64,000 nt of DNA. It comes from Candidatus Methanoperedentaceae archaeon GB37. GTDB taxonomy: Archaea; Halobacteriota; Methanosarcinia; Methanosarcinales; EX4572-44. Positions 1 to 64,000 of the stretch are shown piece by piece (the first letter of the stretch is position 1; every line of letters starts with the position of its first letter). A program made the translations under genes and the position numbers. The stretch spans positions 834,258-898,257 of the forward strand of contig LR991653.1 of assembly GCA_905171695.1 (NCBI GenBank), given 5' to 3'. The notes under the pieces are model-generated. The model was not told the origin of the DNA and did no database searches. It saw only the letters and a program-made list of their open reading frames with translations.

Positions 1-335
1 TCTCCGATGAGCGGATGATCTCCTGTCATGGCAAGGATGTTCTTCACACCGATGCTCCATGCTCCGAGCAGGTCTGACTGGAGGGCGAGTCTGTTGCGGT
101 CTCGGCAGGTTATGTGCAGTATGACCTCGCAACCCTTCTCATGGAGCAGATGTACTGCACCGATCGGTGACATCCTCATGATCGAACGTTGGTTGTCAGG
201 GAGATTCACGGCGTCAACAGAACGCGGGATCAGATCCAGCTCTTCTCTGAGGATGGTGGTGTCAGTGCCTCTGGGCGGTGCCACCTCTGTTGTCACGACA
301 AACTTCCCGGTTTCTATCTTTTTTCTAAAATTCAA
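1..335 (-). CDS. metF: MetF-like methylenetetrahydrofolate reductase, 5' part (runs off left edge)
   Basis: The N-terminal ~111 residues of a MetF-type reductase are present; the rest lies beyond position 1. The reading frame gives KFVVTTEVAPPRGTD near the start, then DAVNLPDNQRS, HITCRDRNR and ILAMTGDHP, which are hallmark segments of the MTHFR TIM barrel. The start is a TTG at 335, chosen because AAGGTG lies about 8 nt upstream and the protein then begins just before the conserved TGKFVVTTE stretch. It lies 19 nt after metV and in the same direction, so the two are probably co-transcribed. The known reaction is reduction of methylene-tetrahydrofolate to the methyl form. In archaea that lack the F420-dependent reductase Mer, a MetF homologue has been proposed to reduce methylene-tetrahydromethanopterin; that role here is inference. 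Confidence 0.85.
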   Translation of the reverse strand, partial: MNFRKKIETGKFVVTTEVAPPRGTDTTILREELDLIPRSVDAVNLPDNQRSIMRMSPIGAVHLLHEKGCEVILHITCRDRNRLALQSDLLGAWSIGVKNILAMTGDHPLIG

Positions 336-354
336 TAGATATTACACCTTTTTG

Positions 355-999
355 TTAGATTTTTTCCAGAATCCCTTCTCGTCTCACCTTCTTTGAATGA
401 TCCTTTGGGGGGTGAAGCTTTGTGAAGACCTTGAGACTTCCGCACTTCTCTGCTTCTTCGTATATCTGTGACCAGACACAACTCCGCTCAATCCCAATCT
501 CACAAGTACCGTCAATTGAGCCTCCGCAGGGTCCATTCTGCAAGCCTTTGGGGCACTGGGCAGTAGGGCAGAGCCCATGGTAGAGGTGTGTGTTGCATTC
601 TGCGCACGCTGCGCACTGTTCGTGTATTATGTATCCGTGGCAGACGCCTCCAATCGAGGTTGTGTCCAGAACCGGGAGCGTCTTCATCTGAGAGGCTTTA
701 GATATCATAGACACACCATTTCCGCATGCCATGACAAGAAGTACCGTGGCATCGTCGATTTCGGGCATTTCACTCACAGTCTCTTCCCACGAGTTGATGC
801 TGCACGCTGTACTTATAACGCGCGAGCCAACCACCCTGAGACCCCTCTCAACAAGACGATGAGAGATCTCTTCCACCTCTCTCTGCCCGCCAACCCGAAG
901 CTTCTCTGCGCACTTGCCGCAACCAACAACAAAGAATGCATCATCCGATGATAGACCCTCAAACAGAACCGCGAGATCCTTCTGTCGTGAGATAATCAT
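355..999 (-). CDS. metV: MetV-like zinc/iron-sulfur partner of MetF (MTHFR C-terminal domain family)
   Basis: This is a 214-residue cysteine-rich protein of the methylene-tetrahydrofolate reductase C-terminal family. The N-terminal half has GCGKCAEKLRVGG and VLLVMACGNG. The C-terminal half carries many cysteines (EQCAACAECNTHLYHGLCP, CPKGLQNGPCGGS, GTCEIGIERSC), consistent with metal or Fe-S binding. In acetogens MetV forms a complex with MetF and feeds it electrons; the tandem order metV-metF fits. An upstream GTG at 1035 keeps the frame open, but I prefer the ATG at 999: it gives the usual MIIS-type N-terminus, and a TATA-like box at 1049-1056 would place transcription start near 1025, downstream of the GTG. 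No strong Shine-Dalgarno precedes the ATG, so the start is uncertain. Confidence 0.8.
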   Translation of the reverse strand: MIISRQKDLAVLFEGLSSDDAFFVVGCGKCAEKLRVGGQREVEEISHRLVERGLRVVGSRVISTACSINSWEETVSEMPEIDDATVLLVMACGNGVSMISKASQMKTLPVLDTTSIGGVCHGYIIHEQCAACAECNTHLYHGLCPTAQCPKGLQNGPCGGSIDGTCEIGIERSCVWSQIYEEAEKCGSLKVFTKLHPPKDHSKKVRREGILEKI

Positions 1000-1048
1000 C
1001 GTTTCAGCGCCTGAAAGAGAAAGGATGTATCTCACTTCTACGATACCA

Positions 1049-1056
1049 TAATTATA
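1049..1056 (-). promoter_or_regulatory. TATA-like box for metV-metF
   Basis: Read on the minus strand this is TATAATTA, about 50 nt before the preferred metV start. It is AT-rich in an otherwise mixed sequence and correctly spaced for a short-leader archaeal transcript. It is predicted only by eye. Confidence 0.4.
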
Positions 1057-1176
1057 GCTTGTGCTTCAAGACCGCACCCAACAACCACATTCACTCCAGA
1101 TGTGAAGCAGCATCTCTCTCTGAGTGGTGTAGATTTCAGGTTGGGAGTGAGTTTACCTGTTTGACTTTCCACCAGC

Positions 1177-1228
1177 AATCATTAGTTACTTAGCTAATAA
1201 TCATTAGTCGAATTGTAAGGTATATATG
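1177..1228 (+). promoter_or_regulatory. Promoter region of the surface-protein block with 10-bp direct repeats
   Basis: The decamer AATCATTAGT occurs at 1177-1186 and again at 1199-1208, 22 bp apart (two helical turns), just upstream of a TATA-like TATATATG at 1221-1228. The gene starts at 1303, so a leader of roughly 50 nt carrying AGGAGGA at 1291-1297 is expected. Two copies on one face of the helix upstream of TATA suggest an activator site. The rest of the 1000-1302 gap shows no coding signal. Confidence 0.45.
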
Positions 1229-1302
1229 CCAGTTAATCCAAAAGACAGGGACAGAGGTCTCGGCTTCTGAATGCAGCTTGGAGATCGTGAAGGAGGAAGA
1301 GA

Positions 1303-2919
1303 ATGAAGAAGAAGATGGCAGCAATTAGTATAGTTAGTATGATCTTCATAATAATGGTAACAACAGCAGTACCTGTAGCGGCACAGGTCGAATGGCCCCA
1401 GTTCCAGAAGGATGAGGTGAATACAGGCATCTGTAATGAGAAAGTGATTGGAAGAAGCGTTAACTGGAACGTGATGACGCACACGAATCAGTGGATGGCT
1501 GCAGGGATAAACGTTGTACCGATCGTTGCAAAGGATGTACCTGATCATGGAGACGTGGTCTTTGTCCTTGACTGCACAGGGAACGTCTCAGGATACAATG
1601 TGACGACAGGCGATCCGATATGGAGTCCACAGTTCACGATGTGCAATGCAGCGGAAGGCTCGTTCGAACTCTCAACCCCCGCATACCATGACGGAATCCT
1701 CTACGTTGCAACGAGCAAAGGAAATCTGAGCGTGGGAGAGGGCAGAGTCACAGCGATCTATGCAAGGAATGGAACGATACGCGAGTACGCATCGGTGGGT
1801 TCGAGCGGTTATCAACTGAACACCCCCATCACATACGCCGACGACAAGATATACGTTGGCAACTGGAAAGGAACAAGCAGTTCAAGTACGGATTATGGCA
1901 CCTACTACTGTCTCAACGCAAGCAACGTGAGCGATTTAATCTGGGAGAGGACAGCACCATATATCACAGGTTACAACGGGGCTGGTGCAGCAATCATCGG
2001 GGATTACATCGTCTATGGCGATGATAAAGCCAACGTCACATGCCTCAACAAGGACGACGGGACGTTCGTAAGCTACTTCAACGTCTCGGAGGAGTTCGGT
2101 ATCACACCGGTTGAGGAGATCAGGTCATCGATCATGTACAACGATGATACAGGCCGGATATACTTCACAGCCAAGAAGAGCACAAGCGCACACGATGGAT
2201 ACGGTGACGGACACCTGTATGCCGTTGAATTTGACAAGACAGACGGCACATTCAACGATACAGGGGATAGCTGGGTCTATGACCTCTGGCACAGCACATC
2301 AACGCCTGTCTACCATGACGGCAGGATCTATGTCGGCGGCGGGCAGAAGATGTACAGCGGCAACTGTCCAGACGGAAAGGTCTGCTGTGTGAATGCGGCA
2401 GACGGATCGCTCATCTGGGAGTGGAACAACACAATCGATCCGCAGGTTGACTGCCTCCGTGTAAAAGCATCACCTGCAATCGCAGTTGATGGCAGCGATC
2501 TCTACATCTATGTCACGAGCAACAACCCGAACGGGAGGTTATACTGCCTCAACGAGAACGGTGAGATGTTGTGGTACTACGAACCATCAGAATCAAGCGA
2601 TAGCGGCGAATACATCTCACAGGGCGCAACGATCTACAACAACTCGGCAGGCGAGATGCGAGTATTCTTCGGGAATGATGCAGGGAAGCTGTATGCGCTC
2701 GATGAAGGAATGTGCGGGGATGTGAACGCTGATGGAACGGTAAACGCATTCGATGTGGCAAAGGTCAGGAAGCGTGCTACAGATCCAAACTATTATTTGA
2801 ATTCACCATGGGCAGCAGATGCTACCGGTGATGGGGCGGTAAACGCATTCGATGTGGCAAAGGTCAGGAAGCGTGCAGCAGATCCAAATTATATCCTGAA
2901 CTGCTGCTGTGATGATTAA
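1303..2919 (+). CDS. Secreted PQQ-like beta-propeller protein with C-terminal dockerin
   Basis: The 538-residue product has a signal peptide (about residues 1-27, ending VPVAAQ). A beta-propeller of the PQQ/quinoprotein-like type covers about residues 30-465, with repeated blades such as VFVLDCTGNVSGYN, ILYVATSKGN, IYVGNWKG and LYCLNENGEMLWYY. A C-terminal dockerin covers about residues 470-535: two F-hand repeats, GDVNADGTVNAFDVAKVRKRA and a near-copy ending in the same words. No catalytic residues are evident; propellers of this kind usually bind ligands or proteins. A strong AGGAGGA precedes the ATG. It is first in a run of seven same-strand surface genes. Dockerins bind cohesins, and five downstream genes carry cohesin modules, so incorporation into that assembly is the natural inference. 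Many N-x-S/T sites suggest glycosylation. Confidence 0.85.
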   Translation: MKKKMAAISIVSMIFIIMVTTAVPVAAQVEWPQFQKDEVNTGICNEKVIGRSVNWNVMTHTNQWMAAGINVVPIVAKDVPDHGDVVFVLDCTGNVSGYNVTTGDPIWSPQFTMCNAAEGSFELSTPAYHDGILYVATSKGNLSVGEGRVTAIYARNGTIREYASVGSSGYQLNTPITYADDKIYVGNWKGTSSSSTDYGTYYCLNASNVSDLIWERTAPYITGYNGAGAAIIGDYIVYGDDKANVTCLNKDDGTFVSYFNVSEEFGITPVEEIRSSIMYNDDTGRIYFTAKKSTSAHDGYGDGHLYAVEFDKTDGTFNDTGDSWVYDLWHSTSTPVYHDGRIYVGGGQKMYSGNCPDGKVCCVNAADGSLIWEWNNTIDPQVDCLRVKASPAIAVDGSDLYIYVTSNNPNGRLYCLNENGEMLWYYEPSESSDSGEYISQGATIYNNSAGEMRVFFGNDAGKLYALDEGMCGDVNADGTVNAFDVAKVRKRATDPNYYLNSPWAADATGDGAVNAFDVAKVRKRAADPNYILNCCCDD

Positions 2920-2955
2920 GAGGCACAGATAGCGATGAAAGGTTGTTACAGGTTC

Positions 2956-2979
2956 GGAGGAGGCGGTTTTCCGTCCTCC
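2956..2979 (+). terminator. Possible stem-loop after the first propeller gene
   Basis: GGAGG...CGG-TTTT-CCG...CCTCC forms an imperfect hairpin 36 nt after the stop codon, followed by a pyrimidine-rich stretch. Archaeal termination depends mostly on T-tracts, so this may be an RNA 3'-end structure rather than a terminator. Confidence 0.3.
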
Positions 2980-3051
2980 ATCTCCATTATTTCCAGTTAT
3001 TTCAAACCATGGTTTAAAAGATCCGAGATGCACGGGGATCTGCCCCACAAA

Positions 3052-3195
3052 TTTTATGAAAGGATCGAAACTTCCTGCCTTTGGCTTGTGTGGGGTACTG
3101 TGGTAAGTGCATCAAAAAGAAGTGGTGCGGTGCAACACACTGGTACTCCCGTAAAGTGCTCAGGTGCTGCACCCACAACCACGGGAGGAAAATAG
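3052..3195 (+). promoter_or_regulatory. TATA-like box and long structured leader of the 3196 gene
   Basis: TTTTATGA at 3052-3059 would put transcription start near 3082, leaving a leader of about 115 nt. That leader is G/C-rich and has complementary words (GGTGC near 3124 with GCACC near 3168; TGTGGGG near 3088 with CCCACA near 3171), which could fold into a multi-stem structure ending just before GGGAGGA and the ATG. It matches no riboswitch class that I recognise. Open frames through it look non-coding. Confidence 0.3.
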
Positions 3196-5832
3196 ATGAA
3201 TATAGGAAGAGAAAGTATAAGTAGATTTGGAAAGGGAGCTAGCGCATCGCTTCTTGCGATGATAATGGTGCTTTCGATAGCTTTGCCGTTGAGTGTTATG
3301 CCTGTTGCAGCAGCAGACCCATTTGAATGGTATCTCGTTCCACAGGATAGCACAGGAACTTACGGAGCAGATACCCTCGTTGAACTAAGGGCTGATATAA
3401 CAAGCACTGAGGTATGGGGGTGTCAGATCGATCTGCACTTCGATACGAGTTGTGTGAATATAACAGATATAGACTTCACAGGCAACCCATTTAGCTATAC
3501 AGACTGGTCATGGCAGTACAACGGCGGTGACGAGTACGTCCGTGTTTACATGGACCAGGGCGGTGCAGGTAATCTGGCTCCAGGCACATATACACTTGCA
3601 ACATACACGCTCCACGGAGAATCTCCAACCTACTGCGTGAGCGACCTTGCGTTCCAGAACAACATTGTATCAACTGATAACGGCGACCCCATCCAGAACT
3701 CCTACACAGACGGCACATACACCTGCGGAACACCACCAGCCCCTGAGTGGCCACAGTTCCACTACGACATCGCAAATACAGGCAACTCACCATCCAATGC
3801 GCCAGATGACAACACCACGAAGTGGATCAGCGATAACATCGGTGCAGTGACATCCTCACAGGCGATGATCGTTGGTGATAAGGTCTTTGTCTATGCCGGC
3901 GATGATCTCTATGCACTGAACAAGGCATCAGGTGCTGTGCTCTGGAACACATCGATCACACCCTCCACAACGTGGGGTGCATGGCAGTCTCCAGGCGTCG
4001 ATGGCGAGAATGTCTTCATCGGTTCTGGTTCGAACGTCTACTGCATGAACGCTGATACCGGTGCCATTGTATGGACGACCACACTCCCAGCTGGCTCGAA
4101 TGGAGCTGCAGATGTATGCGACTCATCTCCAACAATTGCGGACGGGCTTGTATATATCGGGGACCATGTCAACGGAATCTACTATGCACTCGATGAGGCA
4201 ACAGGCGCGATAAGCCACACATACAATGTTGGTGGTAATGCGCAGTCGACCGTTGCAGTGGACGAATCTGAGGGGCTCGTCTTCTTCGGTGATGGTGGAA
4301 ACCAGAACGTTTACTGTGCACTTGCAGCAGCACCAGGAACGATCCAATGGACGACGCCGCTCAGTGGCTATGTTGGTGGATCGGTAGCGATCGACGAGGC
4401 AAACGACATCATCTACCTGACAGCAGGCTCTGACCTGTACGCACTCGAAGAGATGACAGGAAACCTGTATTCTGGATGGACAACAAACCCACAGACAGTC
4501 CTTGCAACCTCAAGCTCGACACCAGCGCTTGCATACGGAAACATCTACGTTTCTTCAGACTGGAGTGCACCAGGTAACACATTCTGCTTCGATGCATCAA
4601 CAGGGGCACTCGTTTGGAGTATAACCGGGTATGGTAGCTGGACGAACTCACCTGCTGCTGCCGATGGAAAGATCTTTACTGGAAAGATCGATACATGGTC
4701 AGGCATGGGAACCGCTGCACTCGACCCAGCAACAGGCGCAACCCTCTGGACATCAACACTTGGAGGATCAGCACCCTCTGTTGCAGAAGATGACAACGGC
4801 GATGGCATGGTTGTTACAGTCGGTGATGACGGCAAGGTCTATGCATTTGGAACGCCTGAATCGGTTGATATTGAGGTTGTTGATCCGACAGAGTGTGTGC
4901 CGCGTCAGTCACAGTTCAACGTGCCGATTGTGATCGATACGCATGGTCTTGAGGTTTACGGCGTTCAGTACGTGCTGTCGTTTAATTCAAGTGTTCTCAG
5001 GGCAGAGACACAGGTTCAGGGAGATTTCCTCTCGGATAGTGGTGCAGACGAGACAATAGTTGTGATCAACACGGTTGACAACACAGCAGGTGAAACAGAG
5101 TACGCAGAGACGAGGAGTAATACCCCTAATGGTATAGCAGGTGCAGGGACGATTGCAACGGTGACGTTCACAGCGATCGGTGATGTCGGATCGAGTACAA
5201 CGCTGAATTTGAGTGAAGTTCTGATCGTGGATAACGATGAAGGCGAGCTAAAGTATGAGATTACGAACAGCACTGTTCAGATCTGCATAAACGAGCCACC
5301 GGTTGCAAACGCGATCGTGTACGATGATTACAACAACGTGGGCTCAAAGTATCTCTGCAAGGTCTACTTCGATGCATCGGCTTCGAACGATCCAGACGGT
5401 AATATTACATACTACAGATGGGACTTTGGAGACGGTGACTACGGAACAGGGATGCTTAAAGAGCATGTATATACCTCATGGAACTGGAACGGACCTGACG
5501 AGCCAGGAGACTACTACGAGCCATTCCATGCATCGCTCACTGTTACAGATGACACACCAGAGCCAGAGACCGGGACAAACACCACATACTTTGATGTGAT
5601 CGTCTACATCGCGGGCGATGCAAACGGTGACGGTATTGTGAACATCATCGACGCCTCAATGGTTGGCCTTGAATGGCAGCACACGTGCACGCCACCAGGC
5701 ACGTGCTGGAGAGACACGACATACGATGGCAGGGCAGACAAAGCAGACCTGAACAACGACCATGAGGTGAACATACTCGACGCAGTGATCATCGGAACAA
5801 CATGGAAGCACACAGCATGGGGGGATGTCTAA
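3196..5832 (+). CDS. Secreted cohesin / beta-propeller / cohesin / PKD / dockerin protein
   Basis: The 878-residue protein has these modules in order: signal peptide to about residue 40; a cohesin-like sandwich (about 44-180, with LVELRADITSTEVWGCQIDLHFD); a PQQ-type beta-propeller (about 182-553, blades such as VFVYAGDDLYALNKASGAVLWN); a second cohesin (about 556-697, GLEVYGVQYVLSFNSSVLRAE); a PKD domain (about 699-802, DPDGNITYYRWDFGDGDYG); and a dockerin (about 805-875, GDANGDGIVNIIDASMVG and ADLNNDHEVNILDAVIIG). Having both cohesin and dockerin on one chain means it can bind a partner and be bound, as adaptor scaffoldins do. Its C-terminal 320 residues closely resemble the whole of the next protein, pointing to tandem duplication. 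The start has GGGAGGA about 8 nt upstream. Confidence 0.85.
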   Translation: MNIGRESISRFGKGASASLLAMIMVLSIALPLSVMPVAAADPFEWYLVPQDSTGTYGADTLVELRADITSTEVWGCQIDLHFDTSCVNITDIDFTGNPFSYTDWSWQYNGGDEYVRVYMDQGGAGNLAPGTYTLATYTLHGESPTYCVSDLAFQNNIVSTDNGDPIQNSYTDGTYTCGTPPAPEWPQFHYDIANTGNSPSNAPDDNTTKWISDNIGAVTSSQAMIVGDKVFVYAGDDLYALNKASGAVLWNTSITPSTTWGAWQSPGVDGENVFIGSGSNVYCMNADTGAIVWTTTLPAGSNGAADVCDSSPTIADGLVYIGDHVNGIYYALDEATGAISHTYNVGGNAQSTVAVDESEGLVFFGDGGNQNVYCALAAAPGTIQWTTPLSGYVGGSVAIDEANDIIYLTAGSDLYALEEMTGNLYSGWTTNPQTVLATSSSTPALAYGNIYVSSDWSAPGNTFCFDASTGALVWSITGYGSWTNSPAAADGKIFTGKIDTWSGMGTAALDPATGATLWTSTLGGSAPSVAEDDNGDGMVVTVGDDGKVYAFGTPESVDIEVVDPTECVPRQSQFNVPIVIDTHGLEVYGVQYVLSFNSSVLRAETQVQGDFLSDSGADETIVVINTVDNTAGETEYAETRSNTPNGIAGAGTIATVTFTAIGDVGSSTTLNLSEVLIVDNDEGELKYEITNSTVQICINEPPVANAIVYDDYNNVGSKYLCKVYFDASASNDPDGNITYYRWDFGDGDYGTGMLKEHVYTSWNWNGPDEPGDYYEPFHASLTVTDDTPEPETGTNTTYFDVIVYIAGDANGDGIVNIIDASMVGLEWQHTCTPPGTCWRDTTYDGRADKADLNNDHEVNILDAVIIGTTWKHTAWGDV

Positions 5833-5878
5833 AAACACTCTCCCTCCATTTTTATTTTTTTAAAAAATGAGGTGAAAA

Positions 5879-6892
5879 ATGATAGAACGCAAACTTTTAA
5901 CAATATCGCTTATCGTTTTCATTGGTATAACCCTGATGGTCACAGCAGCGGGTGCCGCCACCATCGAAGTTGTACCATTAGATCAGGATATACATGAGGG
6001 TGATGAGTTCGCGGTGGATGTTGTGGTTAAGCCGGGGGGTGGTGAGGTCTTTGGTGTTCAGTATCTGCTTGTATTCAATATGAGTGTGGTGAGAGCGGAG
6101 ACGCAGGTTAAGGGTGGATTTCTGACGTCGGATGGTAATGAGTCAGAGGTTGTTGTGAACGCACTTAACAATACTGAAGGTTGGGTTGAGTATTCAGAGA
6201 CGAGAATTAATTCGACGGCTGGTGTAACGGTGAATGGGACGCTTGCAACCGTGACGTTTACAGCAAGAGGTGATAAAGGGGCTTTATCATATCTGAACTT
6301 GAGTGAGGTGATCATGACAGATCTTAGCTTCAGCGTGATCAATTGCACGAGAGTGAATGGTAGTGTCACGATCGCAGAGAATGAGTCACCGGTTGCAAAC
6401 GCAACTGTCTATGATGATTTTAATAATGTTGGGTCAAAGCATCTCTGTAAGGTTTACTTTGATGGTTCGGGATCGCATGATCCGGATGGTGAGATCGCTT
6501 CTTATACTTGGAGCTTTGGAGACGGTACGTATGATACGGGTGTGAGATGTGAGCATGTATATGGATCCTGGAACTGGAATGGTTCTGGTTATGAGCCGTT
6601 TCACGCTTCGCTCACCGTTACAGATGATGGGATTCTCCCGCAGGTGAACACGTCTTACTTTGATGTGGTGGTTTATATTGCTGGTGATGCGAACGGTGAC
6701 GGCACTGTGAATATCGTGGATGCTTCGATCGTTGGCTATGAGTGGGGGAGGTCCTCTTCGCCGCCTGATACGTGCTGGCGAGATCTTCCACTGGGTGAGT
6801 GGGCAGATCGTGCAGATCTCAACAATGATCATGAGGTGAACATCCTTGACATGGTCATCATCGGAACACGGTGGAAGGATACGGCATGGTGA
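5879..6892 (+). CDS. Secreted cohesin / PKD / dockerin protein
   Basis: The 337-residue protein has a signal peptide (1-28, ending AAGA), one cohesin module (about 29-168, GGEVFGVQYLLVFNMSVVRAE), one PKD domain (about 170-268, DPDGEIASYTWSFGDGTYD) and a dockerin (about 272-335, GDANGDGTVNIVDASIVG, ADLNNDHEVNILDMVIIG). Domain order and sequence match the C-terminal third of the preceding gene, so it is a paralogue. GAGGTGA sits 6 nt before the ATG. The gap to the previous stop is 46 nt and AT-rich, so co-transcription is likely. A small cohesin-dockerin chain of this sort could act as a linker that extends or branches an assembly. Confidence 0.85.
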   Translation: MIERKLLTISLIVFIGITLMVTAAGAATIEVVPLDQDIHEGDEFAVDVVVKPGGGEVFGVQYLLVFNMSVVRAETQVKGGFLTSDGNESEVVVNALNNTEGWVEYSETRINSTAGVTVNGTLATVTFTARGDKGALSYLNLSEVIMTDLSFSVINCTRVNGSVTIAENESPVANATVYDDFNNVGSKHLCKVYFDGSGSHDPDGEIASYTWSFGDGTYDTGVRCEHVYGSWNWNGSGYEPFHASLTVTDDGILPQVNTSYFDVVVYIAGDANGDGTVNIVDASIVGYEWGRSSSPPDTCWRDLPLGEWADRADLNNDHEVNILDMVIIGTRWKDTAW

Positions 6893-6970
6893 GATGGATT
6901 ATAATAGAGTTAAGAAGGAAAGATTAGGCTTGTCATGGAATTACAAAGGACGGATAAAGAGGTTTTTGGA

Positions 6971-7747
6971 ATGATGAGACGAGTGTTAATAATGGCAATG
7001 CTTGTGAGCATGATTGTGTTTCCCGCAGTGGCTGATGGTGTCTTGGTAGAGGTCACACCGTCTTCTGTTGACTGTGAGACTGGTGACACGTTCACGGTTG
7101 AGATACTCGTTGATCCAGGAGGATATGAGGTCTATGGTGCACAGTACAATCTGATATTTGACCCATCAGCGCTTGAGTGTGTGAGCCAGACCGCAGGCGA
7201 CTTCCTGACACAGGACGGTGCAAGCTCGATCGAGGTCGTGAACACGATCGACAACACGATTGGTAGGCTTGAGTACGCTGAGACACGGATGGGAGCCGAG
7301 AGCGGTGTCACCGGGGCTGGAACACTTGCACAGGTCACGTTTAAGGTGATAGGTGAGAGTGGATCAAACCTTGAGCTAAAAGATGTGATCGTGAGCAATC
7401 CAAGCGCACAGGAACTGGAGACCTCGGTTGAGGATGGAGTCTGTCTCGTTAATGGAAACACACCAACACCTACACCTACACCTACACCAACGCCGACTGT
7501 AACAGCAACTACAACCGATGCAGGAGAACCGCCAAATCCAACCATAACTGTGACCGAGACCATACCAGAGACACCAGCTGTGACTGTAACAGCAACTGAT
7601 GCAGCTTCAACACCCGAATCGGCAGATACCCCTGCATCCACACCCGAGACTGCAGAAACGGGACCACCAAGATCTGCACCAGGCTTCGGCATCTTCACGA
7701 TATGCGCTATCATCCTCTCGATCTACATCGTTAAAAGGAGGTCTTAA
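6971..7747 (+). CDS. Cell-surface cohesin with PGF-CTERM-type archaeosortase anchor
   Basis: This is a 258-residue product from the preferred ATG at 6971 (GAGGT 7 nt upstream); an upstream in-frame ATG at 6935 would place 12 polar residues before the signal peptide. Modules: signal peptide (1-21), a single cohesin (about 23-164, GYEVYGAQYNLIFDPSALE), then a Thr/Pro-rich linker with a TP microsatellite (about 165-230). The end is SAPGFG, a hydrophobic segment and a basic tail KRRS. The PGFG-hydrophobic-basic end is the signature of PGF-CTERM sorting signals, which are processed by archaeosortase A and lipid-anchored. This makes it the best candidate for a wall-anchored cohesin that receives dockerin proteins. 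It carries no dockerin of its own. Confidence 0.85.
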   Translation: MMRRVLIMAMLVSMIVFPAVADGVLVEVTPSSVDCETGDTFTVEILVDPGGYEVYGAQYNLIFDPSALECVSQTAGDFLTQDGASSIEVVNTIDNTIGRLEYAETRMGAESGVTGAGTLAQVTFKVIGESGSNLELKDVIVSNPSAQELETSVEDGVCLVNGNTPTPTPTPTPTPTVTATTTDAGEPPNPTITVTETIPETPAVTVTATDAASTPESADTPASTPETAETGPPRSAPGFGIFTICAIILSIYIVKRRS

Positions 7748-8779
7748 GTGAGACAGGAGGTAACGGTCGCTTTTATCGCCGCACTCTGCCTTATTGTATT
7801 GCTAACAGCTTCAGGAGTAAGCGAACCTGCAGAGACAGACACCCTGCCAGAGGCTCCATTCCTGATAGATGGATACGTCTTCTATGAAGACGGGAGTGAG
7901 TGTAACGATCCAATGGTTAACATAACAAACCTGAATCAGAGTGAAACATGGAAGGCAGAGACAGATGAAACCTCTAACTACTATCAGCTTCTGCTCTCCC
8001 AGCGTGCTGAGGTAACAGCAGGCGATATCCTGAAGTTCAATGCTATAAGCCCGAGTGAGAGCCAGTTGAATATCACAGAGCATGCGACAACCCTTGATGA
8101 ACTGGAGAGTGGCAGGCTTTCCATCAACCTGACCCTGTCACCACCACCGTGTGTGAGCATTGACCCATCAGATCTCACAGTCCTGAGAGGAGAGACGTTC
8201 ACCGTTAATATAACGGTTGATCCACACGGTAGAGAGGTCTTTGGTGCAGAGTACACGCTAACATTCAACCCTGCGATCCTGCAGGTTGCAAATCAAAGAA
8301 AGGGTAATTTCTTGAGGCAGGATGGAAGCGACTCATACGTGGTTGTTAACAGGTTCAACAACACGCTTGGAAAGCTTGAGTATGGTGAGATGAGGATAGG
8401 AACATCCGATGGCGTGACTGGTGCAGGTGTGCTTGCCATGATCACGTTCAATCTTGCAGGCTGCGGATCAACCAGTCTCACACTCTCAAACGTGCTCTTA
8501 AGCGATCCGTCACCAGCACCGATCCCAGGTATCAAGACCAGCAATGGGAGCGTGAGAGGATGTATCTATGGCGATCTCGCACCATACCCTGCTGGTAACT
8601 GTGTAGTGGATATGGGAGATGTAATCCGGTTGTTAAATCACGTTCATGACAAGAAGAAGTACCCGATAAACGAGGATCTCGCTGACCTTGACCGTGATGG
8701 CGAGATCGATATGGATGATGTGATGCTCCTGCTACTCGTAGTGGGAGATCCAGATGAGTATGAACCTGAATCTCATTAA
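7748..8779 (+). CDS. Secreted beta-sandwich / cohesin / dockerin protein
   Basis: The 343-residue product starts with a GTG that immediately follows the previous TAA, with AAGGAGGT inside the end of the upstream gene; the two are surely translationally coupled. Modules: signal peptide (1-25), a small beta-sandwich (about 38-125, FLIDGYVFYEDGSECNDP), a cohesin (about 135-268, GREVFGAEYTLTFNPAILQVAN) and a dockerin (about 273-337, VVDMGDVIRLLNHV and GEIDMDDVMLLLLVVGD). The small N-terminal module is also found at the start of the giant protein (10740). The dockerin words DMGDVI and LLNHV recur at the end of the S-layer protein at 56797-59289, suggesting the same binding class. Confidence 0.85.
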   Translation: MRQEVTVAFIAALCLIVLLTASGVSEPAETDTLPEAPFLIDGYVFYEDGSECNDPMVNITNLNQSETWKAETDETSNYYQLLLSQRAEVTAGDILKFNAISPSESQLNITEHATTLDELESGRLSINLTLSPPPCVSIDPSDLTVLRGETFTVNITVDPHGREVFGAEYTLTFNPAILQVANQRKGNFLRQDGSDSYVVVNRFNNTLGKLEYGEMRIGTSDGVTGAGVLAMITFNLAGCGSTSLTLSNVLLSDPSPAPIPGIKTSNGSVRGCIYGDLAPYPAGNCVVDMGDVIRLLNHVHDKKKYPINEDLADLDRDGEIDMDDVMLLLLVVGDPDEYEPESH

Positions 8780-8809
8780 AAAATAAGAAAAATTTGGAGG
8801 TAGATTGAA

Positions 8810-10717
8810 TTGAGACAGATTGGAAGAGATGTGTTGATGGCTATAGCAGTCATCGTCTGTGTATTGCAGCTTGTACCATTAGCTTGTGCGGCAGGACCAA
8901 GTGTTACGGTTGATAGCCGTGATGTATCCCTTGGTGAGACGTTCACTCTCGATGTGAGAGTTGATCCGTGTGGCGCTGAGGTCTATGGTGCACAGTACAC
9001 GCTAACATTCGACCCAGCAATCTTACAGGTTGTAAGTCAGACAAAAGGCGACTTCTTGACACAGGACGGTGCAAGCTCGATCGAAGTCGTGAACACGATC
9101 AACAACACCCTTGGAAAGCTTGAGTACGGTGAGACACGGATGGGAGTGGAGAATGGCGTGACTCGGGCAGGCGTTCTCGCCACGATCGAATTCGAGGCTG
9201 TTGGAACCGGATCAACCGGTCTCACACTCTCAAACGTGCTCTTAAGCGATCCAAGTGCCCAGCCCATTGCCGGTGTTGTGCAAAATAATGGGACGGTCAA
9301 TGTTGGAGAATCACCGCCGACTGTGGTAGATCTCACGCCAACCGCTCTTAGCATCCCTGATCCAGCTTATGTGAACCATGACTATACGCTGGATGTAACG
9401 GTATCAAATCTTGAATCAGGTGATGCTTCAGCCTTCAACGTCACGTTAAAGGCTGATGGAATGATTGTGGATGATAAAAGAGTTAACAGTCTTACCGGGG
9501 ATAGCGATACCACTGTGATCTTTAACTGGAAGCCAGCTACTGTTGGAACCAGTACACTTCTCGTTGAAGTCGATCCAGATGACGAGATTGCTGAAACCGA
9601 CGAGCTTAACAATACACTGAGTGCAACCGTGGACGTAGTTGAAGCAGCAGGACCGAGTGTCACGGTTGATAGCCGTGATGTATCCCTTGGTGAGACGTTC
9701 ACGATCAATATAACCGTCGATCCACGGGGCGAGGAGATTTACGGAGCACAGTATGACCTTTACTTCGACCCTACGATCCTGCAGGTTGTAAGCCAGACAA
9801 AAGGTGATTTCCTGACACAGGACGGCGCAAGCTCGATCGAGATCGTGAATAAGTTCAACAACACGCTTGGAAAGCTCGAGTACGGTGAGACACGGATGGG
9901 AGTGGAGAATGGCGCGACTGGCACAGGCGTTCTCACCACAATCGAATTCGAGGCTGTTGGAACCGGATCAACCGGTCTCACGCTATCAAACGTGCTCTTA
10001 AGCGATCCAAGTGCACATGAGATTGGAGGAGTCGTGCTGAACGATGGAGCGGTCAACGTAGCAGGGACGCCAACTCCCACCCCAACACCTACGCCTACAC
10101 CAACGCCGCCACCACCAGGTGGGGCAATCGTAACGATCCCTGACGTCGCAGCAACAGGAACACTCACAGTCCCGATCAGAATCGAGAACGTGACAGACGC
10201 AGGCGCAATCCATCTGACACTCACCTATGACCCGGGCGTTGTCATCGTATCAAGAGCGTGCTGCAACTCAGACTTTGACACACTACTCGCAAACACCGAA
10301 GACGCCGCAAGAGGATCTATCACCCTCATCGCATACCAGACCCAAAACCCAGGTCTGAACGGCAATGTACTCGTCGCAAACGTGACTTTCATGGCACTCG
10401 GCCCCATCGGATCATCAACCCCACTCAACCTAAAGGTCACAACACTCACCGACGCAACACCAGAGTGCAACCCGATCCCACACTCAATCAGCAACGGAAG
10501 CTTCACGATACTCCTAAACGGCGACGTGAACGGTGACGGCAGAGTCGATGCCGCAGACTGCATGTACCTCGCAAAACACCTACTCGGAGTCTCAGGCTTT
10601 GAGACAATCATTGAAGACGCCGCAGACGTAAACGGCAACGGCAAGATCGAAGCAGGAGACTGCATGTACCTTGCAAAACACCTCGCAGGAATAAACGGAT
10701 TCGAAGAACTGAAGTAG
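8810..10717 (+). CDS. Triple-cohesin scaffold with CARDB module and C-terminal dockerin
   Basis: The 635-residue product starts at TTG 8810 (GGAGG at 8796-8800). Order: signal peptide (1-27); cohesin 1 (29-165); a CARDB-type adhesion sandwich (170-281, VDLTPTALSIPDPAYVNHDYTLDV); cohesin 2 (283-420), almost identical to cohesin 1; a TP-repeat linker (420-437); a more divergent cohesin 3 (438-563, GAIHLTLTYDPGVVIVS); and a dockerin (566-632, VDAADCMYLAKHLLG and IEAGDCMYLAKHLAG). Three cohesins on one chain is scaffoldin-like. Its dockerin is of a different sequence class from the others nearby. There is no membrane anchor, so it would be held through its dockerin. The 3' end is markedly richer in A and C on the coding strand than the 5' end. 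Confidence 0.87.
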   Translation: MRQIGRDVLMAIAVIVCVLQLVPLACAAGPSVTVDSRDVSLGETFTLDVRVDPCGAEVYGAQYTLTFDPAILQVVSQTKGDFLTQDGASSIEVVNTINNTLGKLEYGETRMGVENGVTRAGVLATIEFEAVGTGSTGLTLSNVLLSDPSAQPIAGVVQNNGTVNVGESPPTVVDLTPTALSIPDPAYVNHDYTLDVTVSNLESGDASAFNVTLKADGMIVDDKRVNSLTGDSDTTVIFNWKPATVGTSTLLVEVDPDDEIAETDELNNTLSATVDVVEAAGPSVTVDSRDVSLGETFTINITVDPRGEEIYGAQYDLYFDPTILQVVSQTKGDFLTQDGASSIEIVNKFNNTLGKLEYGETRMGVENGATGTGVLTTIEFEAVGTGSTGLTLSNVLLSDPSAHEIGGVVLNDGAVNVAGTPTPTPTPTPTPTPPPPGGAIVTIPDVAATGTLTVPIRIENVTDAGAIHLTLTYDPGVVIVSRACCNSDFDTLLANTEDAARGSITLIAYQTQNPGLNGNVLVANVTFMALGPIGSSTPLNLKVTTLTDATPECNPIPHSISNGSFTILLNGDVNGDGRVDAADCMYLAKHLLGVSGFETIIEDAADVNGNGKIEAGDCMYLAKHLAGINGFEELK

Positions 10718-10739
10718 AATAAGAAATGGTGAAAAATGT

Positions 10740-13700
10740 GTGAGGCGATTGGTAGCGGTATTTTTAATCTCACTATTTATATTCCCGTTGGTATCTGCAG
10801 ATCTCAGAAAGGATCTCTCAGATAGCCTTCCACTCGGTGTGAGATCGCCTTCTGATGCTGAGACTCTGGTCTGCGGATACCTCTTTTACAGAGGGACCAC
10901 TGGCAGTGTGGAGATCAGAAACTTCAACAAGAGCTTAAGTTGGAATGCGAGGATACTTGATTCAAACCCGGATTTCTATTACCTCTATCTCAACTCGAGT
11001 GAGCTACAAGCAGGGGATACGATCCGGATCGATGCAACCTCGGGAGGTGAGCGTGTCGCCTTCAACCACACCGTTAGCGAGAGCGAGATTGCTTCGCATA
11101 TCTTGTGGCTTGATCTCATAGAGGATCTTGCAGTGATCGATGTGGTGATGCCAGATCTCTTCGTTGTGAACGAGAGTACTGGAATCTCCTCTACAATCGG
11201 GAACATCGGGAGGGTTTCGGTGGTTGATCAGTTCAATATCACCGTCTCGGTCGATGACGAGATCTTGAATGCCACAGCCTTTGTTGATCTGCCATTGAAC
11301 CCGGGCGAGAACGTCACGTTAAGGTTTGACTGGACTCCTCTGGAGGCTGGATCACACACCCTCAGAGTAGCGGTCGATCCTGAGGGGGCGGTGGTTGAAG
11401 GAGACTCCTCGAATAATCTCTTTCTTACTGATGTGGAGGTGGTCGAGAGCCTTCTCCCAGATCTTCTGATTGCCAGACTCGATCTTCCCTCTCTTCTCTT
11501 CCCCAACTCCTCTGTCTGGATAAATCTCTCCATCCTGAATGCTGGCTGGAGTGATGTGAAGAGATCGTTCAACGTCACCATCGAAAGTGAAGCAGATGGA
11601 GAGTTGATAGGCTCTGAGGTGATCGATGGGCTACCTGCTGGAGAGTTTAAGAATGTCTCCATTCTCTGGAGTCCTGTTGAGACTGGCAGGTACACGCTTA
11701 CGCTTATCGTCACCATTGACCCGGAGGATGCAATCGAGGAGTGTGATGAAGAGAATAACCGGGTGGAGAGAACGGTCAATATCATCGAGACGAAGGTGAT
11801 AAGGGTTCCAGAGGATTACGATAGTATTCAGGGTGCGATCGATGCTTCGTACCCTGGCTGGGCAGAGATCGTTGTCTCTCAGAGGGAGGATGGTAAGCCA
11901 TACAATGAACCCATTATGATTCCTGAGGAGTTCTCACATGTGAGCCTCACTGCAGATGGCACGGTTGTGCTGAGATACGATGGCGGGACTCTTATCACGA
12001 TCCTGGGGGATAACTGCACCGTTCAGGGTTTTGATCTGAGGGATGGGTGGACCGGGGGCACCTACTCGAACTACCCTGATCCGGTTATCAGGCTCTGCTC
12101 TGATCACAACACGATCAGGGATAATTATATTTACTACACTTGGGGTGGGATCTATCTCGAGAACTCCTCGTATAATACGATTGAGAATAACACGATCGGT
12201 GAGGGTGTTAAAATACCCATTGCGATATGGGGCAACAAGAGCATAATCGTGAACAACACGGTAATCGGTGAGAAGGATGATGCAATCTCTCTTCTCGGTG
12301 CAACACATGAATCCACGGAGAAACCTGCGCATCAAAACATCCTGCGAAGAAACGTGTTTTATGAGTATATTCAGCTTGAAGGTTCTGATAATCTCATATA
12401 CGATAATATCTTCCTCTCACCATGGGTTGAGTGTGATTCTGAGGATAACATCTACAACACAACAAAGATTCCTGGGACGAACGTCATGGGTGGACCTTAT
12501 CTTGGTGGAAATTACTGGGCTTCATACAGAGGGGTTGATGATGACGGAGATGGGATAGGTGACACCCCTTATTTGTATGATGAGCGTCCGCTTGTGCAAT
12601 TGAAGCCTGATCTGCTTGTAACAGATGTTGCATGTGATAACTCCAGTGTTAGAAACGTCACCGCGAGGGTGGTTAACAATGGCACTGCGAATGCGTCCAT
12701 ATTCAACGTCTCGCTCAAGGTAAACGGGCGCACTATCGATGAGAAATATGTGGACTCGCTCAATCTGAGTGAGGAGACGAGTGTTAATTTTACATGGACG
12801 CCATCGAGGCCGGGTAACTACAACCTCCAAGTAATCGCTGACACCTCTGGGTTGGTGGATGAAGTGAATGAGACGAACAACGAGAAGAGTCTTGAGGTTG
12901 TGGTGGGAGAGACCCTGGAGCCTGACCTTACACCCCTGTCTCTTTCTCCCCTGACCTTCTATCGGAACCACTCCAATGTGGTGAGTGTAAAAGTTGGAAA
13001 TATCGGGGGTGGTGATGCAACCCAAGGGTTCAATCTTTCCCTCTTTCTGAATGATACACTTATCGCAAGTAAAACGATTGACTCGCTCAATGCAAGCGAG
13101 GTTGCGGATGTGGAGTTCAACTGTACGCCTGAACCTGAATTTTTTGGAAATTACATCATGAGGGCGTGGATCGACTCTGATAACCAGATCATCGAATCTG
13201 ATGAGACAAACAACAATATAACGATGGATGTGAGTGTCGTTAACGTCCCAGAACCCGATCTAATAGTAACAGGGATTGAGCCGCTCCAGTTTGTCGTGAA
13301 TGAGACCGGCACGGTTCGTGTTACGATCAATAACAGTGGTTTTTGGGGTGCAGAGGCATTCAACGTCTCGATTTTCGTCAACGGCAGCCTCACAGGGATC
13401 GTGAGAATGGACGCACTTGCTGCTGAGAGTGGACTGACAGCGGAGTTTGGGTGGACTCCAACCTCGACAGGAAGATACAACCTGACGGCACGTGTAGATC
13501 CTGATGATTCGGTGGATGAACTGGATGAAGCAAACAACAACATGACTGTAGAGGTCCGTGTAACCGATGCACCGATGCCAGATCTCACCGTAAACGAGAT
13601 CGGGGTACCTGATGTGATCTATATCAACACGAGCAATATAATAACCGCGATCATCAGAAACGCTGGCACCAACGACACAGGCACATTCAACATCTCACTC

Positions 13701-16700
13701 TGTGAGAACAGCACAACTCTATCAACAATATGGCACGATTCCATCCCACCGGGAACAAACGAGATCGTTGAACTATACTGGGCGCCGTCCAGGGATGGAA
13801 ACCACACGATCAGGGTTGATCTCGATCCAGAGAACGAGGTTAATGAGTCGAACGAGACGAACAACTGGCTCGATATAAATGTTACTGTAAAGCCAGAGAT
13901 AAGAGTTGGAGTTCTTATAGAGTGCTGGGACAAGAGAACATATTATGAGGAGATAGCCCTTAAAGAGGGAGCAAGTATCCTTGATGCAACAGAGAGAGCC
14001 TGTTTCGACTTTGGTATTGCGTTTGAGCAAAAAAATGGTGTTGTGACGAGAGTTGATGGAGTCTTCAACCCATACCTCTACAGATACAACAGGAAGAGTG
14101 AGGCATGGGATATATGGGCTTACTCGTCTGTATCCTCTCTCACGCTGAACGACTCTGACCTGATCGCATGGACATCAGGAGATGTTCCACCACCTATAAA
14201 GTCCGATCTAGCTCCGATAGAGATTGTAACGCCAGTAAGGACCTATATGAACTTCACAAATATGCTTGGAGTCAGGGTAGAGAATAAGGGATTGATTGAA
14301 GCAGAGAACTTCAACATAACCCTTGCAGTCGATGGAGAGATTATAGGATCGGAAAGAGTCGATCGTATCGAGCCGAGGGAGTTAATTGAGATCTGTTTTG
14401 AGTGGATGCCGAATGCCACTGGAAATTTCACACTGATCGCCGTGGTCGATCCTGCAAACGAGGTGGATGAGCTCTCTGAGGATAATAATGAGATCGTGGC
14501 GGGTGTGGGGGTGGAGAATGTCTCGTCTGTCGATGTCCCAGGTGATTATCCAACGATCCAGGATGCAATCGACCACTCTCCTGACGGGACAAGAGTCCAT
14601 CTTGCAGGCGGAGAGTATGTGGAATGCCCTGAACTGAAGATCATTAATAGACGCGATCTCATGATAATCGGAGAGTCCCGGGAAGATACAAGGATATACA
14701 CCGAGCTGAAGATAAAGGACTCAGATAACATCGTCCTCTCAGGTTTAACAATCTCGCCAAGAGAGAGGTGGTGCAGTGATACAAGTGAGAAGGCACGCCA
14801 CTACGAGGTTCTCAGTGTGAGAAACTCGAGCAATATCACGATCTCTGATTGTGTATTACGCTGCATTCCATACAAGGGATGGGAGGGGGGCGAATGGACG
14901 AACCTGACCGGTATATCACTCCATGGATCACGGCGGTGCACCATCTCAAAGAACATCATCCATGGAGGAACTCAGGGCATTTACATCGATTCAAACTCCA
15001 CGATGAACACGCTAACCGAGAACAGCATCACAATCGAGCTCACAGATCGATTGGCTGGCGTGGAGGTCGGAGGCTCTAACAACGCGATACACCACAACAA
15101 CCTCTATACAACATATGAAGTTGTACACTTCCACGATGACACTCCTCCCTATACAGAGGTCTGTGCGGCTGCATCCGATGATGGACTCAACAATTCATGG
15201 GACCACAACTACTGGGGATGCTACTTAAAAGAGATCTTTAATGAGGGCGATGCCGATAGGCGTTATGAAGTGTCGTCATGGTCTGATGCCTGTAGAGGAA
15301 GTGATGGAGAGAACGATGGGGCATACGATCACCCCTACAGATGCCCGCTTGGCGGTAGGTATGATAATGTGACATCTATCGAGGACGTGCCAACCGGGTC
15401 TCTCAGAGATGACCAGCCGCTTGTGAGACCAGCCGCGCTTATCGAGACCGGGGTCGATGCCATCGTAGTACCTTCGAGGATCTATGCCGGGCAGATGAAC
15501 ACGATAATCGGGATTCTCAAGCGCCGCGGGGACGACGTTGCCCCGAGAAGCTTCAATGCAACACTCAAGATCGAGGGAGGGAAGGTTGATCAGAGGTCGG
15601 TGAGACTTGCTGGGTGGCTATCAAGACCAGAGACGAAGGGATTTGTGAGGTTTGGATGGAGACCCACGGATGCTTCTGATTATAACCTGAGTGTGAGAGT
15701 TGAGGAGTGGACCGGTGACCCTGCCGATAACGAGCTTGCAATCAACGTCACCGTCGTCAACTCTTCGTTTGAAGGAGAGTACAGCGAGAGGATAAGGGAT
15801 GGACTCGATTACCTCTATGGTGCGCAGAATATTGGCGGGAGCATCGGAGGATTATCGCAGACGCCATGGGCAGTGATGGCAATAACCGCGGCAGGAGAGA
15901 ATCCTCACGAGTGGGGACGCCTCATCGATTATCTGAGGGAGTATCCATCTGAGAACTACAGGAGTGGTAATCAGGTCTTTTTAACTCCATCTGACTTGGC
16001 AGCAATGGTTCTCGCAATCTCGTCTGCAGGCGAGGATCCACGGGACTTCGGAGGCATGAACTATGTTCTATACCTGAAGTCATACTATGATGGAGAGAAG
16101 ATGGGATATGATAACACTAACTATGACCCGTGTGATGATGCTCTGACGATCCTCGCACTGATCTCAGCAGGCGAGAGCCCTCACTCTCCGATCATCCAGA
16201 GCCTGAGAGAGCACCTGATAAGAAGCCAAAGACCTGATGGATCATGGGAGTTCACACACCACCCGGAGGGCGGGAGGGTGAGCCACACCGCGATCGCGAT
16301 CCAGGCACTTGCATCAGCAGGATATGCCCAGGATACATCTGTAACGCATGCTTTGGACTATCTTCACTCTGTTCAAAATGATGATGGAGGATTTCCAGAT
16401 GAGAGCGGGTATTCAAACTCGCTTGCAACAGCACGTGCGATCCAGGCAATAATCTCCGCAGGTGAGAACCCTGATTCCTGGAGAAGTAGGGATGGAAAGA
16501 CACCCGTTGACTGCCTGACAGGTCTTCAGCACTCTGAGGGATACTTCAAGAAGATCGATGGATCCTCGCCATCCTCGTCGAGAGTTCCGTGCACGTCTGC
16601 CGCGGTAACAGCACTTGCTGGGAGACCGTATCCTCTCGGAATCCTGAAGTCAGACTCGCCTCGTTACCCTGACATGCACCCGATCGGTGGAATAGAGACG

Positions 16701-19700
16701 CCAAGTGAGATCTATGTGAAGACGAACGCCACTCTGAAGCTCAAGGTTAAAAGCAATGGCGGGCGGTTCAACGTTACGCTTCTTGCAGACGGGAGACCGG
16801 TCGATGAAGAGACTGTGCGCACTCCATGGGCTGATGACGAGACCGAGGTCGTCTTCACATGGAAGCCTGACGACGATGGGGTGTACAACCTGACCGCTCT
16901 CATAGATCCTGATAACAGGATAATAGAGTCTGATGAAGAGAACAATCGGGCAGAGAGGGTTGTATCGGTGAGTCTTCCAGATCTCTATCCATCCACGATC
17001 GAACTCGGGACGAACATCGTGAACATGGTAAACCTGGTGAATGTGAGAGTGGCAGGGATGACCGATGAAGCGTTCAATCTGACCCTGGAGGACAATGGCG
17101 AGATGGTTGATGAGAAGCGGCTGTACGGATTGAAAGGGTCTAAAACCGTATCATTCGAGTGGAAGAGCAACGAAACAGGCGTCCATCTGCTAACGGCCAC
17201 GGTGGATTCAGGGCATGAGATAAGTGAGAGCTGCGAAGAGAACAACCGACTATCAAGGCGAGTGAGTGTAGTACTTCCAGATCTCAGACCCGCTCGAATC
17301 GATATACTAGGAGAGGTATACTCCAATGCCACAAACCCGATAGATCTGCAGATAGATGGTGTGGCAGAGCGGTTCAATCTGACACTCTATGTGAACGGGA
17401 CTATAGTTGACAGAGAGACGGTATCATCGGTATATGCAGATTCTGAGTTGAGTGCAAGGCTCTACTGGACGCCAAACCGGACCGGTCGATATGATGTTAG
17501 GGTATTTCTCGACTCGGATGATTATGTGCGGGAACTCGATGAAAAGAACAACAATATAACGAGAGTGGTCGAGGTAATACTTCCAGATCTCACACCCATC
17601 GGGATAAAGAGTGATGAGCACGTCTTCGCAAACGAGACCAACCAGATCATGGTAGAGGTTAGAGGCGCGGGAAATGGGTTCAATGCAACACTCACAGAGA
17701 TTAGAGGAAACAATACAGAAGTGATAGGAAACGCCACAAACATCTCCTTCTATGGAGAGACATCGATCGAGTTTGAATGGGTGCCTGAAGAGAATGGGTC
17801 TCACAACCTCACAGTATGCCTCGACCCGGATTGTGACCTCCCAGAGTCAAACGAGACCAACAACGAGATGAGAGTAGAGATACCTGTATACGATAGGATA
17901 CCGATAATACTGAAGAACCCGCGGGGTGGAGAGCGGGTCTCTGGAGATCTGGAGATACGATGGGAGATCTCATACGATAAGCCTGTCACGATCGATCTTG
18001 CCTACAGCCCAAATGGAGGCGAATCATGGGTGAAGATAAAAGAGAACCTTAAAGGAAGTTCCTATCACTGGGATACAAGGGGCCTAATCGATGGCTTCCA
18101 GTACATGATAAAGATCATTGCAAAAGGAGAGTACGCCTATGGCGAGGACAGGTCAGATCTCTTCATGATACACAATATGAACGAGGAGGCAGGAACTGGG
18201 CTCACAACGACACGATACTTTCTCTCAACAGCACCTGATAATAAGACCCTTGCATGGGTCTCACCAGATATCGGTGCAAATCCCTCCTCATCCATCATCG
18301 TTGCAGACGGCAAGGTCTTTGTCTACTGTAAAGACGGACACATCGCATCTCTCAATGAATCAGATGGAGAGGTGGAGTGGAATAAAGAGATCGCCCCTCC
18401 TGAGTTCGGGTCATGGGCAACACCAGCATACCACGACGGATACGTCTTCATCGCATCTGGCAACCCAGGAAGACTCTACTCGATAGACGCTGACACGGGA
18501 GATATTGAATGGAGTTGGGAGTTTCCAGATAAGGGTGCGAGTATAAACAGCGGGCCCTGTATTAGAGATGGGAAGATCTTCATTGGGAGCACAGAAGGTC
18601 ACTACTATGCTGTAAGTGAGAGGCATAAGCATGGTAGCATCGAGCAGTACTGGAGCTTCCCTGCTGGTGGGCTTTCAACACCTGCTGCCGCATACGGAAA
18701 CGTCTACTTCGGAGCTCCGGATGAAGATCGCTTCTATGCTGTCGATGCAGATAATGGGACAGAAGTCTGGAAGATAACAACAACAGCGGGAGTCTACGGA
18801 TCTCCGACTGTTGCAAACGGCGTGGTATACGCAGCAACCTGTGCGATGGAGAGTGGAAGCGACAATCTCTATGCGATAGACGCGATAAGAGGGAGTATCA
18901 GGTGGCAGTGTGGTGAAGTCCTGCCGACCGATTCGGCTCCTGCCTATACACCATGGGGCTACCTCTATATCACAGGAGGCTATGATGAAGCAGCCACATA
19001 CTGCCTGAACGCAGCCACTGGTAATGTTACATGGAAAAATGAAACTGTAGGCTGGTGGACAAACTCGCCAGCAGTATCGGCTGATAAGAAGGTCTTTGTC
19101 GGAAAGAGCTCTGGCAAGGGTATGCATTTTGAGTATAAGGGTCTCTACTGCCTCGATGCAATGACCGGAGAAGAGCTATGGCATTCCAACGAGGGTGGGT
19201 CTTCACCTTTCATAGCTAACGGAAGAGTGTACACGACAGGCGGAGGGAGAGTCTATGCATTCGGTTCAAAGGATCATCCTGATCTAATACCACTGAAGAT
19301 AACCACAGATCCACTGATATACGAGAATACAAGCACAACCATCAATGTCAGTGTCAAGAACGTGGGGGGTGCTCCCGCTGGAGCCTTCAATGTTACCTTA
19401 TCATGCAAGCGAGAAGGAAGTGTGGATAAGACCGAGTTACAGGGATCGATCACGTACCTCAAGTCGCAAAAAACGAATAACGTTTCGTTTGAATGGACTC
19501 CCGCGGAGCCAGGTAATTACAGCATCCAGGCAATGGTTGACCCTGAACAGACCTTGAACGAAGAAGACAATACGAACAACATTCTCAGAAGAGAGGTTGA
19601 AGTTCAGCCGATGCCTGAGACAGATCTCACTGTAACAAGTCTTGATGCGCCGAGCAGTCTCTACGTGGGCGAGTCATGCCAGATCAGGACAGAGATTCGT

Positions 19701-20261
19701 AACCTCGGAGAGCCTGCCACTGAGTTCGATGTGAGCCTCGCCTCTGATGGTGCAGAGATAGGGGTACGTAGCATCACAGAACTCGGTTTTATGGAGAATA
19801 AACCAGTAGAGTTCACCTGGACGCCGTCAAGTCCTGGAACGTACACACTCACCATATTTGCAGACTGTTACAAGAGAATCAGCGAGCCAGACGAGGGTAA
19901 CAACATGGAATCGATCGAAGTAAGGGTGCAAAAGCCACTCCCAGAACTGGGGCCGATCGGCGGTGGTGGCTGGGGTGGAGAGTCTGGAAACGGAACTGGT
20001 AATGGATCGGGAACTGGCGATCAGAGAGGCGAGATGGTGATTCCGATCAATACAACCGATTCAAGCATGGGTGATAAGATCAGAAAAGCCCTTGGAAGAC
20101 CATTTGTTAAGATGGCTTCGGATGAAGCGATGAGTGCAGGTGGAATGAGTGGCGGCAAGCTTTATACGTTGATCATCATGATAGCCATTGCGCTCTCCAT
20201 TGTGGTATATGGCTTCTGGAGAGAGACGCGATTCACAGGCAGGGTTAAGAGGAGAAGGTGA
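10740..20261 (+). CDS. Giant membrane-anchored multidomain surface protein (CARDB, beta-helix, toroid, DUF4430-like, propeller)
   Basis: The 3173-residue protein starts at GTG 10740 with a signal peptide (1-20). Approximate map: small sandwich like that of the 7748 gene (42-127); CARDB modules 132-352; right-handed beta-helix, NosD-like (355-620); CARDB 622-1053; DUF4430-like domain (1054-1155, EEIALKEGASILDATE); CARDB 1155-1262; second beta-helix (1263-1564, VPGDYPTIQDAID); CARDB 1568-1675; alpha/alpha toroid of the terpene-cyclase/TED type (1680-1965, repeats such as DDALTILALISAGESP and SHTAIAIQALASAG); CARDB 1984-2384; fibronectin-like module (2386-2484); PQQ-type propeller (2490-2845); CARDB 2848-3066; Gly-rich linker; TM (3141-3160); basic tail. 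About fourteen CARDB modules in all. Toroid plus DUF4430 are the two folds found in transcobalamin-type carriers. The last base overlaps the ExbB-like gene. No dockerin is seen. Confidence 0.9.
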   Translation: MRRLVAVFLISLFIFPLVSADLRKDLSDSLPLGVRSPSDAETLVCGYLFYRGTTGSVEIRNFNKSLSWNARILDSNPDFYYLYLNSSELQAGDTIRIDATSGGERVAFNHTVSESEIASHILWLDLIEDLAVIDVVMPDLFVVNESTGISSTIGNIGRVSVVDQFNITVSVDDEILNATAFVDLPLNPGENVTLRFDWTPLEAGSHTLRVAVDPEGAVVEGDSSNNLFLTDVEVVESLLPDLLIARLDLPSLLFPNSSVWINLSILNAGWSDVKRSFNVTIESEADGELIGSEVIDGLPAGEFKNVSILWSPVETGRYTLTLIVTIDPEDAIEECDEENNRVERTVNIIETKVIRVPEDYDSIQGAIDASYPGWAEIVVSQREDGKPYNEPIMIPEEFSHVSLTADGTVVLRYDGGTLITILGDNCTVQGFDLRDGWTGGTYSNYPDPVIRLCSDHNTIRDNYIYYTWGGIYLENSSYNTIENNTIGEGVKIPIAIWGNKSIIVNNTVIGEKDDAISLLGATHESTEKPAHQNILRRNVFYEYIQLEGSDNLIYDNIFLSPWVECDSEDNIYNTTKIPGTNVMGGPYLGGNYWASYRGVDDDGDGIGDTPYLYDERPLVQLKPDLLVTDVACDNSSVRNVTARVVNNGTANASIFNVSLKVNGRTIDEKYVDSLNLSEETSVNFTWTPSRPGNYNLQVIADTSGLVDEVNETNNEKSLEVVVGETLEPDLTPLSLSPLTFYRNHSNVVSVKVGNIGGGDATQGFNLSLFLNDTLIASKTIDSLNASEVADVEFNCTPEPEFFGNYIMRAWIDSDNQIIESDETNNNITMDVSVVNVPEPDLIVTGIEPLQFVVNETGTVRVTINNSGFWGAEAFNVSIFVNGSLTGIVRMDALAAESGLTAEFGWTPTSTGRYNLTARVDPDDSVDELDEANNNMTVEVRVTDAPMPDLTVNEIGVPDVIYINTSNIITAIIRNAGTNDTGTFNISLCENSTTLSTIWHDSIPPGTNEIVELYWAPSRDGNHTIRVDLDPENEVNESNETNNWLDINVTVKPEIRVGVLIECWDKRTYYEEIALKEGASILDATERACFDFGIAFEQKNGVVTRVDGVFNPYLYRYNRKSEAWDIWAYSSVSSLTLNDSDLIAWTSGDVPPPIKSDLAPIEIVTPVRTYMNFTNMLGVRVENKGLIEAENFNITLAVDGEIIGSERVDRIEPRELIEICFEWMPNATGNFTLIAVVDPANEVDELSEDNNEIVAGVGVENVSSVDVPGDYPTIQDAIDHSPDGTRVHLAGGEYVECPELKIINRRDLMIIGESREDTRIYTELKIKDSDNIVLSGLTISPRERWCSDTSEKARHYEVLSVRNSSNITISDCVLRCIPYKGWEGGEWTNLTGISLHGSRRCTISKNIIHGGTQGIYIDSNSTMNTLTENSITIELTDRLAGVEVGGSNNAIHHNNLYTTYEVVHFHDDTPPYTEVCAAASDDGLNNSWDHNYWGCYLKEIFNEGDADRRYEVSSWSDACRGSDGENDGAYDHPYRCPLGGRYDNVTSIEDVPTGSLRDDQPLVRPAALIETGVDAIVVPSRIYAGQMNTIIGILKRRGDDVAPRSFNATLKIEGGKVDQRSVRLAGWLSRPETKGFVRFGWRPTDASDYNLSVRVEEWTGDPADNELAINVTVVNSSFEGEYSERIRDGLDYLYGAQNIGGSIGGLSQTPWAVMAITAAGENPHEWGRLIDYLREYPSENYRSGNQVFLTPSDLAAMVLAISSAGEDPRDFGGMNYVLYLKSYYDGEKMGYDNTNYDPCDDALTILALISAGESPHSPIIQSLREHLIRSQRPDGSWEFTHHPEGGRVSHTAIAIQALASAGYAQDTSVTHALDYLHSVQNDDGGFPDESGYSNSLATARAIQAIISAGENPDSWRSRDGKTPVDCLTGLQHSEGYFKKIDGSSPSSSRVPCTSAAVTALAGRPYPLGILKSDSPRYPDMHPIGGIETPSEIYVKTNATLKLKVKSNGGRFNVTLLADGRPVDEETVRTPWADDETEVVFTWKPDDDGVYNLTALIDPDNRIIESDEENNRAERVVSVSLPDLYPSTIELGTNIVNMVNLVNVRVAGMTDEAFNLTLEDNGEMVDEKRLYGLKGSKTVSFEWKSNETGVHLLTATVDSGHEISESCEENNRLSRRVSVVLPDLRPARIDILGEVYSNATNPIDLQIDGVAERFNLTLYVNGTIVDRETVSSVYADSELSARLYWTPNRTGRYDVRVFLDSDDYVRELDEKNNNITRVVEVILPDLTPIGIKSDEHVFANETNQIMVEVRGAGNGFNATLTEIRGNNTEVIGNATNISFYGETSIEFEWVPEENGSHNLTVCLDPDCDLPESNETNNEMRVEIPVYDRIPIILKNPRGGERVSGDLEIRWEISYDKPVTIDLAYSPNGGESWVKIKENLKGSSYHWDTRGLIDGFQYMIKIIAKGEYAYGEDRSDLFMIHNMNEEAGTGLTTTRYFLSTAPDNKTLAWVSPDIGANPSSSIIVADGKVFVYCKDGHIASLNESDGEVEWNKEIAPPEFGSWATPAYHDGYVFIASGNPGRLYSIDADTGDIEWSWEFPDKGASINSGPCIRDGKIFIGSTEGHYYAVSERHKHGSIEQYWSFPAGGLSTPAAAYGNVYFGAPDEDRFYAVDADNGTEVWKITTTAGVYGSPTVANGVVYAATCAMESGSDNLYAIDAIRGSIRWQCGEVLPTDSAPAYTPWGYLYITGGYDEAATYCLNAATGNVTWKNETVGWWTNSPAVSADKKVFVGKSSGKGMHFEYKGLYCLDAMTGEELWHSNEGGSSPFIANGRVYTTGGGRVYAFGSKDHPDLIPLKITTDPLIYENTSTTINVSVKNVGGAPAGAFNVTLSCKREGSVDKTELQGSITYLKSQKTNNVSFEWTPAEPGNYSIQAMVDPEQTLNEEDNTNNILRREVEVQPMPETDLTVTSLDAPSSLYVGESCQIRTEIRNLGEPATEFDVSLASDGAEIGVRSITELGFMENKPVEFTWTPSSPGTYTLTIFADCYKRISEPDEGNNMESIEVRVQKPLPELGPIGGGGWGGESGNGTGNGSGTGDQRGEMVIPINTTDSSMGDKIRKALGRPFVKMASDEAMSAGGMSGGKLYTLIIMIAIALSIVVYGFWRETRFTGRVKRRR

Positions 20262-20866
20262 TGAATATATTTACCACACTCCAGTCGTCGATCTATTACA
20301 TCTCAACGTACCTTCTCTACCCGGTTATTATTGCACTCCTCATCTCTGTGGCGTTCATTCTCGTTGAGATGGGCTCTTTCTTCTATGAGACGTACATGCG
20401 TCTCTCTGGACGATGGGTCTCTGAGTTTGATGGAGAGATCGTCTCTGGCAGGTTTGTCAGTGCATTTCTGAGAGAGCTTGACGAGATGAAGAGAGGTGAT
20501 AAGAACTTCGAGGCAAAGCTCGAGAAACACCTGAACGACGTTGAGTACATGATATCGAGACGGCTTGAGAAGACGCGCCTTGCTGCAAGAATCGGTCCCA
20601 TGTTCGGGCTCATGGGGACACTGATCCCGATGGGACCGGCTCTTGTCGGGCTTAGCCACGGAGATATAGAAGCACTCGCTGAAAACCTGATAATCGCATT
20701 CGGAACAACGGTTATAGGGCTTCTCGTTGGCGCGGTCTCGTACTCGATTGCAACGATCCGGACGCGATGGTATGATCGTGAGATGGACGACATGGAGTTC
20801 ATAGCAGAGATATTAACAGGTGGATTGCACGATGAGATACATGAAGAGACGGAAGATAAGAGATAG
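20261..20866 (+). CDS. MotA/TolQ/ExbB-family proton-channel protein
   Basis: The ~201-residue membrane protein has an N-terminal membrane segment (about 15-38), a cytoplasmic stretch and two further membrane segments. It carries the family signature ARIGPMFGLMGTLIPMGPAL in the second segment and IAFGTTVIGLLVGAVSY in the third. Family members are H+ or Na+ channel subunits that convert ion flow into mechanical work on an outer partner. The ATG at 20261 overlaps the stop of the giant gene (TGATG), with GGAG 6 nt upstream; a GTG at 20258 is the alternative. The direct overlap with a giant surface gene and with the DUF2149 gene indicates one operon and probably one complex. Confidence 0.88.
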   Translation: MNIFTTLQSSIYYISTYLLYPVIIALLISVAFILVEMGSFFYETYMRLSGRWVSEFDGEIVSGRFVSAFLRELDEMKRGDKNFEAKLEKHLNDVEYMISRRLEKTRLAARIGPMFGLMGTLIPMGPALVGLSHGDIEALAENLIIAFGTTVIGLLVGAVSYSIATIRTRWYDREMDDMEFIAEILTGGLHDEIHEETEDKR

Positions 20867-21188
20867 AGGGAAGAGACGGTTTGAAGAAGATCCGATGAGC
20901 GGGGTTGCAAACCTATTCGACGTTGCAATGATATTCGCAGTAGCCCTCTTGATCGCACTCGTATCATCCTACCAGATAACAGACCTCCTCGATCCAACAA
21001 AAGACGTTACAATCGTTAAAAACCCGGGACAACCCGACATGCAGGTCATCGTGAAAGAAGGAAAAGAGATAAAGACCTTGAACGTAACAGAAGGGATGAC
21101 CGAGGTTGAGATCGCAGGAAGAGTAGGAACGATATACAACACACCAGACGGTGGGATGGTATACGTGCCAAGCGCAAAAGAGGGGTGA
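20832..21188 (+). CDS. DUF2149 membrane protein, ExbD-like partner
   Basis: This is a 118-residue product from the ATG at 20832, supported by AGGTGG 8 nt upstream; it overlaps the channel gene by 35 bp. It has a basic N-terminus, one membrane segment (about 24-44, VAMIFAVALLIALVSSYQI) and a short extracytoplasmic domain rich in charged beta-strand sequence (VTIVKNPGQPDMQVIVKEGKE). The single-pass topology, with the soluble domain outside and next to an ExbB homologue, parallels ExbD/TolR/MotB. DUF2149 genes are known neighbours of MotA/TolQ/ExbB genes in methanogens. The function is unproven. The coding strand is strongly A/C-rich, as is usual here for the end of an operon. Confidence 0.8.
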   Translation: MRYMKRRKIRDRGKRRFEEDPMSGVANLFDVAMIFAVALLIALVSSYQITDLLDPTKDVTIVKNPGQPDMQVIVKEGKEIKTLNVTEGMTEVEIAGRVGTIYNTPDGGMVYVPSAKEG

Positions 21189-21255
21189 AGAGAAGGATCA
21201 GATCAGCAGTATAAAAACACGAGGTAAGTAGGAGGTATCTCGCTCTTATTGAGCT

Positions 21256-22404
21256 CTATGTCTCTCCGCTGAGTATTGATTCTGTCTTGTCGTTGGTTCG
21301 ATGGTTGATCTTCTGGATCTTTATCAGGTATTCGTCCCTGATCTTCACAGGGTCGCTGAAGACCGCGTCGATTCCAAGCGTGCGAAGGTGTTCTTTGAAT
21401 TTTTCAGATGTTTTAAGACTCTTTACTCGTATTTTAACGTTTTCAACAAGTTTTTCTCCGCTCTGTACTCTTTTTATGCTCTGTATCATCGGTTTTAAGA
21501 TGCTCTCTCCGAGCTGGAGAGCGCGTCTCTCTATCTCGGCTGGTCCTTCTCTCCACTCTACTGATTGGAAGGCTTCTCTCATTACTCGTGAGTAGAAGAA
21601 GCTTCGGGCGTAGTCGTGGTAGTATGTGAAGGCGTATTTGAGATCGTCGCAGTTGCTCTGTGAGCTTGTGTACTTCAGGGGTGGGTCTCTCATCTCAGGG
21701 TCCTTTATCACAACGCCTTCCCGTCCGCTTGCTCCAAGCATCTGTATTATCTCTCTGATCTTATGGTGGGCTTCATTGAGGGGGTATGTGCCGAAGAGTC
21801 TGGTGGATTGTATGCCGTATTCTTCTGCGACTTCCTGCCTCTCTGCTACCGTGAGTGGTTTGCCTCCTTTTTTTTCGTGTATGTCGAATAGGAAGAACTG
21901 GAGTGATTCGATCCCGTAGGTCTCTTTTGGAGCGTAGGGGCTATCAGGTCCAACCATCTCTCCACAGAGTACCCATTCTGGGTGATCGGTGAATATCTTT
22001 TCTGGTATCAGGCTCTCTGCTTTCTCTGTGGTGTATGGGCAGATGTGTCCGCCTCTTGTGAGTGCAACGATCTGGCCGTTGATTGAGGCGACGCGTGTGT
22101 TGTATCCGTTCATCTTTTCCTCGACTGCAACACTCTCTGTTGTGAAGTGTGTTCGAAGTGCCGGTTCTAGCATCATGGCTCGGTGTATCTTGGGAAATCC
22201 CCACACCACTTCGTACGTTTCCCAGGGGAATATTGCGGTTCCGACTTCGATCTTTGAGATGCTCCTCTCAAGGATCAGGTGGTGCGTTGGTGTGCTGTGA
22301 AGTGTTCCTCTCTTGAGGAGACCTCTTATGCGCTGTTCGGTTGTGTGTAATAACTCTGCAATCCGTTTTATATCTATATCCATGTCTTCTGGGTCTTTTC
22401 TCAT
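21256..22404 (-). CDS. ATP-dependent RNA ligase, archaeal Pab1020 family
   Basis: The 382-residue length is typical of the homodimeric archaeal Rnl3/Pab1020 family. Motif I with the adenylylated lysine is VEEKMNGYNTRV (about residue 98); further nucleotidyltransferase motifs include EWVLCGEMVG and EGVVIKD. The C-terminal region (VENVKIRVKSLKTSEKFKEHLRTLG) matches the family's dimerisation and C-terminal part. The enzyme seals RNA 3'-OH and 5'-phosphate ends and can circularise RNA. It is the last gene of a four-gene minus-strand operon, and its ATG overlaps the preceding CBS gene's stop by 4 bp (ATGA). It converges with the DUF2149 gene across 67 bp. Confidence 0.9.
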   Translation of the reverse strand: MRKDPEDMDIDIKRIAELLHTTEQRIRGLLKRGTLHSTPTHHLILERSISKIEVGTAIFPWETYEVVWGFPKIHRAMMLEPALRTHFTTESVAVEEKMNGYNTRVASINGQIVALTRGGHICPYTTEKAESLIPEKIFTDHPEWVLCGEMVGPDSPYAPKETYGIESLQFFLFDIHEKKGGKPLTVAERQEVAEEYGIQSTRLFGTYPLNEAHHKIREIIQMLGASGREGVVIKDPEMRDPPLKYTSSQSNCDDLKYAFTYYHDYARSFFYSRVMREAFQSVEWREGPAEIERRALQLGESILKPMIQSIKRVQSGEKLVENVKIRVKSLKTSEKFKEHLRTLGIDAVFSDPVKIRDEYLIKIQKINHRTNDKTESILSGET

Positions 22405-23186
22405 TGTCTCTTGGCAAGTGCTCGTATTATGTTTCTTCGTGTGATTATTCCACGGAGTTCCTCGTTTCCGTCAAGTACAACTACTCCGCCAATATTCTCT
22501 CTGAGCATGGTTTGAACTGCCTCACCTATCGGCGCCTCCATCCCCACTGTTATGACATCTCTCTTCATTATGTCTTCGACAAGCAGTCTCTTTATCCGGT
22601 CATCCTGGTGGTGGCTTGGTACAAGGTCTCTGAAGGCTCGCATCGCTTTTGCTACATCCCGTTCTGTCACGATTCCTACAAGCTCTTCGTCTTCCACTAC
22701 TGGGAGTCTTCCGATGTTCTCATCGAGCATCAGCCGTCGTGCATGTGATACTCTATCAGTGGGTTGCACGGTTATGAGATCCGTTGTCATTGCATCTTCC
22801 ACGCGTTCTTCAAGGTTTACTGCACTCTTCAGGATCTCACTGGGTGTTATCCATCCGAGGATCTCGTCTCCGTCCATCACGATGAGAACTCCGCCTGTTC
22901 GATCGATTATGGTGATCGCTTCTTCGAGTTTCATGTCAGGGAAGACTTTTGTGAAGTTGTCGGTTGTTGCACTTGCAACGTGCAGGGATGATGCTGGCAT
23001 TCCTGCCTTCTTCCGTGATCCGAGACTTCGCAGTATATTTCTTATGGTAACAATCCCGACAATCTCGCCATTGTGCGTGACAAGCAGTCTTCGAAGACCG
23101 TTCTTCTCCATCACGTCCATGGCATGAGAGAGCGTCTCTCCCTTGTCGATGGAGATTGGCTCTGCCATAATATCTCTTATCTGCAT
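22401..23186 (-). CDS. Four-CBS-domain protein (third of three in tandem)
   Basis: The 261-residue protein consists only of CBS motifs, four of them forming two Bateman pairs: MQIRDIMAEPISIDKGETL, VASATTDNFTKVFPDMKLEEA, VEDAMTTDLITVQPTDRV and VEDIMKRDVITVGMEAP, each followed by a GIVTIRNIL- or GIVTERDVA-type helix. CBS pairs usually bind adenine nucleotides or SAM. No catalytic or DNA-binding domain is fused. It lies 3 nt after the second CBS gene and overlaps the RNA ligase start by 4 bp, so nucleotide-sensing control of the ligase is a reasonable inference. Confidence 0.88.
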   Translation of the reverse strand: MQIRDIMAEPISIDKGETLSHAMDVMEKNGLRRLLVTHNGEIVGIVTIRNILRSLGSRKKAGMPASSLHVASATTDNFTKVFPDMKLEEAITIIDRTGGVLIVMDGDEILGWITPSEILKSAVNLEERVEDAMTTDLITVQPTDRVSHARRLMLDENIGRLPVVEDEELVGIVTERDVAKAMRAFRDLVPSHHQDDRIKRLLVEDIMKRDVITVGMEAPIGEAVQTMLRENIGGVVVLDGNEELRGIITRRNIIRALAKRQ

Positions 23187-23189
23187 ACT

Positions 23190-24050
23190 TTATCTCCTAA
23201 TTGCATCTTTTTTCACTATATCTTTTAAAATACCATCGGATTCTACAATTCCGACCAGCGTATCATCGATAACAAGCAATGATTTGGTTTTCATGGATAC
23301 CATCATCTTTGCAGCGTCCACTGCCAGTGCATCACTTGTGATCGTCTTATCAATTGGCGCCATTATGTCCTCTGCCACCAGCGGCACCTCACGAACGTAC
23401 CTGTAACTCCTCCTACCACCAGTACTGTCCTTTCGTGCCATTTTAACCTCTTTTTCTGGAGAATCTCTATGTAAAAAGTCTGCGAATACGATGCTGTCAG
23501 ACGAGATCAATCCAATCGGGTTTTCCTCGTCCATCACCACCACTGTGCCGACGCTCTTCTCTTCCATCTCGCAGAGCACATGATCGATTGTGTGGTGCCG
23601 ATTGACGGTCACTATATCGGTCTCCATGATCTCAGCAACCTTTGTATCATACGTCTTCTTGGAGTAATGCCTGATTAGATCCTGTTTTGTGACGATACCG
23701 ACCAGTTTTCTCCTTCCATCGTCTTCTTTCACCACTAACATGCTACTGATACCGTTTTCAAGCATCATCTCTGCGGCTTCTGCTGCACTTGTTTCGTGGG
23801 GGATGGTGAGCGGGTTTTCGGTCATGACAATCCTCACTGGAACGTCATCAATCGGGCGGCGGCGCCAGATCGGCTCTGCCTGACTCAGTCGTTTTGCAAT
23901 ATCTTCCTTTGTTACGATCCCGATCGGTTCATCGTCTTCGATCACTACGAGCCGCCCTATGCCATGCTTGAGCATGAGGTTTCTTGCCCTTGCTATGGTC
24001 TCCTGTGGTGCTACGACGTAGACCTCTGGGTTCATGCATTCTTTTATCAT
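23190..24050 (-). CDS. Four-CBS-domain protein (second of three in tandem)
   Basis: The 286-residue protein has four CBS motifs: IKECMNPEVYVVAPQETI, VRIVMTENPLTIPHETSA, VAEIMETDIVTVNRHHTI and AEDIMAPIDKTITSDALA. The acidic-turn helices are GIVTKEDIAKRL, GIVTKQDLIRH, GLISSDSIVF and GIVESDGIL. A loop of about 30 polar residues (near residues 193-222, RDSPEKEVKMARKDSTGGRR) separates the last two motifs and is absent from the neighbours. It sits 29 nt after the first CBS gene and 3 nt before the third. It is presumably a cytoplasmic adenine-nucleotide sensor with no attached effector. Confidence 0.87.
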   Translation of the reverse strand: MIKECMNPEVYVVAPQETIARARNLMLKHGIGRLVVIEDDEPIGIVTKEDIAKRLSQAEPIWRRRPIDDVPVRIVMTENPLTIPHETSAAEAAEMMLENGISSMLVVKEDDGRRKLVGIVTKQDLIRHYSKKTYDTKVAEIMETDIVTVNRHHTIDHVLCEMEEKSVGTVVVMDEENPIGLISSDSIVFADFLHRDSPEKEVKMARKDSTGGRRSYRYVREVPLVAEDIMAPIDKTITSDALAVDAAKMMVSMKTKSLLVIDDTLVGIVESDGILKDIVKKDAIRR

Positions 24051-24079
24051 ATCTTGCCATCCTCGAGAGAGAGGTTATA

Positions 24080-25018
24080 TTAAGGTTGTACTAAAGACTT
24101 TATGAAATCTCTCGCTGTTATGATCCCGACGAGTGTCTCGCCGTCAACAACAGGGAGTGAGCCTATCCCGTGTTCCACCATCAGGTCAGCAGCCTCTCCG
24201 AGATCCATCGTAGGGGTAGCTGTCACCACTTCCTTTCTTATCAATTCCTTGGCATGCACGCTCAGTGCTTCTTCAGAGTCACCACTCACGAGTTTGTTGA
24301 ATATCTCACCGCTTGCAAGGTATCGCAGTACGTCAGATGCTGTGATCACTCCGAGGAGCACTCCTTCTCGTATGATGGGAAAACGTCGGAATCCATGGGT
24401 TATCATGCTGTTTGTAACCTCGCCGATGGGATGGTCTGGTGTTATACTGACAACCTCTCTTGTCATCCACTCCTCCACGGTACTGCCTGTCGTGATGCCA
24501 CTGAGCAGCCATACAAAATCCTGTTCAGATATGATGGCTCTGACCCGTTCATCATCGTCGACGATAGGAACGCCCCCGATCTTCTTATCGATCATGGTGT
24601 GGAGAGCGTCTTTGAGTGAACTCTTCTCGCTAAGGGAGATCACGTTCTCTTCCATTATCTCTCTCACGCTCTCATTCACCGCTGCAAGCAGGTTTCCATG
24701 AAATCGGTGCTCCAACAGGTTGTGGCGCAGACCACCACCGATGAAGTCGGCGATGTCGAGACTTGTCACGATTCCCTTGAGACGGTGCGTGCCAGCATCC
24801 ACTATTGGTAGCCGTCTGATGTTGTAGTCGCGCATCGTTCTGGCAGCACCCATAATGGTGGTGGTGGGCGGGACCATAACAACCTCTCGCGAGGCAATTG
24901 TCATCACATCTCCTTCGCGATCTGATATTCGTGACTTAAAATCGAGCGATCCAAGATCTTTGATATACGCATCTCCTCTTCTCTGTCTCGGAACATTTTT
25001 GTCGTTCAGAACCATCAT
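24080..25018 (-). CDS. Four-CBS-domain protein (first of three in tandem)
   Basis: This is a 312-residue product from ATG 25018. The frame is open to 25075, but the upstream start lies before the likely transcription start, and GGTGA immediately precedes the 25018/25015 ATG pair. After about 30 leader residues (VPRQRRGDAYIKDLG) come four CBS units: VMTIASREVVMVPPTTTI, VREIMEENVISLSEKSS, VEEWMTREVVSITPDHP and AKELIRKEVVTATPTMDL. Each has a matching helix such as GIVTSLDIADF or GIITARDFIKSL. It is the first gene of the CBS-CBS-CBS-RNA ligase operon. Confidence 0.87.
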   Translation of the reverse strand: MMVLNDKNVPRQRRGDAYIKDLGSLDFKSRISDREGDVMTIASREVVMVPPTTTIMGAARTMRDYNIRRLPIVDAGTHRLKGIVTSLDIADFIGGGLRHNLLEHRFHGNLLAAVNESVREIMEENVISLSEKSSLKDALHTMIDKKIGGVPIVDDDERVRAIISEQDFVWLLSGITTGSTVEEWMTREVVSITPDHPIGEVTNSMITHGFRRFPIIREGVLLGVITASDVLRYLASGEIFNKLVSGDSEEALSVHAKELIRKEVVTATPTMDLGEAADLMVEHGIGSLPVVDGETLVGIITARDFIKSLVQP

Positions 25019-25053
25019 ATCACCCTTGACCAAGCACCACTGGTGCCAGATGC

Positions 25054-25062
25054 TAAATATAC
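25054..25062 (-). promoter_or_regulatory. TATA box of the CBS/RNA-ligase operon
   Basis: Minus-strand GTATATTTA, centred 40 nt before ATG 25018, predicts a leader of about 13 nt. It supports the shorter start for the first CBS gene. Confidence 0.5.
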
Positions 25063-25151
25063 GCTCCCCTGACAAAAGAAGGTTTGCTTAATTAAAAAAT
25101 TTAGACAGAATCTGATATCGCATCCTGTGGTGCAAGGCGGCGTCCGATAGA

Positions 25152-25158
25152 TTTATAT
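25152..25158 (+). promoter_or_regulatory. TATA box of scpA-scpB
   Basis: TTTATAT is centred about 22 nt before the scpA ATG at 25177, so transcription would begin at or next to the start codon. No Shine-Dalgarno is visible, consistent with a leaderless mRNA. The divergent CBS operon has its own TATA box about 95 bp away. Confidence 0.55.
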
Positions 25159-25176
25159 GATTAAAGATATTTAAGA

Positions 25177-25941
25177 ATGTACGGTTCTGTGCTCGACGCA
25201 ATAACAACCGACGAGGCTCCAGTAGAGATAGCCCCAATCGATCCATCTCAGGATATCCCAGTCGACCCTACCGAGATCCTTGTGAAGATGGCAGAGAAGA
25301 ACGAGATAGACCCATGGAAGATCGACATCGTCGAAGTAACCGACAAATTCCTGAAGAGAATCGAAGAACTCGAACAGCTCGACCTCAGAATATCAGGCAG
25401 AACACTCTTCTACGCCTCAGTACTACTCAGAATGAAATCCAGCACCCTAATCGAACCAGAACCAGATGACGAGAACGAATACGACGAACCAGTCGATTAC
25501 AGAGAATACACCGATATGCCAAGCCCATCACTACCACTCAGACGCAGAAGACTCAGACCTGCCACCCTAAACGACCTAATAGCAGAACTCAAAAAAGCAG
25601 AAAAAGTAGAAGAACGACGTATACACCGCATAAAAGAAGAACCACCCAGCGAAAGAAGAAGAGAGACTCCGCCCCCAAGAAAGAAGAGCATACTGAATAC
25701 GGCACACGAAGAAGACATCGAAAAAAGAATAATACAACTGAAGAAGAAACTATATGAAATCTTCAAAACCAGAGAGAAGATCAAATTCACCGAGATCACA
25801 CCAGAAGATAAGAGCGATAGAATAATGACATTCCTCGCACTGCTCTTCCTTGCAGGGCGAAGAGAGATACGACTCGAACAGCACAACCTATTCGAAGAGA
25901 TCTTTATCTCCCAGCAAGACCAGAAAGGTGCGAAGAGTTGA
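25177..25941 (+). CDS. scpA: Segregation and condensation protein A (kleisin)
   Basis: The 254-residue ScpA has an N-terminal helical region (PTEILVKMAEKNEIDPWKIDIVEVTDKFLKRIEEL and LRISGRTLFYASVLLRMKSSTLI), typical for binding the SMC neck. The middle is charged and low-complexity. The C-terminal winged helix (about 190-250, RIMTFLALLFLAGRREIRLEQHNLFEEI) binds the SMC head. ScpA bridges the SMC dimer and ScpB for chromosome organisation. An N-terminal stretch of ~25 residues (VLDAITTDEAPVEIAP) precedes the domain. Its stop overlaps the scpB start (TTGA). No smc gene is in the window. Confidence 0.92.
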   Translation: MYGSVLDAITTDEAPVEIAPIDPSQDIPVDPTEILVKMAEKNEIDPWKIDIVEVTDKFLKRIEELEQLDLRISGRTLFYASVLLRMKSSTLIEPEPDDENEYDEPVDYREYTDMPSPSLPLRRRRLRPATLNDLIAELKKAEKVEERRIHRIKEEPPSERRRETPPPRKKSILNTAHEEDIEKRIIQLKKKLYEIFKTREKIKFTEITPEDKSDRIMTFLALLFLAGRREIRLEQHNLFEEIFISQQDQKGAKS

Positions 25942-27035
25942 GAGACGAGGAACTGATCGAAGCAGCCCTCTTCGTAGCAGGAGAACCCGTAAGCGAAAAA
26001 AAACTTAAAAAAATCGTTGGAAGCCTAAGAAAAACACAACGCGCAATAGAACACCTGATATACGAATACCGAAAACGCGAAACAGCACTCGAAATAGTAG
26101 AACTCGACAGAAAATACGTGATGCAACTCAAACCAGAATACTCAAAACACGTAGAAAAGATAGCCCCAAGAGAGATCTCAGCACCAGCACTAAGAACCCT
26201 CGCAATAATAGCCTACCACCAACCAATCACCCAGAGAGAACTCGTCCAGATCAGAGGAAACACAATCTACGACCACATACAAGAACTCAACGAAAGAGGA
26301 CTGATAAAAGCCAGACCACACGGCAGAACCAAAATACTCACAACAGGCAGAAACTTCCCAAAATACTTCAACCTCACAACGAACGACCCCAAGAAAATAC
26401 GAGAAAAGATGATCGAACTCGCAAAAGAAGAAGGAATAAACCTGAACCACGAAAACCCAGAGATCCTCACAACACCCATGTACGAAAGCCTCCTCAAACA
26501 CTGCGGAATACAAAACTACAGAGTCACAGATAGAGTATACACCGATCCAGAGAGAACAGAAGAACTGAAAACAGCAAACATAGTCATCCTCAACCGTGGA
26601 TACGGAAAACAACTCAAAAACCACTACAAAGGAAAAATAATAGAAGTAAACGGGGCAACATTCCAAGATCTGATAGAATCAATGGAAAAACTCAAAAAAA
26701 TCGGAAACAAAAAGATAATAAACGAAAAAATATCCACAATAAAAGAAATAAAGAAAAAATGGGTTGAAAAAACACTGACAATCACAACACCAGTCACACC
26801 ACAAACGGAAATGGCAAGAAAAATAGCAAAAGAACTACGACTCCCAATCTCAACAAAAGGCAAAAAGATGGCACCCAGCCACAACGACCACAACGCCGAG
26901 ATAATCATACCAACACACCAAAAAGGACTCGACATAATAGAACGAATAGAGACACGATACAGAAGCATCATAAACCAGATAAAAAGGATAGAAGAAGGAA
27001 CTGAAGAAGAAGAGAGTTCAGAAAAAGCGAACTAA
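25938..27035 (+). CDS. scpB: Segregation and condensation protein B with long C-terminal extension
   Basis: The 365-residue product starts at TTG 25938 (AAAGGTG upstream, 4-bp overlap with scpA). Residues 1 to about 170 form the two winged helices of ScpB (LIEAALFVAGEPVSEKKL; ALRTLAIIAYHQPITQRELVQIRG; ERGLIKARPHGRTKILTTG). Bacterial ScpB usually ends near 180-200 residues; here about 190 more follow, including ANIVILNRGYGKQLKNHYKG, a Lys-rich part and an acidic tail EEGTEEEESSEKAN. The extension is not recognised. The gene is AT- and A/C-rich on the coding strand and almost T-free at codon ends, unlike many neighbours. Confidence 0.9.
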   Translation: MRDEELIEAALFVAGEPVSEKKLKKIVGSLRKTQRAIEHLIYEYRKRETALEIVELDRKYVMQLKPEYSKHVEKIAPREISAPALRTLAIIAYHQPITQRELVQIRGNTIYDHIQELNERGLIKARPHGRTKILTTGRNFPKYFNLTTNDPKKIREKMIELAKEEGINLNHENPEILTTPMYESLLKHCGIQNYRVTDRVYTDPERTEELKTANIVILNRGYGKQLKNHYKGKIIEVNGATFQDLIESMEKLKKIGNKKIINEKISTIKEIKKKWVEKTLTITTPVTPQTEMARKIAKELRLPISTKGKKMAPSHNDHNAEIIIPTHQKGLDIIERIETRYRSIINQIKRIEEGTEEEESSEKAN

Positions 27036-27126
27036 GAAAGAGACAACACAACCCAAAAACGACGAACTTATATCAGATTATGTATCAGACAAAATATTTT
27101 TAACTAGCAAGTGCAACTTTACCTCT

Positions 27127-28078
27127 ATGGGACGAAAACCTGAAAAAGAAGCTGTTAAATGGCTGACCTCAGAAGAGTTGAATGAGGAGATTCGAAGTAG
27201 AAAAGTGTACGCAGAAGCCCCGAGAAAACTCTTCTTCATCAAGGAACTATACAAGGGAGCAGCTGTTCTCAAGGCAGCTAAAGAGGTGGGGGTAAGCAAA
27301 GTTATTGGGTATGTATAGCTTGAGAACTGGAACAGAGAAGTGTTTTAGAAGGCTTGAAGCCGAGCTATGGAGGGGGAAGACCTTCAGAGCTGAGCGAAAA
27401 GCAGAAGGAAGGGTTGAAGGCGATTCTGAAAGAGAGAGATGAATGGACCACAAGGGAAGTAAGAGAACTCATCAAAAGCAGATTTGGAGTTGAATACAGC
27501 TTAAGAGATGTCGGCAGAATCTTGATTACTATGTGATCAAGAGTTGCTTACAGGCAAGCAACATACTGAAATCATCTGGAATGAAATACTCCAAGCCCTA
27601 TCAGAGAGACTACAGAAGACCTGAGAACGCAGAGAAAGAGTTTAAAAAACTTGATTGTGAAGAAGAACACCACAAAGATGAGGGCAAATACCTTCGGCTT
27701 CTAATGCGATAAATGGAGAGAGCGTTGTAGACTTCAAAGAAGATTCTAAAAAAGAATCTGTCTGTGATTTTCTGGAGAAAATGAGAGAGAAGAATCCGGA
27801 GAAGACCATAGTCATCATTCTGGATAACTTCAGATCACACCGGGGGCAAGAAAGACGAGAAGAAAAGCGAAGAAGCTGAAGATGGTTCTGGTTCATCTAC
27901 TTCCTTACTCTCTAGATCTAAACCCGATCGAAGAGATCTGGAGAGCTACAAAGAGAAAACTCTCCCCATCAAAACCTTAGATGAACTTAAAAAGGTCATC
28001 TCGAAGAGTTTTTATGAGCTAACACAAAGGATCAGCTTTGCAGAAAAGCGGATAGAAAAGTTCTTAAGCTTTGGTTAG
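27127..28078 (+). pseudogene. Decayed IS630-type transposase
   Basis: Pieces of one transposase lie in several frames. These are an N-terminal HTH (LTSEELNEEIRSRKVYAEAP and AAVLKAAKEVGVSKVIGYV, 27127-27318) and a second HTH (GGRPSELSEKQKEGLKAIL and WTTREVRELIKSRFGVEYSLRDVGRIL, 27354-27536). A linker (SKPYQRDYRRPENAEKEFKK) and DDE-domain remnants follow: TIVIILDNFRSH near 27810, then LPYSLDLNPIEEIWRATKRKLS near 27900, the conserved IS630/Tc1-like end. At least four frameshifts or stops break it. The first ATG is preceded by an AT-rich 90-bp gap after scpB. Clear terminal inverted repeats were not found, so element borders are unknown. Confidence 0.85.
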
Positions 28079-28089
28079 GTGGGTTATTG

Positions 28090-28145
28090 TTAGATAGATA
28101 GTTAGATGGATACTATAATTATATTAGATAGATACTATAATTATA
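28090..28145 (+). repeat. 22-bp AT-rich tandem repeat
   Basis: TTAGAT(A/G)GATACTATAATTATA occurs at 28102-28123 and 28124-28145 with one mismatch, preceded by a partial unit at 28090-28100. It lies between the dead IS and the Yip1 gene. The ACTATAATTATA core could also serve as TATA box for the gene at 28166. Confidence 0.7.
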
Positions 28146-28165
28146 ACTGTCGGGAGGAATGAGGT

Positions 28166-28810
28166 TTGAGTTTTGTGGAGCGTGTAATGGGAACGGTAAA
28201 GGATCCGAAAAGCGCGATGAAGAGTGTTGCGGGGCAGCCGTTGATAGAGGAGGCTGTTGTGATTGTGGGTGTCTATGCGGTCTTGAGTGCTATCTCGGGA
28301 TTTCTTATGGCTGGTAAGATTATCTATGTTTTTGAGGAGATGGAGGTTATGCCGTCTTCGATTGAGTCGATTGCAAGAGTATCCAGTGTTGTTTTTCCGT
28401 TGATAGGGGCTTTCGTTATGTGGGTGGTTATAACAGGAATCCTTCATCTGGTGTCTCTTGCTTTTGGTGGTGAGGGTAAGTTCTTTCCTCAGATGATGAC
28501 GGTTGTCGGGTTTGCCATGATTCCCTTGATCTTCGGAGGTATTGTTGGGATTGTTTTGATCTCTATGGTTGAACCGATGACTGTGACGATCTCGGCGGCA
28601 AATCCGTGGGCTGCAAGGGATGTGATCGAGAGTCCATATCTGGTTGCTTCAAGTATATTTGGGGTGCTCATGCAGTTCTGGGCTGCGGTAATAATCTTCT
28701 TTGGGGTTAGGAGTGTTCATCGTCTCTCGTCTGGGAAGTCTGTTGTTGTTGCGGGAATTCCTGTTGTGATTGCGGTCATCTCCCTTGTCTTGGGTAGCGG
28801 CATCTTCTAA
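28166..28810 (+). CDS. Yip1-family integral membrane protein
   Basis: The 214-residue protein has about five membrane segments (approximate starts 30, 72, 110, 150, 190) with the VVIVGVYAVLSAISGF, VFPLIGAFVMWVVITGILHL and GGIVGIVLI segments typical of the Yip1/YIPF fold. An N-terminal amphipathic region (VERVMGTVKDPKSAM) is also typical. The start is a TTG at 28166 with GGGAGG at 28152-28157; a nearby GTG is possible. Such proteins are common in methanogens; the role is unknown, possibly membrane organisation. The gene stands alone and its coding strand is strongly G/T-rich. Confidence 0.7.
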   Translation: MSFVERVMGTVKDPKSAMKSVAGQPLIEEAVVIVGVYAVLSAISGFLMAGKIIYVFEEMEVMPSSIESIARVSSVVFPLIGAFVMWVVITGILHLVSLAFGGEGKFFPQMMTVVGFAMIPLIFGGIVGIVLISMVEPMTVTISAANPWAARDVIESPYLVASSIFGVLMQFWAAVIIFFGVRSVHRLSSGKSVVVAGIPVVIAVISLVLGSGIF

Positions 28811-28946
28811 CAGGTATATATCAGACTACGGGAGTGTTCGCATAGTCCCATGTTGGGTTGTGAAGTTGTTGGGTGCTGGTGATAGATCTGAAAAACCAGA
28901 GTTTTGACGGCACCCATTAAGTTGACAGCCCCGTGGAAACAAAAGA

Positions 28947-28986
28947 TTTATATTGTATAGTATACTATACGTAAAGTGTACTTTAC
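28947..28986 (+). promoter_or_regulatory. TATA box with two palindromic operators before the XRE gene
   Basis: TTTATATT (28947-28954) is followed directly by a perfect 16-bp palindrome GTATAGTATACTATAC (28955-28970). A second inverted repeat GTAAAGT-GT-ACTTTAC (28971-28986) ends 13 nt before the ATG. Both overlap the expected transcription start, the classic place for repression. The downstream gene encodes an HTH protein, so autoregulation is the simple inference. Confidence 0.7.
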
Positions 28987-28999
28987 ATGATGATGGCAA

Positions 29000-29197
29000 A
29001 TGAAACTGAAGACAAATAAATTAAAGGAATTTCGAGAGAACAATGAAATGACTCAGGAAGAGTTAGCTGACAGAGTAGGAGTAACCAGACAGACAATAAT
29101 CTCCATTGAAAATGGTAAATATATACCGTCTCTGCCGTTGGCGTTGAAATTTGCTAAAGTTTTCAAATGTAAAGTAGAGGATCTGTTCGAGGTGTAA
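29000..29197 (+). CDS. XRE/Cro-type HTH transcriptional regulator
   Basis: The 65-residue protein is a single helix-turn-helix domain: [48 protein letters not shown], ending CKVEDLFEV. This is the compact regulator type widespread in archaea and Firmicutes. It is followed after 4 nt by a DUF2178 membrane protein, an often repeated pair. Two palindromes at its promoter are likely its operators. Confidence 0.92.
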
Positions 29198-29201
29198 AGT
29201 A

Positions 29202-29606
29202 ATGGAAATTGAAAGTGGAGCAAGAGCAAAGCTGATATATGGAATTGCATCGTTTATGCTCATATTGGGATTGCTGCTTAATTATTTTAATCTGGGAACA
29301 TCTAATTTCGCAGGATTCAGTTCTGTTGGAAACTGGCTTATTTACGTGGCTTTTGTAGGATTGATGTTAGGTACAGTGATAGCTATTTCAAAGAAAAAAC
29401 GAACAGTAGATGAAAGAATGGAATTTGTTGCAGCAAAAGCATTAAGAATAACCTTTCTATCTCTCCTTATCACTTCATTTATCACAATGGTCATTGATGG
29501 GATAAAGGCAATAACGATTCCTTATCACATGTTTATGAGTTACTTAATATGTGGATTATTGATTATATATTTAGTAACGTATAAAATTTTGTTGAGGTTT
29601 TATTAA
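29202..29606 (+). CDS. DUF2178-like four-helix membrane protein
   Basis: The 134-residue protein has four predicted membrane helices (about 10-28, 44-62, 84-103, 110-129). A cytoplasmic loop after the second helix carries KKKRTVDERMEFVAAKA, the DE-R-M/A-K-A loop of the DUF2178 family. It lies 4 nt after the XRE gene, with which it forms a regulator/membrane pair. Function is unknown; the pair may sense membrane state, but nothing in the sequence proves it. The ABC operon begins about 90 nt downstream in the same direction. Confidence 0.75.
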   Translation: MEIESGARAKLIYGIASFMLILGLLLNYFNLGTSNFAGFSSVGNWLIYVAFVGLMLGTVIAISKKKRTVDERMEFVAAKALRITFLSLLITSFITMVIDGIKAITIPYHMFMSYLICGLLIIYLVTYKILLRFY

Positions 29607-29699
29607 CTTTTTTATTATGCATATTATTATTTATTGCAGCGAGTGGAATATGTGTGTCTTTAACTCTCTCGAAAAAAGACGATTATGGAGCGGTATTGT

Positions 29700-30371
29700 A
29701 TGATTATCCTTGAGATAGAGAATTTGTTCAAGTCTTACAGTCTTGAGAGGCTCGAGGTACCTGTGTTGCATGATATTAACCTCGCAGTTGATGCTGGTGA
29801 GTTTGCTGCGATAATGGGTCCTTCTGGAAGTGGTAAGAGTACTCTCATGAATCTCATCGGCTGCCTTGATAGGCCAACATCCGGGAGGATACTGATCGGG
29901 GGCGAGGATGTTTCCCTGCTCTCGGAAAGAGATCTTGCTCGCATTCGGGGCGAGCGGATTGGTTTTGTCTTCCAGACGTTTAACCTCATATCCCGTCTCA
30001 CTGCACTTAAAAACGTGGAGCTCCCCATGGTTTATCAGGATATCCCAAGGGGCGCGAGGCTCAAACGAGCAGCAAAGCTTCTTGAGATGCTTGGTCTAAC
30101 CGATAGGGCAGATCACAAGCCCTCAGAGCTTTCAGGTGGGCAGCGCCAGAGGGTTGCAATCGCACGGGCGCTTGCAAATGAGCCAGATATACTGCTTGCC
30201 GATGAGCCAACAGGAAACCTTGACTCAAAGACAGGAGAGGAGATCATGCAAATATTTAAGGAACTGCACAGCGAAGGACGAACTATTATAATGGTCACTC
30301 ATGATCAGGGGCTTGCTGAGAACTGTGATCGGATCATCAGGTTGAAGGATGGGAGAATTGAAGATGAATAA
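29700..30371 (+). CDS. ABC transporter ATPase, MacB/LolD type
   Basis: This is a 223-residue product from ATG 29700 (GGAG upstream; a frame-open ATG at 29685 adds five residues). Walker A GPSGSGKST, Q-loop FVFQTFNLI, signature LSGGQRQRVAIARAL, Walker B ILLADEPTGNLDS and H-loop MVTHD are all intact. The TGNLDS words are specific for the MacB/LolD/FtsE group, whose permease here is probably the last gene of the operon (33618-34832). It overlaps the next ATPase gene by 8 bp. Confidence 0.92.
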   Translation: MIILEIENLFKSYSLERLEVPVLHDINLAVDAGEFAAIMGPSGSGKSTLMNLIGCLDRPTSGRILIGGEDVSLLSERDLARIRGERIGFVFQTFNLISRLTALKNVELPMVYQDIPRGARLKRAAKLLEMLGLTDRADHKPSELSGGQRQRVAIARALANEPDILLADEPTGNLDSKTGEEIMQIFKELHSEGRTIIMVTHDQGLAENCDRIIRLKDGRIEDE

Positions 30372-31239
30372 TGTTGAAGTGTCGCATATTTCAAAATCTT
30401 TTGATGGACAGGCTGTGGTCAGTGATTTATCCTTTGATATCAGGGCAGGCGAAGTCTTCGGTTTGCTTGGTCCGAACGGAGCTGGTAAAACCACTGTCAT
30501 ACGCATGCTTCTCGATATAATACGCCCCGATTCTGGGAGAATAATGGTTCTCAATCGATCGCTGGGAGAGGTTAAGGACTCTATAGGCTATCTTCCAGAG
30601 GAACGAGGTTTGTATCGAAAGCTTACGGTTATGGACACCCTCATGTATTTTGGCTCATTAAAGAATAACCAGAGCGAAGAGCGAACACTTGCACTTCTTG
30701 AAAAGATGGGGCTGCTCTCTTACAGGGATAAGAAGATTTCTGAACTCAGCAAGGGTATGCAGCAGAAAATCCAGATCATTGCAGCGATCATTCACGATCC
30801 AGATCTCATAATCCTTGATGAACCGTTCACAGGTCTTGACCCTGTAAACATGAAGCTTGTGCAGGATCTGATACTTGAACTTAAAAGCGAGGGGAAAACC
30901 ATTCTCATCAGTACGCACATGATGGATAAGGTGGAGCGCATGTGCGACAGAATCTTCATGATACACCGTGGAAATGGAGTCCTACACGGAAGCATTGGTG
31001 AGATAAAATCCAGATACGGGAAAAATACCATTTTTCTTGAGTTTGATGGAGAACTGAAAAGGATGCCTGGAGTGAAAAAAGTTAATAACGCGGGCAATTA
31101 TGCTGAACTGATTCTTGAATCTGGAGTAGATGCCCAGGCCGTGTTAAAGAGCATAGTGGACGAGGTAAGAGTGAATAAGTTTGAGATTTCTGCACCCTCA
31201 CTCAATGAGATATTTATAGAAGTGGTGGAAGGGGCATGA
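30364..31239 (+). CDS. ABC transporter ATPase, NatA/ABC-2 exporter type
   Basis: This is a 291-residue product from ATG 30364 (GGGAG 9 nt upstream). Motifs: Walker A GPNGAGKTT, signature LSKGMQQKIQIIAAI, Walker B LIILDEPFTGLDPVN, H-loop STHMM. The C-terminal extension (GVKKVNNAGNYAELILES...SLNEIFIEVVEG) is typical of NatA-like drug or Na+ exporters. It overlaps the downstream permease by 4 bp (ATGA), which is its obvious partner. Confidence 0.92.
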   Translation: MNNVEVSHISKSFDGQAVVSDLSFDIRAGEVFGLLGPNGAGKTTVIRMLLDIIRPDSGRIMVLNRSLGEVKDSIGYLPEERGLYRKLTVMDTLMYFGSLKNNQSEERTLALLEKMGLLSYRDKKISELSKGMQQKIQIIAAIIHDPDLIILDEPFTGLDPVNMKLVQDLILELKSEGKTILISTHMMDKVERMCDRIFMIHRGNGVLHGSIGEIKSRYGKNTIFLEFDGELKRMPGVKKVNNAGNYAELILESGVDAQAVLKSIVDEVRVNKFEISAPSLNEIFIEVVEGA

Positions 31240-32417
31240 AAAAGTATTTTCTAATAGCAAAGCACGAATTCAAAACAAATGTTAAGAGAAAAGAGTTTCT
31301 ATTGATGACTATAGGGATGCCTTTGTTTATCTTCGCGATTGTTGCGCTTCCAGTTCTTTTTATAGATAATATCGATAGTGAAGACGTGAAAATTGGCTAC
31401 GTGGACGCGACCAACAGTTTTCACTCGCAGGATTTTGTGAAATATTCTGATTATGAATCTGCAAAAAAAGCACTCTTTGAGGGTGAGATCACTCATTTCT
31501 TTGTCGTGCCTCCAGATTATCTCAGCACTGGAGAGATTAATATTTACTCAACGAAGAAAATCACCTCAACAGTTTCTGGGGGAGTGGAAAACCAGATAAA
31601 GGGCTTTCTTTTGGAGAACCTCTTGAGTGGAGAGTCAGAAGAACTTGTTGAGCGGGTAAAACAGCCGATGAAGAGCGAATATTTCAATCTGAACAAGGAT
31701 AAAGAGGAGAAAGAGGGTATTGGTGCGTTTCTCTTTCCATTCGGTTTTGCCATGCTATTTGTGCTCTCTATCTTCACGTCGTCTGGTTATCTTCTTCAGG
31801 GAATTGTGGAGGAGAAAGAGAACAGGATAATAGAAATTCTCCTCTCCTCTGTCTCACACAGAGATCTTCTGAGTGGAAAAATACTGGGCCTTGGCGCAGT
31901 GGGATTAGCCCAGTTGCTGATCTGGCTCACAGGCGCTCTTCTCATCCTATCATCTGCTCCAGTGGTTGCTATTGGCATCCTGGGAAACCTGCAGATCTCC
32001 ACGTTGTTGGGAGTTCTTGCGCCAATCTACTTCCTCCTCGGCTACCTGGTATTCGCAAGCATAATGGCAGGCGTTGGCGCGGTGTCAACAACGCTAAGAG
32101 AAGGACAACAGTTAGCAGGTGTGTTCTCTATGAGCGGAGTTATACCCTTATTTTTCCTACAGTTTATAATTATGAGTCCTAACGCAATATTTGCACGACT
32201 ACTCAGCTATTTTCCACTCACATCACCATTAACAATGATTTTACGTTTATCCATAACTGAAGTTCCAGTATATGATATTGTGATCAGTTTAATGATTCTG
32301 ATCATCTCTACAATAGGAGTTATCGAACTCTCAAGTAGAGTGTTCAGAGCAGGCCTGCTGATGTATGGAAAAAAGCCAACTATTAAAGAATTGATAAAGT
32401 ATGTACGAGAAGTTTAA
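31236..32417 (+). CDS. ABC-2 type permease, NatB-like
   Basis: The 393-residue protein has one N-terminal membrane helix (about 22-42), a large extracytoplasmic domain (about 45-165) and five to six C-terminal helices from about residue 165. VEEKENRIIEILLSSVSHRDLLSGKILGLG is the hallmark cytoplasmic loop of the ABC2_membrane_3/NatB family. It partners the ATPase directly upstream (4-bp overlap). The substrate cannot be deduced. Confidence 0.88.
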   Translation: MKKYFLIAKHEFKTNVKRKEFLLMTIGMPLFIFAIVALPVLFIDNIDSEDVKIGYVDATNSFHSQDFVKYSDYESAKKALFEGEITHFFVVPPDYLSTGEINIYSTKKITSTVSGGVENQIKGFLLENLLSGESEELVERVKQPMKSEYFNLNKDKEEKEGIGAFLFPFGFAMLFVLSIFTSSGYLLQGIVEEKENRIIEILLSSVSHRDLLSGKILGLGAVGLAQLLIWLTGALLILSSAPVVAIGILGNLQISTLLGVLAPIYFLLGYLVFASIMAGVGAVSTTLREGQQLAGVFSMSGVIPLFFLQFIIMSPNAIFARLLSYFPLTSPLTMILRLSITEVPVYDIVISLMILIISTIGVIELSSRVFRAGLLMYGKKPTIKELIKYVREV

Positions 32418-33621
32418 AGTGCTGCTTGCAGCAATAATAATTGTACTATCTTCCTCGGGAGTGTCAGAGGCACTGCTCGCGGAGAACTCCCTGAAGATCA
32501 GCCTTATAAAATATGATCCGTATCCTGTCAGCCCAGGCTCTGACTTTAATATATGGGTTCAGGTGAAGAATATAGGGGATAACGACGTGAGCGGCGCATC
32601 AATCGAATTCGTCCCAGAATATCCATTCTCCATCAAAACAGGTGAGAGCGCTGTGAAGTATCCTGGAACAATACGGGAAGGGGATGAAATAGTGTATAAA
32701 TACGCTGTGCACGTTGATAGGGATGCTTTTGTGGGTACAAACACGATAGAGATAGGTTACAGAGTGGATGGCACGTTTACCAAAAGAGAATTTGACATCG
32801 AAGTGGGAAGCGAGGTTGTTGACGCCAGAGGCACTGTTCAGCTTGAAAGCTACGTGGTAAGTCCTGAAGCTCTTATTCCAGGCGATACAGCCACTGTAAC
32901 ACTCAAACTCACGAACAGCGCATCAGAGTACACGATCGAGATGGACGGCAGCGACTACAGCATGAACGCTCAGATACAGTCAGCAAAACTCTCAGGAGAC
33001 AATGGACTGATAGAGGTAACAAGCGAGCCATACTACAACGTGGGCATAATAGGACCAGGGGACTCGGTCGAACTCCCATTCACAATACAGGTCAAGAATA
33101 ACACGCCAGACGGCACGTATCTTCTCGACTTCAAGCTCGAGGGAAGCGCCAGACTCTACAGCCTGAACCTGAAAATACCTGTAACAGTGGACTCTTCCAG
33201 TATAGACGCCGTGCTATCCGAGACTCCGGAGTTAAACCCTGGTAGAATCATACTCAGCGTGGCAAACAACAGACCAAACACTGTAAACGCTGTCTCTGTA
33301 ATCCCATCTGGAAATGCAACCTTTGAACCCAGTGAATACTTCATCGGCACAATGGAGTCTGACGAACTCTTCACGGTCAAGTTTGAGATGAAAGCAGAAA
33401 GCGATCTAACAGATATCAGCTTCAAGATCAGATTCAAAAACGGAGAGAACTGGCACGAGACAGATGCACTGACTGTAGCACCCAAGGATTCAACAAGGGC
33501 GCACACCCAGAAGAGCGAATCATCCCTGAACCTGACGGTGACTGCAATCCTTGCAGCAGCACTTATCATTGTCTTCGGATTCTTCGTACTCATGAGGCGC
33601 AGGAGAGCGAAAAGAGAGTGA
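32401..33621 (+). CDS. COG1361-like S-layer-type ectodomain protein with C-terminal membrane anchor
   Basis: The 406-residue product overlaps the previous gene by 17 bp and the next by 4 bp. Signal peptide (1-25), then three or so immunoglobulin-like sandwiches of the COG1361/NEW3 kind (SPGSDFNIWVQVKNIGDNDVSGA, LIPGDTATVTLKLTNSA, LNPGRIILSVANNRPNT). A C-terminal helix (about 378-398) ends in RRRRAKRE. In archaea such proteins often sit between ABC export genes, probably as an outer-face stalk or periplasm-like adaptor. That is a context-based inference. Confidence 0.82.
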   Translation: MYEKFKVLLAAIIIVLSSSGVSEALLAENSLKISLIKYDPYPVSPGSDFNIWVQVKNIGDNDVSGASIEFVPEYPFSIKTGESAVKYPGTIREGDEIVYKYAVHVDRDAFVGTNTIEIGYRVDGTFTKREFDIEVGSEVVDARGTVQLESYVVSPEALIPGDTATVTLKLTNSASEYTIEMDGSDYSMNAQIQSAKLSGDNGLIEVTSEPYYNVGIIGPGDSVELPFTIQVKNNTPDGTYLLDFKLEGSARLYSLNLKIPVTVDSSSIDAVLSETPELNPGRIILSVANNRPNTVNAVSVIPSGNATFEPSEYFIGTMESDELFTVKFEMKAESDLTDISFKIRFKNGENWHETDALTVAPKDSTRAHTQKSESSLNLTVTAILAAALIIVFGFFVLMRRRRAKRE

Positions 33622-34832
33622 AACTGATCGATGCACTCGAACAGGTATCGCTCAGCTTCAAGAGCAACAAATTCAAAACCGTAATGTCAAGCCTTGGCAT
33701 AATAATAGGCGTCATTGCAATCGTTGTCATGCTCTCAGTAGGAGAGGGGATCGAAGAGGGCGTGGGCGAGGCATTCGGGGGAGCAGACCTTGACGTGATC
33801 ACCATATTTCCCGGCGGCAACTCATATTCCGATACTGGAAGGCTCGTTTACAAAAAACCAGCAGAATTCGATGAGAAAGACGTGCACGCCCTCGAAAACA
33901 CCCTTGGAGTAAAAACGGTCTCGCCAAGAAATAGCGGTGGCATGCTTGCAGAATTCAGAAACGAAGCACGTTCAATAACACTAACCGCAGTCACACCTAC
34001 AAAAGAGCCAGACCTATCAAGACTGGTGGAGAAAGGACGTTTCCTAACAGACTCTGACAGAAGCGCAATTGTGATAGGAAGCGACATCGCAAACAAGATG
34101 TTCAAAATACCACTGAACCCGGGAATGCGCATGACTCTCACAAACAAGAATAACGATATAGAAAAAGAGTTCACAATCGTAGGAATACTTGAAGAAAAAG
34201 AGGAAGTATCAGCATTTGGCAGCAACACAAACATGGAGATCTTCACCACACACCAGGCACTGAAAGAACTCCTCGACGTAACAGAATACTCCTACTCCCA
34301 CATTCTAGTCACAGTAGAAGACCAAAGCGAGATCGAGACCACAGCAGAAAGACTGGAAGACTCACTCGAAAGGCTGCACAAAGACGAAGCATACACGGTC
34401 TTCATGATGAAATCCATCCTCGAAGGAATAGAGAGAGTACTCACAATGATCAAATACGGACTCGGAGGCATCGGCGCAATATCACTCCTCGTGGGAGGAA
34501 TCGGCATAGTCAACGTAATGATGCTGACAGTCCACGAACGAATAAAAGAGATAGGCGTAATGAAAGCAGTGGGCGCAACCCGCGGAGACATCCAAATACT
34601 CTTCATGCTCGAATCAGGACTGCTCGGACTTGTGAGCGGAATGATAGGAATCACAATCGGCGCAACAATCTCACTCCTCATATCAACACTCGGCAACTTC
34701 CCACTCAAAGTATCCTGGACCTCACTTGCAATCGGCTTAGCCTTCGGAATAATCACAACTACCATGGCAGGCGTCTACCCAGCAAACAAAGCAGCAAGAC
34801 TTGACCCGGTAGAAGCGCTGCGGAGAGAATAA
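33618..34832 (+). CDS. MacB/FtsX-type ABC permease
   Basis: The 404-residue protein has one N-terminal membrane helix (about 23-43, SSLGIIIGVIAIVVMLSVGEG), a MacB periplasmic-core-like domain (about 50-270), and three C-terminal helices. The FtsX signature is GGIGIVNVMMLTVHERIKEIGVMKAVGATRGDI, followed by an ending VYPANKAARLDPVEALRRE. It starts with GTG overlapping the COG1361 gene. It pairs with the MacB-type ATPase at the head of the operon, so the five genes encode two ABC pumps of different folds plus a shared ectodomain. Confidence 0.9.
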   Translation: MKLIDALEQVSLSFKSNKFKTVMSSLGIIIGVIAIVVMLSVGEGIEEGVGEAFGGADLDVITIFPGGNSYSDTGRLVYKKPAEFDEKDVHALENTLGVKTVSPRNSGGMLAEFRNEARSITLTAVTPTKEPDLSRLVEKGRFLTDSDRSAIVIGSDIANKMFKIPLNPGMRMTLTNKNNDIEKEFTIVGILEEKEEVSAFGSNTNMEIFTTHQALKELLDVTEYSYSHILVTVEDQSEIETTAERLEDSLERLHKDEAYTVFMMKSILEGIERVLTMIKYGLGGIGAISLLVGGIGIVNVMMLTVHERIKEIGVMKAVGATRGDIQILFMLESGLLGLVSGMIGITIGATISLLISTLGNFPLKVSWTSLAIGLAFGIITTTMAGVYPANKAARLDPVEALRRE

Positions 34833-34852
34833 AGTTGCAAGTTGCAGAATAG

Positions 34853-37435
34853 TTATGCTTTGGTGAAGATCAGCTTTCCGTCTTCTTCATCGACCTGTAT
34901 TCTGTCACCTTCAGAGAACTCTCCTCTGATTATCTTCAGGCTTAGGGGATCGAGGATGTGGTGTTGTATTGCGCGTTTCAGGGGTCTTGCTCCGTAGTTT
35001 GGATCATATCCTGCTCTTGCGAGGAATTCCTTTGCTGCATCTGTGAGGCTGAGCGTGAGTTTCTTCTCGGCAAGTCGTTCCTGGATGCGCCTGATCTGGA
35101 TATCTACTATGCTCTTTATCTCTTCCTCTGTCAGGGGGTGGAAGATTATGATCTCGTCCAGGCGGTTGAGAAATTCGGGTTTGAACTGCTGGCGGAGTGC
35201 CTCCATGACCTGTCTTCGCATCTCTTCCTCGTTCTTGGCGAGTTCTATCCATTGGCTGCCGACGTTTGAGGTCATGATTATTACTGTGTTCTTGAAGTCT
35301 ACTGTGCGTCCGTGTCCATCGGTGAGTCGTCCGTCATCGAGTATCTGGAGGAAGATGTTGAAGACGTCTGGGTGTGCTTTCTCGATCTCGTCGAAGAGTA
35401 TCACTGAGTAGGGGCGGCGTCGCACAGCCTCGGTCAACTGTCCACCTTCTTCGTATCCGACGTATCCTGGTGGTGCTCCGATTAGTCTTGCTACTGCGTG
35501 TTTCTCCATGTACTCGCTCATGTCAAGTCGTATCATCGCCTCCTCCTCGTCGAAGAGGAACTCTGCGAGAGCACGTGAGAGTTCGGTCTTGCCAACACCT
35601 GTCGGTCCCAGGAACATGAAGCTTCCGATGGGTCTATTCGGTTCTGAAAGTCCTGATCTTCCACGGCGGACCGCGTTTGCAACTGCTGTTATGGCTTCTT
35701 CCTGTCCGACCACGCGTTCTTTTAATCGTTCTTCCATGTGAATGAGTCTCTCAGTCTCTCCTTCAAGCATCTTTGAGACCGGGATATTTGTCCATTTGGA
35801 GAGCACTTCAGCTATGTCTTCCTCGTCAACCTCTTCTTTCAGCATCTTTCGATCCTTCTGGATCTCTGCAAGCTTCTGGTTTGCCTCTTCCAACTCTCTG
35901 TTCAGCTCGATTAGCTTGCCGTAGCGGATCTCTGATACTCGCTCAAGGTCTCCTTCAAGCTCTGCCTTCTCGGCATCCATCTTGGCACGGTCGATCTCTT
36001 CTTTTATCCTGCGTATCTGTGAGATCAGGTCTTTTTCAAGCTCTAGGTGTGCTTTCATCTGATTGCTTGTCTCTCTCAGTTCTGCAAGCTCTCTTTCTAT
36101 TGCAGCCAGTCGTTCCTTGGATGATTCGTCTTTTTCTTTCTTCACAGCCTGTCTTTCGATCTCAAGCGTTCTGATTCGGCGTTCAATTTCGTCCAACTCA
36201 GCGGGCATGCTTGCAATCTCGATTCGGAGACGAGAGGCTGCTTCGTCTATGAGATCGATCGCTTTGTCTGGGAGGTATCGATCAGTGATGTATCTGTTTG
36301 AGAGGACAGCCGCTGCAACGATCGCCGAGTCTTTTATGCGCACACCGTGGTGTATCTCATACTTCTCTTTGAGCCCTCTGAGAATCGATATCGTATCCTC
36401 CACACTGGGTTCGTCCACGAGCACGGGCTGGAAGCGGCGCTCGAGCGCAGCGTCCTTCTCGATATACTTTCGATACTCATTGAGCGTCGTTGCACCGACG
36501 CATCGAAGCTCGCCTCGTGCAAGGGCTGGCTTTAACAGGTTCGATGCATCCATTGCACCCTCTGCAGCACCAGCGCCCACAAGAGTATGGAGTTCGTCGA
36601 TGAAGAGAATGATGTTGCCCTCTGACTCCTGAACCTCTTTTATAACCGCCTTGAGTCTGTCCTCAAACTCGCCCCGGTACTTGGCACCTGCAATAAGCGC
36701 TCCCATATCCAGTGCCACAACCCGCTTGTCACGGATAGTATCAGGCACATCACCAGCCACGATACGCTGGGCAAGACCCTCAACGATCGCAGTCTTTCCA
36801 ACACCAGGGTCTCCGATCAGCACCGGATTGTTCTTGGTACGACGCGACAAGACCTGTACAACACGGCGGATCTCATCATCTCTCCCGATGACCGGGTCGA
36901 GCTTTCCACGCCTGGCAAGCTCTGTAAGATCTCTTGCATACTTCTCAAGAGCCTGATACTTATCCTCTGGTGTCTGATCCGTCACCCGCTGACTGCCACG
37001 AATCTCAACAAGAGCCTTCAGAATGGCATCACGTGTAACACCCTCTTCTCGCAGGATGGTCGAGGCTGCACCACCACTCTCCCCAGAAATGGCAAGGAGC
37101 AAGTGCTCTGTGCTAACATACTCGTCCTGCAACTCTTCCATCTGTTCAAAAGCACTCTCTATCACCTGATTAAAACGCTGGGTGAGATACAACTGTCCTG
37201 CACCCGCACCACTCACCCGTGGACGCTTCTGTATATCCTCAAAGACCCTCCTCTTGATCGCAGCAGGATTTGCACCAAGCTTCTGAAGAATCGAGAGCAC
37301 TACACCCTCAGGCTGCTCCAACAGAGCAAGCATCAGATGCTCAACATCCAGCTGCTGCTGCCCGTTCTCAAGAACGATATTCCGCGCCTCTTGCACCGCT
37401 TCCTGAGCCTTCAACGTGAACCGATCAAACCTCAA
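34853..37435 (-). CDS. clpB: ClpB disaggregase (Hsp104 family)
   Basis: At 860 residues it is full length. Modules: N-domain (1 to about 145, [16 protein letters not shown]), first AAA+ module with Walker A GDPGVGKT (near 200) and Walker [10 protein letters not shown], long coiled-coil middle domain (about 400-530), and second AAA+ module with GPTGVGKT (near 600) and [16 protein letters not shown], ending with the D2-small domain. It extracts and refolds proteins from aggregates with DnaK. The start is TTG 37435 with GGTG 7 nt upstream. ClpB is patchy in archaea and close to bacterial sequences, so acquisition from bacteria is likely. dnaK is not in the window. It is convergent with the ABC operon. 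Confidence 0.95.
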
Positions 37436-37758
37436 ACCAAAACACCACTAAAACAATAATTCACGTACAGCTATTTGTAACTTATGTATTAATAGACCTG
37501 TTACAGAATAATATCTCGGTACTTCTCTCTGCTGATCCAACCCCCGAATCTAATAGTGTTTCAGGTGACTATAGACCACGATACAGATGAGAGAGATATC
37601 TCACAAGGGAATGCTGTATCACTCATGACTCATCGTTGAGGGAGGCTATCAGTTTGCATCTGTAAACGTGAACTTTCAACTTCATCGCCAAACTCTCCCG
37701 ACTTTCTTCCGACTTTCTTGTTTCTGAAGTAAAATCATATTTCGTTTTTAATTTCATG
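37436..37758. other. Intergenic region without recognised genes
   Basis: 323 bp between the start of clpB and the end of the riboflavin-pathway reductase. It holds AT-rich stretches (minus-strand CTATTAATAC about 50-60 nt before clpB) that may be the clpB promoter, and no open frame with recognisable content. No repeat or RNA gene was noticed. Confidence 0.5.
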
Positions 37759-38439
37759 CTATCTCTGTATCTGCCACTTCAAGAGTATGCCCTTGTCGAG
37801 TGGTTCTATTGATTCGAGTTTCAGTTTTGTGGTCTCTTCTGGCGTGGTGTATCCGGTGCCGTCGACGAGTGTTGGGGCTGTTGCACCACCGATTATCTGG
37901 TTTGAGATGAAGGTGTAGATCTCGCTTATAAGTCCCTCCTCTATGAGGCTCCAGTTCAGGGTGGCACCACCCTCGACCATTATTCTGTGATATCCAAGCC
38001 GTTCAAGCTCTTCAACTGCCTTACGCAGATCCACCCTCCTCTCTCCAGCAGTTATGATGGTTGCTCTTTCTCGGAGCCTTTCAATCTTATCTTTATCTGC
38101 AGCTCGGCTTGTGATGATTATTCTCTCGCCTGATCCTTTCTTGAGGAGGTCTGCGTCTGGTGGTGTGCGTGCGCGGCTGTCGACGACGATTCGGGCAGGA
38201 TTTTCCTGCAATCCTTTTCTTCGGCGGGCTTCTCGTAGTTTCTCTGATTTCACTGTGAGGCTTGGATTGTCGGCGAGCAGAGTTCCTACCCCGACCATTA
38301 TTGCATCGCTTTCTGCGCGTAGTCTGTCGACGCGAGCAAAGTCTTCCTCGCCTGAGAGCTTGAACTGTTCGCGCAGGCGACTTGCGATCTTGCCATCGGC
38401 ACTCATCGCGGCGTTGATAAAGAGATAGGGAAGACTCAT
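37759..38439 (-). CDS. 2,5-diamino-6-ribosylamino-pyrimidinone phosphate reductase (archaeal RIB7/ArfC type)
   Basis: The 226-residue product is a RibD C-terminal-domain reductase with DHFR-like fold: YLFINAAMSADGKIA at the start, AIMVGVGTLLADNPSLTV, ARIVVDSRARTPPDADLL, IMVEGGATLNWSLIEEGL and GGATAPTLVDGTG. It reduces the ribose ring of the early riboflavin/F420 pathway intermediate with NAD(P)H. Length matches the stand-alone archaeal enzyme. No other riboflavin gene is adjacent, although the deazaflavin gene cofE lies 4.4 kb away. Confidence 0.88.
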   Translation of the reverse strand: MSLPYLFINAAMSADGKIASRLREQFKLSGEEDFARVDRLRAESDAIMVGVGTLLADNPSLTVKSEKLREARRRKGLQENPARIVVDSRARTPPDADLLKKGSGERIIITSRAADKDKIERLRERATIITAGERRVDLRKAVEELERLGYHRIMVEGGATLNWSLIEEGLISEIYTFISNQIIGGATAPTLVDGTGYTTPEETTKLKLESIEPLDKGILLKWQIQR

Positions 38440-38564
38440 ATTACTTAGGGGGGTTTGTTATGTAATCTTTGCTTCATCTCTACCATCTGCACTCCACTAT
38501 TGTACTCTGATGTGAACGCACGAATCTTTTATGTTGTGCTCTACTCTGTTTGCAAAGTATAATA

Positions 38565-39008
38565 TCAAATTTTTTCTTGAACGATCTTGTTGAATTCTTC
38601 ACAAAGTTTATCTCCATCCTTTTCCACATCATTAAACCAAGTGTGATCATCGATTTCAGACGTTGCTTCAATGAGAGTTATAAATTTCGAGCAAACTTTT
38701 CGGAGTTCCTCTACCAATGCATTGTCCAGGTCCTTTGCAGAAGCAGTATAGAAATCAACTATCTCCCTGATCTGATCTTCCATATCTCTCCGAAATTCTT
38801 TGTGCATGCTTTCTGAAATTTTGTAATTTTCCCAGGTTGCACACAGAGACTTGATATAGGCTTTCAAGTCTTCTCTAACACTTTTTATTCTTAACGATTC
38901 ATCCTTTCTGGTGTTGTACTCTCTAACCACAATCTCCCTCGCGACATACACCACTACAGATAGAGTAATACCAATAACGATACCCCCACTCAATTCAGTG
39001 TATACCAT
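38565..39008 (-). CDS. Small membrane-anchored coiled-coil protein, unknown
   Basis: The 147-residue product has one N-terminal membrane helix (about 6-26, GGIVIGITLSVVVYVAREIVV) and a long charged helical cytoplasmic part (RKDESLRIKSVREDLKAYIKSL and onward) with no known motif. It starts 15 nt after the stop of the RHH microgene, with GGAG before the ATG, so the two are probably co-transcribed. Not recognised; a regulator/membrane pair or a toxin-antitoxin-like arrangement is conceivable but unsupported. Confidence 0.6.
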   Translation of the reverse strand: MVYTELSGGIVIGITLSVVVYVAREIVVREYNTRKDESLRIKSVREDLKAYIKSLCATWENYKISESMHKEFRRDMEDQIREIVDFYTASAKDLDNALVEELRKVCSKFITLIEATSEIDDHTWFNDVEKDGDKLCEEFNKIVQEKI

Positions 39009-39023
39009 TAAAGGCTCCAGAAG

Positions 39024-39170
39024 TTATTTTTGCTCTATTTTTTCGATTTTGTATCCTTTTAGAGCCAACTCAATCTGCTTGCTCACTGGTACACCGGTTT
39101 TGTCCCTCAGTTCTTCCATCTTTTTTACCACATCTTCCTCGATGGTAAAACATACCTGTCTCTTTTCCAC
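39024..39170 (-). CDS. Ribbon-helix-helix microprotein
   Basis: The frame from GTG 39170 to TAA 39024 gives 48 residues: a beta strand KRQVCFTIEEDVVKKM, then helices EELRDKTGVPVSKQIELALKGY. That strand-helix-helix pattern, with V/S before the second helix, is the MetJ/Arc fold used by DNA-binding dimers and antitoxins. GGTGA lies about 4 nt before the start. It is first of a two-gene unit with the membrane protein at 38565-39008. Confidence 0.7.
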   Translation of the reverse strand: MEKRQVCFTIEEDVVKKMEELRDKTGVPVSKQIELALKGYKIEKIEQK

Positions 39171-39363
39171 TTTATCACCCAATTGTAATAATAGAACTCA
39201 TTGTGTTTAAATGTTTCTCAATTAGTATCAATGAAATATCTGAATTTAAGCGCAGTTATCATCTTAAAGAAGTATCCTATAGTCAATTGCGTTTAACGTT
39301 CCAGCGTAAAGGAGATCTTCACGGAGAGAAAAATTTAAGTGAGTCTGCCTTTGGCGTGCGATG

Positions 39364-40493
39364 TTACATGGTCTTCACGAGCCTCGCGATCTCATCGCCA
39401 ACATCGCTCGTGGTGCTTCTTCCGCCAAGATCATACGTCCTGACCCTGCCATTCATGAGGTTCTCTTCGATTGCTTTCACAATGGTTGTTGCAGCCTCCT
39501 TCTCGCCGAGATGTTCGAGTAGCATAGCACCTGCCCAGATGGTGGCTATGGGGTTTACCTTGTTCTGACCCTTGTACTTTGGCGCACTCCCGTGTATTGG
39601 TTCGAACATGCTCGTGCCCTCGGGGTTGATGTTGCCACCGGGTGCAAGCCCGAGCCCGCCCTGTATCATTGCGCCAAGGTCTGTTATGATATCTCCGAAC
39701 ATGTTGGGTGCGACGAGAACATCGAACCACTCAGGGTTCTTAACAAACCACATGGTGATCGCATCAACGAAGTTAAAATCTGTCTTAACATCTGGATAAT
39801 CACGTGCAATCCGAGAGAACTCTTCACGCCAGAATCCGTAGATATCATGTGAGAACATTTGCCTTATCTACTGATGAGAGATGCTTCTCTCTTGTGGAGG
39901 CAAGCTCAAATGCATAGCGTATCACCCGCCGAGACCCTTCCTTGCTGAGAAGACCGATCTGGTATGCGATCTCCTCACTATCGGTCTCAATATCAAGGTT
40001 AAATCTAACATTATACAGGGCTACGGTGAACCTCGAGTAGATCCTTCGACCTCCCTTCTTTCACGCGATTTCCAATTCCGATGTAGAAGTCCTCGGTATT
40101 CTCCCGCACCACCACGAAGTCAATATCATCTGGAGTCTTTCCTTCAAGTGGAGTCCACACACCACCAAGGAGTTTCACGGGCCGCAGGTTGATATACTGG
40201 TCAAAGTAGAATCGCATCGCAAGCAGAATCCCCTTCTCAAGAACCCCGGGCTTCACCCGATCATCACCGACCGAGCCGAGATAGATCACAGGATACTCTG
40301 CAAGCTCCCTGAGCACGTCTTCAGAGATTAACTCACCTGTAGCAAGGTAATGATCTGCACCGTGAGGATAATGTATCCACTCAACATCGAAGCCGAAACG
40401 CTCACCGGCTGCATCAATGACCTTGCAGCCCTCAGCAACAATCTCAGGGCCAATACCGTCACCAGGTATGACAGGAATCTTATACTGTACCAT
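39364..40493 (-). pseudogene. Isocitrate/isopropylmalate dehydrogenase-family gene, broken by two frameshifts
   Basis: Three frames together make one complete enzyme of about 370 residues. N-part 40493-40011: [31 protein letters not shown], ends early after LLEVHRSPV. Middle about 40018-39862: [38 protein letters not shown]-part 39858-39364: [47 protein letters not shown]. The first break fits one extra C in CCC near 40019. The second, near 39859-39864, fits loss of a CT pair or gain of one base. The middle frame is open and conserved, so either a very recent pseudogene or an assembly error. The substrate (isopropylmalate, isocitrate or homoisocitrate) cannot be fixed from sequence alone. Confidence 0.85.
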
Positions 40494-40607
40494 ATACTAC
40501 ACAACCCTCGCACTGGCACAACTTCTCCTACATACCCAATAAGCCCATCGGTCGCACGACCGCAAGAATGATGAAGGTTTTATCTCTTTACAGATTTATT
40601 ATCCGGT

Positions 40608-41432
40608 GTGAAGAGTCTGCTTGCATCCTCTTTGAAAGGGCTTCTTTCAAGTGATGAGCTGGCCATGTTGCCTCGCGGCTGGCGTCTTCTTGGTGATGCG
40701 ATCATCGTTCGGGAGAAGAAGGGCGTGGATTCGTGGGGCCTAGTTGGAGAGGCTCTTCTTGAAATCTACCCGCGGTCTCGGTACGTCTTGCTTGATCGCG
40801 GTACTCGTGGTCTATTCAGGGAGCCTCTGAGGGAGGTGATCGCATCTCGTGGTGCAATTGACTCGTTTGAGACTGTTCACCGGGAGAATGGTTGCCGTTT
40901 CAAGCTTGATACAATGCGTATCAGCTTTTCGCAGGGTAATTTTTACGAAAAACAGAGGTTAGCGAGTCTCTGTCGGGATGAGGTCGTTCTTGACATGTTC
41001 GCTGGTATCGGATACTTCACTGTGCCAATTGCTGTGCACTCGGTTGTTGAGAAGGTGATCGCTATCGAGTTAAACCCCCTTGCATACAGGTATCTTGAGG
41101 AGAACATTCGGTTGAACCGAGTTGAAGATCGGGTTGAGACGATGCTTGGTGATTGCAAGAGCCTTGCACCGATCGATGCAGCAGACAGGGTGATTATGGG
41201 CTATCTATCATCGCAGGAGTATCTCGACGCGGGCATCAGTGCGTTGAGAAGCGGTGGAGTCCTCCATTATCATGAAGCCGTGCCAGAGACTCTCTACCCG
41301 GCGCGTCCAACTGAGCGCATAAGAGAGGCTGTATCCAAGCTTGGACGGAGGATTGAATCGATCACAACGAGACGAGTGAAGAAATACTCACCAGGCGTGC
41401 TGCACTCGGTAACAGATGCACGAATCGATTAG
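40608..41432 (+). CDS. taw2: tRNA-Phe wyosine aminocarboxypropyltransferase Taw2
   Basis: The 274-residue protein has a Trm5/TYW2-type N-terminal part (PRGWRLLGDAIIVRE) and Rossmann methyltransferase-like core (VVLDMFAGIGYFTVPIAVH, VIAIELNPLAYRYLEENI). The position where Trm5 methylases have NPPY reads MGYLSS, as in TYW2/Taw2 enzymes, which move the 3-amino-3-carboxypropyl group of SAM to 4-demethylwyosine at G37 of tRNA-Phe. The start is GTG 40608. A Trm5 methyltransferase is the alternative, but the motif argues against it. Confidence 0.85.
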   Translation: MKSLLASSLKGLLSSDELAMLPRGWRLLGDAIIVREKKGVDSWGLVGEALLEIYPRSRYVLLDRGTRGLFREPLREVIASRGAIDSFETVHRENGCRFKLDTMRISFSQGNFYEKQRLASLCRDEVVLDMFAGIGYFTVPIAVHSVVEKVIAIELNPLAYRYLEENIRLNRVEDRVETMLGDCKSLAPIDAADRVIMGYLSSQEYLDAGISALRSGGVLHYHEAVPETLYPARPTERIREAVSKLGRRIESITTRRVKKYSPGVLHSVTDARID

Positions 41433-41493
41433 GCTTGGAAAAATGGTTTATGTGAGAAGCACATTCTCTTCAATCCGAGGATGAGATGCTGAG

Positions 41494-42771
41494 ATGCTGA
41501 TCAAAGACCTGTCAGAGTTGAGCCAGAGAGAAGTTGAGGATCTGATGAAGCGAGGAGACCTGGGTGACCTGAAGGACGCAGTCCTGCCGATAATTGAGGA
41601 GGTGAGGGAAGGGGGCGATGATGCGGTTAGGGAGTATACGAGAAGATTTGACAGCGCAGAAGTGATCGAGATAGCGGTAACAAGGGAGGAGATGAGAGAG
41701 TCCCTTCGTGCGATCGATCAGCGGCTGCTCGAACACCTTCAAAGGGCAGCTTCGAAGATCAGAGAGTTTCACGAAGAAGAGAAAGCCAGCGAGTGGTATA
41801 GAGAGATTAGCGAGGGAATAACACTTGGACAGAAGATAACACCCCTCAAACGGGTTGGCGCCTACGTACCAGGTGGTAGAGCTGCGTATCCAAGCACAGC
41901 GCTCATGACGATCATACCTGCAAAGGTCGCAGGTGTGAGTGAAGTCGTCGTCTGCACCCCACCAAGACCCGATGCGAAGATACACCCTGCAACACTCGCA
42001 GCATGCCAGATTGCAGGAGCAGACCAGGTATTCAAGGTGGGTGGCGTCCAGGCAATCGCCGCAATGGCACACGGAACCGATACCATACCAAGAGTCGATA
42101 AGATAGTTGGACCAGGAAACGCCTATGTCACGACGGCAAAGAGAATGGTTCGCGATGAATGCGAGATCGACTTTCCAGCAGGACCAAGCGAAGTACTCAT
42201 AATAGCAGACGAGAGAGCAAAACCAGGAAACGTGGCGTGGGACATGCTCGCACAATGCGAACACGACCCAAGAGCGATCGCAGTCCTCACAACGACATCA
42301 CCCAGACTCGCAGCAGAGGTGGAAGAAGTGATCAATAGCGAAATAAAAAACTGCGAGCGAAGAGAGATAATCACGGAGTCGCTCAAGCACTCAGCGATAC
42401 TGAAAGCCAAGACACTCGATGAATGCATCAGATTCTCAAACAGCTTTGCACCAGAACACCTCCAGATAATAACAAAAGACCCAGAAGAAGTCCTTGAGAG
42501 AATCGAGCATGCAGGATCCATATTCATCGGCAACAACACACCAGCAGCGGCAGGCGACTACGCCTCAGGCACAAACCACGTACTACCAACAGCAGGGCAC
42601 GCCATGAGACACTCAGGACTCAACACAGACCACTTCACCAAGAAGACGACGATCCAGATAGTTAACAAGAAAGGACTCAGAGCACTCAGAGAGACGATCA
42701 CCACACTCGCAGAAGCAGAAGGACTCTTTGCCCACGCAAAAGCGATACAAGCACGATTCGAAGAAGAATAA
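41494..42771 (+). CDS. hisD: Histidinol dehydrogenase
   Basis: The 425 residues are the standard length. Signatures: YVPGGRAAYPSTALMTIIPAKVAGV, DKIVGPGNAYVTTAKR, DFPAGPSEVLII and the catalytic Glu-His in NSFAPEHLQI, then GNNTPAAAGDYASGTNHVLPT and MRHSGLNTDHF. It oxidises histidinol to histidine through two NAD+-linked steps with zinc. It stands 61 nt after taw2 and has no his neighbours. The coding strand shifts from G-rich at the 5' end to strongly A/C-rich at the 3' end. Confidence 0.96.
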   Translation: MLIKDLSELSQREVEDLMKRGDLGDLKDAVLPIIEEVREGGDDAVREYTRRFDSAEVIEIAVTREEMRESLRAIDQRLLEHLQRAASKIREFHEEEKASEWYREISEGITLGQKITPLKRVGAYVPGGRAAYPSTALMTIIPAKVAGVSEVVVCTPPRPDAKIHPATLAACQIAGADQVFKVGGVQAIAAMAHGTDTIPRVDKIVGPGNAYVTTAKRMVRDECEIDFPAGPSEVLIIADERAKPGNVAWDMLAQCEHDPRAIAVLTTTSPRLAAEVEEVINSEIKNCERREIITESLKHSAILKAKTLDECIRFSNSFAPEHLQIITKDPEEVLERIEHAGSIFIGNNTPAAAGDYASGTNHVLPTAGHAMRHSGLNTDHFTKKTTIQIVNKKGLRALRETITTLAEAEGLFAHAKAIQARFEEE

Positions 42772-42857
42772 CCATCTCTTCACAATCTCTTCAGATTGTT
42801 GGTAGGTTTGGCTCGCAGGGTTTAACTATGGTTGGGTGATACAGAGGAGGGGTTGTT

Positions 42858-43619
42858 ATGATGGTCTGTTGCTGGTCGCTTGTGGATCTTCCACTCGTGA
42901 AGACGGGCTTTGATCTTGCCAAGATCATAGCTGAACGAGTAGAGCTTCTCGACGGAGACATCGTAGCTCTCTCCTCGTCCATCGTTTCGAAGGCTGAAGA
43001 GGGACCGGTGCCACTCGACAGTTTCACTCCTACTGAGCATGCATTGAGCATTGCTGCGCGAAACGGGGCAGATCCAAGATTTGTTCAAGCCGTCCTCGAT
43101 AACTCAAAGGAGGTCCTGCTCGAGTCACCCTTCCTCCTCGTTGAGCGTGAAAATGGGCATATCTGCGTCAATGCTGGGATTGACACCTCGAATGTGGGAG
43201 AAGAGGACTCCGTTCTATTACTACCAGTGGATGCCGATAAGAGTGCGAGAGATCTTCAAGAACGACTGAAGAGGCTCACCGGTGTGACGATTGGTGTTGT
43301 GATCATAGATACCAATGGTCGCGCATTCAGGGTAGGGCAGACCGGTGTTGCGATCGGTGTTGCCGGCGTGGAGGTGATGCGCGACTGGCGTGGGAAGCCC
43401 GATCTCTTCGGCAAGACCTTGGAAGTGAAGCATGAGGCAGTGATCGACGAACTGGCAGGCTTTGCAAACCTCCTTATAGGAGAGGGTGACGGGGGAACCC
43501 CTGTCGCTCTCATCAGAGGGCTTGGGATGCTCGTTGAAGAATCATCGATTAGAGAGGTCTTTCGACGACCCGAGGATGACGTGATACGGAAGGCTTTAAA
43601 AGGGTGGAGGGGAGAATAA
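42858..43619 (+). CDS. cofE: Coenzyme F420-0:L-glutamate ligase
   Basis: The 253-residue product matches CofE/FbiB-N: KTGFDLAKIIAERVELLDGDIVALSSSIVSKAEG-like start (here SKAEEGPVPLDSF), ARNGADPRFVQAVLDNSKEVL, HICVNAGIDTSNV, VIIDTNGRAFRVGQTGVAIGVAGVEVMRDWRGKPDLFG, ADELAGFANLLIGEGDGGTPVALIRG-like end. It adds glutamates to F420-0 using GTP, finishing the F420 side chain. The GGAGGGG upstream supports ATG 42858, though the first ten residues are unusual for the family. It is followed by sppA after 9 nt. Confidence 0.95.
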   Translation: MMVCCWSLVDLPLVKTGFDLAKIIAERVELLDGDIVALSSSIVSKAEEGPVPLDSFTPTEHALSIAARNGADPRFVQAVLDNSKEVLLESPFLLVERENGHICVNAGIDTSNVGEEDSVLLLPVDADKSARDLQERLKRLTGVTIGVVIIDTNGRAFRVGQTGVAIGVAGVEVMRDWRGKPDLFGKTLEVKHEAVIDELAGFANLLIGEGDGGTPVALIRGLGMLVEESSIREVFRRPEDDVIRKALKGWRGE

Positions 43620-43628
43620 CAGTTCTTG

Positions 43629-44531
43629 ATGGAACCTGAAGAGAGTAGCGGACAACGCAAATGGCTCTTCTACACCCTCCTCGTCCTATTCCTACTCTCC
43701 GTTATCGCCACAAGCACCTACCTGATCCTCCATGGGGCAGATCTTGCAATCACTGGTGACGAGGTTGCAGTGATCTACGTGCAGGGCGTGATGCTCACAG
43801 GGAGCGTTCCACAGGGGCTCGGTATTGCCACCTCAGAAGAGATTACAGCAAGCCTGCGAGAGGCAGATGAAAGCGAGAGTGTGCGCGCCATCGTCCTGCG
43901 GATCAACAGCCCTGGTGGCTCACCTGCCGCAGCAGAGGAGATCATCTCCGAGATGAAGAAGATAGATAAGCCCATCGTCGTCTCAATGGGCGATGTTGCA
44001 GCGAGTGCAGCATACTATATCTCGGCACCCGCAGACAGGATACTTGCAAACCCTGACACCATTACCGGGAGCATCGGCGTGATATGGACATTCCAGAACA
44101 GAACAGCGTTTTACGAAGAAGAAGGAATCAAACACTACATCGCCAAATCAGGAGAGTTTAAAGACATGGGAGCAGACTGGCGCGGACTAACCGATGACGA
44201 GAAGCTCTACGCAGACGAAACAATACTCGAAGTCTACAATCGATTCATAACCACAGTTGCAGAGTCAAGAAATCTCTCGATAGGCGAGGTCAAAGAGATC
44301 GCAGACGGGAGAGTTTACACCGGCAGTAAAGCAAAAGAACTCGGTCTCGTCGACGAACTCGGAAACCTATACGATGCAATCGAGACCGCAGCAGAACTCG
44401 GCGGCATCAAAGGAAGACCAACCATCACCTACCTCAACAAACCAAGCCTCTCAAAGCTACTATTTGGAAAAGAAGACGTTAATGCGTATATAAGCTACTA
44501 CACAGAGAACGACTACGGAATAATATCTTAA
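43629..44531 (+). CDS. sppA: Signal peptide peptidase SppA, membrane serine protease
   Basis: About 300 residues with one N-terminal membrane helix (about 13-34), then an SppA/crotonase-like protease domain: VRAIVLRINSPGGSPAAAEEI, VVSMGDVAASAAYYISAPADRILANPDTITGSIGV (nucleophile Ser within AASAAYYIS) and the catalytic Lys in YIAKSGEFKDMGADWR. DGRVYTGSKAKELGLVDELGN closes the domain. It degrades membrane-bound signal peptides. It follows cofE closely and may be co-transcribed. The ATG at 43629 is preferred over the adjacent TTG. Confidence 0.93.
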   Translation: MEPEESSGQRKWLFYTLLVLFLLSVIATSTYLILHGADLAITGDEVAVIYVQGVMLTGSVPQGLGIATSEEITASLREADESESVRAIVLRINSPGGSPAAAEEIISEMKKIDKPIVVSMGDVAASAAYYISAPADRILANPDTITGSIGVIWTFQNRTAFYEEEGIKHYIAKSGEFKDMGADWRGLTDDEKLYADETILEVYNRFITTVAESRNLSIGEVKEIADGRVYTGSKAKELGLVDELGNLYDAIETAAELGGIKGRPTITYLNKPSLSKLLFGKEDVNAYISYYTENDYGIIS

Positions 44532-44596
44532 AATTTCATTAAAATTGTGAAACAATTTTGTGATGAGACGCACTAAAGCCATTCAGAAACCGTATC

Positions 44597-44606
44597 TTTA
44601 TATATT
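44597..44606 (+). promoter_or_regulatory. TATA box of trkA
   Basis: TTTATATATT lies about 130 nt before the chosen trkA start, implying a leader near 100 nt. Just before it, AAAATTG...CAATTTT (about 44544-44562) forms a hairpin that could end the sppA transcript. Confidence 0.45.
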
Positions 44607-44728
44607 ATTTGTCTATATTGTTTGTTGAACTGGCTCTCGGTCTTTCTTCTGCAGTCTCTCTTTAGGGTTAGGCTTTTCAGCTTTTACTTCATTATTCTGC
44701 TGTGTATGTGCGTCGTAGGTGGTTTTGG

Positions 44729-46060
44729 GTGCGCGTCGTGATCGTTGGTGGTGGTGAGGCTGGTTATCATGTGGCTAAGAGCCTCTCAGAGAAGAATGAT
44801 GTTGTGGTAATTGAGAAGCGGTCGGATGCGTGCGAGCGTCTTGGTATGCTTGACGTGCAGGTGATGCATAGGAATGGCGCTGATATCAGGGTTCTGAAGG
44901 AGGCTGGTGTCAGGAAGGCTGATCTTGTTGTTGCGATGACTGGGGTGGATGAGATTAACATTCTTGTCTGTATGGGTGCAAAGTTGATCTCTAAGGGTGT
45001 GAAGACGATCGCGCGGGTGAGCAATCCTGATTATATTGACAAGCCTGTTGATCATCGTGAGGAGCTTGGGATGGATGCGTTGATCTGTCCTGAGCTCTCT
45101 CTTGCCCGTGAGATTGCTCAGGTGGTCTCGATCCCTTCTGCGTTGGACGTGGGCGATTTTGTTGACGGCAAGGTTAAGATGATGGAGTTTGTCGTGAAGG
45201 AAGATCATGAGATTGCTGGTAAGAGGCTTAGAGATGCTGATCTTCCTGATAATTGTATTATAACCGGGATATTCAGGGGTAGGAAGCTGTTGATACCCCA
45301 TGGCGATGATGTGGTGCAATTGGGTGATAGGGTCGTTTTGGTTGGTAGGAGTGAGATGATTGACGTTCTGCAGGCGAGCGTTGGCTTGGGGTGGAGAGGG
45401 AGGGAGCAGAAGATATTGATCGTGGGTGGGGGTGATGTTGGTTTCTATCTTCTTAAGGAGCTAACGAAGGCGAGTTATGATATTACAATTATGGATCGCA
45501 ACAAGGATCGGTGTGCCATGCTCGCTGAATGCTTCCCAGGTGTTCTTGTGATACATGGTGATGGGACCGATCTCCAGTTGCTCGAGGAGGAGGATCTCTT
45601 GAAGAAGGATGTGGTGGTCTCGGTCACTGATCGGGATGAGACGAATCTGCTCTCATCACTACTTGCAAAGGAGCTTGGTGTCGGGAAGGTGATATCAAGG
45701 ACGGAGCACACCGAGTACGCTCCACTCTTTGAGATGGTTGGTGTTGATGTGGCTATCAACCCTATACTTGCGACTGTGAATGAGGTGATGAAGTTCACAA
45801 TGCAGGTTGGTATCAGTTCTATTATAAATCTTGAGGGTGAGAAGGCAAACTTGATCGAGATAACAGCGAGAAAGGGTAGTAAGGTTATCGACAAGCCGCT
45901 CGAGGATATCAGGTTTCCGAAGGATGCTATTGTCTGTGTTATCGTAAAGGGTAGCAGGGTGATCGTTCCCTCTGGAAAGGACACTATAGAGGCAGGGGAT
46001 AAAGTGGTGATCTTCAGCCTGCCGGGTGCTGTTGGAGCGGTTGAGAAACTCTTCAAATAA
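44729..46060 (+). CDS. trkA: Trk potassium uptake regulatory NAD-binding protein
   Basis: This is a 443-residue product from GTG 44729, chosen because AGGTGG lies 6 nt upstream and the protein then opens with RVVIVGGGEAGYHVAKSL; a longer frame from 44702 lacks a ribosome site. Two RCK units in tandem: Rossmann 1 (GGGEAG), TrkA-C 1, Rossmann 2 (KILIVGGGDVGFYLLKELTK), TrkA-C 2. This full-length double arrangement is that of TrkA, which gates TrkH by binding NAD(H)/ATP. The TrkH gene follows after 22 nt. Confidence 0.94.
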   Translation: MRVVIVGGGEAGYHVAKSLSEKNDVVVIEKRSDACERLGMLDVQVMHRNGADIRVLKEAGVRKADLVVAMTGVDEINILVCMGAKLISKGVKTIARVSNPDYIDKPVDHREELGMDALICPELSLAREIAQVVSIPSALDVGDFVDGKVKMMEFVVKEDHEIAGKRLRDADLPDNCIITGIFRGRKLLIPHGDDVVQLGDRVVLVGRSEMIDVLQASVGLGWRGREQKILIVGGGDVGFYLLKELTKASYDITIMDRNKDRCAMLAECFPGVLVIHGDGTDLQLLEEEDLLKKDVVVSVTDRDETNLLSSLLAKELGVGKVISRTEHTEYAPLFEMVGVDVAINPILATVNEVMKFTMQVGISSIINLEGEKANLIEITARKGSKVIDKPLEDIRFPKDAIVCVIVKGSRVIVPSGKDTIEAGDKVVIFSLPGAVGAVEKLFK

Positions 46061-46082
46061 AATATCTTCAAGTAAAATAAAT

Positions 46083-47519
46083 ATGAATTATAAATCGGTT
46101 TTCGGTGTGATAGGCGAACTCCTGATCATGCTCGGAGTACTGATGCTCCTCCCACTTGGAGTCGCTATCTACTATAGGGAGCACGAATCGGTCACGATAT
46201 TTGGAGTGACAGCGATCTTCACATGCCTCGTCGGAGCACTTCTCTCGGTCGCACTCAGGCATGGGATTGAGTTCAGGCGGCGTGAGAGCTTTGCAATTGT
46301 GGCTCTCGGATGGCTCATCGTCACCATCTTCGGAGCTCTGCCGTACATTCTCTTCAATCTCCAACCGGTTGATGCCATCTTTGAGTCGATGGCAGGGTTC
46401 ACAACAACAGGCTCAACGATACTCACAGACATCGAGTCTCACACTCGAAGCCTCCTCTTCTGGCGGAGTCTCACGCAATGGCTTGGCGGCATGGGTATCA
46501 TAGTGCTTGTGCTCGCCATTGCACCAGGTCTTGGGATTGCTGGACGACAGCTCTTCACGGCAGAGACACCAGGCCCTGTATCTGACAAACTGACCCCTCA
46601 CCTGAAAGAGACTGCGAAGATCCTCTGGATAGCATACGTCTCGCTATCGATCGTTGAGATGGTCGCACTCAAGCTTGCAGGTCTTCCACTCTACGATGCC
46701 GTGACAACAACATTCTCGACGATGGCAACCGGTGGTTTCTCGCCACGCGCTGATAGCATAATGGCATACCAGAGTCCAATTGTGGAGGTGATCGTGCTCG
46801 TCTTCATGTTCATAGCAGGTGCAAACTTTGCACTCCACTACAAGACCCTTTTAATGGATAGAACGAGCCTCTTCAGGGATCGTGAGTTTCAGGTATACAC
46901 CCTTCTCTTGGCTTGCGCATCACTCCTAATCTCGTTACACCTAACGTCCACCGGGTTGAGTCTCACTGACTCGATGCGGCTTGGCAGTTTTCAGACGGTC
47001 TCGATCATGACCACGACCGGGTTTGCAACTGCTGACTTCAACCAGTGGGGAGATCTTTCACGAACGATACTTTTCATGCTCATGTTCGTCGGGGGGTGTG
47101 CTGGTTCGACCGGTGGTGGGATGAAGGTCGTGAGAGTATCACTCGCCTTCAAGCATGGTTCAAGAGAGCTCTTCAGGGCGATTCACCCGCACGTCGTTAA
47201 GCCTGTCCGCTTCGGTGGAAAGGTGATCTCAGGCGAGATACTCTACTCGGTCTTCGCGTTCATCACACTCTACATCTTCGTCTTTGTGATAAGCACAATC
47301 ATACTCTCAAGCCTCGGAATCGATTTTATAAGTAGCCTCAGTGCCTCTGCAACAACACTTGGAAACGTTGGACCAGGCTTTGGAATAGTAGGACCCATGT
47401 CAAATTACGGAAGCCTGCCTATAATCGGCAAGATCGTGTTAATCCTTAACATGTGGATAGGCAGACTCGAGGTGATAACAGTCCTCGTGCTATTCACACC
47501 AGAGTTCTGGAAGAGATAA
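46083..47519 (+). CDS. trkH: Trk potassium transporter membrane subunit
   Basis: The ~478-residue product starts at ATG 46083, which gives a short cytoplasmic N-terminus. It has ten or so membrane helices with the four selectivity-loop repeats of the Trk/Ktr family: ESMAGFTTTGSTILTD, TTFSTMATGGFSPRADS, TVSIMTTTGFATADFNQW and ATTLGNVGPGFG, plus GGCAGSTGGGMKVVR between. It imports K+ with TrkA as partner. No clear Shine-Dalgarno is visible; coupling to trkA is probable. Confidence 0.94.
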   Translation: MNYKSVFGVIGELLIMLGVLMLLPLGVAIYYREHESVTIFGVTAIFTCLVGALLSVALRHGIEFRRRESFAIVALGWLIVTIFGALPYILFNLQPVDAIFESMAGFTTTGSTILTDIESHTRSLLFWRSLTQWLGGMGIIVLVLAIAPGLGIAGRQLFTAETPGPVSDKLTPHLKETAKILWIAYVSLSIVEMVALKLAGLPLYDAVTTTFSTMATGGFSPRADSIMAYQSPIVEVIVLVFMFIAGANFALHYKTLLMDRTSLFRDREFQVYTLLLACASLLISLHLTSTGLSLTDSMRLGSFQTVSIMTTTGFATADFNQWGDLSRTILFMLMFVGGCAGSTGGGMKVVRVSLAFKHGSRELFRAIHPHVVKPVRFGGKVISGEILYSVFAFITLYIFVFVISTIILSSLGIDFISSLSASATTLGNVGPGFGIVGPMSNYGSLPIIGKIVLILNMWIGRLEVITVLVLFTPEFWKR

Positions 47520-47576
47520 AAACCCTATGTAATAATCCCTAAATGCCATGCCTCTCTATAGGGTGTTAAGTGAAAC

Positions 47577-47590
47577 TCGGCTTGGCGGTT
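47577..47590 (+). repeat. Left inverted repeat flanking the restriction-modification pair
   Basis: TCGGCTTGGCGGTT matches, in inverted orientation with one mismatch, the sequence at 50029-50042 directly after the endonuclease gene. The inverted pair brackets exactly the AT-rich insert. GTTAAGT, a GTTRRRY-type core, lies just upstream at about 47565-47571. Confidence 0.65.
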
Positions 47591-47641
47591 TAACAAAGGA
47601 TTTAAAAACTAAATAAGATATACTATAATGGGGAGATGAAA

Positions 47642-49048
47642 ATGCTATACGATGCCCAACAAAAAACCTTGTTTGGAATAAGAAATTCGCAACAGGGATA
47701 CTTGGAACTTATCAACAAAAAATATAATTTCCAAGAGACTATTAAAATCTTAGATAAGATAGATTGGGATTTTAAAGATTTTACAACTCAATATCTTACA
47801 CACACATTTCATTCTTATCCTGCAAGGTTTATACCTCAGATACCTCTAACTTTCATCAAATTATTTACAGAAGAAAAAGAAACTGTTTTAGACCCAATGT
47901 GTGGTTGTGGAACAACATTAGTAGAAGCATTTTTGAATAACAGAAATTCCATAGGTAATGATTTCAATCCGCTTGCAGCTTTGATAAGTAAAGTAAAAAC
48001 CACATTAATTGATGAAGGTGAGTTTAGATATTTTAACAAAAAATTAGGTATAATGAAACGATACTTAGATTTGGATTATAGAAGAATTGATGAAAGAATC
48101 AATAATCTTCCTAACAGAAAGATGAGTAAGATTTTTAATAGGGTTGTAATCTCAAAATTAGAGGCAATCCGTGAGACTTTATTAGAAGTAAAAGAAGAAG
48201 GACACAAAGATCTATTTGATTTTGGGAGAGTTGCTTTATCATCAACAATCTGGTCATTAGTTGAAAATGGGAATGGGATTGATGTTGACAACCTATTTCT
48301 GAAAAAAGTGAAATCTATGCAGAATGAATTAAAAAAAATGTCTAAGATTGTCAAAAATATCCCGGAAGTAGAGGTAATTTGTGGTGATGCAAGGAAATTA
48401 GAAGTTGAAACTAACTCAGTAGATCTAATAGTAACTTCTCCACCTTATGTAAATGCTTTAGATTATTACAGAGTTCACATGTATAATATGCTCTGGCTCG
48501 GAATGGACTTTGATTTATTTAGAAAACACGAAATTGGGGGTCATTCTCATTTTATAATCAACAGATTTAGATTGCTTTCCGAATACCTAGGAGATATGCT
48601 CCGCTCAATGATAGAGATGAACAGGGTTCTTAAAAAAGATAAATTATGTGTAATAGTGGTAGGTAATTCCAGCTTAGAATATGAATTGATTGAAAGCCAT
48701 AAATTTTTTGCAGAGATGGGTGAAAAAATAGGCTTTAAACCGATAAATTCAATCTTTAGGAATATTGACAAAACAAGGAAATATACAAGTGCAGATATAG
48801 GAAAGATTGATGATGAATATATCCTTGTACTGCAGAAAACAGATGATACTACAGTTTCTGCAGATGATGATAATTTTATTGCTGAAGTTGTAAGAGAGCA
48901 AATGATAAGATTTAGAGAACAAATAAAAAAGGTTCAAGGAACTTCGATTAGAGGTAGAAAACCAACAAAAGAAAGATTGTTGAAGAATATTGATAAGATA
49001 AGTGAAGCGATACAAACTATACCTGAAGATATTAAAATAAAGAGGTGA
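47642..49048 (+). CDS. Type II DNA methyltransferase (N4-cytosine/N6-adenine class)
   Basis: The ~468-residue product starts at ATG 47642 (GGGGAG 6 nt upstream; an ATG two codons earlier is possible). The SAM-binding motif is VLDPMCGCGTTLVEAF (about residue 85), then the catalytic motif IVTSPPYVNALDYYRVH (about 260). The S-P-P-Y form is typical of N4-cytosine methylases, with the SAM motif preceding it. A target-recognition stretch lies between. The gene is distinctly AT-rich compared with the trk and pilin genes on either side. It is followed after 4 nt by the cognate endonuclease. Confidence 0.9.
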   Translation: MLYDAQQKTLFGIRNSQQGYLELINKKYNFQETIKILDKIDWDFKDFTTQYLTHTFHSYPARFIPQIPLTFIKLFTEEKETVLDPMCGCGTTLVEAFLNNRNSIGNDFNPLAALISKVKTTLIDEGEFRYFNKKLGIMKRYLDLDYRRIDERINNLPNRKMSKIFNRVVISKLEAIRETLLEVKEEGHKDLFDFGRVALSSTIWSLVENGNGIDVDNLFLKKVKSMQNELKKMSKIVKNIPEVEVICGDARKLEVETNSVDLIVTSPPYVNALDYYRVHMYNMLWLGMDFDLFRKHEIGGHSHFIINRFRLLSEYLGDMLRSMIEMNRVLKKDKLCVIVVGNSSLEYELIESHKFFAEMGEKIGFKPINSIFRNIDKTRKYTSADIGKIDDEYILVLQKTDDTTVSADDDNFIAEVVREQMIRFREQIKKVQGTSIRGRKPTKERLLKNIDKISEAIQTIPEDIKIKR

Positions 49049-49052
49049 AAAT

Positions 49053-50027
49053 ATGAAAAAGCTAATCAGTAAAATAATTCATTCGATACTTACAGGTCAA
49101 GATTATCGAACCTATGTTTTAGCAACAATAAATCAGAGATTTATTGATAAAGCACAAGAACTAACTTCTGAGATATTTGAATATAAGAAAAGGGGCGATA
49201 ATTGGCTTGAAAAACTCTTAGATGACACATATAAGAAGAAAGGAAAAGAGAATAAGTTTAAACTCCTATGGTTTGGTGGATTAAATGACAAGACCGTGAA
49301 GAATATGACCGGGGGCACCTCCAAAAAAGAAGTATGTTTAGATTTGGGAAAGAAAAATATAGAAGCTTTAAGGCTGTTATTAAAAGAATTTGAAAGTAGT
49401 AAGAACTTATATCAGATCAAAATAATAATCAAAAAAGATGATGAACAAGTTGAATTGGATGATGTAGAGAGTTTATTTTTTGTCAATATAATTTCAGCAA
49501 TGAAATTAACAATTCAAGGCGGGGCTTGGAGTGAAGTAGGTAAAAAGACCGAAAAAGGTTTGTTATTTACAATTTTTCAATTACTGCAAGTGCCAGAGGA
49601 TGATTATGTTTTAATATTTGATGAAATGAAGAAAAAGGGATTGGTTGAGAATAGAGAAATAGATGCAATAGTTTTCAATAGAGATAAAGAACCCCTAACA
49701 GTTGAGTTAAAATTACTTGGAATTGGAAATCCAGAAATTGGTGACGAAGCGCTTGCCAGAAAAGTAGATTTATTTTTGATTGATAGGCTAACAGAAATGA
49801 TGAAGAGAGAATCCGAAAAAATAGGAGTTAAAGTAATTGAATTTAGACAAGAAAACCCTCTTACAGAGATTTATAAGTTTCTTACTTCAAAGAATGTGAA
49901 TTGTAGTCCACCAGAGAAAATGACATCAAAACAGTTAGAAGATAGGATAGAGAAGATAATAGAAGAGTGGAGAGAATCAAAAGAGGAACTAAGAATCATT
50001 AAGAAGTTGAAAGAATGGACAAAATAA
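49053..50027 (+). CDS. Type II restriction endonuclease, CfrBI-like
   Basis: The 324-residue product has GAGGTGA before ATG 49053. Resembles the CfrBI endonuclease family in layout: GGAWSEVGKKTEKGLLFTIFQLL in the middle and a PD-(D/E)xK-like core with REIDAIVFNRDKEPLTVELKLLG (D, then E-x-K) followed by ARKVDLFLIDRLTEM. The C-terminus is a charged helix. If the family call is right the site may be CCWWGG, the CfrBI specificity; that is extrapolation. The adjacency to the methylase strongly supports the restriction function even if the family is wrong. Confidence 0.8.
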   Translation: MKKLISKIIHSILTGQDYRTYVLATINQRFIDKAQELTSEIFEYKKRGDNWLEKLLDDTYKKKGKENKFKLLWFGGLNDKTVKNMTGGTSKKEVCLDLGKKNIEALRLLLKEFESSKNLYQIKIIIKKDDEQVELDDVESLFFVNIISAMKLTIQGGAWSEVGKKTEKGLLFTIFQLLQVPEDDYVLIFDEMKKKGLVENREIDAIVFNRDKEPLTVELKLLGIGNPEIGDEALARKVDLFLIDRLTEMMKRESEKIGVKVIEFRQENPLTEIYKFLTSKNVNCSPPEKMTSKQLEDRIEKIIEEWRESKEELRIIKKLKEWTK

Positions 50028-50028
50028 T

Positions 50029-50042
50029 AACCACCAAGCCGA
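50029..50042 (-). repeat. Right inverted repeat flanking the restriction-modification pair
   Basis: AACCACCAAGCCGA is the reverse complement of 47577-47590 with one mismatch. It begins at the stop region of the endonuclease gene and leads into a G/C-richer 120-bp segment unlike the AT-rich insert. Confidence 0.65.
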
Positions 50043-50085
50043 ACTCTGCGGCAATTTCGTTGCTTTGCCTCGCTTACGCTCGGTC

Positions 50086-50165
50086 ATTTAACAGCAGATA
50101 AAAGGGAAATCAGAGATTTTCCCAAATTGCCTTCGGCAACTTTTTTTATCCGCAAAACGTTATGT
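50086..50165 (+). other. attC-like structured segment at the end of the RM insert
   Basis: It begins ATTTAAC (an RYYYAAC-type box, 50086-50092) and ends GTTATGT (near GTTRRRY, 50159-50165). Inside, GATAAAA (50097-50103) pairs with TTTTATC (50144-50150), enclosing two small hairpins (GGGAAATC/GATTTTCCC and TTGCC/GGCAA). The paired outer boxes, inner boxes and variable loop recall integron attC sites. One end base departs from consensus and no integrase is seen, so this is a hypothesis. The right core overlaps the stop codon of the convergent pilin-like gene. Confidence 0.35.
50127..50147 (+). terminator. Stem-loop with T-tract after the RM genes
   Basis: TTGCC-TTC-GGCAA followed at once by C and seven T residues has the form of an intrinsic terminator. 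It is in the right place to end the RM transcript. Confidence 0.6.
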
Positions 50166-50894
50166 GATCTCTACATCGACGACGTGGACTGCGACTATGA
50201 CCCGTGTCTCGTTTCGAGTGGCTGAGAGTCCTGTCTCTGTCAGACTTGTTGTTGTGAAGCCTGTTTCGTTCAGGTAGTTGCTCCATTGTTGTGGGTAGGT
50301 GGTGTTGATCTGGAGTGTGAGGTTGACCGCGGTGTCTGTGATATTTGTGGTGGTGGTGTTGTGCTCCATCCTTATTGTGGCGACTCCTTTTCCGCCCACC
50401 GATCCCCTTCCGTTTATCGATATCACGCTGATCGTGGTGAAGTTTGTGTCTTCCATTGTAGTGCTGTAGATGTGGGGGTGTGAGACCATCACCTTTCCAC
50501 CTGGATAGGTCTTCCAGACGCCCCCGTTTTCGTATGTTAGCACTCGCTCATCTTTCAGGTATTTGATCTCTCCTGTCTGACAGGATAAGGATGGCTGTGG
50601 TGTGCCGTTGTAGTATACTGTGATATTTGAGTCGTTGGTGGTTGAGATGGTTGTGTCGTGGAGTTTTATCTTCAGGTTCTTGAGTGGGACCTGGTCGAGT
50701 GCTACTCGTTTCATGTTGCTCTGCAGGACGATGAAGCTCTGCTCTGTGCTCTCAAAGACGTTTGCTGCCATGTTTGATTGGAGCTGTGGGTAGCCCATCG
50801 CGTATATGAGGCTCATTGAGAGTATCACTATCCCGAATATGAAGATGAAACCTATGGTCTCGGTGACTCCGTCTTCGTCAGCTTCTCGAATCAT
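50160..50894 (-). CDS. Pilin-like secreted protein (fifth of five)
   Basis: The 244-residue product begins with a short charged leader and one hydrophobic helix (DGVTETIGFIFIFGIVILSMSLIYAMGY), as in archaeal pilins. A beta-rich, N-x-T/S-rich ectodomain follows (NITVYYNGTPQP, HNTTTTNITDTAVNLTLQINTT). It resembles the DUF7289-type proteins of haloarchaea. It is last in a five-gene overlapping operon; its start overlaps the previous gene by 17 bp. The function is probably structural in a pilus-like or surface filament. The coding strand is strongly A/C-rich. Confidence 0.65.
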   Translation of the reverse strand: MIREADEDGVTETIGFIFIFGIVILSMSLIYAMGYPQLQSNMAANVFESTEQSFIVLQSNMKRVALDQVPLKNLKIKLHDTTISTTNDSNITVYYNGTPQPSLSCQTGEIKYLKDERVLTYENGGVWKTYPGGKVMVSHPHIYSTTMEDTNFTTISVISINGRGSVGGKGVATIRMEHNTTTTNITDTAVNLTLQINTTYPQQWSNYLNETGFTTTSLTETGLSATRNETRVIVAVHVVDVEIT

Positions 50895-51321
50895 AATTTA
50901 TCCTGTGTTCGGGTGTGCTGCTCATTGCCGTCCCGTTTATGGGAATTGTCTCGGTTATGCCGCTCATCGTGACGCTGACACTCTTGTCAGATACGATGGA
51001 TGCAACCTCTATTATCTGGTCTGTTGTTGACGAGTCCGCGTTGATTGCGTATGCCTCGCCCCCGACTGTGGAAGGAACCATGTACTCGGTCTCTATCTCT
51101 CCGTTCTCTGGAGCTATGAGATAGATGTCTGTGATCATGGTGCTGATCATATTCCCGATATCTCTGAACTCATCCTCCACCACAACCTCGCTCGGCTCTG
51201 CTATAAGCATCTCATCTGCACTGAGGTGAACAACCATGAAGAAACAGAAGAATATGGATGAGAAGATGATGTACCCGATCATAACAGAGAAGGCATCCTC
51301 AGAAGAGAGAAGCAGTCTCAC
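50878..51321 (-). CDS. Pilin-like secreted protein (fourth of five)
   Basis: The 147-residue product has one N-terminal hydrophobic helix after LLLSSEDAF (SVMIGYIIFSSIFFCFFMVVHL), then an ectodomain with VEDEFRDIGNMISTMITDIYLIAP. It resembles the haloarchaeal DUF7266-type minor-pilin-like group. Start and stop overlap its neighbours by 4 and 17 bp. Confidence 0.6.
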   Translation of the reverse strand: MRLLLSSEDAFSVMIGYIIFSSIFFCFFMVVHLSADEMLIAEPSEVVVEDEFRDIGNMISTMITDIYLIAPENGEIETEYMVPSTVGGEAYAINADSSTTDQIIEVASIVSDKSVSVTMSGITETIPINGTAMSSTPEHRINYDSRS

Positions 51322-51776
51322 ACTCCCACCTCCACGATAACAGGCTCCGCTGCGTAAAAGGTGGTTCCATCGTTGTAGGTGATGTTCAACTTCAGGGTAT
51401 CGATCTCTGTGGGGTTTGTAGAGTTCCAGACAACATCCGAGAGCGTGATATTCACGGTACTGCCATGGGCGGAGTAGAGGATCTCCACCTGGGAACTGTA
51501 GTTCAGAATGAGAGGTGTCAGGTTTGCAAGCACGCTCTCATTGCTCGTGTTGTTGAGGCTGTATGCGAGCATTGCCGAATTCTTCGCTGCAGCGCGTGCA
51601 TCTGCCACAAGTTCCCGTATCTCGTCCTTTGGGAATTCAAGGACGGCGTTTGCCGAGTGATAACCTGTTGTTGCAGCCTGATTCATGAAGACTGCAACCG
51701 CGATGAGTGAGATTGAGACGGTGAGTCCTGAGAGGACGATCCACTGTCCGCTCGTATCTTCCATCAGACCTGCCAT
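51318..51776 (-). CDS. Pilin-like secreted protein (third of five)
   Basis: The 152-residue product has the N-terminal helix WIVLSGLTVSISLIAVAVFMNQAATTGYHSAN with a pilin-like small-residue pattern, a helical neck (KDEIRELVADARAAAKNSAML) and a beta-rich end (TVNITLSDVVWNSTNPTEID). It resembles the DUF7261-type group. The start overlaps the previous gene by 13 bp. The helix-neck-head layout fits a pilin subunit. Confidence 0.6.
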   Translation of the reverse strand: MAGLMEDTSGQWIVLSGLTVSISLIAVAVFMNQAATTGYHSANAVLEFPKDEIRELVADARAAAKNSAMLAYSLNNTSNESVLANLTPLILNYSSQVEILYSAHGSTVNITLSDVVWNSTNPTEIDTLKLNITYNDGTTFYAAEPVIVEVGV

Positions 51777-52288
51777 GCTATGAGCCTCACCTCCACGACC
51801 CGAATCTCGTTCTCAGATATGCTCCAGTTGCCGCCTGCTGCCTCAACTATCTCGTTGGAAAGCGTTACGAGCCGCCTTGCAACAACAGAGTCTTCTGTGG
51901 GTGTGCCATGGATGATTGCGTGCCTCACCGTGAGTTCTCCATTCTCAACGTATGCAAGATCCACATTGTAGACAAGAGACGGCAGGAGCTCTTCAAGCTC
52001 GCTGTCAAGCACTTCAAGATTGTTGCTCCCATCAGGCGTTGCCTCGCTCGTCGGATCCCATGCTGCAACAGACTCTGAGAGGTTGCATTCGATCGCTGTA
52101 TCAGGGGCAGAGTCGAGAACCACGAGTGCGTCTGACGCGATCTCTTGGAGTTGGACATCAAGTGATAGCTCGCTCTGGGGCGTGATTATAACAGTACTCT
52201 CTGTTACGAGGAGTGCCGTCATCGTCATCAGGGCTGCTGCAGCGAACCCCTCGATCGTGTGGATCTGAGCATCCTCGTTCACCGCCAC
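51764..52288 (-). CDS. Pilin-like secreted protein (second of five)
   Basis: The 174-residue product has one hydrophobic N-terminal helix (TIEGFAAAALMTMTALLVTES), then LDVQLQEIASDALVVLDSAPD and an acidic, helical-to-beta head. IHTIEGFAAA is the kind of start seen in DUF7288-type haloarchaeal proteins. It overlaps the first gene by 10 bp. Confidence 0.6.
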   Translation of the reverse strand: MAVNEDAQIHTIEGFAAAALMTMTALLVTESTVIITPQSELSLDVQLQEIASDALVVLDSAPDTAIECNLSESVAAWDPTSEATPDGSNNLEVLDSELEELLPSLVYNVDLAYVENGELTVRHAIIHGTPTEDSVVARRLVTLSNEIVEAAGGNWSISENEIRVVEVRLIAWQV

Positions 52289-53253
52289 ACCTCCACTGTG
52301 AGACGTGCCGGCTCATAGAGTGGCTCAACGTTCTCTGAGTAGTTGGTGTAGGGTGGGGGTACTGGTGTGAAGCTTATATTGACAAACTCAAGTCCAAGCG
52401 TATAGGTGGTGGGAGCTGGGAAAAGAGTGTAGTTGAAGCTTAGTCGTAGTGTATCGGTACTGTTCAACGATATTGGAACGGTCGCATCGACGAACTCGCT
52501 GGTGTTTGTTCTCTTGTATGCGGCGTAGTTTGAGGATGTGATGTTCACGCCGTCCAGTGTTGCATTCTTGAACTCTGGACTTGTTCCTGTGACGTTGAAA
52601 TCAGTTATCTGTATTGTCACGTTGTCACTCTGGAGTCCACTAACGTTTATTTTTGCTATATTACTGGAGGAAGCTGTGAGTTCGTCTGCATCAAAGCACG
52701 CTACGCTCCCGGTCTCGACTAGCACCACTCGCGTGACTTTATATATGTCTGCTGCAACTGGTGGTGTCTCTCCGAAGGTTGCTCTTGTGCCGTTTAATAG
52801 AAGCGGCGCACTGTTCTCTGTGATCGTGATGTTGTATCCATACTCTACGTGTGCGCCGCTAACATTATCGTAGAGCCCGAGTCTTGTTGTGATCTCTTCG
52901 CGGTCAAGCTCCATCATCGAGAGTATCTTTAGACGCGCGAGGAAGTTCACTTCATCGGTTAGCCGTGTGCTGGTGGTGGTGTCTCTTGCAAGTCCCAGTC
53001 GTCTGATATTCTCGGTGTGGTTCTCCCAGTTTGTGCCGTTGTGGGTGTTGTTGCTCCACCAGCCAGGATCCTCAACAAGGATGCTTGCAGTGCGGTAGGC
53101 TACAGAGCTGAGGCTGCTGCCTCCAGAGGATGATGATGCGAATAGCCCAGGTATGAACTGTACCATAAAGGCGAGTGTGAGCATGAAGATCGATATCCCA
53201 AGCAGAAAGTCGATTCCAATCTGCCCACCATCATCACTCATCATAATTAGCAT
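52279..53253 (-). CDS. Pilin-like secreted protein (first and largest of five)
   Basis: The 324-residue product starts MLIMMSDDGGQIGIDFLLGISIFMLTLAFMVQFIPGLF, a pilin-like leader and helix. A long N-glycosylation-rich ectodomain of alternating beta strands follows. It resembles the DUF7287-type group. In-frame ATGs at 53253, 53244 and 53241 are all possible; a TATA box at 53272-53279 implies an almost leaderless mRNA. No pilus ATPase or platform gene (PilB/PilC type) is in the window, so secretion machinery must lie elsewhere. Confidence 0.65.
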   Translation of the reverse strand: MLIMMSDDGGQIGIDFLLGISIFMLTLAFMVQFIPGLFASSSSGGSSLSSVAYRTASILVEDPGWWSNNTHNGTNWENHTENIRRLGLARDTTTSTRLTDEVNFLARLKILSMMELDREEITTRLGLYDNVSGAHVEYGYNITITENSAPLLLNGTRATFGETPPVAADIYKVTRVVLVETGSVACFDADELTASSSNIAKINVSGLQSDNVTIQITDFNVTGTSPEFKNATLDGVNITSSNYAAYKRTNTSEFVDATVPISLNSTDTLRLSFNYTLFPAPTTYTLGLEFVNISFTPVPPPYTNYSENVEPLYEPARLTVEVWR

Positions 53254-53271
53254 AATTATATTACATCATGA

Positions 53272-53279
53272 TATAAAAA
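53272..53279 (-). promoter_or_regulatory. TATA box of the pilin-like operon
   Basis: Minus-strand TTTTTATA is centred 20-25 nt upstream of the first start codons. It predicts a leaderless or near-leaderless transcript. Confidence 0.5.
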
Positions 53280-53420
53280 GATGGTGTTACAAATAGAATG
53301 AATACCACAAGCTCACTCTTGAGCTAGACAGGAGAACGAGACAGGAGAACGCTTGGGAGAATACAGGCTCTTGAGAAAAATAAAAATAAAATTTGTAATG
53401 AATAAGACGAGTTCTTTCTA

Positions 53421-53552
53421 TTAATTGGTGGCTATACCAGTTGCACCATAGGCACTGCCCGATGTTCTGATATCTGTTGAGCCACAGCTAGGGCACTTTG
53501 TCTCATCACTATACCATACTCTTCCACACTTTCTACAATAACTTCTTCCCAT
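53421..53552 (-). CDS. 43-residue zinc-ribbon protein
   Basis: The frame from ATG 53552 to TAA 53421 reads YCRKCGRVWYSDETKCPSCGS, a CxxC-x12-CxxC zinc ribbon, then a Gly/Ala/Ser/Thr tail. GGAGGG at 53561-53566 (8 nt before the ATG) and a TATA-like box at 53603-53612 (minus-strand CTTATATATG) give it complete expression signals. Role unknown; such ribbons often bind nucleic acid or scaffold other subunits. Confidence 0.75.
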   Translation of the reverse strand: MGRSYCRKCGRVWYSDETKCPSCGSTDIRTSGSAYGATGIATN

Positions 53553-53602
53553 GCATCGTTCCCTCCTCTTATAGTGGAGCACATTCACCATTTAACATTA
53601 AT

Positions 53603-53612
53603 CATATATAAG
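53603..53612 (-). promoter_or_regulatory. TATA box of the zinc-ribbon gene
   Basis: Minus-strand CTTATATATG predicts a start of transcription near 53580 and a leader of about 28 nt that contains the GGAGGG ribosome site. Confidence 0.5.
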
Positions 53613-53639
53613 TATTGTTGATGATAGATAATAAATAAT

Positions 53640-54330
53640 TATTATATAAATTCTATTTCGAAAAATGGTGATAGAATGAATTACAATATATAGTCCTGTG
53701 CAAAATCTCTGTTCAAAGATATCTATACCGTCTTTTATATTAGAATCCGTTCCAGAACCACTTATCCGCCATCTTTTGCCTCTTTTATTCCTTGATCACC
53801 TCTATTCCTACCGGTTTTCTCGTTGTTTCTCGAGAGAGAGTTTACGCTATTATCTCTTTCAATTTGAGTGTGTGCATGGTTGATATGTGTTGAAGCCGAT
53901 GCAGGTCATTATAGAGCTGAGTTTTCACTTGATGAAGTGCTTTAAGATATGTTCTTCCATTCTTAAAGACTCAAAAGAAGAGGCCTGGCAGAGATCAAGA
54001 TGCCTCGGCGCTGTAGTGTTTTACACGAAGTTCTTGGTTGGGAGCCATGAAGTATGCACGACTCTGGCATACAGGGCAGTATTAGTATTGCTCGATCGAT
54101 TGATCTTCAGGATATTGATCATCTTTCTTCCCCAAGAGAGTAAGCGACTTCCTTCGAGCCATTGGCGATGAAAGATCTGGAATGCAAAAGTGCACGAAAG
54201 CGAGATTGTGAAGAAGACCAAGTATCATGGTGCCTGAAAAGACGGGAGTGTTTAGGACTTATCCAGTGATGATCGTGCACATAGTGCACATAGAGTTAAC
54301 TTACACACATACTCAAGCCTTCATTCGCCA
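53640..54330. other. About 690 bp with no convincing gene
   Basis: AT-rich for the first 100 bp (TAATAAATAATTATTATATAAATT), then mixed. Frames are broken every 20-90 codons. From about 53890 to 54235 one + strand frame, interrupted by stops, gives protein-like words (CSVLHEVLGWEP, GIQGSISIARSIDLQDIDHLSSPRE), which hints at a decayed gene I cannot name. No transposase motif, repeat or RNA gene was recognised. Confidence 0.35.
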
Positions 54331-54333
54331 CTT

Positions 54334-54343
54334 TTTTATATTT
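54334..54343 (+). promoter_or_regulatory. TATA box of ahcY
   Basis: TTTTATATTT about 35 nt before the ATG at 54373 predicts a leader of roughly 10 nt. It favours that ATG over the in-frame ATG at 54355. Confidence 0.5.
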
Positions 54344-54372
54344 CGGATGTAGATTTGTGGTTGGTTGATGGT

Positions 54373-55629
54373 ATGAAGGATCATATTATTCTGGATATCG
54401 GTCTTGCTGACGAGGGAAAAAAGCGGATTCTCTGGGCTCGCAGGCACATGCCTGTTCTGGAGCGGATAAGAGAGGATTTTGAGAGGGAGAAGCCTCTTTT
54501 GGGTCTCAGGGTTGCGGCGTGTCTTCATGTGACGGCTGAGACTGCGAATCTTGTCTATGCACTCATTGCGGGTGGGGCGAGTCTTGCGCTCGCGGCTTCA
54601 AATCCTTTGAGCACTCAGGATGATGTGGCTGCTGCGTTGGCTTCAGATGGTATTAACGTGTATGCGATGCGGGGCGAGTCTGACGAGGAGTACTATGAGT
54701 GTCTGGAGGAGGCGTTGAAGATCAAGCCTCATGTGACACTTGATGACGGTGCCGATGCGATCGCTCTTCTGCATGAGAAGCATCCTGATCTTATCGAGGG
54801 GATTCGAGGTGGCTGTGAGGAGACAACGACCGGTGTTATCCGTCTTCGTGCGATGGCTGAAGATGGCGTGCTTTTGTATCCTGTGATCGCTGTTAACGAT
54901 GCAGAGACCAAGATGATGTTTGACAATCGATATGGAACTGGCCAGAGCACGCTTCACGGGATCATGAATGCTACCAATCTTCTCTTTGCCGGGAAGACGG
55001 TGGTTGTCGCTGGCTATGGCTGGTGTGGCAGAGGGGTTGCTATGCGAGCGCGGGGTCTTGGTGCAAACGTGGTCGTGGTGGAGGTTGATCCGAGAAAGGC
55101 TCTTGAGGCTGTCATGGATGGGTATCGCGTGATGCCGATGAGCGATGCAGCAAGGATCGGCGATATCTTCGTGACCGTTACAGGTGATACTCTGGTGATC
55201 AGGAGGGAGCACTTTGAGTTGATGAAGGACGGCGCGGTAGTTGCAAACTCCGGGCACTTCAACGTGGAGATCGATATACCTGCTCTCGCTGAGATGGCGG
55301 TCTCAGTTGAGAGTGTGAAAGAGGACGTCGTCGAATACAAGCTTTCGGATGGTAGGAGGATATATCTTCTTGCCGAGGGGCGTCTCGTCAACCTTGCATC
55401 TGCCTATGGTCACCCCTCAGAGGTGATGGATATGAGCTTTGCCAACCAGGCACTCGCTGTCAAGTACATAAGTGAGAACCACGACAGACTTGAGAGGAGA
55501 GTCTACCCTGTCCCGCCTGAGATTGACAGAACCGTTGCACGGCTCAAACTCGACGCGATGGGCATAAAGATCGAGGAGCTGACCCCAGAACAGAAGAACT
55601 ATCTCTCCTCATGGACGATGGGGACGTGA
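54373..55629 (+). CDS. ahcY: Adenosylhomocysteinase
   Basis: The 418-residue product from ATG 54373 (TATA-supported) matches the family: [74 protein letters not shown], the NAD site [12 protein letters not shown], and the end [21 protein letters not shown]. It splits S-adenosylhomocysteine to adenosine and homocysteine; in some methanogens the related enzyme prefers S-inosylhomocysteine, which cannot be judged here. The 3' end overlaps the kinase gene by 19 bp. Confidence 0.95.
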
Positions 55630-56762
55630 CCCAGATGGAACTCCGAAGAGCTGAGGTGGAAAGGTACCTGAGAGAGAGATTCGGAGATGCCGCTCCCACA
55701 GGTGAGCATGATATCACACTTGAGAGCGTAAGCGAGCTCGGCACCGCCCCAGGAGAGGTTATGGACGAAGGCGTGAAAGGCTTCGGATACGGCAGACCCT
55801 ACCTGATCAGATTCAGAGACGGGGATCGTGAAGAATCAGTGGTTCTCTCAACGATGAGGGTACAGTCAGGCTTTGGACACGACCACTTCTCAGACCGTGC
55901 ACAGGTACTACTCTGGCAGCACGACACCTTCAACCGACTCCCACGACACGTGAGAGCACTCGACGTTGGCTACTTCACAAGAGACGGCAGACTCTACTCC
56001 GCAGGCAGAGCAGAAGAGTTCTTCATCCTCATGGAGAATGTCACAGGAACCGAGTACGTGAACGACCTCGAACGTATAAAACGAGAGAATGGAAAGTTGA
56101 CAAAGCTCGATATCGAGCGGGCAGAAGCACTATCAGAGTACCTTGCAAGAATCCACAAGAAGAAACACACCTCACCCGAACTCTACCACCGCAAGATAAG
56201 AGATACGATCGGACACGGAGAGTGCATAATGGGCTTAACAGACAGCTACCCAGAGAACCTCGAGTACATCACACCACAAGACCTCTGCAGAATCGAAGAG
56301 AAGTGCGTCAAATGGAGATGGAAGATCAAAAACCACACAGAGAGACTCTGCATGACACACGGCGACTTCCACCCATACAACATCATCTTCAGAGAAGGAA
56401 CCGACTTCACAGTACTCGACCGAAGCAGAGGCGAGTGGGGTGAAGCAGCAGACGACGTCTCATCACTCACAATGAACTACATCTTCTACGCCCTCCAGAC
56501 CCACGGCGCATTCACAGGCGGCTTCAGAGAACTCTTCGAGACCTTCTTCAAGATATACCTCGAAGAGACAGACGACAGCCTCTTACTCAAAGTAATCCAG
56601 CCATTCTTCGTCTTCCGCGCACTCGTCGTAGCAAGCCCGATCTGGTACCCAAAGATACCACCAGAAACACGAAAAAAACTGTTCAACTTTATCAGAAACA
56701 TACTCGCAACAGACAAATTCAGACCAGAAGAGACAACCAAGTACCTAGAGAAGGAATACTGA
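55611..56762 (+). CDS. APH/choline-kinase-family small-molecule kinase
   Basis: The 383-residue product begins inside ahcY (19-bp overlap), so the two are coupled. An N-terminal lobe ([38 protein letters not shown]) precedes the Brenner-type catalytic motif [16 protein letters not shown] (about residue 258), then [19 protein letters not shown] in place of the usual metal-binding DF/DW segment. C-terminal helices follow. Substrate unknown. Coupling to ahcY suggests a metabolite of the methyl cycle, such as a nucleoside or ribose product, but that is inference. The N-terminal lobe lacks the usual VLR-type lysine strand in recognisable form. Confidence 0.78.
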
Positions 56763-56796
56763 AATAAAAAATAGGAATAAAGAGAAGAGAACCCTC

Positions 56797-59289
56797 TCAA
56801 CCATCCCAACACACCAGAGGATACCTCATTGGATCACCCACATGATTCAAGAGCAGAATCACATCACCCATATCGACCTCACCATCGTGGTTTAGATCGC
56901 CGCAGAGTGGCTCTGGCTCTGGCTCCTCACCTTCTCCGATCGTGACCTCTACTACGGGGTAGAATCTGAGTTTTTCGTCATCGTCCGCTATTCTGAGTTT
57001 TATTGCACCTGCGATCGGCTCAGTGCTGCCCTCCGTGAGATTGATGCTCTCGTCCTCGTTCCAGAGGATGAGTTTATGTCCTGCTGTGGATCTCACGGTG
57101 AGCGCTCCGAATTCGTCACCTGAGTTGATCTCTAACACATCCCTTGAGACAGCCCAGGTGTACCTGAGTTGCACTGCCTTGCTGGTCTCGTCTGCAAAGA
57201 TGCCGTCTACATAGGTTACGAATATAGGTGCGTCTGGTTCGCCGCCAATGTTTTCATAGTACGTGTATACCTGTCCCTGTTGCGCAAATTTGTTATCGAG
57301 TACATCGCCATTGTACTTGAGTACGAGCCATGCCTGCCGTGGGTCTGCATTGGCATCGATTGCATGAACCTCAAGCTCCCAGCCACCGCCCACATCCCAT
57401 GTCTCACCAACGAGAAGAGTCTTCTTATCTGTCGCAGCATCGCCCTGTTCAAATACGAACTTCACAAGTTTATCAGGCTGACCATTGAGAGCAACATACT
57501 CCTCGGCAAACCAGCCGAGCTTGCCATAATAGCCACCGCCAATAACAGTGCTCACACCATCACTACCCAGTTCCCTATTCTTGGCGCCGATAGAATTAAG
57601 ACCATTTTCAACGATCAGACCTCTCTCGTCATGCACTTCGTACTCGATATACTGGACAGTAGTATTATAGAACAGTGTATCCTCTGGAATCTCGCCATCA
57701 TGTACCACTTTTGAACGAGTAACAGAAGTATTCAGAACTGCCAGCGTCTCACTCTTGCTACCATCGTCAAGATCATACCAGAACGCAGCGAAATTATTTG
57801 CATCCCAGTCAACCAGAGTACTCGCATCACCATCGGCATCAGGTACATTCACACCTTCATCATACACCTCGCCACGGACCTCATACGTACCGGGCTCTGT
57901 GCGTTCTACCATTGGGTAGAATCTGAGTTTTTCGTCATCGTCTGCTATTCTGAGTTTTATTGCACCTGCGATCGGTTCAATCATGCCCTGAGTGAGATCG
58001 ATGCTCTCGTCCTCGTTCCAGAGGACGATTGTATTATTTGCCGTGGTTTTTACGGTGAGTGCTTCGAATTCGTCACCTGAGTTGATCTTTACAACGTCTC
58101 TTGAGACAGCCCATGTGTATCTGAGCTGTACCATGTCGCTGGTTGCTCCTGCGAAGACGCTGTCCACATAGGTTACGAATATAGGTGCGTCTGTTTCACC
58201 GCCAAGACTGTCTTCATAGTACGTGTATACCTGTCCCTGTTGCAGAACCTTATCATCAAGCGTGGTACCATCGTACTTGAGTACGAGCCATGCCTGTCGT
58301 GGACTATCTTTCGCATCGATCGCCCGAGCCTCAAGCTCCCAGCCACCACCGACATCCCAGCTCTCACCAACGGTGAGAGTCTTCTTATCTGTCGCAGCAT
58401 CGCCCTGCTCCAGGACAAGCTTCACAAGCTTATCGGGCTGACCATTGAGAGCAACATACTCTTCACCAAACCAGCCAAGCTTGCCATAATAGCCACCGCC
58501 AGTAACAGTGCTCACACCATCACTACCTGTTACGCAATCCTTACAACCGCTTTCGTCAAGACCATGTTCAACGATCAGACCTCTCTCGTCATGCACTTCG
58601 TACTCGATATACTGGACAGTGGTATTATAGTAGAGTGTATCCTCTGGGATCTCGCCATCATGTAACACTTTTGAACGAGTCTCAGCAGTATTCAGAACTA
58701 TCAGTGTCTCACTCATGTTACCATCGTCAAGATCATACCAGAACGCAGCGAAATTATTTGCATCCCAGTCAACCAGCGTATTCGCATCGCCATCGGCATC
58801 AGGTACATTCACACCTTCATCATACACCTCGCCGCGGATCTCGACTCTGTTCGCTGAACCGCTGCCACCACCACCGCCGCCACTGCCGTCACTACTGCCA
58901 TCAGGTATTATCTGCCAAGTCCAGTCAGAGGGGAATGAGAGGTTCACGATGGCACGGTCAGACGTAACCTCTCTTGTCTTTTTTATGCATATTATCTGAT
59001 TGAGAGAACCTGGATAGCAGTTTGGCTCGTCCTGATACCCTTTAAGCTCCTTTGGTTCATATGGACAATCTTCGCAACTGAAGTTTAACCATGCAAAACC
59101 CATCGCATCGTCTGTGCGCACGAGTTTTACCTTATAATAGCCATCTTCAAAGTATACACTATCACCAACGTTGAGTGGAAAGTCCATACTTGTCCTACTA
59201 TCTTCTGCAAGAAGAGCTGGTGTCATCACTGCCAGCGAGAGAAGCAGTATTCCTGCAATTGTAGCAGTTGTGATTACGTCTCTTTTCAT
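56797..59289 (-). CDS. S-layer protein with two tandem S-layer domains and a C-terminal dockerin-like motif
   Basis: The 830-residue product has a signal peptide (1-28), an N-terminal sandwich (about 30-130), a Gly/Ser linker, then two S-layer duplication domains of the methanosarcinal type (about 149-467 and 469-785). Each opens RGEVYDEGVNVPDADGDA and contains YYGKLGWF, ALNGQPDKLVK and VQLRYTWAVSRDV. After a Pro/Glu linker it ends in one F-hand, CGDLNHDGEVDMGDVILLLNHV plus about 15 residues, instead of the Thr-rich stalk and membrane helix usual for these proteins. The DMGDVI/LLNHV words match the dockerin of the gene at 7748-8779. How it is attached to the cell is therefore open; binding to an anchored cohesin is a specific hypothesis. 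Confidence 0.88.
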   Translation of the reverse strand: MKRDVITTATIAGILLLSLAVMTPALLAEDSRTSMDFPLNVGDSVYFEDGYYKVKLVRTDDAMGFAWLNFSCEDCPYEPKELKGYQDEPNCYPGSLNQIICIKKTREVTSDRAIVNLSFPSDWTWQIIPDGSSDGSGGGGGGSGSANRVEIRGEVYDEGVNVPDADGDANTLVDWDANNFAAFWYDLDDGNMSETLIVLNTAETRSKVLHDGEIPEDTLYYNTTVQYIEYEVHDERGLIVEHGLDESGCKDCVTGSDGVSTVTGGGYYGKLGWFGEEYVALNGQPDKLVKLVLEQGDAATDKKTLTVGESWDVGGGWELEARAIDAKDSPRQAWLVLKYDGTTLDDKVLQQGQVYTYYEDSLGGETDAPIFVTYVDSVFAGATSDMVQLRYTWAVSRDVVKINSGDEFEALTVKTTANNTIVLWNEDESIDLTQGMIEPIAGAIKLRIADDDEKLRFYPMVERTEPGTYEVRGEVYDEGVNVPDADGDASTLVDWDANNFAAFWYDLDDGSKSETLAVLNTSVTRSKVVHDGEIPEDTLFYNTTVQYIEYEVHDERGLIVENGLNSIGAKNRELGSDGVSTVIGGGYYGKLGWFAEEYVALNGQPDKLVKFVFEQGDAATDKKTLLVGETWDVGGGWELEVHAIDANADPRQAWLVLKYNGDVLDNKFAQQGQVYTYYENIGGEPDAPIFVTYVDGIFADETSKAVQLRYTWAVSRDVLEINSGDEFGALTVRSTAGHKLILWNEDESINLTEGSTEPIAGAIKLRIADDDEKLRFYPVVEVTIGEGEEPEPEPLCGDLNHDGEVDMGDVILLLNHVGDPMRYPLVCWDG
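56957..58850 (-). repeat. Internal ~957-bp tandem duplication in the S-layer gene
   Basis: The segments about 56957-57890 and 57914-58850 are near-identical at DNA level over long runs (for example around 57010/57967 and 57640/58600), with an offset of about 957 bp, or 319 codons. They encode the two S-layer domains. The closeness at silent sites suggests recent duplication or gene conversion. Confidence 0.85.
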
Positions 59290-59454
59290 ATCTTTATTCC
59301 TCCTTCCTCATGGGTTCTCTGCACTGTTATGCCTTATAGATTTCGACTCTTTCATTCCTTTACGACTCTCTTTTCGGCAGGGACTCTCAGGTAAGAATCG
59401 ATAAGGTTAATAGGCAGGAGTTAATAGGTAGTTGTAATTGTTAGGTGGAGTCAG

Positions 59455-60570
59455 ATGCCGAAGATAGATTATGTTGTTTCTGAGAAGGTCTGCACTGCGT
59501 GCGGTGGTTGTGAGGCAATATGCCCGGTGGGCGCTCCGCGGGCTGATCAACTTCGTTCAGAGATTAAACATGAAGAGGATTGTAGAGATGTGGACCTCTT
59601 CAAAGAGGAGTGTTCTTACTGTGTGGACTGTTATGCGTGTGAGCGTGTCTGCCCGATACTTGATGGTTTCCCTGGAGATGATGAGTTCGATAACGTGCGG
59701 TTCGTTAAGGCTGGGCGAAGCCCAATGCATGGGCAGGATGGTGGTGTCACTTCCCAGATCTTGAAGTCTCTCTTTGAGCAGGGTGAGATCGATTGTGCCT
59801 TTGGGATTGCACGGAACGAGAAGTGGGAGACAGAAGTCATATTGATGACGCGGGCATCTGATGTTGCAAGGACGAGTGGTACCAAGTATAATTATATGCC
59901 GATCATTGCAGGGATGAGAGAGATCATCCGAGACGTGTCGCATAGGTATGAGAGGATTGCGATCGTTGGATGCCCGTGCCAGTCGCATGCAGCACGCCTC
60001 CTGAAGGATAACCTGACCGATAAGATAAAACTGATACTCGGGCTTGTCTGCATGGAAAGCTTCAGTTATGAGAACCTCTGCCAGCATATCATACCCGATA
60101 AGATAGGACTCAATATCGAGGATGTTGTGAAGATGGACTTTGCCAAGGGCAAGTTCGTTGTGACGAGCAGGACAGGTGAGGTGAAGAGGGTGCCAATAAA
60201 AGAGATCGCGGAGCTTGCACGGGACGGTTGTCACCATTGTCTGGATTACACCTCGTACTATGCTGATATCTCGCTTGGATCTGTAGGTGCACCTGATGGC
60301 TGGAACTCTGTTATCGTTCGCACTGAAGCTGGTGAAGAGTACTTGAGCAAGGTCAGTGATCTTGAACTCACCGATGACGTGAGCGTAGACTTCCTGAAGA
60401 AGCTTGCAGATACGAAGCATAAGAACAATGCATGGAACTACAAGGAGTTCATGGAACGAGTCTGGGCAGTTGGATACCCGAACAGGATAGAGCATTTTGG
60501 ATACGAGGTTCCATGGAAGAAAGAAGCCGTGAACGTTCAGAAGTATTCTCTGCAGGTAAAATCGGATTGA
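59455..60570 (+). CDS. F420-dependent oxidoreductase, FrhB/FpoF family
   Basis: The 371-residue product has an N-terminal pair of 4Fe-4S-type cysteine clusters (CTACGGCEAICPVG and CSYCVDCYACERVCP). The FrhB N-domain has GQDGGVTSQILKSLFEQGEIDCAFG and the C-domain has IAIVGCPCQSHAARLL, GLVCMESFSYENL and RDGCHHCLDYTSYYADISLG. Family members bind F420, FAD and Fe-S and pass F420H2 electrons to a partner (hydrogenase, Fpo/Fqo, formate dehydrogenase or others). No partner gene is adjacent. GGTGGAG precedes the ATG. It is followed after 19 nt by nadM. Confidence 0.9.
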   Translation: MPKIDYVVSEKVCTACGGCEAICPVGAPRADQLRSEIKHEEDCRDVDLFKEECSYCVDCYACERVCPILDGFPGDDEFDNVRFVKAGRSPMHGQDGGVTSQILKSLFEQGEIDCAFGIARNEKWETEVILMTRASDVARTSGTKYNYMPIIAGMREIIRDVSHRYERIAIVGCPCQSHAARLLKDNLTDKIKLILGLVCMESFSYENLCQHIIPDKIGLNIEDVVKMDFAKGKFVVTSRTGEVKRVPIKEIAELARDGCHHCLDYTSYYADISLGSVGAPDGWNSVIVRTEAGEEYLSKVSDLELTDDVSVDFLKKLADTKHKNNAWNYKEFMERVWAVGYPNRIEHFGYEVPWKKEAVNVQKYSLQVKSD

Positions 60571-60589
60571 TCAGAAGAATAATGGAGGA

Positions 60590-61150
60590 ATGGAGAGAGT
60601 CTGTAGAGGGCTGTACATCGGGAGGTTTCAGCCCTACCACATGGGTCATTCTCAGGTATTGCAGGTTATTGCAGGGAGTGTTGACGAGGTAATAATCGGC
60701 ATCGGCAGTGCCCAGCGGAGCCATCAGAAGAGCGATCCCTTCACGGCTGGTGAACGGGTTCTTATGGTCTCGCGGGCTGTGGAAGAGCTGGGTATTAAGA
60801 CGTACATCATTCCGATAGAAGACGTTCACCGCAACAGCCTCTGGGTCTCTCACGTAAAGTCCCTGACACCCCCATTCGAGGTCGTCTACTCCAACAATCC
60901 GCTTGTGAAGGAGCTCTTCCATGAAGCAGGGATCGAGGTTGTAGAGACGCCCCTCTTCAACCGAGAAAGATACTCAGGGAAGAGAATCAGAAGATTGATG
61001 CTTTCAGATGATGAAGGATGGAAGGATCTCGTTCCCACATCCGTTCTCAGAGTGATAGACGAGATTGATGGTGTTGGTCGCCTCAGGCGAATCTCTGGAT
61101 CGGACGACTCGAGAGAAGTGCATTCAGAGGTTTCAGAGATGCGTCCATAA
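60590..61150 (+). CDS. nadM: Archaeal nicotinamide-nucleotide adenylyltransferase
   Basis: The 186-residue product carries the nucleotidyltransferase signature GLYIGRFQPYHMGHSQVLQVI, then IGSAQRSHQKSDPFTAGER, EDVHRNSLWVSHVKSL, VYSNNPLVKELF and YSGKRIRRLML. It makes NAD+ from NMN and ATP. A C-terminal tail of about 15 residues exceeds the usual length. The GGAGG lies very close to the ATG, so the exact start is uncertain. Confidence 0.95.
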   Translation: MERVCRGLYIGRFQPYHMGHSQVLQVIAGSVDEVIIGIGSAQRSHQKSDPFTAGERVLMVSRAVEELGIKTYIIPIEDVHRNSLWVSHVKSLTPPFEVVYSNNPLVKELFHEAGIEVVETPLFNRERYSGKRIRRLMLSDDEGWKDLVPTSVLRVIDEIDGVGRLRRISGSDDSREVHSEVSEMRP

Positions 61151-61198
61151 TTATTATTACAGGTTATTACAGGTCTCGGGTCTCCGCTCTTCAGTCCC

Positions 61199-62356
61199 TC
61201 ATTGAGCGATTGAGCGGTCGAGTGCCTGGGAGAGGTCTCTTATTATATCGTCAACGTCCTCTATTCCAACGCTCATTCTGACCAATTCGTCTCTGAGCCC
61301 GAGACTCTCTCGCCTCTCTTCAGGGACTGCTCTGTGTGTCATGGAAGCTGGATGTTGTATCAGGGTTTCGACGCATCCGAGACTCACGGCAAGGGTGCAG
61401 AGTTCGAGGTCTCTCATGAGGGCTTCAGCCTCGCTGTAACTCTGCATCTCGAATGCTATCATCCCTCCGAATCCGCGCATCTGCCTCTCTGCAAGCCTGT
61501 GCTGCGGATGGCTCTTCAGTCCAGGGTAGTAGACCCTTCTAACAGCCGGGTGTCCTTCGAGAAACTCTGCAACCTTCATCGCGTTGCTACTGTGCCGATC
61601 CATTCGGAGTGCGAGTGTCTTTATGCCGCGGAGTAGGAGCCATGCATTGAAAGGGCTCATTGCAGCGCCGAAGTCTTTCAGTACCTGGTGGGTGCGTTCT
61701 ATGAATTCAGCGTCTGAGACGATGACTCCTCCGAGGGTGTCACAGTGCCCTGAGATATACTTGGTTGCACTGTGGATGACCACGTCAGAACCAAGCTCGA
61801 GTGGATTCTGGAGATACGGTGTCATGTAGGTATTATCGACCATTGTGATGGGATGGTACTCTGAGATCTTCTTTATGTCGACGAGCTTCATCGTTGGATT
61901 CGAAGGTGTCTCGTAGAAGATGAGTCTCGTATTCTCCTGCAGGCTCTCTTCGAGTTCATCGATATCTGAGAGGTCTATCATCGAGACACTTACACCGAGG
62001 CGTGGGAGCATCTCGGTGAAGAGATCATAGGTACTGCCATAGATGAAACGATCAGAGATTATATGGTCGCCAGCCCTGACAACCGAGAGGATGGCAGCGC
62101 TTATAGCACCCATCCCACTCGCAAAAGCCTTGGCGCTCTCACCGCCTTCAAGGACTGCCATCTTCTCTTCAAAGATTTTTTGCGTGGGGTTGCCGACACG
62201 GGAGTAGACAAAACCCGCGCTTCTCCCTTCAAATATATCCTGCATCTCCTTAGGAGTATCAAAGGCGTATGTTGCGGTCTGGTATATCGGAGGAACAACG
62301 CCCTTTGCAGGTGTGTACCTTCCAGCGTGCACAGCTTTTGTTGTGAAGCCTTTCAT
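61199..62356 (-). CDS. Cys/Met-metabolism PLP enzyme (cystathionine gamma-synthase/lyase or O-acylhomoserine type)
   Basis: The 385-residue product matches the trans-sulfuration family throughout: VVPPIYQTATYAF, YSRVGNPTQKIFEEKMAVLEGGE, AFASGMGAISAAIL, SDRFIYGSTYDLF, ETPSNPTMKLVDI, VDNTYMTPYLQNPLELGSDVVIHSATKYISGH (PLP lysine in ATKY), LVRMSVGIEDVDDI. It exchanges or eliminates the gamma-substituent of homoserine or cystathionine derivatives. Which reaction is not decided by sequence. ATG 62356 is preferred over the preceding GTG (GAGGGG about 10 nt upstream). Confidence 0.92.
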   Translation of the reverse strand: MKGFTTKAVHAGRYTPAKGVVPPIYQTATYAFDTPKEMQDIFEGRSAGFVYSRVGNPTQKIFEEKMAVLEGGESAKAFASGMGAISAAILSVVRAGDHIISDRFIYGSTYDLFTEMLPRLGVSVSMIDLSDIDELEESLQENTRLIFYETPSNPTMKLVDIKKISEYHPITMVDNTYMTPYLQNPLELGSDVVIHSATKYISGHCDTLGGVIVSDAEFIERTHQVLKDFGAAMSPFNAWLLLRGIKTLALRMDRHSSNAMKVAEFLEGHPAVRRVYYPGLKSHPQHRLAERQMRGFGGMIAFEMQSYSEAEALMRDLELCTLAVSLGCVETLIQHPASMTHRAVPEERRESLGLRDELVRMSVGIEDVDDIIRDLSQALDRSIAQ

Positions 62357-62424
62357 CACAAGAAGACCCCTCTCCTATAACTGGTTGCACCTTGATCTCA
62401 TATATAGCTTCTCTTCGGGATTCA

Positions 62425-63285
62425 TCAAACCCTCTCTGCCGCGGAGTACGAGCCAAGCACTTTCAACATGTCAACATGTTTCTCGATACCATTTAAGAGA
62501 CTTTTAACATTTTCATCATCTATTCTGCCCTTGAAATCGATGTAGAAGAGATAATCCTCAAGTGCTTTCTTCGTGGGTCTTGATTCGATCCGTGTGAGAT
62601 CGATCCCTCTCGTTGCAAACTCACCGAGAAGCTCGTAGAGTGCGCCTGCCCGGTTCGTCTTCAGATGGAGAATCAAGGAGGTCTTGCAGACCACGCAATC
62701 AGTCTCAGAGGCTCCACAGCCAATGACGATGAAACGTGTGAAGTTGCCATGCACGCCTCTCCACCCATTGGAGCGCGTGCCCTCCATCGGATAGAATGGT
62801 GCGTCCTGAATACCCCTGCAGATGACTCTGAGCCCATAGGCACGGGCAGACTCGAGGGATGCGATTGCAGCAATCCCTCTCTTCTCAGAGGCAAGCTTTG
62901 CAGCGTGTGCCGTTGATTGTACGCCCTCGAGTCGTGCATCCCTGAAGTTGGCACGCAGAAACCTTCGGCACTGTGCAAGGGCTTGAGGATGGGATACGAT
63001 CGTGTGAATCGGTCCATCATCCAGTGCGAGGAGGTTGTGAACCACGGGCACCACTATCTCGGAGACTATCCTGACGCTACTTTCAAGCAGTAGATCCAGC
63101 GTGATGTTCACAGAGCCCTCGATCGAGTTCTCGATCGGAACCACACCATAATCCACCACACCATCGAGCACAGCCTCAACCACATCACTTATCTCGTCAA
63201 AGTAGGAGAGCTCAGAGGAAGAGTTCCACTTTCGCGCAGCAATCTCTGAGAACGTGCCCTCTGGACCGATAACACCAAGACGCAT
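62425..63285 (-). CDS. pheA: Prephenate dehydratase
   Basis: The 286-residue monofunctional enzyme opens MRLGVIGPEGTFSEIAARKW, has DYGVVPIENSIEGSVNITLDLLLES, then the active-site TRF motif in NFTRFIVIG. A C-terminal ACT domain follows (SLILHLKTNRAGALYELLGEFATRGIDLTRIESRPTK), which binds phenylalanine for feedback control. It converts prephenate to phenylpyruvate. The HPQALAQCRRFL motif is intact. Confidence 0.96.
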   Translation of the reverse strand: MRLGVIGPEGTFSEIAARKWNSSSELSYFDEISDVVEAVLDGVVDYGVVPIENSIEGSVNITLDLLLESSVRIVSEIVVPVVHNLLALDDGPIHTIVSHPQALAQCRRFLRANFRDARLEGVQSTAHAAKLASEKRGIAAIASLESARAYGLRVICRGIQDAPFYPMEGTRSNGWRGVHGNFTRFIVIGCGASETDCVVCKTSLILHLKTNRAGALYELLGEFATRGIDLTRIESRPTKKALEDYLFYIDFKGRIDDENVKSLLNGIEKHVDMLKVLGSYSAAERV

Positions 63286-63367
63286 ACAACCAAACTTTAG
63301 ATGGCTGTGAGATAAATTATACTTTGCCCAAAAAAGGGTTCAGCACGTATATCAGGCGCTCAAGAGC

Positions 63368-63772
63368 TTATGAGCTTATGTTCAGGAGTATAGTCCAGCT
63401 CACAAGAGAGAAGTCGAGCACCATGAACTCGACATACAACCAGTCCTTCTTACCGAACTTACGAACATTGACACCTACAGAGGGATAGATGAGCCGCTGC
63501 GCATAATAGGCGAGTGCAAGGAGTATAAAGAGTATTGAGAACCACGCATCGCTATGAGCCGTGCCATCATTGATGGCGGCAAAGAGAATAATACCTGCAA
63601 TGATCCCGATCACCCCGGGTATCACCGTCTTTTTGATGCCTTCCGCATACTCTCTATCCGTCTCCACCGGCTGAGTAGCGGTATCCCCGGCAGGTTTTAC
63701 CTCTCTCTCTTCAACCACCGCACTCCCCCGTGGCTCTTCAGTCTTCGTGGTCTTCTTCCTCTTTACCATCAT
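63368..63772 (-). CDS. EMC6-like archaeal membrane protein
   Basis: The 134-residue product has about 45 charged N-terminal residues (KRKKTTKTEEPRGSAVVEERE), then three membrane helices (VIPGVIGIIAGIILFAAI, AWFSILFILLALAYYAQRLIY, EFMVLDFSLVSWTILLNI) with the loop GVNVRKFGKKDWLYV. The layout resembles the archaeal EMC6-related family of Get1/Oxa1-associated membrane proteins; the assignment is tentative. AGGAG precedes the ATG, and it starts 9 nt after argB. Confidence 0.6.
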   Translation of the reverse strand: MMVKRKKTTKTEEPRGSAVVEEREVKPAGDTATQPVETDREYAEGIKKTVIPGVIGIIAGIILFAAINDGTAHSDAWFSILFILLALAYYAQRLIYPSVGVNVRKFGKKDWLYVEFMVLDFSLVSWTILLNISS

Positions 63773-63781
63773 CTCAACTCC

Positions 63782-64000
63782 TTAGTCCTTGTATATCATA
63801 GTTCCGATCCCTTCATCCGTGAAGAGTTCAAGCAGTAGCGAATGCGATCTACTGCCATCGATCAGATGCACTTCAGAAACGCCAGACTCGATTGCGAGAG
63901 AAGCGGCACGTATCTTCGGAATCATCCCACCAGTCACAATCTCATCCCTTATAAGAGCCTCTATCTCAGAGGTTGCAATCTGTGAAATACGGGTCTTCCC
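63782..64000 (-). CDS. argB: Acetylglutamate kinase, C-terminal part (runs off right edge)
   Basis: Only the last 72 residues are in the window: EIVTGGMIPKIRAASLAIESGVSEVHLIDGSRSHSLLLELFTDEGIGTMIYKD. The GGMIPK and H-LLLELFTDEGIGTMI words are diagnostic for ArgB, which phosphorylates N-acetylglutamate in arginine synthesis. The 5' part lies beyond position 64000. Confidence 0.95.
   Translation of the reverse strand, partial: GKTRISQIATSEIEALIRDEIVTGGMIPKIRAASLAIESGVSEVHLIDGSRSHSLLLELFTDEGIGTMIYKD

Follow-up and report, generated by a model that had tools for sequence, protein, structure and literature searches.

The 64,000-nucleotide stretch of DNA analyzed here (the window) is part of the 1.92-Mb genome, assembled as one contig, of Candidatus Methanoperedentaceae archaeon GB37. 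Three consecutive genes lie on its plus strand: one for a giant surface protein of 3173 amino acids with a signal-like N terminus and a single C-terminal membrane helix (positions 10740 to 20261), one for a 202–amino acid channel subunit of the ExbB/HmuU type (20258 to 20866; an ATG start is possible at 20261), and one for a 122–amino acid single-pass partner of the DUF2149/HmuV type (20820 to 21188; an ATG start is possible at 20832). Given these ATG starts, the overlaps of 1 and 35 bp reported in the original prediction hold; with the longest open reading frames, they are 4 and 47 bp. All three genes are on one strand, and the gene next downstream is convergent.

Directly upstream of the giant, six consecutive genes (1303 to 10717) encode proteins with PQQ, cohesin, PKD, and dockerin domains, one of which has three cohesins and a dockerin and is scaffoldin-like. 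On the minus strand (21256 to 25075), a gene for a Pab1020-type RNA ligase and three genes for proteins with four CBS domains each converge on the trio. Genes for the condensin partners ScpA and ScpB stand in tandem in this archaeon at 25177 to 27035. Between 48000 and 50000, the GC content falls to 31%, compared to about 46 to 50% around it, which may reflect acquired DNA or coding sequence of an unusual kind. No corrinoid genes, no riboswitch or other Rfam family, and no CobN/HmuS-type chelatase were found within the window, and a search of the trio and its immediate neighbors found no TonB or outer-membrane TonB receptor.

The channel subunit matched PF01618 (E = 4.9e-13; 49.4 bits, cut-off 22.9), and the product of the third gene matched PF09919 (E = 1.6e-28). 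The channel residues needed for ion flow, on whose presence the original prediction depended, are in place: the motifs GxMGTLIPxGPAL and FxTTVxGL are kept almost throughout ~43 nonredundant ExbB sequences, and the TM2 and TM3 threonines are conserved, without exception in archaea. In the window, two invariant residues, Thr121 (GLMGTLIPMGP; 20618 to 20620) and the second Thr of the pair Thr150-Thr151 (FGTTVIGL; 20705 to 20710), correspond in the alignment to the TM2 and TM3 Thr, respectively, of Escherichia coli ExbB. Polar Thr is present in both pore-lining helices. A profile of the giant-linked ExbB subset aligned with E. coli ExbB (5sv0) at E = 8.2e-4. The conserved Asp sought in the DUF2149 membrane helix was found as Asp34 at the head of that helix (NLFDVA; 20919 to 20921), the position expected of an ExbD/TolR-like partner; it is kept in all 40 nonredundant archaeal sequences and in 75 of 77 open reading frames in named loci.

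Like the ExbB-ExbD-TonB and TolQ-TolR-TolA systems, the trio combines an ExbB-type subunit carrying the TM2/TM3 Thr with a single-pass partner whose helix is headed by Asp. It differs from them in that no match to ExbD/TolR was found in the sequence of DUF2149, that TonB and a TonB receptor are missing, and that the driven protein is itself membrane-anchored. We discarded the identification of DUF2149 as ExbD by sequence, as a profile of 25 DUF2149 sequences found no ExbD/TolR in the Protein Data Bank (PDB) and Pfam recognized only DUF2149 in the protein. The AlphaFold2 (AF2) model of its outer part was of low confidence (pLDDT 67, pTM 0.34), too weak for a fold search. Since there is no ExbD sequence match and the outer domain is poorly modeled, we call DUF2149 ExbD-like with regard to function only.

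The pair of small genes had been taken for part of an undescribed system. This claim was dropped, because the pair corresponds to HmuU-HmuV of the hmu heme operon (HmuYRSTUV) of Bacteroidota, where a gene for a MotA/TolQ/ExbB protein is followed by one for a DUF2149 protein and accompanied by the CobN-type HmuS (PMC10434189, PMC12583661); it is also conserved in methanogens beside CobN. It has been suggested that HmuUV draws on the membrane ion gradient (PMC12583661, PMC10434189), and the DUF2149/ExbB-type pair has been linked to TolQ (PMC9425974). In both cases, an ExbB gene has a DUF2149 gene immediately after it, and such pairs stand in operons with a CobN-type chelatase. In contrast, hmu has an outer-membrane TonB receptor and serves heme, while the archaeal trio has a giant anchored partner, no outer membrane, and a context that points to corrinoids; a CobN/HmuS-type chelatase is missing from the window, although CobN adjoins a second pair elsewhere in the genome.

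The repeats of the giant comprise 13 CARDB domains, two NosD/β-helix blocks, and a PQQ/BamB-type β-propeller (approximately 18087 to 19259). Two further domains are an α/α toroid (residues 1677 to 1971; 15768 to 16652) of the squalene-cyclase/prenyltransferase repeat fold, to which the transcobalamin N-domain also belongs, and a domain resembling the transcobalamin C-domain (β-grasp, DUF4430-type; residues 1047 to 1155; 13878 to 14204). Neither cohesin nor dockerin is present. In transcobalamin, B12 is held between an α/α toroid and a β-grasp domain. Pfam recognized neither DUF4430 nor any other family in residues 1047 to 1155, and a sequence search of the PDB gave no identification; the fold was seen only via structure prediction and fold search. 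The AF2 model of these residues, built from two sequences, had a pLDDT of 83.8, and the top Foldseek matches in the PDB were haptocorrin (E = 2.9e-4) and transcobalamin (E = 3.3e-4, TM 0.64), with matches to these carriers spanning E values from 2.9e-4 to 1.5e-3. By its predicted fold, the domain is of the transcobalamin C-domain type. It was detected in seven giants (that of the window and those of L063, L079, L081, L082, L084, and L101) and went undetected in some others. A link between the toroid and transcobalamin by sequence failed: the nearest relatives are squalene cyclases, and one relative has a weak Cobalamin_bind match (E = 5.6e-4). The toroid half of the likeness to B12 carriers is therefore weaker than the β-grasp half.

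Prokaryotic proteins in which a toroid is fused to a β-grasp domain have been predicted to bind B12 (PMC1796856). Like these bacterial relatives (Burroughs et al. 2007, PMC1796856), and like transcobalamin, haptocorrin, and intrinsic factor, the giant is a secreted protein that has both a toroid and a β-grasp (SLBB) domain. It differs in being an anchored archaeal protein of 3173 residues in which a long distance separates the two domains; its ligand binding is a prediction, and it is encoded together with an ion-driven motor.

Recurrence of the trio in other archaeal genomes was a test set by the original prediction, and the arrangement is conserved. DUF2149 occurs in 93 of 295 genomes of the phylum, Methanosarcina acetivorans also has a DUF2149 protein, and the complete trio was also found in Argoarchaeum, ANME-1, ANME-2, and a Syntrophoarchaeum-like genome. 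A giant with CARDB, PQQ-propeller, and toroid domains stands directly upstream of ExbB-DUF2149 in L043 (whose ExbB is 72% identical to that of the window), Argoarchaeum, ANME-2c, other ANME-2-related genomes, and several ANME-1 genomes. Since the stop/start overlap between giant and ExbB recurs in at least 13 other loci and a second set of giant, ExbB, and DUF2149 is encoded elsewhere in the GB37 genome, the arrangement is well above chance. Downstream of this second pair lie genes for an anchored 530-residue protein and a CARDB giant whose tail is of the same kind; beside it is a divergent cluster coding for a BtuF-like binding protein, a FecCD permease, an ABC adenosine triphosphatase, and CobN. 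FecCD and CbiZ occur together at 458 to 461 kb of the same genome.

Corrinoid genes accompany the trio in several relatives. In both Argoarchaeum genomes, a gene for CobQ (cobyric acid synthase; 608 to 610 bits, cut-off 273) follows on the same strand. An ANME-1-related genome (L065/L134) has the order giant-ExbB-DUF2149-BtuF-x-BtuC-CbiB-CbiZ, and in four other ANME-1-type genomes, DUF2149 is followed by BtuF, in one of them by BtuF-BtuC. Most methanogens examined have DUF2162-ExbB-DUF2149 together with an anchored CobN-like protein. In three ANME-1 loci (L039, L040, and L041), each cluster contains two ExbB-DUF2149 pairs, between which lie two SAM-methyltransferase genes, a gene for a NosD-type anchored protein, and DUF2162. 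Gene context is independent support for a corrinoid cargo.

We consider it reasonably probable that the trio is an ion-driven system for the capture of corrinoids (a B12-type cofactor or precursor) at an archaeal surface without an outer membrane; energized uptake of tetrapyrroles or metal chelates in general is more probable still. For corrinoids speaks the presence of β-grasp domain and toroid, both halves of the B12-carrier fold, in one giant. Against them speak the lack of a corrinoid gene in the 64-kb window, the proximity of the toroid to squalene cyclases, and the fact that the β-grasp link comes from predicted structure only. The β-grasp domain also went undetected in some giants, and some relatives in Thermoleophilia are without the membrane Asp. 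Furthermore, since the bacterial HmuUV serve heme, the energizer is not corrinoid-specific.

The cargo could accordingly be a chelated metal or a metallo-tetrapyrrole of another kind (heme, siroheme-type, or Ni-porphinoid), with the giant still acting as receptor. HmuUV was assigned to heme import in Bacteroides (PMC12583661, PMC10434189), the heme dechelatase HmuS is the nearest PDB match of the CobN-like proteins that accompany the bacterial pair, and the Peripla_BP_2/FecCD families carry siderophores and heme besides B12. We nevertheless regard a noncorrinoid cargo as unlikely: CobQ, CbiB, and CbiZ beside the giants are corrinoid-specific, the fold match is to B12 carriers, and the bacterial operons are preceded by cobalamin riboswitches. 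The latter operons, of the form TonB receptor-DUF2162-ExbB-DUF2149-BtuF/CbiZ-CobN, were found in delta-proteobacteria, with a riboswitch at 12 of 18 loci in a set of genomes drawn from the phylum of one delta-proteobacterial record. They resemble the archaeal loci in the energizer pair, the corrinoid context, and a tail box on the anchored CobN, but have an outer-membrane receptor instead of a giant, while the archaeal trio is without a riboswitch.

The C terminus of the giant carries a candidate signature for coupling to the motor. A putative coupling box, ALGRPF (type [VIA]xG[YHKRF]x[MF]; residues 3117 to 3122; 20088 to 20105), precedes the membrane helix (approximately 20145 to 20210), which is followed by the juxtamembrane motif GFWRE (type G[YFI]xxE; 20211 to 20225). 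The G and E of the latter are the sole invariant residues in 13 energizer-linked proteins with differing outer parts. The G[YFI]xxE tail is present in 22 of 26 anchored proteins encoded directly upstream of ExbB, compared to 7 of 123 others, two of these seven being energizer-linked giants missed by the distance rule. Most giants, most CobN-like proteins, and an anchored BtuF, whose outer parts are unrelated, have the box 15 to 35 residues N-terminal of the helix. The pattern was defined on those same sequences; among the remaining anchored proteins, none of the 41 near ExbB has it, and of the 29 far from ExbB only one does, the second giant of the GB37 genome. In loci fetched afterwards, the form V.G[YF] was present in 13 of 15 anchored CobN proteins compared to 2 of 44 other proteins, a semi-independent test, as the choice of this form followed an initial inspection of these loci; the looser form of the box was present in 15 of 15 and 8 of 44, respectively. 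Since the sequences are related to each other, p-values computed from these counts make the evidence look stronger than it is. A profile of the giant's C terminus matched only the two energizer-linked giants in the GB37 genome. In two Methanolliviera loci (L067 and L069), a BtuF-type protein with the coupling box and a GYVLE tail is encoded directly upstream of ExbB-DUF2149, with CobN adjoining.

These tails bear on the possibility that ExbB-DUF2149 energizes another partner, such as a CobN-like chelatase or an ABC importer, and that the giant is merely co-transcribed. The methanogen pair indeed sits with CobN and has no giant. However, the stop/start overlap of giant and ExbB is conserved in many lineages, the box and GxxxE tail motif are common to energizer-linked proteins, and the second pair in the genome comes with a giant of its own that carries this tail; we regard another partner as improbable. 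A motor that drives the S-layer or a cohesin-dockerin mesh (its assembly, stretching, or signaling) rather than uptake, as the original prediction had it, would fit the cohesin/dockerin cluster upstream, a cohesin-dockerin-PQQ protein upstream of the L043 giant, and the mostly adhesion-type CARDB, β-helix, and propeller repeats of the giant, but is equally improbable and, for the mesh, was rejected, as cohesin and dockerin are both missing from the giant and most relatives have no such neighbors, several having corrinoid genes; nothing points to either target, and context and domains indicate corrinoid capture. What stands of the energized surface machine originally proposed is an ion-driven energizer coupled to the giant, which is supported by the TM2/TM3 Thr, the DUF2149 Asp, the conserved arrangement, and the coupling signature in the giant's tail; the novelty of the pair and the S-layer or mesh target are not supported.

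From the observed genes, domains, conserved residues, recurrence, genomic context, and tail signature, we infer how corrinoid capture may proceed. The corrinoid would be bound between the toroid and the transcobalamin-like β-grasp domain of the giant. ExbB and DUF2149 would form a motor of the HmuUV/ExbBD type in the cytoplasmic membrane, and DUF2149 or the channel would engage the coupling box and C-terminal helix of the giant. Ion flow could then cause the giant to move or open and to release the ligand near the membrane, where it may be handed over to a BtuF-BtuCD importer encoded elsewhere in the genome.

In a broader reading, which we put forward tentatively and rate slightly below an even chance, ExbB-DUF2149 would be a general ion-driven motor, used with or without an outer membrane, that acts on anchored clients with a common tail module and in archaea serves corrinoid capture across the S-layer. 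As parts of the same proposal, the clients would be giant corrinoid catchers, CobN/HmuS-like chelatases, and a BtuF, with unrelated outer domains, and the VxG[YF]xM-type box 15 to 35 residues before the helix would be the client-side counterpart of the TonB box.

Cells with an outer membrane, which the archaeon does not have, are known to take up large cofactors in short supply by means of ion power. A powered corrinoid catcher, if confirmed, would extend such uptake to cells without an outer membrane. The corrinoid supply route of methane- and alkane-oxidizing archaea matters because these organisms depend on corrinoid enzymes. If correct, the proposal would also give DUF2149 a function, make the tail signature a testable means of finding clients of the motor, and suggest a role for the archaeal CobN/HmuS homologs, the function of which was described as unclear by the authors of the HmuS study (PMC12583661). 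The energizer pair is of a known kind, and its likely cargo is new: an outer-membrane-free archaeal version with a transcobalamin-like giant client and common tail was not found in the open-access literature searched.

Relatives of the trio also occur in Thermoleophilia, where a gene for a toroid protein precedes ExbB-DUF2149 or BtuFCD lies divergently beside the pair; in nine Thermoleophilia loci, no Rfam families were found, riboswitches included. Some of these relatives (L141, L151, L190, and L191) have Tyr, Thr, or Val in place of the membrane Asp of DUF2149 and keep the order toroid-ExbB-DUF2149, perhaps representing a nonconducting variant.
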